Positions 1 to 64,000 of a DNA stretch of 64,000 nt are shown piece after piece. The DNA comes from Citrus sinensis (lineage: Eukaryota > Streptophyta > Magnoliopsida > Sapindales > Rutaceae), in assembly GCF_022201045.2 (NCBI RefSeq), contig NC_068558.1:37281501-37345500 (forward strand), written 5' to 3'. The notes beneath the pieces were generated by a model. That model was not told the origin of the DNA. It searched no databases and was given only the letters and a program-made list of their open reading frames with translations. Position 1 is the first letter of the stretch. Each line of letters opens with the position of its first letter. Both the position numbers and the translations under genes were made by a program.

Positions 1-1100
1 TCTCAGCACGGGGCTTTAGTTTGTTATAATCTCCAAAAATATTTGCTTTCGTTTGTTTTCGAAATTGCATTTATCTTTTTTACTTGTGTGTACTAAGCTT
101 TGATTGTGATTCAATTTTCTTTAGGTCCAAAATATGATTTTGGCAACTACTTGAATTGTGTTTGGGAACGACATCTTTTAACGGGTCTAAGTTTTATCAA
201 ATTAGCTTATTTATGGTCTATTTTTTTCTAATTGTGTATAACTTTTCAGTAGCCTACTCAGTTTTCTGTACACAAGTGAGATTTTACCCCCGAAGCACAA
301 GATTATCTAATTTCTATTAATGTGATCTTTATGGTTGATTTTCTTTCCTTTTTCTGAAACTAACTTGTAATTATGAAGGTAAGAGTTAATATTTGCTTAT
401 AGAATTAATGGAGCTCTTTACTTCTAAAACTTTTAATAAAACCCCATTTTTCTTTTTTGAAAAATTACAAAAATATAAAGTTAATTCTAATAACTAAAAA
501 ATACGAAGCAATTTCATTCGTGTTAGAATCTCTCCAAATCCAATAGCAAAATCTTTTTTGAGACTTAAACTGGGATAATGGTTTCTTAATTAAATTCTAT
601 TATTATTCTATACAAATTAACAAAAAAATTTTCCTAATAAAATTACTTAATCTTTTTATTTTATTGTGAAATTTTTTATACTCAATAGCCTGAACATTAA
701 TCAGATAATCAATAAAAAATAATAAATTTTGACTGTCTCATAGTGTTCAACTATAAAATAAAATACCTTGAAAATACGGTAGTCACAGAGTTTACTTTAA
801 ACAAATTATAGAAAATTAATTTACATGTATTTTGAAAATACAAATTTGATAATCTAAAATTAGTTACTCTTCACATGACTATCTATTTACGATTAGCCAG
901 GTTGCTGGTTGTAATTGGTCAAAGATGAGTCACATCGATCTGACGTCCGTCTACGGTTAAGCAGGATAGCGTGCGTGGCACCAGATCATTCCCTTTCACT
1001 TTTACAAATTAACCTTTGACATCTTATACCAATAGCAATTAGGATAAAGAAAAATGGAATATTTACTTTTATTTTTCTAAAATAAACTAAAGAAAAAAGA
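1..1100. other. AT-rich intergenic region upstream of the DUF1336 gene
   Basis: No coding feature is supported here. The stretch is AT-rich with a locally GC-richer island around 895-990 that includes a TGACGTC motif, a bZIP-type core that could belong to the promoter of the gene starting near 1.18 kb. A GAA-repeat run lies at about 1109-1128. The promoter role is inference from position only. Confidence 0.4.
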
Positions 1101-1148
1101 AAGCTTTTGAAGAAGAAGAAGAAGAAGGCTCCCCATGAAGATTTCTTT

Positions 1149-1155
1149 TATAAAA
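1149..1155 (+). promoter_or_regulatory. Possible TATA box of the DUF1336 gene
   Basis: TATAAAA lies about 100 bases before a good splice donor (AAG|GTTAGG at 1253/1254), which would end a non-coding first exon. Transcription would then start near 1180. It could instead lie inside a longer 5'UTR, because an AG-rich, UTR-like stretch precedes it. Confidence 0.35.
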
Positions 1156-1179
1156 CAATCACACAACAAAAACCCTAAC

Positions 1180-4100
1180 TTGTGATCTCATTATCTCTGC
1201 AACTGATGCTTTTGAGGAGCTTTCATTGCTGAGTAATCTCTTTTCACCTCAAGGTTAGGGTTTTATATCTACATTTTCGAGATTAATCAGTGTAGTTGGT
1301 CCTTTTTTTAACCTTTTTTTTTTAAAAAAATGGAATGGATTTCTTGATACTTAACTGCCCTTTTGCCGCAGATTTCATATTTACTTAACTGCCCTTTTGC
1401 TGCAAATTTTCTTGTTTACTTAATTGCCCCTTTTGCTGCACGTTTAATTGTTAAAATCGTTTCTTTTTTTTTTAAGCTAGCTTTCGAATTATTGAGGCTA
1501 TTTATATTGATGTTTAATGTGATCAATTTAGAGGGGGGAAAAAGCAGACATATTCTGGAAGAATTTTTTCCTTTTTTTTTTTTCCTTACACATTTGTTCC
1601 ATCCGGGTTATGTGAGAAAGAGTTAAAAGGTATGACTTTTATAAATTTTGTAATCCCTAAAAATCAATTAAATGCTTCTTATATGTTTGATTTTACTTTT
1701 AAGGTTTTGATCAAGGCAGGATTGCTAATTACACGGTGATTTGACTGTTATGAGTTCATGACTAATATGACAATCTAGTGATCCATTGTACTCAGAAAAG
1801 TCTGCTTGTTGTTTATTTTCTTTTATGAAGTTCAGTTGGTTATTTGCTACACTGTGTGGGACTAGTGCACCTACAGTTGTCATTAATTTTTGGTTGATCA
1901 GCGTTTAGTAATACATCATAATGCAATAATTTGACTAGGATTGTGAATTTGCTTTTCATTATACCTCTGATTTTGTCTGGGTTGGGTGGCCATATATTTT
2001 GAAATCAGTAACCTTTATTTGTTTCTTTATGGCCTATTGGTTTGATTTACTCACTCAAAAGAACCCAAAGAAACTGTTTCCGTACCGCGGTGTATGCTTG
2101 TACTGCTGTTCTTTATGTTCCCAATACCTAATAATTTATTATGGACAATGAATTAACGAGCTAATACATTGTCAATAGATCATAGGATAACCATCCCAAT
2201 GTATTTTTCTTGTATTACATCATCGGATATATCATAGTATTCTATGCTTGCTTTGGGAACTTTGATCATTAAATGAAGTCATTAACTGAAGAAGGATTGG
2301 GAAATTATTGTTCATAACTGTAAGTGTCCTCTTTCCAGAGTTTTACTAAATTATTAAGCTTTTAATGAAGCTGGCTTGCACTAAATGTATCTGTTGGAAA
2401 AATTTCAAAGACTTTTCCTTCATTAATTGCTACCCAGTGATACAATATCTGCATATCATGATGGTTGTGGCACTTATAGATGTTTGCTTATGGTTATTAA
2501 ATGAACAACCTTAAGTCTGGTTATTCTTCTGTGAATGGAGGTTTGGTAATTGCTGGCGGAATATGTCCTGAGTATTGGGGCATATAATTCTTTGTGTTTA
2601 TTTTAGTAGATTTTTCGTTTTGAATCCCCTTTTTTAAGATAAGCAAGCACCTATCAATGCGGTAGTAAATATAAATCAATTATAGACATTTGTATTTATG
2701 GTTACAGTCCCTACACGTATTTTATGTAACAATTTTTGCTCATTAGGCTAGAAAGTGCATTATATTTGTCAGATGTAATAAGAATATAACAGTTGAAGTC
2801 ATTAACCAGTTTATATCTACATTCTTTCTTATTCGCTCTTTGATTGCCCTGATATATTTTATGCCATCCAGGTCATTACATGGCCGGTCCTGATAGCATA
2901 AATGAGCCTGAATGGATAAAGAAAGTAAAATCAGGGGGAGCTGTGCCGTATCTTGAACCAGATAACTGTTCAAATGGTTGGGCAACCCCACCTGGAGATA
3001 TGTTTATGGTAAGAGGTCCAGATTATTTATCAACCAAGGTTAAAATCCCTGCTGGTGAATACATTCTAAAGCCTCTCGGTTTTGATTGGGTTAAAAGTTA
3101 TACGAAGATTGGTGCGGTTTTAAACCATCAGAATAACCGTGTTAGGAAGGCTATTGAGGAAGCATTTCCAACAGGTGATAAGCCTTTTGTTTGGGCTTTC
3201 AATCTACAAGTTCCGAGTAAAGAAAATTACAGTGCCATTGCTTACTTTGTGGCCACAAAACCAATCCCAGAGGGATCTCTGATTGACCAGTTTTTAAAAG
3301 GAGATGATGCTTTTAGGCTTTCAAGGCTTAAACTGATTGCCAACATTGTTCAAGGTCCTTGGATAGTGAAAAAAGCAGTTGGAGAGCAGGCCATATGTGT
3401 AATTGGGCGTGCTCTTTCATGTAATTACTGTGTAGGAGAGAATTTCCTAGAAGTAGATATGGATATTGGTTCATCCATGGTGGCTAAAGCAATAGTTCAT
3501 CTAGCATTCGGGTACATTACTACATTGACTGTTGACCTGGCTTTCCTACTTGAGAGCCAAACTGAATCAGAGCTTCCCGAACAAATATTAGGAGCTTTCA
3601 GATTCTCTGAACTAAACCCTGCTTCAGCTTGTTTAGTCGAACCCGGATCATATGGAAATGCTGGTAGTTTGCAGTCTTCTCTGCCAACTCGTTTCTGGAA
3701 GTCAATTGGTGAGGGGTTTTCTCACTTTTTGCACCCCGGTGCACATGAAGGTGGTTCTAACTCAGCTCATGTTAATGGTTCAGTTCATCAGGAAGACCAG
3801 GGTGAAGGCTCTAGAAAATGGTAAATGTTTTATTCTATGATCACTGTTAGATTTTATTTCTTGAAGCATATTAGAATTTAACTGAAGATTGGTGTTCTGG
3901 TCTGTATTAATGGATAATGAAACAGATACAGAAAAGAAACATTTTCTGAAGAGATTAATCATATTTTTGTTGCTGGTACCACCTGAATATTATAGTTTTA
4001 CAAATTCGTTAGATGTTCAAAGTCCAGTTCATCTTTTTTAGAAAATCTCTCTTGCAAACACTCTGGCGGTTTTATTCTTCTCTTAGTTTGCAAGTTCATC

Positions 4101-4900
4101 AGTATATTACTTTTTCACAAGAATGATGATGTCACCATTTAACTTTCAGCACATACTTCATCTTACATTTGTAGCCAAGGAAAATAAAAAATCAAGATTC
4201 TCATAAAAGCGAAAATTGTGTAATATCTAGGGCTTCCTGTTACATTTACATTATCAGCCAATCATGGAACTTGGCTATTGTATTTATTTTTTTTCCTTGG
4301 ATATTTCTTCATTTTATAGATTGTTGTACTTAACAGAATCATTTCGATAATTGCAGATTAATCGGGCATTTCTGACAGCGACAATTGTTACCATCGAGGA
4401 TCGATGTAGTTGTTTCTCATTTATCATTGAATAGCATTGATTTAATGCTTGCAGCATCCGCTACATGATTCATAGCATTGCTGACTTGTAATTGATTGCA
4501 CTCTAATGGGGTATTTTTGAAGGGCAGTCATATAGATCCCCTAGATCCCTGGGCTTGCTTGGTAAAACGTCATATTTATATGTAGTAATAGATTTGGTTC
4601 ATTTGAATACTTTCTGTGCATAAATTACAAATAGATTCTGCCCTCAAATCCTGGATCATTTATAAATTCGAGTTCTCTTAGATGTTTTAATCAAATGATG
4701 CAGGATTTGGTCCATGAACTCTGTTTGTAGTTCATGAATCCTGTGCTCAGTTAGCCTGTTCTTTTTGTTGATATAAATGTGTTGCAGCAGCTTTTATGTT
4801 ACAGTAATTGTAGTTCTATTAGGTGAATGGTCATTCTAGTAACATTTTGTTACATCCAACACCTTATGCAAGAGTTTTTGTTGCCAATTGTTATTAGATG
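1180..4900 (+). CDS. EDR2-like DUF1336 (EDR2_C domain) protein; CDS 2880-3824
   Basis: The single coding exon (2880-3824) encodes 314 residues made almost entirely of the DUF1336/EDR2 C-terminal domain. Recognisable family features are the opening WIKKVKSGGAVPYLEPDNC, the PPGDMFMVRGPDYL and VPSKENYSAIAYF blocks, and a late GRALSCNYCVGENFLEVD block. Proteins with this domain include ENHANCED DISEASE RESISTANCE 2, a lipid-binding negative regulator of cell death; this short form has no PH or START domain, so only the family is claimed. The ATG sits 9 bases after a splice acceptor (CATCCAG at about 2871), so the 5'UTR appears split by a ~1.6-kb intron from about 1254. A second intron probably begins at 3821: GTAAAT there pairs with TTGCAG at 4351-4356. 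The stop is TAA at 3822-3824 if unspliced, or a TGA formed across the junction if spliced. The coding assignment is firm; the transcript ends are estimates. Confidence 0.88.
1345..1440. repeat. Three short imperfect direct repeats in the 5'UTR intron
   Basis: Three units of about 25-33 bases follow each other, each built on TACTTAACTGCCCTTTTGC (the third has TAATTGCCCC). They fall inside the presumed 5'UTR intron of the DUF1336 gene. Each unit contains a TGCCGCAG or TGCTGCA end resembling a 3' splice site. No function is claimed. Confidence 0.6.
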
Positions 4901-5533
4901 TTGGAAGTGTGATGTTTCGTGTTATTTATTTATTTAAAAAAAAAAAAGAACTTGTTGATGTATTACCACTTGCAGGATGACATGTCAGTGCATAATATCA
5001 CATCCTAGAGTTTTGGTATTTAGAAACTTGCATTAGTAACGGAAAAAAGCTGAGCCATTTAACAAAATCAAAATATAGAAACAGAGAACTCGAAAAAGAA
5101 ACATTGTATTGTAAGTTTTTCAATTTGTACCATTTCTTTAGAAAAATGGCGAAACAATATTACCAATTTATAAAAAAAATCAGAATCAGCAGATCCAGAG
5201 AATCACAAAATTACAGAAAACATTGAGAATCATTTCTAAAGTACACCAAGACAAGATTAATAATTGGTAACCTTTCAACTCACATAGTGCTGCAACAGAA
5301 TGCACCAGCCGTTCCCATACGCTAAATGTTGCTCCTGGAAGGATGTATGACCATAGCAGAAGAGAGTTAAAAAACCTGAAAAACTTCATTGACAAGAACG
5401 TCCCAGCAATTTAAGACCACAAAGCTTGACAAAGCAAAATTACATAGTATCAACAGGAGATGACTCTTGAGTGAAGCAAGCCACATTCCAAGAATAAGGA
5501 TAATATCTTAATCGAAAGTTAGACTATCTTGAG

Positions 5534-6343
5534 TTAGACAATCTCAACACCTTCAACTGGAATTGCACTCATCTGCAAAGTTCTACCATTTCCAATAAAC
5601 CGCACAGAAGGCAAGGATGGATCTGTAACAGATTCAATCTCAAGAAAGTTGAAATCATATGTACCAGATCTCTTCAAACTATACACAAACACAAGCACAA
5701 TCCATCCCAACATAGAAAGCGCCCAGTAATTATTCATCCCATGAATCAAGCCCCACGCTATAGCATACCCAACAATGATTCCTGATAAATGCCCAAGAAA
5801 GCTGGCTTGTGGAACAATAATTGAAGTGAAAATCAATGACTCAAATGGTGCAAAACTGATGGGGAGTGAAAGAAACCCAAAGAGATCCAACTTTGAAGAG
5901 GGTTGTTTCACAGAAAGAATCGTCATCCACCCAAAAACAACACAAGAGTACCCAACAGCTGTCACTCTCCGAAAATACTCAAGCTTAAATCTTTGTATCA
6001 ATAAATGGTAAATACCCAAGACAAGCAACCCCGATAAGACAACCAAAACAAGCGTGTACTGAAGGTAATATGCCGTGCCAAGACCAACATCCCCTAACTG
6101 TTCTACAACACCTAGACTCCAAAGTGCACTCATGTTAAAAACAAGATGCAAAACACTTATATGCGAAAAAGCCGATGTAATGATCCTCCAATGGTGTCCA
6201 TCAACTGCAGTTTCATAACTCAAACCAACATGCGAATACCCAATGTTCTTCTTCTGTATATGAAACCATATTACACTACATATTCCAATTATACAACTTG
6301 TAGCTGGTTTCTCCATGATCTCATAAAACAATGGCCTCCCCAT
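5534..6343 (-). CDS. RBL13: Rhomboid-like intramembrane protease (RBL13 type)
   Basis: Intronless CDS of 269 residues, the usual length of plant RBL13. Rhomboids are membrane-embedded serine proteases that cut transmembrane substrates. Visible family features are the HWR motif (51-53), Asn70 in HLVFNMS (the rhomboid HxxxN region), the serine of GYSC at 133 in the GxSx position, and His185 in FLGHLSG, giving the Ser-His dyad. Several hydrophobic stretches alternate with short loops, as expected for six or more membrane segments. The first ATG of the open frame is used and opens [16 protein letters not shown], matching the family N terminus. About 430 bases of probable 3'UTR lie downstream (5105-5533). 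Plant RBL13-like members have been placed in a divergent branch, so proteolytic activity is inferred from the dyad rather than shown. Confidence 0.88.
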
Positions 6344-8015
6344 TTATGACAACCCCTTAGAGTTACTTTCTTTACAATTCCTCCGCTTTGTTTAATGCCT
6401 CAAGCTAAGCTAATCGTAATCATCAACAATGTAAATCTCAAAGAAGGAACTATAGCTCCATCAAAGCTTAAACAATCACGGGCACCATCAAAACCTAGAA
6501 CTTCTTCAAATGTATAAAAAAACCCAAATCAAAACCCACTTAAATCAATGTACCCAGATCAAGAAACCCCTTAAAAATGCGATTTTAATGGCATCCAACC
6601 ATAAATCAACACAAAACAAATCTGGGTTTTTTTTGAGAAACAATCAGCAACTTTTCTTTTCAAAGAATCCACTAGAAAGTGCATGAAAAATATAACTACG
6701 ATTAAGGAAACCCTAAAAGTAGTTGAATATTAAAATTTTCATACTAACAAAATCAGGATTTTTAAGCTATTTAAATTTCTCACCTGATCGATTCAGAATT
6801 CTGCGTTTCGGCTACCTAGACTTTCTGGGTCATTCTATTCTGTGGCCATACGCCAGTCCATTAACAGGAGGGATATTTTCGATGGTACCCCTGAGATATG
6901 TCTTAATATTAGAAAATGCTCTTCATGTTTCAGAATTGGTCTTCAATATCCTTGTCAAAAAGCTTAATTTTTAAGTTTTTAGCAGCACCACTCCTCCCCA
7001 ATAATTTTTTTAAAAAAATAGAGCTTTTAACAGCACCAGAGCAATATGGTAAGTAAATTAAGTAAAAAAAAAATTGCAGATTACCAAAATTTTCGGTTTT
7101 AGTTAAAAAACAATCTTTTTTTTAATATTTAATCATAGCATGGCTAGTAATTAAATTCCCTTCAATCATTAATAGTAATTAAATTCCCTCTTTCTCCACT
7201 ATACACCGAGTAATTAATATTCGATCAGTTTAATCAAGGATTAATAATGGAATCATTTTTGAAAATTAAGAGAAGAAATTATTAAATACTACCAAAATTA
7301 GCCACATGCGATTCATGATTATAGGCGGAAACTCTCGGCCCCCATCCTGAAGTTTAAGTGCAGTAGGTTGGTCGATTTTCCTTTGGGCTAGGACTAAGGC
7401 CGCATCATCTTCCTTGGGCTTCTATGATGGGCTCTTCATCTTCGAGCCATCATAACATTCTTCAAATTACTTCTTTCGAAGGTCCGTGTAGGTGACTTTT
7501 GATTTGACTTTTATTTTAGTTACTTTTGTGTAAACGTGCCCAAGCCTTGGTGACACTTGATGCTACCTGTCAACATAAGTTAACGTTAAATAATGTTTGG
7601 GACACGCACATGTCTATTGCTCTTTCATTGTTCTTGCTTAGTCACCCTCCTACGCAACTCTTGCGCTCTTTGTAGGCCCATTCTAAGCCTGGTCAACAAT
7701 AACTTTGATAATGATAATAATAATAATTCTGTAGGAATGCAGGGTTACCTAATTCCTCCTCATAGTTATTTTGTATTCGTACTCTTTGAGATTTGATATA
7801 AAATAAAAAATTTCTTTATAATATTGCTTAGGCGAACATGGAAAAGATTCATTTTTATAAAATATAACCAACCATATCAACTAACAAACATTGCCGTTAG
7901 TTAAATCAGTGTGTAATTAAGGATAGTAAGCCTTGGTTGCAACCAGAGCCACCAACTGTTCACACACGTTCCTTAATGGTTCAACCACCATCTTTTTGAG
8001 AATTATCACGTTACA
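6344..8015. other. Intergenic region without supported genes
   Basis: The sequence is AT-rich, with 5'-flanking DNA of the rhomboid gene at its left end. Short open frames at 6723-6974 and 7593-7796 have no recognisable domain, codon pattern or splice context and are not called. A slightly GC-richer block at 7320-7500 has no clear identity. Confidence 0.5.
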
Positions 8016-8016
8016 A

Positions 8017-8023
8017 GTATAAA
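8017..8023 (+). promoter_or_regulatory. TATA box of the small intronless gene
   Basis: TATAAAAT lies about 80 bases before the ATG at 8098, in a context (GTATAAAATCTCTCATCC) typical of a plant core promoter, predicting a start site near 8048 and a 50-base leader. Confidence 0.55.
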
Positions 8024-8097
8024 ATCTCTCATCCATCCCCCAAAATCTCACTAACAATTGAGCCACTTTATGATCGAGTCATCTTCATTTCTCTCCA

Positions 8098-8487
8098 ATG
8101 CCGAACGTCAAAGTTCGTCCGATCATCGTGTTCGATTATCCGGAAATACATCAAAGCGAGTCGCTAAAGCTCGCGGATAAGTGGCAAGATGATTATGCAA
8201 GTGGAAATCGCAATGACCTCCAATACTATTGGCATGCAAGACGAGCTTTCTTGAGCAGCTACCAATTTTCGGAAGAAAATAAGTGCAATAAGAAGTTCAA
8301 GGGATCTCTAAAGGAGTTGAACGAGGCAGCGATGAGAATGTTTTCGGATATTCGACAAGAAGTATCGAAGAGAAGGCTTGGGATTAGAGTTTTCAAGGTC
8401 AAATTTGTTGTGCCATCTTCCGCAGCTGTGATGAGTGTGGGATGTTTAATGCCATGGTTGAACAAAAGAGAATTGATCGATATATAA
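8098..8487 (+). CDS. Small conserved-looking protein of unknown function (129 aa)
   Basis: I do not recognise this family. The 129-residue frame is intronless and opens MPNVKVRPIIVFDYPEI. It is locally GC-richer than the flanks and has a well-placed TATA box and short CT-rich leader (ctcatccatcccccaaaatctcac). The protein is charged, with a central Lys/Glu-rich part (about residues 55-90) that could be helical, followed by a short hydrophobic stretch (VKFVVPSSAAVMSVGCLM, about 100-118). That stretch is too weak to call a membrane anchor confidently. The gene stands alone between two AT-rich spacers. Codon regularity and promoter layout favour a real gene; function is unknown. Confidence 0.6.
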   Translation: MPNVKVRPIIVFDYPEIHQSESLKLADKWQDDYASGNRNDLQYYWHARRAFLSSYQFSEENKCNKKFKGSLKELNEAAMRMFSDIRQEVSKRRLGIRVFKVKFVVPSSAAVMSVGCLMPWLNKRELIDI

Positions 8488-8489
8488 GT

Positions 8490-9250
8490 TTATATATATA
8501 TGTATGTATCCCTCTCAAGAAATTTGGGGATAAAGATCTGTGATAATCATTCAAGTGATCGATATGAGTCATTATGTATACTTTGATCTCGTTGCAATAT
8601 TTAAAAGTTGAACTCTTTTGTTTTTTGAGTTTTCATAAACAATTTACAAGTTGCACTTGGTTTTGGTTTTTGTTAATTAGGAGATATTAGATACATTGGA
8701 GTTCTTCAGTGCTTTGATAAGTGAACAATAATAAACAAATAATAAAGATACAATGGGAGAAAAAAAATCCATTACAAATTAAGCTTCCGATTGAATACAA
8801 AATTATGTAGCTTAGACCTTCTTAAAGCTAATTTGGTAATATTGTATGTTTTAAAATAATTGCTACATTGCTACAACTTGTGCTGTACAAATAATTAACT
8901 GTGAAGATAATCAATTAAATATTTAGTAAAATATATTTTTAAAAATACTATGAGTTTTAAAAACAGTCGTATGTATTTAGTAAATATTACTTCTAAATTA
9001 CTATAAGAATTTAAATGACTTAGTTGAACATAATGTTAAATAAAAATTTTTACTCACACATTTATAAACATGTATATAAAATATTTTTTATTGGGTGTAT
9101 ATAATAATTGATAACCAAAATAAAGATTTTATGTTATTAATTTTATTTTGTTAATAAATCTCTTTAAAGTTAATAATTTTATTTCTTAAATTAAGGATAA
9201 TTTTGAATTTTTATAATATACTATACATGAGAATATATATTGAATTGGAT
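8490..9250. other. AT-rich spacer
   Basis: No gene, repeat structure or RNA element was recognised. It begins with the likely 3'UTR of the 129-residue gene and continues as very AT-rich DNA. Confidence 0.5.
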
Positions 9251-9253
9251 TAC

Positions 9254-9959
9254 GGGCCCGTTTGGGATTGCTTTTAGGAGGTTTAAAAGTGATTTTAAAA
9301 ATTTAAAAGGTAATTTTAGTGTTTGGTAAAAAAAACTCAAAATCACTTTTGTCAAAATCAGCCTCTCCTACACTACAGTTGATTTTGAAAAATAAAGAGA
9401 GATTAACTTTTAGATTATAATTTTGAGCATGAATTTTATCTTTTAATACAATTTCATAAATATCCTTAAAATTATTACCTAAACCCAAAATTATCCTTAT
9501 TCAACTTGGAAACAAAATCAATATTTTAATAAAATTTTATTATAATTCATCAATATAAATTTATTAATATCAATTTGTTGGTTGAATTATTATTAAATTT
9601 GTTTCACTATATTATAAATTTAGTTATCAAATTTTTTGAGACAAAAAAATAAAAAATAAAATCAATATATTATAAATTTTATTTTTAGTTAAAATTATTA
9701 TAATACACAATTAACATATTGCATGTGCATGTTTTTATAAGTAAAGTTTATCCTACAATATGTACATTTTAGTCATTTATTTTCTCTTAATAGTTTAACA
9801 GTAAAATTTACCAAATGCCCATAAATATTTTTCAAAACTCACAGTACTTTTGAAAATAAAATTTACCAAACGTTTAATTGATTCTCTTCATAGCAGATTA
9901 TTTTTACAGCACAGCTAGCAGCAATTATTTTAAAAGTTACAGCATTCTCAAACTGGCCC
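9254..9959. mobile_element. MITE-like element with GGGCC-GTTTG termini
   Basis: The left end GGGCCCGTTTGGGATTGC and the reverse complement of the right end (GGGCCAGTTTGAGAATGC) form imperfect terminal inverted repeats. TAC flanks both sides (9251-9253 and 9960-9962), giving a candidate 3-bp target duplication. The 706-bp interior is AT-rich and non-coding. This is the common plant non-autonomous inverted-repeat type; the superfamily (PIF/Harbinger or hAT-like) is not certain. Confidence 0.65.
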
Positions 9960-9962
9960 TAC

Positions 9963-10740
9963 GTATAAAATTGATTTTTAAAATTAAATTTTGAAGAGCT
10001 ATTCTTTTTTTACTTTTCAAAATATGCTAGGATAGAATGATTTTATTAAAAATAATTTCTAAAAAATTTTAATAAACACTAAAATAAACTTTTAATTTTT
10101 TAAAATCATTTTTAAACTTTCCAAATACAATCCCAAGCATACTCTTACCTATACAAATTACAATTATCAGAAGATTATCTATTTTGATAACTGGCATTTA
10201 TATATTAGTCAGTTCAAGATTTCACAGATTTTGGGTTACATCATTGGTAACACAATTGAATTAGTAAAGCAATTCCCATCTTGGTAAGCAAGGGCACGTG
10301 TATGAAAATGAAAGCGCGATTTCGGCCACGTACATATATAGTAATTCAACTAGCCTTCTCTGAGAAAATCCGTTATAATATTAAAGAAAGAGAAAAAATC
10401 AACCAGTATAAATCAAGTCAGAGATTAATTTTTTTCATTTGGAGTAAGGCATTAAAGAGTTAACACGTACCTATAAACTCTTGAAAACAAGGATGAAATG
10501 GGTGAAAAGAATTTTTTTCTCTATAATATATTGATATTATTTGATGGAGAGAATGACTGCTAGGTTATATTTCTTTTTAATTCTACCATTTAGGTCTTAA
10601 TTATTTTATAATGATTTATTACTGTCCCTTATATTATGATTTTATTGTTCGAATTTTATTGTAGAAGGATAAAATGTGATTTTTAAGCATGCCAAATCTG
10701 TCCTAACACATCATATATTAGATTGATGGTAGAGTTCTAA
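9963..10740. other. Intergenic spacer before the TPS duplication unit
   Basis: No supported gene. A 60-codon open frame near 10281 has no recognisable features. The duplication with the 24.5-kb region begins near 10756. Confidence 0.4.
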
Positions 10741-11224
10741 TATTTTAAGAATTTTTTTAGCTAGCAACTAATTATCTCATGTGAGAAATGGATTGAGCCA
10801 GACTTAAGTGACAAGAATTCAATTCTGACTGTTGGGTTAATTTTTTGCTTAATTAGTGTTGAATCAAAGGTTGTTAGATTAAAAAAATAAAAAATTTAAA
10901 AAAAATCAAAATCATTGATTCAACATTGAATCTTGATCTCAACATGCAACGTAACATTTTTCTGTAAACCTTAACAAACAAGAATACTTATTAAAATAAA
11001 AGATCTTTTAGTAAACCTTCACAAAGAAGAGAACTCGTTAAAATAAAATAAAAGCATTACATGCGGTTAGGGGAATATAGTGAACCTTATCTCTCATCAC
11101 AAATATTGCAAAGAAAGAGAGACGAACTCTGAAGAAAAGGCAAATAGCGAACATGAAATACTTATTTGGGAATCCGTGACAATGTCATCCGTTAATTATA
11201 TTCATCGGCCTTTGGTACCGGGTT

Positions 11225-14108
<2,884 letters not shown>

Positions 14109-14125
14109 TCAGGTGCATGCATACA

Positions 14126-14137
14126 TATTTATAGGGA
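14126..14137 (-). promoter_or_regulatory. TATA box, TPS copy A
   Basis: On the - strand CCCTATAAATAT lies about 95 bases upstream of the ATG (14039). The same element and spacing occur at copy B (27921-27930). Confidence 0.6.
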
Positions 14138-14169
14138 GAGGAAAAGTACGTACTGTACGTGTTTACTAT

Positions 14170-17100
14170 TAATTTGTAATTTTATTTTCTGAAAAGTATT
14201 TTGTATAAGTCTTAATAATACAAAAATATTTTTTTTTAAAAAGATATTAGTAAGGCGGTCCATTTAATACTATATAAAAGTCTATGCCTAATTTAACTTA
14301 AAAATTAACTTGAAGATTAAAGATTTACCAAATCTTATATACTTAACTAAGTTTAATACTCAGCCGGTAATATTTTTTTAACAGCATGTGTTCAAATTTT
14401 GCACAGTAAAGTTGGTAATTCATCAATTTCCGTAAGTCTTACAACTGCTTCTATTCCTCTTCGGACTTTGTGAAATCGTTGGATTAATTGTCAAAATCTT
14501 CTCTCCAAAATGTCTTTCAAGTTTACTCATATACGGACAAAATAATGGAGCCGTTGATTGTCTTGCATGCTAATTTGGTACGCTCTGTCAAAGATTACGA
14601 CACATTGATTGGATCCAACGCTTCGTTGGATTAATTATAGCCGTCCAATTCCAATTAGCAATTTCTTGAAGTATAACGTGGTGTGCCTAGTTTTTCAAAG
14701 TTTGTCGTTTGGATAGTTTAGGTGTGTCCGATCGCCATTTTTTTTCACAACACTGAATATAACAGAATCATTGCAAATTTTTCATTTATGGTTAAAAGAG
14801 CAGGAAACTCGTTAATTATTTGGGTTAGGTTATTTTGGAATTGCTCTACCTTAAAGTTAGTAATGATGATTGTAAAATTATAACAATAAATATAAATTTA
14901 ATATTTATTTTTATAATCGTACAATAATTTATCAGTGACTCTAATGTAGCAACTCTATTATGACCTCTACCTAATTATAACGTGATAGACTCAATTAATT
15001 AATTAAAGTCTACTAATTAAGGGGCATGTGCCTTGGAGTGGGACACACTCACCTCTATATTTATTTTGAAATAAAAAATTATGCGAGACCCATTTAATCT
15101 GTGCAAGTGGGACCCACTCACCTCTATATTTATTTAGTTATCTCATCTTTAATCATGTGATGCTTTTATGTTCCATTATCCAATTATCAATTATTATTTG
15201 ACAATAATGCAAACTTAATGTTCTTCAAGAAGCATCTTTTTCATTGATTTTGTTCGTGTCTAAGACAAATTTGAAAACAAATAATATATGGGACCTTGCT
15301 AAGTTAAATAATATTATAACTTACAACAATCCAATGTTGTATCTACTAATTCAAAAGCAATCGACAACTAAATTATGGTTGGTTTTAATGGTGCAACTCT
15401 TTGATTGTTGTAAATTACAATGTTATATAACTTATCTATACCCTTAATAAATGTTATTATAGTGGTCCGTGGGAGTCTAAATGCACTTATGAAGATTCAT
15501 TGACGGATGAGTTTGTTTGTTTGTTTTTTTTTTTTTTACATTTTCTTAAGTTCATTTTTTTTATTAAAGTGGAGTTATTTGAACCCCTAAAATAACCACT
15601 AAACTTATTTCAATTTAAGTTTATGAATTATTACTATAGTCAAAATATATATAGTTCTATAAGACACTGTAGAAAACTATGCATATTTCAATTTAATTTA
15701 CAGTTGATAAGCTATAAGTTAATATCCAAACCTAAGATACAGACACATACACGTATTGGGTTTAAGTTATTATCTTAAAATTATTTGAACAAGTTCCATT
15801 TCCTGAAAAGGTGATTCATTGAATTAAGATACTTTATATTAATTTTACAGGAGATAATAAAACTGAAGATGGTGTTCAATCCATCTATATATAATTGTAG
15901 TGGTACCATGTATATATAGCAAACGAACAAAGCAGCATGTGGCACGACATAAATATGTTTTGGTAGGGCATGCGGCACGACTCGACATACATGCAAGTTG
16001 GGTTGGCTGAAAATTTTAGGCACCTGGATCTTAAAAGCATTGCATTATTAAAGATAAGATAAATAAAGGCACGTGAAAGGACCTGCAATAAGCATGTTTC
16101 ACTTTTTAATGAAAGTAAACTTAAAATTTTATGATTTTACAAATAATTTGAAATTGAATCTTGTTATATATTTTATTAGTGTCATTTAATTCTTAGTTTA
16201 AAAAAATAATCTGATTTTTTTATGTTTATAATTTATTAAATGAATATGTGATATCATAATTTTAATAAATAAAACTATAAATATCATGATTTTATAAAAT
16301 ATTTATTAATATTATTATGGATTATAATCTATAACTCTATGTAAGTGTGAGCTAACAATTAAGTTAACCCTTAAGAAAAACTTATTATTGTTGTTGTTAT
16401 TGTTAAATATTAAAAAAGAATTCCAATACTGTAAAATCTAACTTAATAGTTAGTATTATATTCTCTCACTATTGTTAGTTTATTATTATTGAACATAGAC
16501 TTGAATTTTGAAACTTTTGATTTGATTGAATTCAACTAAAGGCATATGGGCAAAAAAAAAAAAAAAGTATATGGGACTGAAAAAAGGATGCCAACAGATT
16601 GGCATGCCTTCTTAAAAAATTAAGGAAAAAAAATTTGTTGTGTTTTTTTTCTTAGGCACAGCCCACGGGATGACACGCATGGACATAACACATATATCAG
16701 GTCAATTAGGAATGGCACGACACAAACATATGATTTATATGGTATGACACGAGCACGAGCCTGCATAAACCTTCATTTGATAGTTGGTACGGCCCGTTGG
16801 CCAACTCTACTAACTCGTGCTAATAGAAGTTCATTATCAATATATTTTTTTAGAGAATTCACTTGAAATGCTTGATGATCATGAATACCAATTAATAATA
16901 ATAATAATAATAATAATAATTATTATTATTTAAATCTTCTATTAATGCTTAATTTCTTTGAATAAATTAAAGCTTTGCTAGGTTAAACATTATGGGATTG
17001 TCTTACAATCAGGAAAATGAATGGTTAGTGACAGTCCTCCTTTTCAGTTTTTCTTTTTATGAGATTATTGCTCAAGATATTTACAATTATATAATTATTA

Positions 17101-17880
17101 AGACCAATTTACATCAAATTTTATATAGCACCACCCAGATTCCAATCCTTTCTAATATTCGAGGGGCGTCAACTCCAATTATAGGAGAAGACTGCCTTTA
17201 CTTAATCTTTGAGGAATGAAATTTAAATTAAACCCCCACAATGCATTTGTGAGGGTTTGAACCACTTCCCTCACACTATGAGAGAGTGGCTCTAGCCACT
17301 GGGCCAAGCCTTAGTGGTTTCAGTGTTCCTCTTTGTTTTATTAATAAATCAACAGCTTTGCTCATGTATCACTCTTACTGTGATTCTGATCATAATCTTC
17401 TAAAAATTAATATTGAGAGATTCATACTTTCCCTTTTATAGTTGTCAAAACTTTAACACATAAAAAAATGATTATCTTGTAATTATAAAAGGGTTATTTA
17501 GCGTCAACCCCACATGTTTCGACTATTTGCGCTACACCGCCGCACTCATTGTCATTAAAAAAATTGTTTTCTGTTATAATATCGTTTGTGATTTTACGAA
17601 TGATGAAATTGCCCTCATTTTTGAATGAAAAGGTAATTAAAAAAAATTCATATCAATTTTGCCTCAAGAAAATTTATTTGAATGAAAAGGTAATTAAAAA
17701 AAATTCATATCAATTTTGCCTCAAGAAAATTTATTTGTATGACGTTTTTGCCCTAAAATAACAATTTAATTACAGTACATATGCGGCATGAGATGAGCAC
17801 ATTACAAGCATAAGTAAAGCATCTACAGATTTGCATTGTAACAGCTATATATATGTAGAACAAGTCATTCATTTACAGTT
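14170..17880. other. Upstream flank of TPS copy A, no supported genes
   Basis: Non-coding. It contains the duplicated promoter flank (to 14590), the block homologous to copy C (14670-15900 and 16810-16985), an extra segment at about 15908-16810 with several GGCACGACA-like motifs, an AAT-repeat stretch at 16893-16930, and the 57-bp tandem repeat at 17621. The block at 17240-17320 (GGGTTTGAACCACTTCC...CACTGGGCCAAGCC) resembles a dispersed plant repeat rather than a tRNA gene. Confidence 0.6.
17621..17734. repeat. 57-bp perfect tandem duplication
   Basis: Two consecutive 57-bp units start with TTGAATGAAAAGGTAATT at 17621 and 17678. The unit length is a multiple of three, so an open frame runs through both, but no protein family is recognised. 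Confidence 0.9.
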
Positions 17881-17884
17881 CCTT

Positions 17885-20800
17885 TACAATGGTAACACAA
17901 CAGCATGCCACTTTCTTTCTAAGTATAACATTTCACCATTAATCTTACACGATACCGCTCCACTTTGTCATTACCATCACATTTGATCTTGTAAACCTAT
18001 TTGTTTATAATGGCTTTTCTTCCACGTAGTAGTGGTACGAGTTTCCATGTCCTATTCTTATGTAGAGCCTCAATTTCTTCTTGCATTGCTGGCATCCACA
18101 AAGCGACATCCGAGCTGTTTAAAGCTTTATAGAAAGCTGATGGCTCTCCATCTTCTGTTAGAAGACAGTATGCAACAATAATCTTTGTGATATAATCCAA
18201 GTGCCATACAGATGATTGTCTCTCACTAGTTTATCGACGATCATCTAAAGCCTCAAACTCGATTGGTACTTGTTATTCATCCTCTGGTGTTACTTCAGAA
18301 GAATCTGAATCTTCATTTTTCAAATTATTTTCAATATATACCGATACAATCTCTGAATTTTCTTTTACAGTGCTATCATCTCCATCTTTTATTTGTAGTT
18401 GATATTCTACAAATATAATATCTCTGCTAATGACAATCTTGTGACCAGTGGGATCCCACAGACAATACTCTTTTACTCTATTAGCATATCCTAAGAATAT
18501 ACACCTTCTAGAATTAGGATCAAGTTTTGTTCTTTCTTGGGCATTGTACATTACGTACACAAGACATCCAAATGCATGTAAATGAGAGTAATCAACTAGC
18601 TTTCCAATCTATATCTTTATTGGAGTCTTCAAACCAATTGTTGTGAATGGTGACCGATTTGCCATGTAACAGACAGTTTTGGCTGCTTCTGCCCATAATG
18701 AGTTGGGTAGACTAGCAGTCTTCAATATAACTCTTATTCTTTCCCTAAGAGTCGTGTTCATTTACTTTGCCCCTTCATTTTGTTGAGTAGTGTATGCTAC
18801 AGTAAATTATCTTTGGATACCTTCTTGCTTACAGTATGAAAAAACCTCACCATCTGTATATTCTCCACCATTATTTGTCCTCAAGCACTTGATCTTTTTC
18901 CCAGATTCAAGTTCAATATGTGCTTTGAATTCTTTAAACACTAGAAACACATTTGACTATTTTTTTATTTAATACGTCCAACATCTCTTAAAATAATCAT
19001 GAATGAAAGTCACTATATACTTTGCACCTTCCATGGATATGTTTGGTGATTCTCAAACATCATAATAAACTAAGTCTAGAATGCATTTACTTTTGGCAAC
19101 AAATATGCTGAATTTCAATCTATGCTACTTACATATAACACAATGCTCGTAAAATGGTAAGTTCACCGATTTAAGCCTAGGAAGTAACTTTCGCTCAAAG
19201 AGAATCTTCAAACCTTATTATAACATGTGGCTGAGTTTAAGGGGTCAAATCATCATTGATTCTTCTCTATTGGATGCGACACATGCATTAGCTTTCTGCA
19301 GTGTTTCCCCTTTAAGCATGAATAGATTAGCACCAATATTTTCTGCCTTCATCAATACAAGCGCAACTTTAACTATCTTCATAATCCATTTTCAACATGA
19401 GTTTTGCACCCAAGACTATCTATTTGTTATAAAGACAATAGATCTTCAGACCTTTGACATGTCGTACTTCCTCAATTGTGCGAATCGTAGTATCAAATAT
19501 TTTTATTTTGATAGTACCAATACTAGTGAACTCTAAGGCATGATCATCTCCTATGTATACAAATTTTCTTAAGATAGGTTCATATGTATAGAACCATTCT
19601 CTCTGAGATGTCATATGTCGGGTAGCTTCTAAGACTATAAGTTAGATGTCAAATAACCATTCTCTGCCTTCTAAAATAGTTATTGTTTTGTTGTAGAGAA
19701 TTTCGTCATCATTTGAGGTACTTGTTACACACCTCTGAGCATTTGATGAGTCAAGATCTTTACTCTATTCTTTTCCCTTTATTCCAACACTCTTTCTTAA
19801 TGTGGGCTTTCTTGCCACAATTATAACATTTGACATTCTTCTTATTTTTTTAATTTTTCTCTACATGGTTGTGACTCTCGTTGGAGCCACATTCCGTTGA
19901 TCTCTCTCTCGTCATTGATAGTGCTTTTGCTTGTTTGTCTTATTTTTTTCGCTTCATCTCCTCATTTAATGTAGAGGCTACAACATCATAAAAAATTAGA
20001 TTGTCTGCTTGGTTATTGTTCATTAGATTGATGATGAGTTGATCATACGAATCTGGCAAACTTTGAAACAAAAGCTCTACGCGTTCATTTTCCTTTATCT
20101 AATAACCCAATGTTGTGAGTTGTGTCAAGATATTGATATCATCAGTCACCGATATATATTCTACCATTCAAAGAGTATAGAGTCTTCTCTTTAAGAAGAT
20201 TTTGTTGTGCAGTGACTTGACCTTGTACAATATTGTGAGAGTATCTCATATTTCTTTAACTGTCTTTTTCTCTGCCACATTGGATAACACCTTGTCTGTA
20301 AATGCTAAGTGTAGATTGGCATTTGCATTGCCATCTATCTCGTTCCACTTGACATCATCAACCATCTTCATGGGCTTTTCTATGATTGCTGCTAAGCAAT
20401 TATTTTTCTCAATACAGCCTTCATTTTCATTTTCCATGATAAGAAATTATTATGTTGAACTTCTCAATTTCGTATTTTGCCGCCATCATTTTTCACGACG
20501 AACTACCTTTGCTAGGATCGGCTTTCACCGTTTCATGTGAATAGTAACCGTATACGTGAATAGTATATTTTTACGTGAACAATACTCCAACTTCAAAAAA
20601 TACAACTAATAACTCTAATACCATTGTTGGGAAATTGATTGGGTGAAGTAGGGCCAGAGCTAAAAGAAAATTGGAAGAAAATAAAGAACAAGCATAAAGA
20701 GGACACTAGAAAATTATGTAGTTCGGCTTTTAGACTATATTCACAGGTAAAGACAGAAGGATAAAATTTCACTAGTGAAATGATGATTATAAGTATTGTA

Positions 20801-21473
20801 ATATTTTGGCTCACTACCTAAAACCCCAATACATCCAAACTCTCAAATTATTAATCACTCAAGAGTTTATTAAACTTTTAATACTTTTAACTCTCTAAAT
20901 GTAGGAAATGCTTCTCTCAAAACTGGATGCAAAAAAGAGAAATGAAGCCCTCTATTTATAGCTTCATTTCCTCTCCCTTTTTCAATTAAAATAATAATAT
21001 TAATATTTTATAATATTTTTTTTCTTTTTGTCAAACCGTGTTTGGTACGGTTTGACATTTTTTTCTTTCCTTTATGGTGGGGCAGCCTTTATCTAGAAAA
21101 GCGATGCCCGCCACTCACTTCTCTTTTTTTTTTCTTTCTGACAATGTTTATCATTTCTTTATTCCTCATTCAATTAACTTTTAATTATTTATTTCATAAA
21201 GTTTATAGTGGAAGTGTTTAAATTGTAATATTGCATGGATGTAAATAGAAAGCATCATGATGTTTAAAAAAAACAATAAAAGAAAGAGGCATATGAGAAC
21301 ATAAGTGAAACTTGTCAAAGAGTATTGAAAGTTAATTCCAATTGTTCCCGTAAATCTAAAGAATACTATGATATTATGAATTTTCTAATAGTACTAGGAG
21401 TTTGATGTTGAAATATTAGTCAGAATTGTTGAAGGAAAGAATCACTCAAATTAACCACATTCTAACCCCAACA
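17885..21473 (-). mobile_element. Truncated Ty1/copia retrotransposon with 5' LTR
   Basis: Read on the - strand. A probable 5' LTR (about 20625-21473) has TGTTGGG...CCCAACA ends and an internal TATA box (CTATAAATAG near 20951-20960). A tRNA-Met-type primer site (ATGGTATTAGAGTT) follows at 20624. Next come Gag (about 20440-19780) with a CCHC zinc knuckle CYNCGKKAHIKKEC, a protease/pre-integrase part (HMTSQREWFYTYE near 19614), the integrase C-terminal part (RRCIFLGYANRVKEYCLWDP near 18500), and the start of reverse transcriptase (ALWMPAMQEEIEALHKNRTW near 18120). The sequence stops near 17885, so most of RT, RNase H and the 3' LTR are missing. Frames are broken many times. The far LTR end is inferred from the inverted CCCAACA only, as there is no partner LTR. 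Confidence 0.8.
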
Positions 21474-21479
21474 CACCTA

Positions 21480-22920
21480 TGTACTTAAATATCTTTTTGC
21501 AATCAATAACAATTCAAGCCTTAAGTACAGTGTTTAAACAAGGAAGACTTTAAAAATTTTGCAAAACCATCTACCATCCTTAATTCAAGTTTTCTCTTCA
21601 CTTATCACGAATAAATTGTGACTTTTAGAAATTGAATCACAATAAACTATAATGAACATAAATTTCAGCAAGTAAACTAGTTTTTTTAATAACAAAATAC
21701 ACATATGTTTTTTTACAACGCAAATGAATGAAATGTCACGATCTTCTAAAAACACTGTAAAACAAAATTCATCAAAATCTCTTTCTATCACTTTCAAACT
21801 TTTACATTTTCTTCTATCAAAATATATATCAGGCATGTGGCACTTTGCGCTATGCATGTCACTTTTACTATGCGTAGCAGTTCGGAGTACGTTGGCCTTC
21901 AAAAGGTGGCCCTATATGGTTTCAAGAGGTGGCCCCTAGTGCAAAACTCTTATAAAACGTAGTTTACTTTCTTTCTTTAAAATCAGTTTTGATAAAATCC
22001 ACTTTTTCATTTCATATAACATGCTCATGTTAATAAACTCTCACACATACTTATGCCCGTAAACAAAATCACATTTAACACATAACAACACATCACATAA
22101 ACACATGGACAAAATCATATAAATACATATCCGTACATGTCAAATATGTCAAACACATACATATTGTTTATTTAAAAGATCTAGATTTGGGTGGAGATTT
22201 GATATAATTTTTGCTTGATGATTCATGTTTTGGACCTTATTATCCTAGGATGTGAGAGTAAAGTCTTTTGAATGGAAGGATTTTGAGTGTTTGGTTATGT
22301 GGCTAGAGGCAGAAAATGGTTGTCTTCTGAAGGATTTGGTTGAGATTGGTGAGGTGAGTGAGATAAAGATGAGTGACTATATAATATTATGTCAGTGCTC
22401 AAATTATGTTGTATTTCATTTTGATCAAGATTTGGGGAATGTTCCATGTTTCCAAAAGTGTCTTGAGAGTGGCTATGCCTATAAGCTACTCTTGACTGTC
22501 TGAATTCATGAGAACTATCAACAATCGGTGTTTTTTGTTCTTTATTAAATTGAAATTTCATATTTACTTATCTTTTAGTTTGATCTTCATTTTATTAAAA
22601 TAGGGACTTTATTATTAAAAGAATACTATATACTAATAATCTAATGGTCGTCATATCTCTACAGTCTTGCTATTAGTCTAAAAGTTAAATTTATCCTTCA
22701 ACAATAATGTTTGAATATTAAAATAATAATGTCGTTGATGTAATGAGTAATTGAAAAATAAGGAAACTAAAATGTTCATAACTTCATAAAAATTTGGATG
22801 ACATTAGAATTTATGATTAGGACTTTATTATATCTTATGAGAGTTTTATTAACAATTTTAGGTCAATAATATTAATATGCATTTTTTTTAAAAATATGGA
22901 TGCCTAGAGGTAAGTAAATC
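21480..22920. other. Non-coding spacer between copia fragments
   Basis: No supported gene. Open frames at 21585-21902 and 22252-22503 show no family motif. The DNA is probably old transposon sequence, given the copia remnants on both sides. Confidence 0.45.
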
Positions 22921-22924
22921 GTAG

Positions 22925-24270
22925 AAGCATTGAAATAACCAAAATGGAAAAGGGCCATGGAAGATGAATGCAATGCCTTGATAAAAAAGAAACTTGGACT
23001 TTGATACTAAATGACCAAAACTAGAAGCTAATTGGAAATAAGTCGGTATACATAGTACAAGAAAATCCAGATGGTATTATTAACAAGTATAAGGCTAGGT
23101 TGGTGGCAAATGGATTCTAGCAAACTACAGATCTTGATTTTAAAGAGACCTCCAGCCCAGTTGTCAAAGCTGCAACAATCAGAATTATCCTAACCTTGGC
23201 AATAAACAATGATTGGATACTGACACAGGTAGACATAAACAATATTTTTCTGACAAATGACTTGACAGAAAACAATTTACATACCACAACCTAAAGGATT
23301 TGCAGATAAAATTAAGCCAAATCAAATATGGAAATTGAAAAAAGTATTGTATAGATAGAGAGAGGCTCCTAGGCATGGTTTGATAAGTTTAAGAGTGCTT
23401 TAAACTCTTGGGGATTTGAAAGCTCTAAGTGTGATAACTCATTGTTCTTTAAAAGAGTCAAATATAAGATAATCATCTTGCTCCTCTATGTTGACGACAT
23501 AACAACTACTAGTAACAATAGTAAAGCTATTGAAGAAGTATAGGCAACCTAAATGAAGATGCTATAAAGGATCCTTGAGATTCGGACTTTTTTCGTAAGA
23601 TACAAGTAACCAGAGTCTAAGATGCTCATTTGCTTTCTCAAGTTAAGTATATTCAAAATTTGTTAACAAAAACTAAGACGAGTAACTGCAAAGGAATAAA
23701 AGCTTCTTGAGACGCTATAAAAAAAAAACTAAAAAGGATGAACGAGCCAAAATTCACGATCTTACACTCTACAAAAGTGTTATAGGCAATCTACAGTATG
23801 TCGCACTCACAAGGCCTGAACTTGCTTTCTCAATGAACAAGCTTTGCCGATTTATGTCAGATCTTAGGCAATCTCATTGTATAGCATATAAGAGAGTACT
23901 GAGGTATCTTAAGAACACTATGAATATGCATATGAAATTTATCAGTGTATTTTAATCTTGTGGCATACATAGGTATAAATTGGGCCAGTGATCCAGATGA
24001 TAGAAGATCAATAAGTGGCTATTTTGTGTTTTTAGGAGATAACTTAATTGCATAGAGTTCAAGAAAACAAGGCAAGGTGATCTAATTAAGGTAGATCTTT
24101 ATGTCATCAGAGACAAGGTGATTAGAGGAGAATTGTGGAAAAAATTTGTTGCTGACTGGGACCAAATTGCAGGTGTTCTGACCAAACCATTACCTTACTC
24201 CAAGTTCAGCTGTTTTAGGAGCAAACTGAATGTCCTTGAAGAGACCTTGAATATGAGAGAGGATGTTGAA
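22925..24270 (+). mobile_element. Degenerate Ty1/copia pol fragment (RT-RNase H)
   Basis: On the + strand, broken frames give copia reverse transcriptase: KWKRAMEDECNALIKKETW near 22942, YKARLVANGF near 23089, PVVKAATIRIILTLA near 23160, and the catalytic YVDD at about 23488. They are followed by the RT/RNase H connection (SVIGNLQYVALTRPELAFSM near 23780) and the C-terminal ADILTKPLP-like end (AGVLTKPLPYSKFSCFRSKL near 24170). There are multiple stops and frameshifts and no LTR was recognised. It is opposite in orientation to the copia fragment at 17.9-21.5 kb, so it is a separate insertion. Confidence 0.8.
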
Positions 24271-24471
24271 AGTTGCAGTTGTGGAAAGTCAGCAGTTGAC
24301 TTTGAAGCCAAGTTGGCATACCACCTGAGTTATTCCTATCTGCAGCCAGCTGACATGGGAAATGAGCTTGACTTATTGAGCTGGCAAAATGGTTATGCTG
24401 AAGAATATCAGAACATGAGCATAGAAGGATGACATTACAAGAAGCTTTGCAATGATTGGCTAGTGAAGCAC

Positions 24472-24521
24472 AGCAACATTCTTAACAATCTTTGTCAGCA
24501 ACATACTTAACAATCTTTGTC
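24472..24521. repeat. 25-bp tandem duplication at the edge of copy B
   Basis: Two copies of a 25-bp unit beginning AGCAACAT and ending AATCTTTGTC (24472-24496, 24497-24521, one mismatch) end about 12 bases before homology with copy A begins. Confidence 0.8.
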
Positions 24522-24992
24522 ATCTTATATTGTTTTAGCTAGCAATTGATTATCTTGTGGGAACTGGAATGAGCCTGACTTGATGAGGATTCAGTTCTGA
24601 CCATTGAGTTAATTTTTTACTTAGTATTAAATCAAAAGTTATTAGGTAAAATTAAAAAAAATAAAAAATAAATCCTAATCATTGATTCAACACTGAATCC
24701 TATCAACCATGACAAACAAGTGAACTTATTAAAATAAAAGATTTTGCAGTAAATCTTCAAAAACAAGAGAACTCATTAAAATAAAAGGAGAGCGTTACAT
24801 GCAGGTAAGGGAATGCAGTAAACCTCCCCCTGCGTCACAATTATTGCAAAGAAAGAGACACAAACTCTGAAAAAAACCAAATAGCGACCATGAAATGCCG
24901 AGCGCCTCACACCAGCTGAAACGATATAATACTTATTTGGAAATCCGCAACAAGTCATCCATTTATTAAATTCGTCGGCCTTTGGTACCAGG

Positions 24993-27902
<2,910 letters not shown>

Positions 27903-27920
27903 TCAGGTGTATGCATACAG

Positions 27921-27930
27921 ATTTATAGGG
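27921..27930 (-). promoter_or_regulatory. TATA box, TPS copy B
   Basis: CCCTATAAAT on the - strand, about 90 bases upstream of the ATG and conserved with copy A. Confidence 0.6.
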
Positions 27931-28165
27931 AGAGGAAAAGTACGTACTGTTTGTGTTTACTGTTAACACCATCTTTCCTTGAGGAAACTATAACCTGCTA
28001 GCTCTAACGTGTTCAAATTTTGCACGCTAAAGTTGGTAATCCATCGATTCCCATAATTGTCAAAATCTTCGCTCTGAAATGTCTTTCAACTTTATTCATA
28101 TACGGACAGAGTAATGGAGCCGTTGATTGTCTTGCATGCTAATTTGCTTTGCTTTGTCCAGATTT

Positions 28166-31004
28166 CACTTGATGGCAGAGTCATGTTCTAAACGTTCAAA
28201 AATTTATTGCTCATGATGTTAGCGGATTTCCTGAATTTGAATTCAGTTAGATATCTTCTTCTTTTTCCTTTCTTATAACAAATTATGCGGAAGCGTACCT
28301 GAATTCATACAAAAAACCTTAATAGATCACATATAAGCCTAAAATTGGATTAAGAATCCAACAATGTCAGATTAAAAATAATAATAATCTTCCACTTGTG
28401 CTATATGTATAACCTTATAATTATACTTTACAAAAACTGTATGAGTTTAACATTATTGTCATTACTAAATTGTATTTATAATCAATCCGGTCCATATATC
28501 ATTGATTATTTCAATAAATCCCTCATTTAATTAAAACAAGATCATATGCTTATCTAATCGTTCACCTAGTGACAAATACACTGATGTGATTAGTGGTTGA
28601 AAAACTAAAAATAATAAAAGAAAACATCTAAATATGCATGAAGACAATTAAAACAAATCCGAGTAGATAATGTATGTAGGTTGTGTCGTAAAATCAATTT
28701 ATTCATTTCTTTTGTTTGTATTTTTTAATTTTATTGATTTTATTTCTTGCAATAACTTAGACAGCTTCAGAATTACTTATAATAATAGTAATTGTATTCA
28801 TTTGATTCCCACATACTGATCTGCTATGTAACTCATTAATTAAGATGAACTTGTAATAATACTTCAGTTTTTCTGTTAACAAACTCGTGGCATTTACATA
28901 AAATAATAATATTTTGCTTCCAATTGTAAGCTCACCTCTAAACAACTTCCTATTCATGATTAGGAGATTGTCAAACTTTTTCCTCTATTGAAATCATTAT
29001 ATACCAATTATCTCCAACTATTTTCATAATACTGGATAATTTCCATGGCACTATAATTTTACAGTATTACCCTTATTTTTAAATATATTTTTATTTATAT
29101 TAATTATAAATTATATAAATTATATAAATTGAAATTAAAATAAAAAGATTTAATTACCGAAATAAGAAATATAAGTTTCGAAGTGAATAAAAAATTAACA
29201 GTAAGAAATATTTTCTTATAATAAATATTATTTTATATTTTCAAAATGATTTATTTATCTCTCTTTTTCCTTAAAATTTTTTATGTTATGAATATTTTTA
29301 AATATTATGAAAATAATAAAAAAGTAAGTGATATATAAAAATTTTAATAAGTAAAAACTGAAAATCTCTCCTTACAATATTGATATGTTGTCTTATACAG
29401 CTTGTATATTTGTTTTGTAAATATGGTAATAAAAGAAAAATGAGTTTATTGGTTCGTACAGAAGGTGATATGTATCGAGTCATTTACCTATTAATTGAAA
29501 AGTTTTGATGTGATTGGTATTGGGTGCGTTTGGGATTGAGGTTGGGCAGCTGTAGCTTAAAAGCTACATCACTAAAGTGTTTGGTAAACACTAACTGCTG
29601 TAGCTTTTAAGCTATATTGATATGATTTTTCACTTATATAATACAAAATCCATTATATCTTTAATAATTTTATCAAAATTATTATTTAAAATTTATATTT
29701 ACTATATATTATTAACTTTTGTTTCATAATTACAGCTTTTTTTTTCACAGCAGCTGTAGCTTAAAAGCTACAGCACCTCAATCCCAAACGCATCCATTAT
29801 TACCTTGAGTTTTTAATTATTATTAAATTATTTGAGCATGTGATTTTACATGCATTTTAGTCACGTTATCAGCAATATATATAATCATTCTCAAGCGCCT
29901 GCATCTTCAATTTTTTTAACGCTGACAAGTTGTTAAGTCATATGATTTAATACAATTATCTTTTAATGTATTATAAAATCAAACAGTTTAATGATTTTAA
30001 AGTCTGACTCTATTAAATTTCGTGGCCTAAAAGTGTGTCTGTATAAAAAATAAAATAAAATACTAGAGAAGGACTGCATGTGTGTGTGTGCACGCAAAAA
30101 GATACCCTTATTTTTTTTATACAGATTCGCTATTAAATCATGCAGCTTAATATAATTAATTTTTAATACATTTTAAAATTGTGCAGTTTCATAACATTAA
30201 AAATTGACTTTATTAAACCTTACTGATTAACAATGTGTCTATATGAAAAAAAAAAAAAAGAGGGCACCCGCACTAGAGAAATATTGTGTGTGTATTGTGT
30301 TAATTACCTGTCTTTTGTTTGCATGATGCTTAATTTATTTTCTGTATGCTTTTAATTTGACCATTTTCAAGAGCTAGTTGAGATTGAATTTTCATAATCA
30401 AATAAACCCTCTTTCCATTCGACAGAAAATAATATTGTTTACTTATTTTACAGAACAAAAATAAAATGTAATTTTGTTTCTTAAAAATATGAATACGTCC
30501 CATTCAATAAGATTAATTGAGAGGAGTAGAATCTTCTCCTTATTTGAGTTGTCCTTTTTTTATAAATCTTGCACTACATATATTTTAGTTTAGTGCTAGT
30601 ATATGATTAGAGTTTAACTAACTTTATTTTTTAATTTATTTACCGTCAACCACATTAATAAATTTTGTTCGAAAAAAGATTAGATCATAAGAGGATCTTG
30701 ATTCTAATTAAAGGCCCTGAACCAGTTAAGTTTCAATAAAATTTTTAATTTATAACTTCCCCACTGTCAAAGTCTTTGTATTATTTGATCAAAATCAAAT
30801 CCAATTTCTCTCCATTTTTTTTTAACTTCTACTGTACTCGCTTCTTCACAATTTTCAATAGATATCAAAACTTCCATAAAAGATCTCATCCCAGCGGCCG
30901 TGAAATAATCAATATTTATCTGGACGTCATCAATTGGACGGCGGTCGGGTGGGGGAATGGAAAGTTCATGCATGAAGCTATTATTGCCACACCCCATGTT
31001 TTCG
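28166..31004. other. Insertion splitting the second duplication unit
   Basis: This ~2.8-kb stretch has no counterpart in copy A, where the flanking sequences are nearly contiguous (about 14590-14670). It contains a MITE (29522-29795) and a 76-codon open frame on the - strand (30767-30997, ending WREIGFDFDQIIQRL) of no recognised family. Its ends were not resolved, so the element type is unknown; a retrotransposon remnant is possible. Confidence 0.5.
29522..29795. mobile_element. 274-bp MITE with GCGTTTGGGATTGAGG termini
   Basis: The left end GGGTGCGTTTGGGATTGAGG and the reverse complement of the right end GGATGCGTTTGGGATTGAGG form near-perfect 20-bp inverted repeats. ATT flanks both sides (29519-29521 and 29796-29798) as a candidate 3-bp target duplication. 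The subterminal AGCTGTAGCTTAAAAGCTAC motif is also inverted between the two ends. Non-coding. Confidence 0.8.
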
Positions 31005-31329
31005 TTAAGTACAACGTGGTCTGCGCCTAATTGTTTGAAGTTTGATATTTACATAGATTAGGTGTGTCCAATCCCCCATGTTTTTCACAACACCTCCAAT
31101 ATAAGCGGAGCATTGCAAAATTTTCACTTGTGGTCAATAGAGCCGGAAACCCGTTTAATTATAATGTGGTGTGCCCAATTAATCAGTTAAAAGGTCTTGC
31201 TAACTGAGTAGGTCGTGCGTCTTGTAGTGGGATCCACTCATCTTAATGTTTAATTTGGAATAAAAATTGTGTTGAGATCCACTTAATCTGTGCAAAAAAT
31301 ATTGTCCGACAATAATGCAAAAGCAACTT

Positions 31330-31338
31330 AATTTTCTT
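31330..31338. repeat. 9-bp target site duplication (left)
   Basis: AATTTTCTT directly abuts the GGGAAATTT terminus; the identical 9-mer follows the right end at 38389-38397. The unfilled site in copy A reads AATGTTCTT (15217-15225). Confidence 0.9.
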
Positions 31339-31754
31339 GGGAAATTTACACTAATAACTATAAATATTTTGGTTTTTTTCATCTTAACCTCCCAAACAAA
31401 TTTCTATCAACATTAGTCATAAAAGACCCTTTGAGTCCAAAATACCCCTCTCCCTCATCTCACCCTTTCACGCATCTCTCCCAAACCAAACAAAAACCCA
31501 TCATCGGTGGCAACATCAGCCCTCGTCGGTGGTGGCTCCATCTCTCATCGGCGTCCGATCTACCATCTACAGCCTTCAAAAAAACCTAGGTTAGCCATTT
31601 AACTTATTTTCATTAATTTAAAATAAATTTTTAGATTAATAATGGTTGTAGTTTGAGAATAATGGTGGTGGTTGTGGTGTTTGTGATGATTGTTATTGTT
31701 TTGGGAGTATATTGATTTGGGAGTATGTTGAATTGGAAAATGACTTGGGGATTT

Positions 31755-31776
31755 GGGGGGGGGGGGGGGGGGGGGG
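31755..31776. repeat. 22-base G run followed by GC-rich tract
   Basis: An uninterrupted G run is followed by CAGCGCGCGCGCGGCCCGC. It is sharply unlike the AT-rich surroundings and lies inside the MULE left arm. Its length may be unreliable in an assembly. Confidence 0.8.
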
Positions 31777-31917
31777 CAGCGCGCGCGCGGCCCGCTGCCG
31801 CACCAGTTTTGGTGTGACAGGCTCACCAGTTAATTACAGTGGTTTTTTTTTTTTACAAGTCAATTTTTTTTTTTTGCTGTAAATGTAATGTAATAATTTT
31901 ATAAATATTACAGATAC

Positions 31918-34900
31918 ATGGCGAAATCAGAATCACCAGATATCGAAGTAGGCAAGATGTATTTTGGTTATGCCGATCACTTTCCTGGTCGAATTTCGAG
32001 CATGTGTAAGTTATCTTCGGTCGTAAAAGTTATCGAGGAAAAATTAACAAAGCGGCAGTTGAATGTGTTCAAGAAGGATATATTTGGGCATTTCTTAGAG
32101 TGTCGAAGTTTTCCATTTAGTGGGGTAATTTTGCACAATCTTTTACTGAGACAAGTGGCACATGAAGAAGATAGCCGTAAGGATCAGTTATGGTTTCAAA
32201 TTGGTGAGCATTTGATTCGTTTGTCAATTGTAGAATGGTGGCTGGTTATTGAACTTTCATATGGTGTTGATACCGAACTATTAGATGACAAAAAAGTGGA
32301 TAGGCTACGGAAAACGTATTTTGTGGTGTGCATCGCAAGATCAACGTTAAGGAATTTGATGCATTATTTATGGAGTTGAAATTCGAGGAAATTGACGATA
32401 TGGACGCATTAAAGATTGCGCTCTTTTATTTTGCGGACAGAGTACTAAATGCAAGAAAACATCACTGTCAAATCAATTTCGATTGGCTTAACAAAGTTGA
32501 TGATATAAAGTACTTCTAAAACAGTCCATGGGGTCTTGTGTCGTGGGAAATGATATACGATAGTCTTGATGATGCACTGTTCGAGAAATACGAGAAATTT
32601 AAGACGACTCGGTTGAAAAACCCAAATCATAACATTGAAAAGTACAATCTTTACGGTTTTACGTCCGGGGTTCAGGTGCGTTGTTTTTTTGTTTATTAAT
32701 AAGTTTTATAGTATTAAATATTTGATAGATGTGTTAATAGGTTTTTCACTTTGGTTGTTGTAGGCTTGGATTTACGAAGCGATCGGAGGTTTGCCGTCAA
32801 CATGGGTCGTGAAAACGAAGAACAAGATTCCCCGCATCGTGCAATGGAAGCCCATGGCGTCTTCGAGAATCAACTTTGCTAAGGTTTATTTGTTCTTCAA
32901 CGACGAATCTTATCTTATAAGTAATATGTATTAGTTATTTTTTTAACTTTACTAAATTAAGTTATGTATACTTACTTAAAATTTTGAATTGAATTTATGA
33001 CAGGGGGACGTTTTACAAACCCTTGAGCCAAATTCAAAGGAGAGTAGCGGAAAATATTGGCTCACTGTGAATGATTACATGCCAAGCATTCCAGACTGGG
33101 TTCATAAGGTCAGTTATAATCTAAGTACTATAAATTATATTTAATCGAAATTTTTGACTTTTCATTTATTAATTTTAAATGATACTTGATACAACACCAA
33201 CCCTCAATCAATGCGATGCTGTCGGTTTCAAGGCAATCAGACGAGCATGACGACATACCAAACCCAACACCAGAGCAGCGTCATGACACTTCTGAGGATG
33301 AGGTGGCTGTTGATGACCACCTGGAGCAGACACATGCCGACTCTGATGACGCACATGATTCTGAGGTTATAAATAATATACGATATTCTTCTTTTATTAA
33401 TCATTATTGTTTTACTGTTATTCTAAAGATTTACTTATTTTCTTTTGTAATAGTCGAGGACAAAACAGTTTAATGATTACGTGCGACGACGGCTGGATAA
33501 GATTGATCGTAACGTGTATGAATTGAAGTCGGAATTAAAAGATTTTAAAGAAATCGTGGTTGGCTTTATCGACACCTTTTCTACACGTCCAAATAAGGAT
33601 TCTCCCACCGGACGCTCGTATGCGGTGAGCATAATTAAATTTAATAATTATGTTCGTTTAGCTTTTAATTTAATAGTTGTTTAATATGTTCATCTTGGTG
33701 AATGGATAGGCCCCGGATGACTATGGAGTGTATACTGACGTGGGCAATCAAAATTTGTCTACGCCCACGTCATTGTATAGTTTCTACGGGGATGTTAGTG
33801 GGGAGAGCGTGCAGGTGTTCTCTGAGGTGCCTCCGGGCGTTAGTAAGTTCGGCCGCGCGTACATACCGTCGTATGTTTATAACAGTCCTTACATGATTCT
33901 TCCACTCAGGCGAGGAAAGAACGTCCGGCCTATACCTCCACCCCAAATCATGGACCATGCCCAAGACATGAATACGAGTGTAGATATAAATCCACTGAGA
34001 GGATTGGAGGATTCTAGTCTGTTTGCTGAGTTTGATCGATGGTTCGCTGGTGATATGATAGTGGTTCGGAGAGTCCAGCACCCGTGGTCATTCTTTCAAA
34101 TACTTTTGGGTTTAACTTCGATGGGATGGCTATGCGATGAGGTAAGTATATTTTCGAAGTTATTTGAGTGTTGTGGATTTGTGTACAAATTTTATCTTTT
34201 AAATCGTAATGTTTCTGTTTCTCTACAGCATATTCACGAATATCTCCGCCTGATTAGCGAGAAACAACGGCAGTATCCGAATGCCTTAGTTCAACGTGTC
34301 ACACTTACTGACACATTTTTTTGGGTAACGTGCCGACAAAACTTAAAACTACTATTTATGTTTTTTTTAACTTTTGCCTTTAAGTTTTGTTAATTTTTGC
34401 ATTTCTTGGTTATCCATGTACTAGGTGTTCTTGAATCAGTTATGGAACAATGAGGATTGTCTGGTCGATTCATTAGTATTCGACGACCGCTTGAATAGTT
34501 ATCTTTGTGGGCGACAGCACACAATGTCCAAATCAATTACGGATGTCGATATAGTAAGTATTTTATTGCATTTCACATACTCCATAATGAAAATATCCAA
34601 GTTGTCGCTTTTTCTTGGTTGTATTTCAATTTCATATATAACGAACATGTTTTTCAATTATTATATACAGTTACTCATCCCTGTGAACTTGGACGGCGCG
34701 CATTGGGTAGTAGCATGAGTTGACTTTCGGAAAAATAAAGTTTGGATTTATGACTCATTACTCACATTTCGCGACGACAAAAGGTACAAGTTGAAATTCA
34801 AGCCACTTGAAGTTATATTCCCTCGATGGTTGGAATATGTTGGCTTCTACATCTGACCTGAGTTGCGGAGTGCAAACTCCTGGAAAGTTATCGCAGTTAA

Positions 34901-35034
34901 GAGCGCGCCACAACAAGAGCCTGGAACTGGCGATTGCGGTGTTCGGGCTTAGATTGGAGTTTAACGCTAGTCATGTCGAGTACTTTAGAAAAAAGATTGC
35001 GGTTAGCATATTTAATGACGATATTGTATTGTAA
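31918..35034 (+). pseudogene. Transposon-borne Ulp1/C48 cysteine protease with DUF1985-like N terminus
   Basis: Decayed multi-exon gene. The first exon (from ATG 31918) encodes a DUF1985-like region typical of plant transposon ULP proteins; its frame shifts near 32320 and continues as the frame at 32328. Later exons follow after plausible introns (for example 34142-34229, GTAAGT...CTACAG). The C-terminal part contains the C48 protease triad: His in LDGAHWVVA (near 34700), Asp in VWIYDSL (near 34752), and Gln/Cys in the QEPGTGDCGVF block (near 34930). Stops interrupt it: TAA near 32518, TGA right after HWVVA (near 34718), and TGA in the EYVGFYI block near 34859. Such proteins resemble SUMO-deconjugating proteases; their role in transposition is not established. 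As it stands the gene is non-functional. Confidence 0.8.
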
Positions 35035-35248
35035 ACTGTTTAGTTATTTGAATCCATGAAACTTGAATTTTTATTTTAATTTGCGCACTTAAGTTTATAT
35101 AATTTTAATGCTCACATTTTAATATTTAAAATAAAATAAAGTTTTATGACATATAAGTGTACAATACACAAAAAACAATAACAATTTTAACTAACGAAAC
35201 ATAAAAAATAATAACAGTTTTAACCAACGAATCATTGAAATAATACAA

Positions 35249-37883
35249 CTAACTTCGAGTCGACGCAATGAGGTTCTTACATCGCTTACGATTATGGCCC
35301 AGTTCATGACACCGCTCGCATCTTATAGTCCGCCGGTCAACATCCTCGCCAGCTGAGGGTATTCTGAGCTCTTTACGACGGTCACATGATGGTGCCTCAA
35401 CTGGTGGGTATACTTGCATCTCCTGAATTTCATCTGGAACTTCCCAATCAGCCACATCACCAACTGGCTCCACTGGTTGTGCATAAGCCATCGCCAACGA
35501 TTCTGTAGTGTAAAAGTTCGAGCAAAGGTTAATAAAATCCACCTGGTGTGTTAGACACGCCGTAATTACATGAGCACATACAGGCTGATCAAGCTGAAAT
35601 ACTCTGCAAGAGCAAGTTTTCTTTCGCAAGTCAACCAAACCTTCCTTAAGCCCACCACCTATAACTTGAAATCGATGCGGAGACACCGGCGGCCGAACTA
35701 TCATTCTTTCAGCTATAGTTCTCCTCTTAGTGACTATTTCATCCGCCCATGTTGTTAGCCGAGTACTCATTGATTCAGCCATAATTTTTCTATCATAAAA
35801 CCATTACTGCAACGTTTTCCTAAAGTGATCAACAAGATGAGTAACAGGAAATTTTCGCAGTTCCCTCATGAAAGAATTAACACTCTCCGCGATATTGGTG
35901 GTAAGTATGCTGTACCTCCTACCTTCAAACTGAGACCTTGCTCAATTACACATACCGACATTATTTTCTAAGTAGTCAGCCGCACCCGAGTGGATCATCC
36001 ACAACCCTTCAAGTTGTCTCTTAAATTCCTCGTGACCATATGCTTTTGCTGCATTAATAAACGCAGGCTCAAATTGATCCCGAAGAGCTTTTGGCATTCT
36101 AAACTGTGACTTAATGTTACCTTTCACATGGTAAAAACAAACGCCGTGAGTTGCATTGTGAAATACTTTAAAAACAGTTCTCTTTATGGCAGTGCATCGA
36201 TCAGATATAATTACCAACTCAGGTCTATTGCCAATCACTCCGTGTAACTTCATCATAAACCATTCCCAAGCATCATTGTTTTCTGAATCCATGATCCCAA
36301 TGGCTAACGGATACAATTGATTGTTACCATCAAGACATGTTGCCAAACATGTTTCCACGATATAGCCCCTTGAGATGAGTACCATCTACAGCAATGACAG
36401 GCCGAATGTACTGCATAAAACCCTTGATGGAATATCCGAGTGCTAAAAAATAGTACAAGAAATTACCATCTTCATCCTACTCGAAGTGAGTGACTATACC
36501 CTCATTCGCTGTACTTAGTACGTGAGAGTATTTAGAGTGCAAGTTGTATGACTCTGCAGGGTTGCCTCAAACTATTTCAAGACCAACTTCTCTCGCTCGA
36601 TATGCCTGCTGGTATGTTAACTGAACACCGTATTCTTGTTGCATATCTACTCTTATGTCATTCGGAGTATAAATTCTCTTGTCTTGAATATATTTATCTT
36701 CGATAATATGACCGATAACCCGGCTCCTGACTTAATGACGTCCATCAACCAATACCTCATTATGACAAGTGTGTACATTATCAATTCTCCGCACCACCCA
36801 AAGAACATTTTGCTCGTTCGAACATCTAGTTGCTCGAATACACCATTTACATGATTCTGAACAACAGTGAGCCTCGAAACTTGTCGTAGTAGACCGTGCA
36901 ATCTTGAAATCAAACTTATCCTGAAAGGCAACCTTGCGTAGTTGTAATATAAACTCATTCTTCTCAGCAAATAGCTTACCCACACTAATATCATCTGAGT
37001 CACAATTGCTAACAAAGCTTGGAGCAACCATGTTCGAAGGCAAAGTTGGAGCAAGACTTATGAGGGGGTCAATTCTCCTTCTCGATCGAACCATAGAATG
37101 AATAAGTCTATTGCCTTTGTTATTCACAGGAGTATTGTTTTCACACTCATCCTCATGCTGAAACGACGGAACATTCGAAGGACCGGCTCCTTCATCATCA
37201 CCATCATTATTGAAATGAGTGCCCCTCATATTATTAGAAGGTTCTGCACAAATATTATCCCCCTCTGTCTCATCATGAAAATCATCATTGTCCCGAAAAT
37301 CATTGTTGTGATACGGAGAATACGGTTGCTCCAACGACGTCGTTATTGGAAATACCGTTGCTCCAACATCCTGTAACGTAACGCTGTTATCATCAATGTT
37401 GTCATAATTGTCGTGGATTGGAGAGTAATATTGCTGCAGCGATATTGTCCTTAGCAACACCTCTTCTTCATTATTGGGGCCAGACATATTTGCTCTAAAC
37501 GAAGTTTCTGTATCGACATGTGGATCAATACCTTCGCTCGGAACTCAAGGTGATGTGGTCACAAATATAGAAATGCATCCAAAATTAGCTACGTCGGATG
37601 CCATATGTAACACAACCCTCACCATTTCATCATCAAATATATCCATGGGCAGTGCACATACACGATATAATGTGTTACTAGACCTCAAAGTTGTCTTCAT
37701 TGTGATATTATATTCATTAGGATTAATTTGTAACACATCGTATACTCTTGCCAATAACTGATCAAAAAGACAATTTTTCCCAACCGAAAAAGCTCTATTT
37801 TTACCATTGACATACTCCATACGCCCATTCTCTAATGTCTTCCACCAACCATCGTAACACAATTCAAGTACAACTGAATCCAT
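35249..37883 (-). pseudogene. MURA-type Mutator transposase with SWIM and CCHC fingers
   Basis: Read on the - strand from ATG 37883: an N-terminal PB1/MuDR-like part, an acidic linker, a DNA-binding region with two Cys (CCSESCKWCIRATRC near 36850), the MULE transposase core (near 36385-35945, with ISDRCTAIKRTVFKVFHNA), a SWIM zinc finger (CSCRVFQLDQPVCAHVI, near 35600), and a C-terminal zinc knuckle CERCHELGHNRKRC (near 35290). In-frame stops at 37545-37547 (TGA), 36732-36734 (TAA), 36568-36570 (TGA), 36477-36479 (TAG), 35942-35944 (TGA) and 35804-35806 (TAA) break the protein, but the frame is otherwise held. Domain order matches autonomous MULEs. It is transcribed toward the Ulp1 gene. Confidence 0.85.
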
Positions 37884-37978
37884 TAAGCCTGAAATTATAA
37901 AAAAATAAATAAATTATTTCAGCCCTATCAAATTAATAGTTAATTGCAATGAATTTGCCTTTTCTTGTGACAGGCTGA

Positions 37979-38004
37979 CTGTCGCACAAAACTTGGTGCG
38001 ACAG
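37979..38004. repeat. Perfect 9-bp inverted repeat near MULE right arm
   Basis: CTGTCGCAC (37979-37987) pairs with GTGCGACAG (37996-38004) across an 8-base loop. Related TTTTGGTGTGACAGGC motifs occur at about 31807 and 38023, in the same orientation at both ends of the element. Confidence 0.75.
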
Positions 38005-38388
38005 GGAGCCTATTGCTCCAAGTTTTGGTGTGACAGGCAACCTGTCGCTAGATTGACCCACGAAACCATCTGCAGTTCAGTCAAACTCACGAGCAAGTTC
38101 AAAAAATAACTCATACTACTATGTGATGCCGATTAGTGTTGGATCCGGATAAATTATGATCGGATTTCACTTTTTATCGTTGCTTTTTGCCGTTGCCGTT
38201 GGTTGATGATTCAAGAGTGGGAAGCTGCCTTTGGTTTGACGAAAGGGGAGAAAGAAAGTTGCTTTTGGTTTGTAAAGAAGGGTAATTTGGGGAGAACAGC
38301 GTGTGTTTGATTAATGTTGATAGAAAAAAGTTGAGAGGATTAATTGTGAAAATAACAAAAGTTTTATGGTTATTTTTGTAAATTTCCC

Positions 38389-38397
38389 AATTTTCTT
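38389..38397. repeat. 9-bp target site duplication (right)
   Basis: AATTTTCTT, identical to 31330-31338, follows immediately after the terminal AAATTTCCC. Confidence 0.9.
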
Positions 38398-39880
38398 CAA
38401 GAAGCATCTTTTCGATTGACTTTGTTCATGTCTGTGACAAATGTGAAAAAAAATTAATAAATGGACCTTCTAGGCTACGTGATATTGTAACTTACAATAG
38501 TTCAAGTGTCACGTTTATTAACCCAAAAATATTGGACAACTAAACTATGGTTGACTTGATTGATACAACTCTTAAATTGTTATAAGTTGCAACATTATGT
38601 AATTTATCTACCTCCTTAATAAATGTTATTATATTGGCCATTGGGAGGTTAAATGCACTAATGTAAATTCATTGGCCGATGCCCCCCCCCCCCCCCTTTC
38701 TCAAGTTTAATTTTTTTTTTTTTGAGGTAAATTTGTTTGAACACACTAAATTTAATTTTTTATTGTTTATTACTTAAAAGCCCATAAATCAAATTACTAT
38801 GATGAATAAAAAATATAATTAAATAAAATAATTTTACTCTTCGCACCATCTTTAACCCCGGTCCAAATGTTTCAATTTTGTATGCAAGTTTATAATATTT
38901 CCCTCTTCAATTCATTGTGGGATCATTTTTGCTCTAAGTAATTGGTTTATGACGTAGCTATTTGCCTATGATTTTAGGAACTGATTTATTATTTGTTCTT
39001 GAGTCTATGATTTTAGGGTTGGTTTATGATGAAACTACTTGTCAATGATTTATGAACTAGTCAAAATATAGTTCTATACACCGTAGAAAATGAATCATAT
39101 TTCAAACTAATTTACCGTTGATACGATACAGATTAATATCCGGACTTAATGTATAGACACATACACATATTGGGTTTAATTGGTTATTTTAAAATTATTT
39201 GAACTGGTTCCGTTTCCGGAAAAGGTGATTCACTACATTAAGATACTTTGTGTTAACTTTAGAGAAGAAAATAAACCTGAACATGGTGTTCAATCCATCT
39301 ATATACATTTGCAGCGGTTCCACGTGCTAACAAAAGTTCTTTATCAATATACGTTTTCAAAGAATTCACTTGAAATGCTTCATGATAATGATTACCAATT
39401 TATGATGATGATGATGATGATAATAACAAAAATAATTTAAATCCTCTACTAATGCTTTTTATTTTCTTTGAATAAATTAAAGGTTGTCAAAGTATGAACC
39501 AAAATCTTAATTCTATAACAAACGACAATGTCAGATAAGACACTAAGTGTCAGACGACTTGCAAGTTAGGTTTTGAATGACATGTCAGTGTCTTGCTTTG
39601 ATCACGCGTATGACATTTATCTCGTGTCATACGCATGCGGTAGCTAAGACGTGCGTTGCATGCGATTCGATTAAAACATTAGAAGCTTGAAACGACAGAG
39701 ACAGATGCCGCTAGCTCACTTAAGTAACTCACATGTTCAACACATGCGGAAGACTGTTATGAGCTGTTAAAATGAGCGAGAATTTTCTTTAATTAATCAC
39801 GCGAGTTTAAAAAATTAATTTGAAATTTTCTCATCCCATACCTTTAAAAAATCCAAGATTATCTATTTGAGGAAAAAAAT
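38398..39880. other. Continuation of copy C flank, no genes
   Basis: Non-coding and homologous to copy A up to about 39485; it includes a 15-base C run at 38682-38696. After 39485 no feature was recognised until the inverted-repeat element at 39882. Confidence 0.6.
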
Positions 39881-39881
39881 C

Positions 39882-40911
39882 TAAAATATATTTTATGTTC
39901 AATGTCATTAGATGACGTGGAACCATTAACTAATAATTTTTTGACATGTGTCAAAAACTTTTAAACCTAAAAATTAATTTATTAATAGTCAAATAGTTCC
40001 TTCTCTTGCTCTCCCTTTCCTCTTATTTCAAAAATTCCTGTTCCCTCTTCCAAATTCCAATAATAGAAAATCAAAAAATATTAATTTAGTTAAAATTATT
40101 AAATAATAAATTGGATAAAGTGCGTTTGAAAATCTCTCTCCAAGAAACATTATTCTCTCTCCAGCCCTCAATTTACTTATGCATTTTTACACACAAGGAT
40201 GAAGCAATGTCAAATGCAATCGAAATAGTGATTTCATAGACACATCAACGATTGTGTACATGGCATATTGCTAAAAATGCCACACAACAACTTGTTACTT
40301 ATTATGCAAGACCTGGGTTCAAGCAATATTACAACAAGTGCTTTTATGGGTGCAGTAATGCAATAGAATTTGAAGCTTCTTGGGTTGAGATGATTAAAAA
40401 ATTCAAATTAGCAGATCACTCATAGCTCAAAATTTTGTATTTTTCTAAAGAGAAGTGATGTTTGGCTTTTAGTTTGGATACATTTACTGCAAATATGAAG
40501 TCAACCTCGAGAAGTGAGAGTACAAATAATATTTTTCATCAAATTCCGGCAAAAACAACAGGGCTCATTATAGTTGTTCAGCATTATGACAATGAAGCAA
40601 ACGAGATGCGGTTAGAGGAGTTGCAAGATGACAACAAATTAAGGGCTGGAGCGAGATTTGCAAAGGCACTTTATTCAATTCATTATTTTTATAATTTCTA
40701 ATAAATTAATGTTTCTTTATTTTCTATTCTTAGAATTTGGAAGAGGAAAGATGAAATTTTAAAATCAGAGAAAGGAGAAAGAAGGTGGGGAATTATTTAA
40801 CTTTTAACAAGTTAATTTTTAGGTTTAAAATTATTGACACACGTTAAAAAATTATTAATTAATGGTTCCACGTCATCTAATGACATGAAGCATCAGATGT
40901 ATTCTAAAATT
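39882..40911. mobile_element. Short Mutator-type element with ~95-bp inverted repeats
   Basis: The left block (39882-39977) and the reverse complement of the right block (40812-40911) match closely. Both contain TGTCATTAGATGACGTGGA and then AACCTAAAAATTAA. The 1.03-kb element holds FAR1-like transposase remnants. Long inverted repeats plus this transposase fit the MULE superfamily. No clean target duplication was found, so the outer ends are approximate. Confidence 0.75.
40200..40701 (+). pseudogene. FHY3/FAR1-like transposase remnant
   Basis: Frames with stops encode the MULE/FAR1 signature THQRLCTWHIAKNA (near 40240), FYGCSNAIEFEASWVEMI (near 40335) and STSRSESTNNIFHQI (near 40505), as in FAR1-family proteins (HRLCxWHI, STxRSESxN). 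N-terminal DNA-binding and C-terminal SWIM regions are missing, consistent with an internally deleted, non-autonomous element. Confidence 0.75.
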
Positions 40912-43740
40912 TATCATATTGTATACAGCTGGTTAGCTGCCAATTATATCATTAGTCCAAGCTTTTTCACAAATATTGAGTCCTACACCAATCAGTAACA
41001 CAATTAAATTAGGGAAAATAGTCCAACTTAAAAACCAAAAAACAAGCGTGGATGAAAAGAGAGCTAAATTGAATTAGGGAAACAATTGAAAGTTGCTACT
41101 TAGAAAAAGCAATTGGGCATGAAAAAGAAAGCGTAGAGTCTGTTGACAATGGAAGGCACATACATATGTATAATTAATTTTGAGTAACAATAGACATTTC
41201 AATTTTTTTATCCCAAATGTGATCCCAAATGATATGTCATTAATTGAATGATTGGTAATTCTTAATAAGATTCAAAATGAATTAATTGTATTATCTCACC
41301 AACTAATTGATGAATATCGCATCATTTACGATAATTTTTTGGGACAAAAAATTGGATTGTATAGCACTACTCATTAATTTAACTAGTCTTTTTTTAAGAA
41401 AATCCATTATTAATTAAAGATAGAAAATGAATCAATAAGTCGAAATCAAGACGGAGACGATTTCATTTATCTGGCAAGTGAGATATAAAAGAGATTTTTT
41501 TCAATATATTTAGTGACAAATTTGTGATACCTTTGTTTTTTTCCCCCATTTTGTACAGTGCAAAACTCGAATTAATTTTTTAATTCCTTATTTACCTCGA
41601 AATTTGGGGATTTAATAACCATTTCACCAAATTATGAGAGAATGACTTTCATATTATTATTGTTTCTAATTTTTACCACTTAAGTCCTATTATTTTTTAA
41701 TTACACATTACATCACCGACATTATTATTTTAATGTTCAAATGTTATTGTTGAGGATAAACATAACTGTTAGACTAATAGTAAGATTATAGAGTTCGGAG
41801 GGCCATTGGATTATTAGAAACTTATACAAACATGTATACATGCATATATATAGAGTATTCTTTTAATAATAAGGTCCTTATTTTAAAAAAATGAAGATCA
41901 TACTAAAAGATAGGAAAATATAAAATTTGAATTTACTAAAAAAAAAGTCTTTTAATATTTTAAAATTTATGTTGTTTCTATTTTTTTAATTTTGTCCTTA
42001 TTTTAATAAAATATTAAATGAGCATTTCCTTATTAGAAAGTTTTTTCAGCTATAAAGAGTTAATTCCCATTTTATAAGAAAGTGCAAAGTTCACACCTTT
42101 TTATATGATTTCAATTAATTAATCATACTAAATAAAATTAATTATACTTTGTTTCAATTTTCTATTTTCTTTTTATTTATTTTTAAAATAAAATTAATTA
42201 TCATCCTAAATGTTAACTAAAATATATTAATTCATATCATCAAATCTTGACACTTTATTATTCTTTAATCCAAGGAATTAAAAGTGTGTTTAATAGTTGT
42301 CTCTTGAGCTTGCATGCATGCATGCATACATACATACATACACACACACACATACATACATACATATATATAATCTTGTTAAATTAATACTTTTAAATTG
42401 ATAACCTCCATTAAATAATAACTTTTTGGGTCCCAGCTTGAGGCCAACATGAAAAATTAATAATTCGATAAATTTATTAGATAATAAATTCTCAAAAAAT
42501 ATTATTCTTCTCTAGGACCCAATTAATATATAAATTAATAATTAACTAATTTGAGACTAAATACATATAATATGTCTATGATTTAGTTGTTGTATTGGTA
42601 TAATGCTTTACGCATGTCATTGGTCATTATTGCTTTCTTTACACCGTTCAGATGAGAAGTTTCTATTTGATTGTATGTGCTATATTAAGGGAAATAAGAG
42701 AGATTGACTTAATATATTGTCTCCAAAAAGTTTTCTCTAATGAGTTCCTAAATAGCATGATCCAACCATGCAATCCAACCAAATTAAGGATTATCAAGTG
42801 ACTGATTCACTCAACAAGATCAAATCAAAATTGTATCGTACAGCTTGACATAATCACTAAATCATCTACTTATACTAATTCTATGCTTTATGAAAGTTCA
42901 TATTATATACATGATATTATCTTTATAAATTAATAAACTATTAATTTATCATTAAATTAATAGTTATTAATTTATCAATATATTAATATTCACTAAATTA
43001 ATAGATTTTTCATAATCCCAAAACTATTAAATTATCGAGATTCTACTGCATTTGATCTTATAACATAATATATATATTTATTATAAGAAAAATATTTAAA
43101 AAATAACAAAAAGTACAAGAAAAATATGTTATTATTAATTTTTTATTTATACCGAAACTTATATTATTTATTTTTACGATTTTAATTTTTATATAAATTT
43201 TAATTTATATGATTTATTTAATTTATAAAAATATGAATAAAAAAATATTTAAAAATAAGAATAATATTTAAAATGATGGTGTTAGGGAGATTATTAGGCA
43301 TTATGAAAATAATAAAGAGACAAATTATTTGTTTTAATGTCAATAGAGGAAATTGACAAATGTGACAATCTTCTCTCTCTCTCTCTCTATATATATATAT
43401 AGCTTTTCTTCGTACAACTTGATGAGAAATACTAATATATCTATGGTGTGTTCAAATTTAATTTATTAATTTATTTCCTCTTTCTAGTTTCTAGATTTAA
43501 GACTCTGAAAGTTCATACGTTACACCCTCATATGGGTACGTATCATTCCATTTATCTGTGGAATTAAATACTATTTATCAAAGCATGATTCTAGCATGGA
43601 TATCTACGATAACATAATTAATAAGAATAGGTCATAAAAGAGTGTGCTTTATTATCAAAATAAATAAAAAGTTATAGATTAGGCTAATCATTTATTTCCA
43701 TTAAAACTATATTTTACATATGTATATGCTAGCTTTTGCA
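40912..43740. other. AT-rich spacer with microsatellites
   Basis: No gene recognised. Notable are a compound GCAT/ACAT/CA/TA microsatellite at 42313-42371 and a (CT)n(AT)n tract at 43371-43400. The right end presumably contains the PILS promoter and a 5'UTR intron ending at TTTCTTTCAG (43763). Confidence 0.55.
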
Positions 43741-45616
43741 TGCCACTGAATGTTTTCTTTCAGAGGAATGAACATGGAAATTCTAGATCTGTTGATTGTG
43801 GCATTGATGGCAGTTCTGAAAGTGCTCTTGGTGGCGGGGGTTGGCTTGTTTCTTTCGACAGATCACATAAAATTATTGGAGCCTAACACAATGCGTGATT
43901 TAAACAATGTAAGTTAACAATTTTTCAATCTCTCAGGCACCAATTTTCAATGTTAGCATTTAAACAATGTTAATCATGAATAATCACGATCAAGTCAAAT
44001 TAATAGAGTACTGAAAGCTGTTTAATTGTCTTGGCTTCTTTATCAGCTTGTATTCTTTGTGTTCAATCCAGCATATATGTTGAGCAGCCTGTCCGAAACT
44101 TGTGAGTTCTTTTTCTATTTGGTTTCTCTGTATCTACTTGCACTATACTTCCTGTGACGTTCATTTTGTATCCAAAAAGGGAAAATCAGTTATGTGTGAA
44201 TATTCATGCAGCCACCAAGAATTAGTATAAAAAGATATTTTTAAACATAAAACAAAAAAATTTACGAAGTAATATCATAAATTTGTCAGCCTTCTGTCAA
44301 AAAAGGGTAATAGATAAATATAAAGGTAACATAAAATATCACACTCTGAAATTTTAATTCTCTTGTGGGTACCTTAATTTCTAATTATCAAACACTTTAC
44401 TATCTTTTAGACAGCAAGATCAAATGGAGCCTTTATGTATAGTTAGTTTTCTTGTCCTATGTTTTGCAAACACATGCGTTCTTAGGTGGTTCATCCCGGT
44501 GAATATTTTGGTCTCACTAATAATTGGTTCTTCACTTGCATTGATTCTTATTAAGCTCACACGAACCCCTCCACATCTCTATAGCCTTGTCGTTAGTTGC
44601 TGTTCTTCTGGTACATTATTCTTGACTTTGATTTATTTTTTTTCATTTTACATTTTTAATTATCATTGATCTGAGGAAGGGCCCTAATATTTGAGTTAAT
44701 TGTCTGTTCACAGGGAATTATTTATTTCTTCTCGTAATTGCTCCAGCGGTATGTGAAATGTCAAACAGTCCATTCGGAGATTCATCTGCTTGCTCCTCAG
44801 ACGGAGAAACTTATGCTTTACTTTCTATGGCGGTATGATAGTCTGATTACTTCTTTAATTAAATAAAACAGCATTCCTAAATTTCCAAATTTTGTCTCAA
44901 CAAAAATCTTATTTCAAACTCTAGTGTCAGTCCGATTCGAGCCTCCAACCTTGGGAACCGCTTAGTTGCATGGTAAACCACCTCATTTTTCACTCGTGCA
45001 TGCGAATATAGGATGTGTAGGGGTTGAAGTCGTAATATCCTACCTAGTTAGTGGGTGAATTTGTAGACAATTTTATAAGCTAGGGTTCCCCTAGTTTAGC
45101 ATATGTATTTTGGGTTATAAAATCCAATAATAAAAAGAGTTGTATACAATTTGCATTAGTTTTTTTTTTTTAAAAAAAAAAAAAGCAAAATCAAATTTTC
45201 CTTTAGACCTTAAGGCTTGGGCAATTAAGAGTTAGCATTTTTTTATAATTACCAAAGATGTCTTTATCACTACTTCATGGTTGCTGGTTTAACTTGTCAA
45301 AGGTAAGATAATGTTTTTGCATGATATAACTTGTTATTCAAACAAGTTTTCCTTAATCTTTGGGGTTTGGGCCAGGGCGAAGCCCGGAATCTTTTCTAGG
45401 CTAGGCTAGTATAAATGTATAATTTCTTTTTAAGTAAAAAGGAAAAAGAATCTTCAAGTAAAGTCATTAAATCAAAACAATAACTCAAATTAACAATTTT
45501 TTGGGTATGAGAAATATCTTGTTTATTAAGTTCATTTAACCAAAAAAATTATCAATTTATGACTACGGTATCATACGGGTACCATACCCCACAGCGTAGC
45601 ACTATTAGATGGTGGA

Positions 45617-46300
45617 GAAAAGCCACCCACACCTCTAAGATTTGCTTAAATGCCCCCTTTATTTTTATAAATAGTCACATGTATGAACCTCTTTTTGACT
45701 ATTAGAGCATTAATTACAAGAACCCAATAATTGAGTTTAAATAAACTTCTATAATAAATATAAATATAAATTAAAATAATATAATATAATATAATACATA
45801 AAATAAGATAAATTTTATAAATTATTTTAAATATCAAAATGTTATTTTAACGCTATTAATCTGTCATATTCTTTTAATAATAATCAAACCTATTTGAAAT
45901 ATTAATAATATTATAATAATTATACCTAACATTTACAATAATTTATAAAATTCATATTCTTTTATTTACAATATCTTTTTTATTTATGTCTATATTAGTA
46001 TAAATCTTAAAATCAAATTTTGGATTAATAAAATCCATCGGGATAGACTAATAATAACTTAATATTAAAATAATTTTCATTATATACATTATTTTATTAG
46101 TTATAGTTATTGTAATATTTTTATTTGTGCCATATGATATTTATTTATTATTTTTGTCTTATTACTATGTTTATATTTATTTGGTTATAATTAAAAGATA
46201 TAATAGTCATTTATGAAATTAACGGCCTATATGACTATTTATGAAGTTAAGGGGTCTGTGTGACCATTTAAGTAAACCTTAGGGGGTGTGGGTGGCTTTC
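45617..46300. mobile_element. Inverted-repeat element in a PILS intron
   Basis: GAAAAGCCACCCACACC...TTGCTTAAATG on the left and the reverse complement of the right end (GAAAGCCACCCACACCCCC...TTTACTTAAATG) form inverted repeats of at least 40 bases, with more distant similarity inward (AATAGTCA motifs). About 684 bp and non-coding. No target duplication was resolved. Confidence 0.65.
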
Positions 46301-47944
46301 TTCCTTGGATGGTTCTAGTTAATGACTTTTAATAAATTTTAATTATTTGATGGTACTCAATCTATGAAGTACAGTACTATTAAGAAATCATAGATAGACC
46401 TTAACTTTAAAGAATTAATTAAAAGCCAAATGAGTGATAAATATCTTGTCATCAAAGTTTACTTGAGGCAAAACTATATTGCTTCTAAAACAAGATAGAG
46501 TAGGGAGAAGTACTGGGGAAAATGATAGTGGCCAAATTCTAAAACAAATTGAATGATATAAACTTGTAAATATTACTCTTGACAATTTTATAAAGTATGA
46601 GAGTGATAGCAAGTTTTGTAAATACTGCATAATAATTTAATTTGTGAGCAACGTTAGTATGAAAGTAAAAAAACTAAAAAAATTTACTGAATTTTTGCTA
46701 GGCTATAGCCCAACTTTGTCCATTAATAGCTTCGCTGTTGGTTTGGGTTACCAGTTAGCTTTCCATAGTTGTTGGATTTAATTTATCAAAGACAATTATA
46801 ACTAAAATTCAAATAAATTTGATCAGTAACATAAGAATAGTTGAGAATATTTAAGTTGATTTTAATGCAAACAAATATGCAATATCAATGTTTTAGGTAT
46901 TTTCAAAAAAATTCAAGGACAAATTTATTAGCTGACTCGAACTCGGGCCAACGACTAAGGGAACATTTACCCATTTTCTTTCAAACTTTCAGTTCTAAAC
47001 CTAGATACCCAAGCTAGACCATCATGTATAGAGCTCATATAAAAGATTCTGTTAGATTTTTTTAATTGTAATTATCAATATTTTTGCTATTATTTTAAAA
47101 TGTGTTAGGCTATTAAAATTTTTGACTTAAAATTTTGATACAAATGTTGAGTCATTGATTTCAAGAAATATGGCGGTGGATGAATAATTATCATTAAATG
47201 CTACTTTAACTTTCAATATCCACCATTAGATTACTTGAAATCAATGGCCCAAGATTTTTGTCAAAATTTTAAGTTAAAAATTTAAATTAGAACAGTCCCA
47301 CTATTTAAGAATAATCACAAACCCATATTATACCCTTAAAGATGTTCTGACATATATATGCTCCAGAATTTTCAATGTAATAATATTAATATGTGCCTAT
47401 CAATAATTAATTATATCAATTTGTGGTACTCAGACAGAGTCTAGTTAATTGAATTTCATGGTTTGGTGTTACAGACTGGGGGATTTTATGTTTGGACATA
47501 CGTGTGTGCCATCATGGCAAGATTTGCAAATGGTATCATTAAGACGAACAGATGGTGATTCCACAATCAGCATATCATCTTCTGCAGAAACTTCATCACG
47601 AATACGCTCCGAGAGTTTCACCGAACCACTTCTACCCTGTTCGAAGGATTGCTCTAACTCTATTGAAATGCTTCGCACTGGATCTTTGGTAAGATACAAT
47701 GTAATATTAAAGCTAAAAATAGTTACATTAAATGCACAGATTGTTTGAAAATTTAATTTAATCATTAAAATAGAGTAATAATTTAGTGGGAGACAGTGCT
47801 CACATTATGACGAGCGACATTATCCGTTGCACGTCTAGTTAATTGCAGTTTTATTCACAGGGAGTCACATATTTGTGCTACTTGTTGAGCTGGTGCTCAT
47901 TGCTTCATTTTTTCTATACACACACAACCACAAAAACAATTACT

Positions 47945-48226
47945 GGGTTTAAATGAATATCTAATTTTATTATTTGGACAGGTTCTATTTCCGGGAAGGG
48001 TAAATTCACTACATTAAGATGTTTCTAGCGGAGATAAACCTGAAGATGGTGTTCAATCCAACCACTATTGCCGCGGTATACAAAAGTTCATTATCAATAT
48101 ATGTTTTCAAAGTATTCACATGAAATGTTTTATGATCGTAAATAACAACTTATTAAAAAGCAATAATAATACTATAATTTTTTAGATCTAGTATTAATGG
48201 TTTTTATTTTCTTTGAATAAAAAGGT
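47945..48226. repeat. Block shared with TPS flanks (copy D), inside PILS intron
   Basis: GATGGTGTTCAATCCA (48043) and TTCATTATCAATATATG (48088) match copy A (15870, 16830) and copy C (39285, 39340). Homology in all three ends at the same point, CTTTGAATAAA...AAGGTTGT, which here is the acceptor and first bases of a PILS exon. Confidence 0.7.
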
Positions 48227-48829
48227 TGTTGGGTTGATCATTAGGATAGTCCCTCCTATCCGAAAGGCAATGATTGGTGATAATGCTCTTCTTCGCTTGA
48301 TTGATAATTCTGCATCTTTGCTTGGGTATGATCACCCTCAATTACTACGACTCTGATGCTTAATTTTCCTCCACAGCTTTTCGTGATTTTGCCACTTATC
48401 CTTTCACAGACTATAGTTTTTCATAATACCCGACCCTGTCACTTATTGATGTCAAAACTTCAACCCAAGTATGTATGTATGTATGTATGGTTGTCTTACG
48501 GTCGCTGGAATGAGATTTCGTGTCGTCAGAAACCTAACAAGAGTATTATAAAAACTGTAAGGAGAAAGTGTTAATCTTCCTTAACATTTCCCTTTTGTAA
48601 ATGAAATCTGATTATATATGACAGAGAAGCAGCAATTCCGTCAATTATTCTGTTACTTGGGGCAAATCTTCGACGAGGTAAATTTAATATATATTTTTCA
48701 TTACATTGCCTTCTGAAAAAAGTCAATGTACACTTATTTGTAGATTCTTGTGATTCTTTTTGTGGCTGAAGGTTTAAAAGGATCAGGAGTAAGTCCATTA
48801 CTTGTGGTACGGATTCTGGCAGTGCGGTA

Positions 48830-48834
48830 TACAC
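48830..48834. repeat. 5-bp target site duplication (left)
   Basis: TACAC before the left LTR; the same 5-mer follows the right LTR at 50744-50748. Confidence 0.85.
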
Positions 48835-50743
48835 TGTTGAAATGGGCACATGCATGTGTCATCTAAATTTCAAGAAAGCATGCAAATTTCAAAAGGCTAC
48901 CAAAAAAATGAAAAAGTTGGTAAATTTGTCAAATTTGTCAAATTTGTCAAATTGGCACCATTGACAATTTGCTTGGGTTAGGTGGAATAGTGCAAACTTC
49001 AAGTCTATAAATTGAAACTTCTTCATTCCATAACATCCCAAAAATTTGAGAGTTTAAGAGAAATTGCAAGTGAAGCAATTCTAGAGTTCTAAGAGTGTGA
49101 ACAATTAGAAAGAGTGTGTGTGAGTGCTTTTGGATGTATTTGGGTTTTGGAAAGTGAGGTTTTTATTATTCAAATATTGAACTCCAATAATTGTTAATTA
49201 TACAATTATTTTCTCTTGCTCCCATGAACGTAGACATGATTGCCGAACCACGTAATTCTTGTGTCCTTTATTTTTCTGTGATTGTTTTGTGCGTTTGATT
49301 CCGCATTCCGCGCACAACAAGTGATATCAGAGCTTTGACTTCATCTTTAATAGCTTCATCAAGATTTTTCAAATCAGCAAGTAACTTCTCAAATCTTGAG
49401 ACATCATGCATTGACACCCCATGTTTCATTCAAAAGTCATATACCTGGCTCATTGCATGAAGGCGATTTTCAGAACTTTTCAGCTGGTACTTCTCCTCCA
49501 ATGTACGCCACAAAGTCATTGCACACTCCTTATCTTTCACCAAGTATTTCACCTCCTTAGTTAAACAAGATCTGATTTGACCAGAGGCTTTCTCGTTCAT
49601 GCGATCCCAAGTTTCTTCATCACAATCTTTAATTTTTCAAAATAACATCGAGATCGATTTGAATAAGGGCATCCATAACTTCGCGCCTCCACATGCCGAA
49701 ATTGATTTTCCCATCAAACTTTTCAACATCGATATTTTGGCCGACTATAATAGGTGTTGAATAACAATTTGACAAATCTCGCCTTCCATCTGAAGTATTT
49801 TATGAAATAGTCTCGATAAATCCCTCCCTAATTCTGAAAGTTGTACATTCTACCATTTTCTCAACAAATTATTTCCACTTGAAAAACAGCCTCTATGATG
49901 TTAATTTCGCGTGAATAAATGCACCAAGAAAGTTTCTAGGAGAATAGAGGGGTCACAATAGTCTCACTTAAAACTCAAACTCCTTAAACTCTTATCATCT
50001 TGTTGATAAAACTTTCCTAAACATGCATAATTGCACACTATTTACAATAAATTGTCTCCCAAGTACAAATGATCATCTCCATCGTATTCGTAAATAGCAT
50101 TGTACATTAATAGTATCGTATATATGAACAGTACCGTATCTCCACAAATACGAACCGTCGGCTCTGAATCCTTATTGAAGGATTTCATTAGGGATGATGG
50201 TTCATTGGTAGTCGGCTCAGATTTGAACAAATTTTCGTCAAGGTAGAGAATTGTTGAAAAGCATTGGGCACATGCATGTTGGCATCCAAATTTCAAGAAA
50301 GCATGCAAATTTTCAGAAGGCTACCAAACAAATGAAGAAAAAATGAAAAGTTGGCAAATTTGTCAAATTTGCCAAATGGGCACCATTGACAATTTGCTTG
50401 GGGTAGGTGGAATAGTGCAAGCTTCAAGCCTATAAATTGAAGCCAGTTTTTCATTCCATAACATCGCAAAAATTTGAGAGCTTAAGAGAAATTACAAGTG
50501 AAGCAATTCTAGAGTTATGAGAGTGTGAACAATTGGAGAGTATGTATGAGAGTACTTTGGGTGTATTTAGATTTTGGGAAGTGAGGTTTTCATTACTCAA
50601 ATATTGTACTCCAATAATTGCTAATTATATAATTATTTTCTCTTGTTCCTGTAGACGTAGGCATAATTACCGAACGTAATTCTTGTATCCTTTATTTTTC
50701 TGTGATTATTTGATGCACTTGATTCCGCATTCCACGCACAACA
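48835..50743 (+). mobile_element. Non-autonomous copia-type LTR element in a PILS exon
   Basis: Left LTR 48835-49319 (485 bp) and right LTR 50252-50743 (492 bp) both start TGTTGAAA and end GCACAACA. A TATA motif (TCTATAAATTGAA) lies in each (about 49004 and 50428). The primer site AGTGATATCAGAGC follows the left LTR. The internal region is only 932 bp and has no intact gene. TACAC flanks both sides. Removing the element and one TACAC restores the PILS exon frame exactly (CGG TAT ACA C|TC ATC). The two LTRs differ at several sites, so the insertion is not very young. Confidence 0.9.
49345..49765 (-). pseudogene. Copia gag fragment, antisense within the LTR element
   Basis: On the - strand the internal region reads as copia Gag (UBN2 type): VEKFDGKINFGMWRREVMDA near 49725, EETWDRMNEKASGQIRSCL near 49600, MTLWRTLEEKYQLKSSENRL near 49500, and FEKLLADLKNLDEAIKDEV near 49360. 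Stops occur near 49640 and 49424. The orientation is opposite to the LTRs and primer site around it. Confidence 0.75.
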
Positions 50744-51420
50744 TACACTCATCCTTCTCACGGGCATTGTTGTTGTTAAAGGTGCTTGCCATTTCGGCAT
50801 TGTGGGATCTGATTCATTCTATCAATTCATGCTTTTGCTTCAATTTGCTGTTCCACCAGCAATGACTACAGGTATTGTAATGTTGTGAATGCCGCTCTGA
50901 TTAATGTTGGAGTGATTGCCACGGGTCTCGCTTAAAAATTCATTTCACAGTTTGAGCTCCTGAAAGTTTTTAATACCTCATTTCGTTCTCGATTCTAATT
51001 ACAAAAACACACGGTTGAATAATAATCGTCATATAGACTTTAATTAGTTTTGATGTGAAAATAACACATTTTACCTTTTGACAGTGCGTTCTATTTATTA
51101 CTGCTTTGCTCATTTTACGCCTAGATCAATGGATTGAATAGATGCAATAATGCAAAAATGAGGTTAAAAATTTTAAGACATCCACGCCCGTTAATCAAGA
51201 GCCCCATATTGGCATGCGCTGACTTAATTTATTTTATAACAGGTACAATCTCCCAGTTGTTAGAGATTGGTGTGAGTGAATCCTCTTACATTCTACTGTG
51301 GACTTATGTTGTGGCTTCAATCTCTGTTACTCTCTGGACAGCATTTTACATGTGGCTTTTGACATAGATAGCTTGTTGTAATACTAATACCACCCTGATA
51401 CCATTTTACATATTTATTTT

Positions 51421-51608
51421 AGATGTACATTTTGCAGTGGATGATTCGTAGTTTTGATGATAATACTTGCATGAGGTTGTTGTCGTATTGTTACAAAGCC
51501 CTTCCAGATGATAGAAAGGTATTTGTCATGAATTCAGCTTTCCCAGAAGTGCCTGTTAATTCCATTCCTATTACAATTCCTTTATTTGAATTGTGCATGA
51601 AATTATAA
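51421..51608 (+). pseudogene. O-methyltransferase (COMT-like) fragment
   Basis: A 61-codon open stretch matches the conserved late part of plant caffeate-type O-methyltransferases: ILQWMIRSFDDNTCMRLL followed by CYKALPDDRKVFVMNSAFPE (compare the family pattern W-x-HDW-x-D-x-C-x-x-L-L-x-x-CYxALP-x-x-GKV). The catalytic His of the HDW motif is replaced (RSF here), and no upstream SAM-binding part was found. It lies 53 bases after the PILS stop. Relic, not a gene. Confidence 0.6.
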
Positions 51609-51609
51609 A

Positions 51610-53780
51610 GAAAATAAATTCAATTATGTTTTCCTATGCCAGAATCGGGGCTGGCCAAGCTTTTTTAATTATTACTATAACATCAATTTAATCAAAATTT
51701 AAAATCGAAAATTTTATAAAATTTTATCGGAAATGAAAAAAACAAAGGATGATATTTGGCTATAATGGATAAATTATTTATAAAAAAAAATCCGCATTTA
51801 AATTGTTACCTTTGGATAAAATTTGGGCAGTGGTAGAACCAAAATTTTGCTTGACCCAAAGAGTTATATACTAGGCTATAACATAAATCTATAAAATTGA
51901 AGAGGCCAATAGTGAAGGCTATATTGAATAAACTATAGAATCTATAGGCTATAACAAAATTATAAAATTATGAAGGGACCTTGTTTGAAATTCACATAGG
52001 ATAGGTAAATTTTCTGTTCAATTTTTTTTTTCAATCATGGGGTTGGCATGTTTGGGAGAAAAGTTTTTGTGTTTTAACAACATTTTTTTCAATTCATCCC
52101 TTGTCTCATGTGTATGTTTTAACTAATCGTGATAATATCCATACAGATGTGACAAATAATAGATGGATAAGTAGAAATACGCCAAAAACATCAAAAACTT
52201 TCTCTAATTTAAAATATCTATCATTATTCTTATAACATATTTACTAATTGGAAATAAGAATGAAAATGATGAAATGTAATTCATTAATTTGTTTATTAAC
52301 AAAAATGACAAGCAGGGATTGGGAATCAAATTGGTTGTTACTCACCAATTTGGGAATAATTCCCTCGGTTCTAATTCTTAAGATATCGACGAAATTACTT
52401 CTACTCAAATTTAAAAATTTACAGTTTGTCTCACTTAAAATATTAAAAAAATTTTAAAAAAATCTAAAATTCATTGTTACAACTGCTCTCACTATCGCTG
52501 GTTGTTTTTTTGTCTCTGGTTGCTACTTATGGCTTGCTGCCAACCATCGTTGCTGTTGCCACTCGCTGCAACTGTTGCAACCACTCGCCCCTTGTTGCAT
52601 GTCATTGCTGCCGGCTTTGCCCGCTTGATTTCGATTGCCACTTTGTTGTTATTACTTATTTATTTATTTATTATTATTACTACTACTACTACTATTATTG
52701 TTTTTTTTTTCTCATTATTGTATCACAACATGCATTTTTTATTATTAATTGGTTGTTACCACTATTATTGTTGCTATCATCAACAATAATTTTTTAAATA
52801 ATAACATCATAAATAGCACTACAAATAATGATAATTATTATAATAAATTAAAGATGTTTTAATAACTTGTAATTCATTTATTCCTGTTCCAAGAAAAAAT
52901 GAATATTTCCAATAGTAATATAATTTTTTTTTTCGATTTCAATTTGTGTTCTTACTAAACAAATAATTCTGATTCTTATTTTTCATTCAAATTCTAACTC
53001 ATCTTTATTTTAGTCCATTTTAATTATTAATTTATAAATGCACCAGTTGAATGATGGAGTTTCTTGCAAGAATACAACACTAAACTACCGCATCATCATC
53101 AATAATACAGTGATTTTAAAACTTGTGCCGTATATTTCACATTTAAGTTAAAATTAGGGGTACTCAATGAAAGTAACCCTATCTAACCACCAGGTATTCT
53201 GAACGTTGGTTGAAACCATGTGATTATCAATTTCCTCATCATCACATCATAACCCTCCTCCATCCGACGATCAGTATTCTATCTATAAACCGACAACTTA
53301 CGGCAACAAAACGAGCGAGACCACACTACATTCCAGTCTCCTCAAGAAAATCCAAAACAACTATCAACCACTAATCGACTTGCCGTCAGCAAACAGCCAC
53401 ACATTGCTTCTGATTCTGAACCCCACGAATGCTTTGCTGTACACGCCAGCTTCCTTGCTTCTGATATGCAAAATCTGACTCCCCTTATCTTCACAGATTC
53501 TCCCCCAATCTTTTCACTAGCTGTTTCCTCCACATGTTCTAGCTAGCTAAGGTTATACATCTCCACAGTCTCATACTCTCCTTTCCTTTATAACTTTCAC
53601 TTATCGTTTGTCTTATTTTCTTTTCTTTTCTTTCCTTTCCTTTCTCCACTGTAGCTCCAGATTTTCTTTAAAGGGCTATTGGGATTTTCTCTTCAAAAGA
53701 AGTTTCAAGGATGAAAATTTAATCTTGAGTTTGAATAGATTGGTTATTTTTCCTTTTATATGTGTAAATATATATAAAGA
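51610..53780. other. Spacer with low-complexity DNA; BBX promoter at right
   Basis: No gene. 52640-52720 is a (TTA/TAC)n-rich low-complexity stretch whose open frames are composition artefacts. 51880-51980 has repeated GGCTATAACA motifs. The last ~200 bases are CT-rich (TTTTCTTTTCTTTCC), as in a plant 5'UTR/promoter. Confidence 0.5.
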
Positions 53781-53788
53781 GTGAAAAG

Positions 53789-55243
53789 ATGAAGATACAG
53801 TGTGATGTGTGTGAGAGAGCTCCAGCAACAGTGATTTGCTGTGCAGATGAGGCTGCTTTGTGTGCTAAATGTGATGTTGAAGTTCACGCAGCAAACAAGC
53901 TAGCTAGCAAGCACCAGAGGCTTCTTCTTCAGTGTCTTTCCAATAAGCTTCCTCCATGTGATATATGCCAAGTAATTTCATTTCTTCCATTTTTTAAAAA
54001 TCTTTTTTGCTTTTATTTGTTTTCTTTCTTTTTATGATTTTCCTTGGTTTTGATATGTAATTTGTTGATTTTTTCCTGTTATTTTTGTTTTTATTTATGT
54101 TATGTTTGTGGTCTCTTTGCTTCTAGTGTATATTATAGTCACCCATGATTATGCCCCAAAAATTGTTAGAGATTAGGAATCTGGGATATTATATGGAAAT
54201 TCTCTTTGCAGACGCTATTGTTTTACTAATTTGGGGAATTGTCTTAATATATTGTTAGTCTTAGGCTTTAAATTTTAAGGGGTTGTCGTTCTGTTACCTA
54301 TTAGTGCTAGTGTAGGTTCATGAGGTTGTTTAACATGGTATCAGAGCCGAGATCCTGTGTTTCAAGTGACTTGTCTACACTTACTTGATCTCAATCGATT
54401 TATTGGTGTTACCATTGATGGGAATTGTGAAGACTTTAAACACCAATGCTGGACTCTTGTTTACTTGTTTAAGCTTTTCGCTTCTTAATTATGCCTAATA
54501 CTGATTCCTCTGGTTTGATAGTTGCATAATGCTTACTGTGTGTCTTATATGATGTTCAGGAAAAGGCAGCTTTCATTTTCTGTGTGGAAGACAGAGCACT
54601 CTTCTGTAAGGACTGTGATGAACCTATCCATTCACCTGGTAGTCTTTCTGCTAACCATCAGAGGTTTTTGGCCACCGGAATCCGAGTAGCCTTAAGCTCT
54701 AGTTGTTCCAAAGATGCTGAAAGGAATATATCTGAGCCACCAAATCAGCAAGCATCACAAACTTCAGTAAAAATGCCTACACAGCAATCTTCGGGCATCT
54801 CATCTCCTTGGGCCGTGGACGACTTCTTACAATTCTCAGATTTTGAATCCTCCGGAAAGGTAATAAAGATATATATGTAGATACTCAATAGAATCATCAT
54901 ATTAGAACATTTGCACAGTGCATATTCTATTATGAATACAAGAATGTCCTAATATGGGTGGAACACAGAAAAGTTGATCTATCAAGTCCTTGCTCTTCTC
55001 TGTTTGTAGAAAGAGCAACTCGAGTTTGGAGAGCTTGAATGGATAGCAGACATGGGAATATTCAACGACCAACTTCCTCAGGAGGCTCTAGCAGCTGCTG
55101 AAGTACCTCAACTCCCGGTGTCCCAGTCCAACAACTTAATATCATCATACAGGCCCACAAAATTCAATATGCCATACAAGAAGCCAAGGATTGAGATCCC
55201 AGATGATGATGATGAGCATTTCACTGTCCCAGATCTTGGTTAA
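53789..55243 (+). CDS. BBX24: Double B-box zinc finger protein (BBX24/STO type)
   Basis: Three exons: 53789-53971, 54560-54859, 55010-55243, all phase 0, give 238 residues; Arabidopsis STO/BBX24 is close to this length. B-box 1 spans about residues 5-47 (CDVCERAPATVICCADEAALC...CDVEVH) and B-box 2 about 56-98 (CDICQEKAAFIFCVEDRALFC...CDEPIH); the zinc-binding Cys/Asp/His residues are in place. There is no CCT domain. The C terminus ends in an acidic DDDDEHFTVPDLG, the conserved tail of BBX24/25, next to a basic YKKPRIE patch likely to be a nuclear signal. Family members act in the nucleus on light signalling downstream of COP1/HY5 and in salt response. BBX25 is the closest alternative assignment. 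Confidence 0.9.
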
Positions 55244-55249
55244 ACAGAA

Positions 55250-56109
55250 AGAAATAATATCTACAGTCATTCATAGGTTGATGAACTACCCATACTTTCC
55301 TATGTACACGTACATATAAATATGTATTTAGACACATGTTATGTGTTATAATACATTTTTAGGAGTATCATCAATCCCAACGCTGAGCAAAGGTCTTGTT
55401 TAGCAATTTTACTTTTCTTTATCGGCCATGGATGTGCAGTGTTTTGTTCTTTTTGGCATTGAAAGTTCAGATGTGTTACCCATGCTTATGGCTGTATAAT
55501 TCACACTACTTGGTCTAATAAGAATACTATGCCTACTGTATCAGCAGCTGTTCAAAGGCAGGTCTTGCCATCTCTGTAGCTTTTGGTTTCTTCAATGCGA
55601 AGTTCATATCATTGAACTGTTTCGGCTCCTCAAAACAGGGGCAGAAGTGATCATGTTGGGTGATATAGCTTAGGGCTTGGGATTTAGCATCTTTTTACAG
55701 TTGATAGGGTAGGATAGGACATTCAGATAAAAGTCGGAGTTCTTTAACTATGATTCCTGAGGCCCCGAGGATAAGTAATGGTGCGATTGTGTTAGTAAAA
55801 CCATTTTATTTGTAAGGTTGATGTTGTAATTAAGTTAGTTTGTCTGATAACCTACACCTCATGGGTCAGAATATTACTATTTGAAATTTGAAATTTCATT
55901 GGCATTAAACAATTGGTAGTCGAGTAAAGCTACCTGGCATGAGGCAACTGCTTAGTGTAAACCAAAGCATCTTTTTAGGTTTGCAATGAATCTTTCATGC
56001 ATCACCGGCTACCACAAGCCCTTTAAAAACGAGCTTTTGAGTTTGACAACCAGAAAACCAACAAATTAATCGGTCTTTAACTTCCCAGAAATTGACAATC
56101 TCTATAGAC
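55250..56109. other. 3'UTR of BBX gene and spacer
   Basis: Non-coding. It probably holds the BBX 3'UTR up to about 55.6 kb, then the LRR gene promoter. The short interval CCCTTTAAAAACGAGC near 56020 may hold a TATA-like element; this is uncertain. Confidence 0.45.
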
Positions 56110-57339
56110 ATGCATTCCATCTTTCATTCGTGTTTCCATTGTATCATATTAATAGCGTTTGCAGCTCTGGTTCCGACCATTGTCCACTCGGCAACTCTAG
56201 CTACAGATACTCAAGTTCTTCGGCTGCTCAAACGTTCCATCGATCCTAACACTATTCCAAGATCTTCCTTCCTCGACAGCTGGGACTTCAAGTTGGATCC
56301 ATGTGAAAGTTCCGGAGGACAGTTTCTGGGAATCTTATGCTCGATTCCTTCAGACAATTCAACAAGTAGAATAACAGCAATTTATCTTGACAGCAGCGGA
56401 TATGATGGGTTTCTAACACCATCAATCGGAAACCTAACAGAGCTCACCACCCTCGATCTAAGCCGAAATAACTTCCGAGGGCCAATACCAGATACCATCA
56501 CCGACCTAAGAAAGCTTACTACACTTTACCTTCCAGGCAATTTCTTCACTGGCAATATCCCTGTAGGAATTACCAGACTCAAAAAGCTTCAGACTTTAGA
56601 CCTGTCACACAACAGCCTTTCAGGCATAATTCCTGCCCAACTTAGTGGACTAAGAAGCTTGACCGCCCTAAGGTTGTCACATAATGCATTCTCAGGCAAG
56701 ATTCCTAGCCTTACTGGAGCTTGGCAACTCCACACACTAGACCTTGACAGCAATCAGCTTTATGGAAACTTGCCCAAATTTCCCACAAGCCTGAGAACTC
56801 TGTCTCTGAGCCATAATTTACTGTCAGGACATCTCTCTTCTCTAAGGAATCTTGTGAACCTTAAGTCATTGGATTTGAGTTCCAACAGGTTTACTGGTGC
56901 CATTAGTCATGAGGTACTTACCTTGCCACAGGTGGTTAGCATCGACGTTTCAGTCAACCGCTTGACTGCTATAGAGATGACCACATTATCTGGAGACACA
57001 CATCTTCAGGAGCTTGATGTACAAGGCAACCTGTTGCGGGGTCACTTGCCGATCAACTTGGTGAGCCTTCGGAATCTGACCTCTGTTAACCTTGCTCGTA
57101 ATCAGTTATCTGGTCATATTCCCAAAGAGTATGGAGCAAAATTGGGAAGCTCCTGGAGAAGTTTGTTCTTAGATCACAACTTTCTATGGGGAAATCTTCC
57201 ACCAGAGTTCTCTAGTAGCATAACGAGGATTCGAGGAAGTTTGGCAAAAAATTGCCTAAGCTGTCCCGAAACCATTCGATTGTGCCATGGAGGGCAAAGG
57301 CCAGCTTCAGAATGTGTAGGACAGAATGATAGAGAGTGA
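56110..57339 (+). CDS. Secreted leucine-rich repeat protein (receptor-like, no kinase)
   Basis: Intronless, 409 residues from ATG 56110 (the frame is open further upstream but without an ATG). Residues 1-27 are a hydrophobic signal peptide (CIILIAFAALVPTIVHS). An LRRNT-like part follows, with paired Cys (DPCESSGGQFLGILC) and the usual W-D. Then come about ten plant-type LRRs of ~24 residues (LxxLxxLDLSxNxFxGxIP; for example LTTLDLSRNNFRGPIP and LQTLDLSHNSLSGIIP). A C-terminal Cys cluster (NCLSCPETIRLCHGGQ...SEC) closes the domain. There is no transmembrane helix or kinase, so an apoplastic protein is expected. Arabidopsis has similar stand-alone LRR proteins; ligand and role are unknown. Confidence 0.9.
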   Translation: MHSIFHSCFHCIILIAFAALVPTIVHSATLATDTQVLRLLKRSIDPNTIPRSSFLDSWDFKLDPCESSGGQFLGILCSIPSDNSTSRITAIYLDSSGYDGFLTPSIGNLTELTTLDLSRNNFRGPIPDTITDLRKLTTLYLPGNFFTGNIPVGITRLKKLQTLDLSHNSLSGIIPAQLSGLRSLTALRLSHNAFSGKIPSLTGAWQLHTLDLDSNQLYGNLPKFPTSLRTLSLSHNLLSGHLSSLRNLVNLKSLDLSSNRFTGAISHEVLTLPQVVSIDVSVNRLTAIEMTTLSGDTHLQELDVQGNLLRGHLPINLVSLRNLTSVNLARNQLSGHIPKEYGAKLGSSWRSLFLDHNFLWGNLPPEFSSSITRIRGSLAKNCLSCPETIRLCHGGQRPASECVGQNDRE

Positions 57340-57845
57340 GAAATATTATACATTCAGAAGCAGATTTTAAATAATTTTAGAGTATACTTGCAAACCGTCC
57401 TAGGTCAATTCATTTCTGGGAAATACTATTAATTTCTAGTGAAGACTATTTCCTTAACTGAATCTTACCCCTCAAAACTAGGAATATAGAATTACGACTC
57501 TTGTGATCAATAAATAGAAAATAAAATTATGTATCATTTGCTTTCTTTGGTTGATTTCCTGAGCATCTTTTTCACCAATACATTTCCAATGAAGAGAATC
57601 TATTCAAAGACTCTCATTTCGAACTTAAAATCACATTTTCCACCAATATTCTTCACCAACAAAAAAAATCATTTATAGAAAATTTTGTAATTGTTAAAAT
57701 CTGGAAGCAAATGGAAGTCAGCATATGAATATAATGAATGAAATATAACAACCAGATAATAAAGTAGGAGCCAAAATGCCTGTAACATTCTAAAAATCAG
57801 CTATAGACAGAATTGTTTCTTGCTACAACAAAAAAAGCAGGCAGT
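57340..57845. other. Convergent 3' intergenic region
   Basis: 506 bases between the LRR stop (+) and the YIF1 stop (-). Only 3'UTR-like AT-rich sequence is seen. Confidence 0.6.
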
Positions 57846-60800
57846 TTAGAAAAGCCAATTAACAGTAATGTTGCCAAGCCATAAGAAAAGCGGTAGTTGG
57901 GCAAAAGCAATAAAGATCAAGAGATAGTGATGTCTGCTTGAATCGTGTGTCCTCATCTCTGCGAATAGGACTCTCTTCATTGTTTTCACCAAGAAGACAC
58001 CCATGCACATACACATCCAAAGGATCAAAAAATAGTAAGAGTAACTGAACACAATCCTCCCAAGGACTGCTAGACAAAGTCCGGTAAAAGTATACCCAGC
58101 ATATGCCACAACATCCAGCAACGGTGCCTCCCCACTACCCAATGAAAGTAAAGTGACCTTCAGCAGCATGAATTGCATAAACCATCCAAACAATCCCTTG
58201 ATGAAAAGCCAGTTTAGAGCTTCTGGAGTAAACCTGGGAGGAAAAATGAAAATTGTTGCAGGAAATGTACCACAATATTAAGTACAAGAGCTAACCACAA
58301 CAACTAAAAAGGAAGTCATTTAACTGGGACAATTTTTTCGGACACCATTTGAAAAAGCAATTTATGTTTACAGTGAGACCTCAACTCATACTCTTTCACT
58401 TGCCTATAAGCCACAAGCATATGAGTTATGTCTATAAAAAGTTTACTTAGAATTTTCACACAGACTCTCATCCATTGATGTTATGTAATCCAATGATGGA
58501 GTGTTTTAAGCCACAAGTTAAAAAGGCAAAGCCAAAAACCAAATAAAACCAATACAAAACAAGACTGAAAACTTTAGACAAAACTACCAGCAACTTGGAA
58601 ACACATTGTACTTTCCAACTAAGCTAATTGAAGAGGATGAAAAAGGCCTTTTAAGCATTAAAAATAAATAAGAAACGCAGTGGTAATAAGTCTCTAAACC
58701 AGTTTTGCTACTAACTATGCTTCCACTGCCACCACCATAATTGCTGTCACCAACAACATTAGGTGCTTATGACTTTTCCAGTTATTAAGTAGTACTCTTC
58801 TCACATCATAGTTTAGTTTTTATTATCTTTTTATACGACTCATCATTATGTTCAATGCCACAACAATAGAAGTAAATAGGAACCAAAAATGAAAAATTCA
58901 TTGCTACACATGCAAGCAAATAACAGTTACATCTTGCTCCTTTTACTAATTGTATAACACCATCATTAGGAGCTGGAACCAAGGAGTGCCACAGTTAAAT
59001 CTTTGGAGTGAAGAAAAGAAAAGTGTTCATTACTAGACAAATCTAGTTAGGAGACCCTCAAATTCCAAAAGATAAATGAGAAGCAGCATAATATTGAAAG
59101 ATTTGATAACACTCACTTTCCTTGAAGACCCAATGTGAAGCCAGCAAGGACGACATAGGTGCCAAATGCCATAAATGGAATGTACAAATCTGGTGCATTT
59201 ATATCATATATTGGAGGTTTATAAGAAAGCCTACCACCCACTGGCTCAGTTATTCGTGTCCAATGGCCCTAATATTTGGGCAAAAGAAAAAACAAAAAAC
59301 TATTACTTCCCATAGAATGAGGGGAAAGAAACTATACAAAGCAGATGTAAAGAATTAGTGCTTACCCTGTGAAGGAATGGAAAGAGAACAACCTTCAATT
59401 TGTTCCTCACATATTGGTCATTCACTTGGAAATAATACTGAGGATCAGAAAAATACCTACTTATCTGCATTAAAAAGATAATATCAATCATAGACAAAAA
59501 CATTTAAATCATACTTCAAGGAAAACGATTCTGCATGGTAGAACTAAAAATTTAAGGAAGCATCGGGATTTAAATCTTCAGAAGGCGTTCCTATGATGGT
59601 ATTAGCAAATTTCATAAAAATGACACAAACCAATGTACTTGCACAATATATATCAAAGATCACTACAATATGTGTTGATGTTTTACTAGTTTGTCTCAGC
59701 CATTGTTTCAGTTTAAGACATTTTAAACTTTTGGTTTGTCTCGGTTGTTGTTTCATTTTAAGACATTTTAAACTTTTTCCATTACAAAATTCAATTTTAT
59801 TTTTTTTTAGGTAATTATAGCATGTATACTCATATATCAGGACGTCAGACCACAATTAAACCAGTTCAAACTGTAGTCTTTCCTTACGAATGAAAACTTT
59901 CCAAAAGAACTAGCAGTTAAGAATGCAGTGAGGACCATCAAAAACAACATTCTAGTTAACTGTGTGAACATATTGTGTATGTGCATGGGCAAAATGACAC
60001 TTGTAATGAAACATTTATTTTTCATAGCTTTGGCCAGAAAAGTGTTTCAGTAATAGTCTTGGCATGCCGCTTACATTGCTTTGCACATACTCAGAGCTAG
60101 ATCCCAATATCTTTTCTCCGTATGCACCCAGTCCACCTCGGATCAGTCCTGAACCAGCACCGTAAAATGCATTCCCGAACGGATTGGGCTGGGCATCCGC
60201 AGCTGGTCTGGGCATCCCAGGCCCAGGCTGTGTTCCCATATTGCTATACATTTCTGTAATCAGAAAATAACAGTCAGAACAAGCTTTGAGAAGAGTCTAA
60301 ACTCATCATCTCCCTAAGTTTCTACATCTCTTAGCAACAGATTCTCATTCCCATATTGGTTAACCTCAAATGATTTTATTATTGTTGCAGTCTTGCATGG
60401 CCAATACATTCATCAGTAACAATTACCACGTGATTAGACATATTCTCTCTCTCTCTCTCTCTCATTTTTTTTTTTAATCATTCCCAAAGATAGCATATTA
60501 TTGGGTGCTAGATTGAGAGCACACTTTTTCTTTATTCATAAAAGAAAAATGTAAAGTGATCTCAGAAGTTGGCATAGAAATCACATAACTAAGAAAGGAC
60601 ATTCCCTATAGTCCATGAGTCAGAAAATGGCAGTAAAATGCACCAGTCCCTTAAAATCTCAACAACTCTTCTCAAATCATAATCCCTAGGAAAATGTGGG
60701 GAACGCCATAATTTGTTATTTTTTATTAGCAAGAATAAGCATCATTGTAAGTCTTTATAACTTGAACAGTTGTACCTATATAGATTCAAAATCTCAAAAC

Positions 60801-62170
60801 TCTAATAGACATTATTCTTGACTCATAACAGCAATCCTAATCCTATATGTACATCTATAGCATTCGAAAAATGAAAACAAAACCTAAACTCACTTGAACA
60901 GCCTTAGTTACATAAACCTGCACAGTGCTCCTACAATATCCTATACTGAACTTTCTCTTCCTCTAGAAGCCCTAGCTCCTGCATCATTTAGGACCAACAA
61001 AGAGGAAAGAATCATTAACTTGTGATTTGAATAAGAAGAATAAGAAAGGGATCAAATCAAAAGAAAATTCAAATCCCTAAAAGAACTTACAGTACCTGAC
61101 TCCTCTATTGAACTTTCATCACTACAGCTTCTACCAAAAACCGTAAACAACAATTTCTATTATTCAAATTAGACTGCTGAAGACACTTCTGTGTTCAACA
61201 TGCATTAAGAACTCAACAGAAGCAAAAGGTCCAGAATACCCTTTCGTAGGAAACAACTAGACACAAGTGTCTGCTCAATAATGATAACATTTCACTATTG
61301 AAGCAGAAGGTGTAACAAACTACAGTTACCCGAAATCAAAAAAGAAAAAGCAAAGCAAAATCACTAAGAAAATATAGGGCTAGTTTCTTGGAAGTAAATT
61401 CAAAAAATACCAAATTGTATATACTTTGGTGTCAATGAATTCAAAATACAAAAACAAGCATAAATTGTACAAAGAAACTGATATGCAAACACATACGAAA
61501 AATCGTAAACCAGCTACGATTACCAAATGGCATCTCATATCTAACAAGAAGTTGTCATTGTCAAGAATCCAAATCCATCTCTAACAAGAAGTTGTCATTG
61601 TCGAGCATTCTCAAGAAAAAACCAAATCCTAAACTTCAGTAGGTCTCCTAAGACATTCAACAGTTACATTAACATTAATATCACTCAATTCAACTTCTTC
61701 TCATGATCGACATTTCAATTATAAAAATGCATAACCTGCCAAAAAAGAAATCCACTCTCAATTCCCCAAGAAATAAGATGCAAACTTTAGGCCTCTACAA
61801 GCCACAAGAACAAAACCCTACTTCACAAATCAGCCGTGAAAGCTCAAAACACAACAATTTTCAGATTCTGATCACTGAAACTTAATTCCCAAAAACCCAT
61901 TTAACTGTACAGTCTCAGAATCATGTTTGAATCCACATATTCACTATTAACCAATATCAAAAACAGATCAAGAATATATATTTGCAAGGAGAAATTGATT
62001 TGGATCTGAGAAAGGACCTTCAATATGAAAAGCTAATTACCGGATAGTTTGGCCGCAGAATATCGGAGACTGGTGGGTTTTCCGGCGACGTTTGATCGGA
62101 GCTCGACCGCTTGGATGTGTAAACTCTGAAAACTGGAACGAGATGTAACGGCGATAAAGGGAGAGAACGC
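57846..62170 (-). CDS. YIF1: YIF1-type Golgi/ER membrane protein
   Basis: Coding exons 60251-60075, 59464-59366, 59268-59117 and 58233-57846 have consistent phases and give 271 residues. YIF1 pairs with YIP1 in early secretory vesicles (ER-Golgi). The N terminus is Pro/Gly/Asn-rich ([16 protein letters not shown]...[11 protein letters not shown]), followed by the conserved block [20 protein letters not shown] and [15 protein letters not shown]. About five hydrophobic segments follow in the C-terminal half, ending ITVNWLF. The ATG lies 4 bases after a splice acceptor (GATTACAG), so the 5'UTR is split. The likely first exon ends at 62041 (TATCCG|GTAATTAG), giving a ~1.8-kb 5'UTR intron. The transcription start near 62170 is an estimate. 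Confidence 0.9.
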
Positions 62171-62218
62171 TGAAGAAGAAGTAAAGAATCAAGAAGTTAA
62201 AAAGCGAAGAGTGAGTGT

Positions 62219-62224
62219 CACGTG
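62219..62224. promoter_or_regulatory. G-box in the YIF1 promoter region
   Basis: The palindrome CACGTG sits just upstream of the estimated YIF1 transcription start, in the ~0.8-kb region shared with a divergent gene. A role in either promoter is inference. Confidence 0.4.
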
Positions 62225-62259
62225 CATCTCGCGTGCAGCCGCACATGAAATTTCTTTGC

Positions 62260-62939
62260 ATCACTTGACCAATCACCAATTTTTTTTTCTTTTTAAGAAA
62301 AACCAATTACAAATTAACAATCCATGATTATTGATTTTTTTTTTTTGGGTAGAAAATAACTCAAATTATGAATATTGATGTCTTGTTATCTTAATAACTA
62401 ATAACGAGAGATTATGTGTAATCAAAGGGTCTTATAATTGTAATGTCATTTGAATAAATAAAAGCTTTTACCAAACTTTTATACTCAATGATTTACTTAC
62501 AAATTCAGTGAATTAGTAAATATTACTTGCAACCTTTTAAGTTTTAACAACTGATCCTTAGTCAAAATAGGTAGAAAGTACATTTTTTGTGCCATTGTTG
62601 AGGGAGAAGATTTGGAGAATAGAGAGAGAGGTTAAATTAAGATAAATTCAATAGAATTGAGTCTTTGGGTCTTGACATGGTTTGATATTATCATTTGATT
62701 TCTAATTATCTATGTCTGTAAAATTTTTATATAAAAAGAAAAATAGATTTTAAATCTATTATTTATTGTAAAATTTTATTTTTTTATAATAAGAATAGGA
62801 TTGGTGATTAAAATAATTAGGCATATTATTAAACTTCACAAAGTTGATAAAAAATAATAATAACATGATAATTTTTTGGTCCTTCGAGCTATCTTTAGTG
62901 AAGTTGATTTTTAGCTGCTGACACTCAATTTTAATGTAA
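62260..62939. other. Divergent intergenic region
   Basis: AT-rich DNA between YIF1 (-) and the gene starting at 62940 (+). Nothing else recognised. Confidence 0.5.
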
Positions 62940-64000
62940 ATGGAGGAAACACTGAAGGCGTTGGAGAGCTCTCTTTCTCATATCAAATGGCGACTCAAAT
63001 CCTCCTCTAAGCTTCGACTGGAGATTGGTCATCTTTATTTTCCCTCTTTTTATTATTATTATTATTTTCATGATCTGTCGTCCCACTACATCTTATAATT
63101 TACTGATTCTTTCATTTTGTTTAGTATCTGAATTTATTTCCACTGTAATTTAGTTTTCTGGGTCACCTTCAAAATTTGGAATTTTGTTTACTTTCTGCGT
63201 TTTTTGCTTTTATTGTAGTTGTGAACTCATGGGAATTTCTTTTATTTTCCCTGCTGTTGTTTGGTAGATGAGAAAGTGAAGGAGAGAGGAAAGAAATTCT
63301 TGAAGTTGTTGAATGCTTTATCTTTTATGCTTGCATCCTGAATTTCTGTTCTGCTCAATGGCATCAAGTGTTAGAAAACAAAATGATTGTAAAGAAATTT
63401 AGGTTCTTCATAATTTACTTTATAACTGCCTTGTGTTTTTGCGTTGGCCAGAAACGATTGGTGCAACGTTCTTTTGGCTGCATTACTGCATTAACCTGAT
63501 AGGTTTCGGTGCAAGGTTTAGGAACTTCATTGCTTTTTGCATCACTTCTGAGGTTACAGACTATGATTGTTACGTTCACTCATACTGAGGTCATATGGAT
63601 ATGTGCATGTTCATTAATATTATTATATTGAATTGTATTCACTTTATAGTGAACTTGAATTGTTGGAACTTTTGGCAGATATTCTAGCATTATGCACAGG
63701 GATGAGGCCAGTCATAATGGTAGACTATGGTGGAAAGATGCCTGAACTGCAAGAGCACTTATGTGAACTTCTTAAGCGCTGTCAAAAGGTTTGACTCCTG
63801 GCTTACTCACTGGATAAGTTTATGAGAAATGTGATATATTGACATTGTGTTAGTGTTAGATGGGTTGATCTGTTCTGTGAAAGCGGGATGCTCACTGTGT
63901 ACACTCTCTGTAAATAGATAAAGTCAACATGGTTGTATTGTGGGATGCTCACTGTTTGTTATGTAATTATATAGGTCATCAAATTTTATGTCAGTTATCT
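62940..64000 (+). CDS. Unknown conserved plant protein, first two exons (truncated by window)
   Basis: Exon 1, 62940-63027, encodes MEETLKALESSLSHIKWRL and more, ending in phase 1 at GATTG|GTCATC. Exon 2, 63679-63788, continues ILALCTGMRPVIMVDYGGKM and ELQEHLCELLKRCQK, ending at AAAAG|GTTTGA in phase 0. The joined frame is clean over 66 codons, and the strongly conserved-looking RPVIMVDYGGKMPEL block supports a real gene. I associate this with an uncharacterised plant family, perhaps DUF4504 (C1orf74-like), but only from memory and with low certainty. The rest lies beyond the window. Confidence 0.65.

Follow-up and report, generated by a model that had tools for sequence, protein, structure and literature searches.

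A bounded insertion of 7 kb upstream of one of two tandem terpene synthase genes raises two questions: what the inserted sequence is, and whether it arrived before or after the duplication of the segment that holds it. In the window (the whole stretch of 64,000 nucleotides that was analysed), the segments are called A and B, and the insertion lies in B. We consider it highly probable (approximately 95%) that a full-length, dead, high-copy Mutator-like element (MULE) with terminal inverted repeats (TIRs) inserted upstream of copy B after the duplication.

Boundaries and setting of the insertion

The element spans 31339-38388 and is flanked by two identical copies of AATTTTCTT. With the boundary fixed, nine bases would match perfectly by chance with a probability of approximately 4e-6 (4 to the power -9). 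The features of the site are as follows.

10751-14172 and 24529-27966, minus strand: tandem terpene synthase genes
15217-15225, plus strand: empty target site AATGTTCTT, paralogous segment A
31330-31338: left 9-bp target site duplication copy, AATTTTCTT
31339-38388: whole Mutator-like element, 7050 bp
31339-31451, plus strand: 5-prime TIR, approximately 113 bp, matching the other end at 89 of 117 columns
38276-38388, minus strand: 3-prime TIR
38389-38397: right 9-bp target site duplication copy, AATTTTCTT

Both ends of the window copy start with GGGAAATTTACA. The ends, the duplication, and the Pfam transposase domains agree, and the original prediction of a Mutator-like element with exact ends and a perfect 9-bp target duplication therefore holds. 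The predicted inverted repeats are also present, but the length given for them, approximately 80 bp, was too short, as the alignment runs for approximately 113 bp; an ungapped repeat finder returned 83 nt at 75%. An LTR or CACTA element was set aside on the basis of the domains and the 9-bp duplication. The observation of a bounded insertion with a target duplication is real, and as an insertion the event is ordinary.

The copy A gene on the minus strand contains the Pfam domains Terpene_synth and Terpene_synth_C, and the copy B gene, also on the minus strand, was identified by its 85% DNA identity to A over 3.5 kb. In B, the insertion lies approximately 3.4 kb from the upstream edge of the aligned gene block; in A, the empty site is approximately 1 kb past the block. 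The insertion is a clean event with a relative date on the upstream side of only one terpene synthase paralogue, copy B, whose regulation it may have altered.

Other repeats were observed in the window. Approximately 2.8 kb of segment B (28159-30999) has no blastn counterpart in A, which has 72 bp there. Inverted sequences like GCGTTTGGGATTGAGGT...CACCTCAATCCCAAACGC in the vicinity of 29527-29795 suggest, by eye, a small non-autonomous element. Downstream of the MULE, nested inverted repeats at 39876-40912 (80% arms of 104 and 95 nt) are foldback-like. A direct repeat of approximately 490 bp (86% identical) occupies 48835-49319 and 50252-50743, and a retrotransposon fragment (Pfam SH3_retrovirus, 1e-27) is present on the minus strand at 18273-18608.

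Genes and relatives of the element

The window copy retains a plus-strand DUF1985-Ulp1 gene convergent on a minus-strand transposase gene, and both are broken.

31897-32379, plus strand: DUF1985 exon piece, weak Pfam match (E 0.072, below cutoff)
33710-34393, plus strand: open stretch like a middle exon of the DUF1985-Ulp1 gene of the related copy L089 (by eye)
34707-34949, plus strand: Ulp1 (Peptidase_C48) remnant with two TGA codons and 90% identity to L089 across 82 of 120 residues
35249-35803, minus strand: transposase C-terminal piece, SWIM zinc finger (Pfam, E 9e-8)
35942-36385, minus strand: transposase catalytic piece, MULE domain (Pfam, E 2e-15)
36732-37544, minus strand: transposase piece with DBD_Tnp_Mut (Pfam, E 1e-7)
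37545-37913, minus strand: N-terminal open piece, parted by one stop from the same-frame piece 36732-37544

The three Pfam matches of the transposase pieces are above the cutoffs. The transposase is recognised as four open stretches in two frames; therefore, it is broken. The stretch 37545-37913 matched no Pfam family at cutoff, and by eye it is similar to the N-terminal part of the 897-aa frame in L089. On the plus strand, the Pfam matches of 33710-34393 and 34425-34718 were weak, below cutoff, and to unrelated families, and the open stretch 36653-37057, which overlaps the transposase in another frame, matched no Pfam family. The element had been described as complete; this is correct for its ends, which are intact, but not for its genes. 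The DUF1985-Ulp1 gene and the motif arrays described below were missed in that account of its contents.

The relatives are better preserved. L089 is 7297 bp long with a perfect duplication, AATTTGTTC, and an uninterrupted 897-codon frame encodes its transposase, in which DBD_Tnp_Mut, MULE, and SWIM all exceed the curated cutoffs. The exons of its second gene match DUF1985 (2e-19) and Peptidase_C48 (1e-14) in Pfam; DUF1985 is also matched in another copy, L090 (2e-13). The Ulp1 part of L089 is broken by one stop, and the Ulp1 region of other copies is a 214-codon open frame without a stop. These predicted exons are read here as one gene. Relatives with open frames encode a MuDR-type transposase and, tail to tail with it, a predicted DUF1985-Ulp1 protein.

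The family is dispersed across the genome (299.7 Mb, 11 contigs). The original prediction implied other copies with the same ends, and the end pattern gave 183 matches, compared with 2 for the reversed control, so that the claim was not refuted. A piece of the transposase gave at least 150 matches (150 of 682 candidates were scored). Thirty transposase loci were fetched, the window's own included, and a convergent Ulp1 match lies within the 3.4-kb locus in 29 of them; one has no match. The 9-bp duplication is perfect in 13 of the 15 elements read at both ends, which comprise the window copy, ten copies whose ends were paired by eye, L089, and three short copies from the end-pattern matches. 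The boundaries of L042 and L048 were placed two bases outside the aligned start, and L050 was left out of this count because its fetched 3-prime stretch contains no element end. The two imperfect duplications, in L043/L090 and L066, seem to have three and two extra bases, respectively. The TIRs are identical at 116 of 162 columns in L089 and 87 of 118 in L090. With its transposase domains, 9-bp duplication, and TIRs, the window copy belongs to the Mutator (MULE) superfamily as a TIR-MULE.

Order of the insertion and the duplication

Copy A at 15217 reads AATGTTCTT followed by CAAGAAGCATC, unbroken, with one mismatch to the duplication AATTTTCTT. The empty site in the tandem-duplicated copy had been located correctly, although its sequence was quoted with one T too many. 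The joined flanks of B align contiguously to A across 15217-15225, as predicted, with a single copy of the target and a junction free of extra bases or a footprint. The nearest other difference between A and the joined flanks is a 5-bp indel, placed approximately 5 bases upstream of the target. Pieces of the flanks are 77%, 75%, and 78% identical between A and B by blastn (E 9e-27, 2e-15, and 8e-59). When the genome was searched with the right flank, copy A was the sole match to reach the junction, aligning from the first base. A third segment (47930-48229) was rejected as an outgroup, as its match starts 769 bases into the right flank and falls short of the insertion site.

The flanks of A and B differ by a K2P distance of 0.239 over 1033 sites, or approximately 0.12 per lineage. 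The terminal branch of the window element is 0.055 substitutions per site in a tree of 28 copies (5-prime kilobase) and 0.028 over the whole element (nearest copy L090, outgroup L089); closer unsampled copies could only shorten these values. Because 0.028-0.055 is below 0.12, the insertion is placed after the duplication, which agrees with the order originally proposed from the empty site. The order rests on one empty site, from the right-flank search, plus divergence. The terpene synthase block is less diverged between A and B (K2P 0.101, approximately 0.05 per lineage), which is near the branch estimate of 0.055. In 150-column windows, its divergence falls to 2.7%, versus approximately 20% for the flanks; constraint or gene conversion may have slowed divergence there. 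A fairer clock is the flank in which the site lies; by this clock the insertion post-dates the duplication, an order that is supported but not proved. Dating by the divergence between the two inverted repeats was dropped, since the ends differ in the relatives too.

The alternative that the element predated the duplication and was later excised precisely from copy A has in its favour that the right-flank search found just one empty site, and that the terpene synthase blocks of A and B are only approximately 10% diverged. However, A has one target copy with no footprint at the junction, and the branch of the element (0.028-0.055) is shorter than half the A/B flank divergence (0.12), so we regard excision as very unlikely. 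Still more improbable, to the point of being negligible, is an artefact of assembly or alignment: nothing was found in its support, and against it the exact ends are common to dispersed copies, most of which have their own 9-bp duplication. In the preferred reading, insertion after duplication, the MULE would have transposed upstream of terpene synthase copy B, duplicating the 9-bp AATTTTCTT, and A would keep the empty site. A transposase of the element's own family probably moved the window copy.

Motif arrays and comparison with known systems

L089 has one tandem array upstream of the DUF1985 exon and another upstream of the transposase. Both contain a palindrome formed from GTGCGACAG; the units are different in additional arrays of L089, at 2139-2225 and 4106-4214. 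L089 contains 9 exact copies of GTGCGACAG, L090 has 4, and the window copy has 2. If one mismatch is tolerated, these numbers rise to 16, 7, and 6, respectively; the corresponding averages from 20 base shuffles are 0.8, 0.65, and 0.9. All but one of the six matches in the window copy are in two hubs.

31795-31820: decayed GTGCGACAG pair in the 5-prime noncoding hub, on opposite strands and with one mismatch per copy
37979-38036: motif hub upstream of the transposase, with two exact copies of GTGCGACAG and a third with one mismatch

Elsewhere in the window, 56,970 bases contain no exact GTGCGACAG and three copies with one mismatch. Exact GTGCGACAG occurs within the first kilobase in 27 of 30 five-prime loci, and the window copy is among the three that lack it. 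Among the same 30, only the outside flank of L049 contains the exact motif, where another family end is close by. In the 28 loci that remain without the two whose match starts away from the element end, 49 of 52 exact motifs sit 250-749 bp from the 5-prime end. The paired GTGCGACAG palindrome was found 366 times in the genome and not once for the reversed control. Those listed on C1 and C2 group by hand into 25 clusters: 17 are near other family marks, by reading of the lists, and the remaining 8, when fetched, all match element ends or arrays, L106 least well.

In a subfamily, B, Ulp1 is approximately 68% identical to that of L089, and the transposase-side hub contains predominantly GTGAGACAG, with 19, 16, and 19 exact copies at three loci versus 1 GTGCGACAG in each. 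The paired GTGAGACAG palindrome occurs 88 times in the genome versus 0 for the control. Among the Ulp1 matches listed (150 of 277 candidates scored), 12 of the 21 listed GTGAGACAG clusters lie within 6 kb of a match, 67-70% identical, and the other nine do not; for GTGCGACAG, 7 of the 25 clusters do so (two by the same match), with 80-92% identity. Because the copies are related by descent, the change from GTGCGACAG to GTGAGACAG is best taken to be a single switch within one lineage. In a third pair, L098 and L099, GTGCGACAG is kept and the neighbours differ.

In L109, the one subfamily-B element read, the sequence preceding the DUF1985 exon contains GTGCGACAG five times and GTGAGACAG not at all; part of this sequence may fall outside the element, as the 5-prime end was not reached. 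A switch of the motif throughout subfamily B was thus ruled out, and this retention counts against a simple story of co-evolution. L089 and L109 are 60.7% identical in the DUF1985 exon, 68.3% in Ulp1, and 77.4% in the whole transposase, the catalytic part of which reaches 92.3%. As a side observation, positions 1-828 of L109, upstream of the DUF1985 exon, form a very GC-rich array with an observed/expected CpG of 1.51; this ratio is 0.45 in its transposase-side hub, and GTGAGACAG has no CpG.

Subterminal repeats are common in DNA transposons, and the palindromic motifs may be repeats of this kind, structural or bound by the transposase, with no anti-silencing role. We give this reading slightly less than an even chance. 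It accommodates the finding that subfamily B differs in the transposase hub and not upstream of the Ulp1 gene, which is hard to explain by a single binding protein. Against it, the arrays lie upstream of both genes, with tandem expansion and subfamily differences, as for the VANC21 targets in the cited part of PMC5735166, which also gives DUF1985 as a domain of VANC proteins. A more tentative possibility is that this TIR-MULE has its own anti-silencing system, in which the DUF1985-Ulp1 protein would be a VANC/KIU-like factor that recognises GTGCGACAG arrays upstream of both genes. In subfamily B, the two genes could be under separate control, because the transposase side has GTGAGACAG while the DUF1985-Ulp1 side keeps GTGCGACAG.

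The single parts of this system are already known. Ulp1 in TIR-MULEs is known from melon and grapevine, according to the cited passages of PMC2528002. In grapevine, as described there, Mutator families comprise MULEs both with and without TIRs, in which a ULP sequence follows the transposase in the same or the opposite orientation. The same passages describe the KAONASHI MULE (KI-MULE) of Arabidopsis, which is similarly high in copy number and has Ulp1 reverse to mudrA; however, it is described as non-TIR, and the Citrus family, which has TIRs, is not filed as KI-MULE. Ulp1 is reverse to the transposase in the Citrus family as well (29 of 30 loci convergent, one without a match). The Ulp1-carrying MULEs of melon are reportedly the CUMULE family. 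These elements (van Leeuwen et al. 2007, as cited in PMC2528002 and PMC13317346) likewise have an Ulp1 domain inside a MULE; the comparison is by description, and the cited passages make no mention of motif arrays. TIRs, DUF1985-Ulp1, and motif arrays in combination were not found in the literature passages searched, a scope that excludes Sasaki et al. 2022, and a literature search for a motif string gave one paper, on Drosophila.

The motif arrays resemble the VANC target arrays of Arabidopsis VANDALs, and binding of the DUF1985-Ulp1 protein to them is suggested by this analogy. In the cited passages, VANC proteins have DUF1985 (PMC5735166) and localise on noncoding regions rich in short-motif tandem repeats (PMC10398659), and within their target arrays units are gained, lost, and changed in concert (PMC5735166). 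VANC genes that carry Ulp1 are said to act likewise (2026 review PMC13317346, citing Sasaki et al. 2022). The Citrus family similarly has a DUF1985 protein beside a MULE transposase (2e-19 in L089 and 2e-13 in L090, but 0.072 in the window copy) and noncoding tandem arrays of short motifs, which vary from one subfamily to another (compare the passages of PMC5735166 and PMC10398659). However, VANDALs are non-TIR in the cited part of PMC13317346 and have the motif YAGTATTAC, whereas the Citrus element has TIRs and the palindromic GTGCGACAG; it is therefore not filed as a VANDAL. The arrays, with their putative function, are the part worth following. If the anti-silencing role is true, this family would test whether VANC-like anti-silencing reaches beyond the non-TIR VANDALs, and what role the Ulp1 domain plays.
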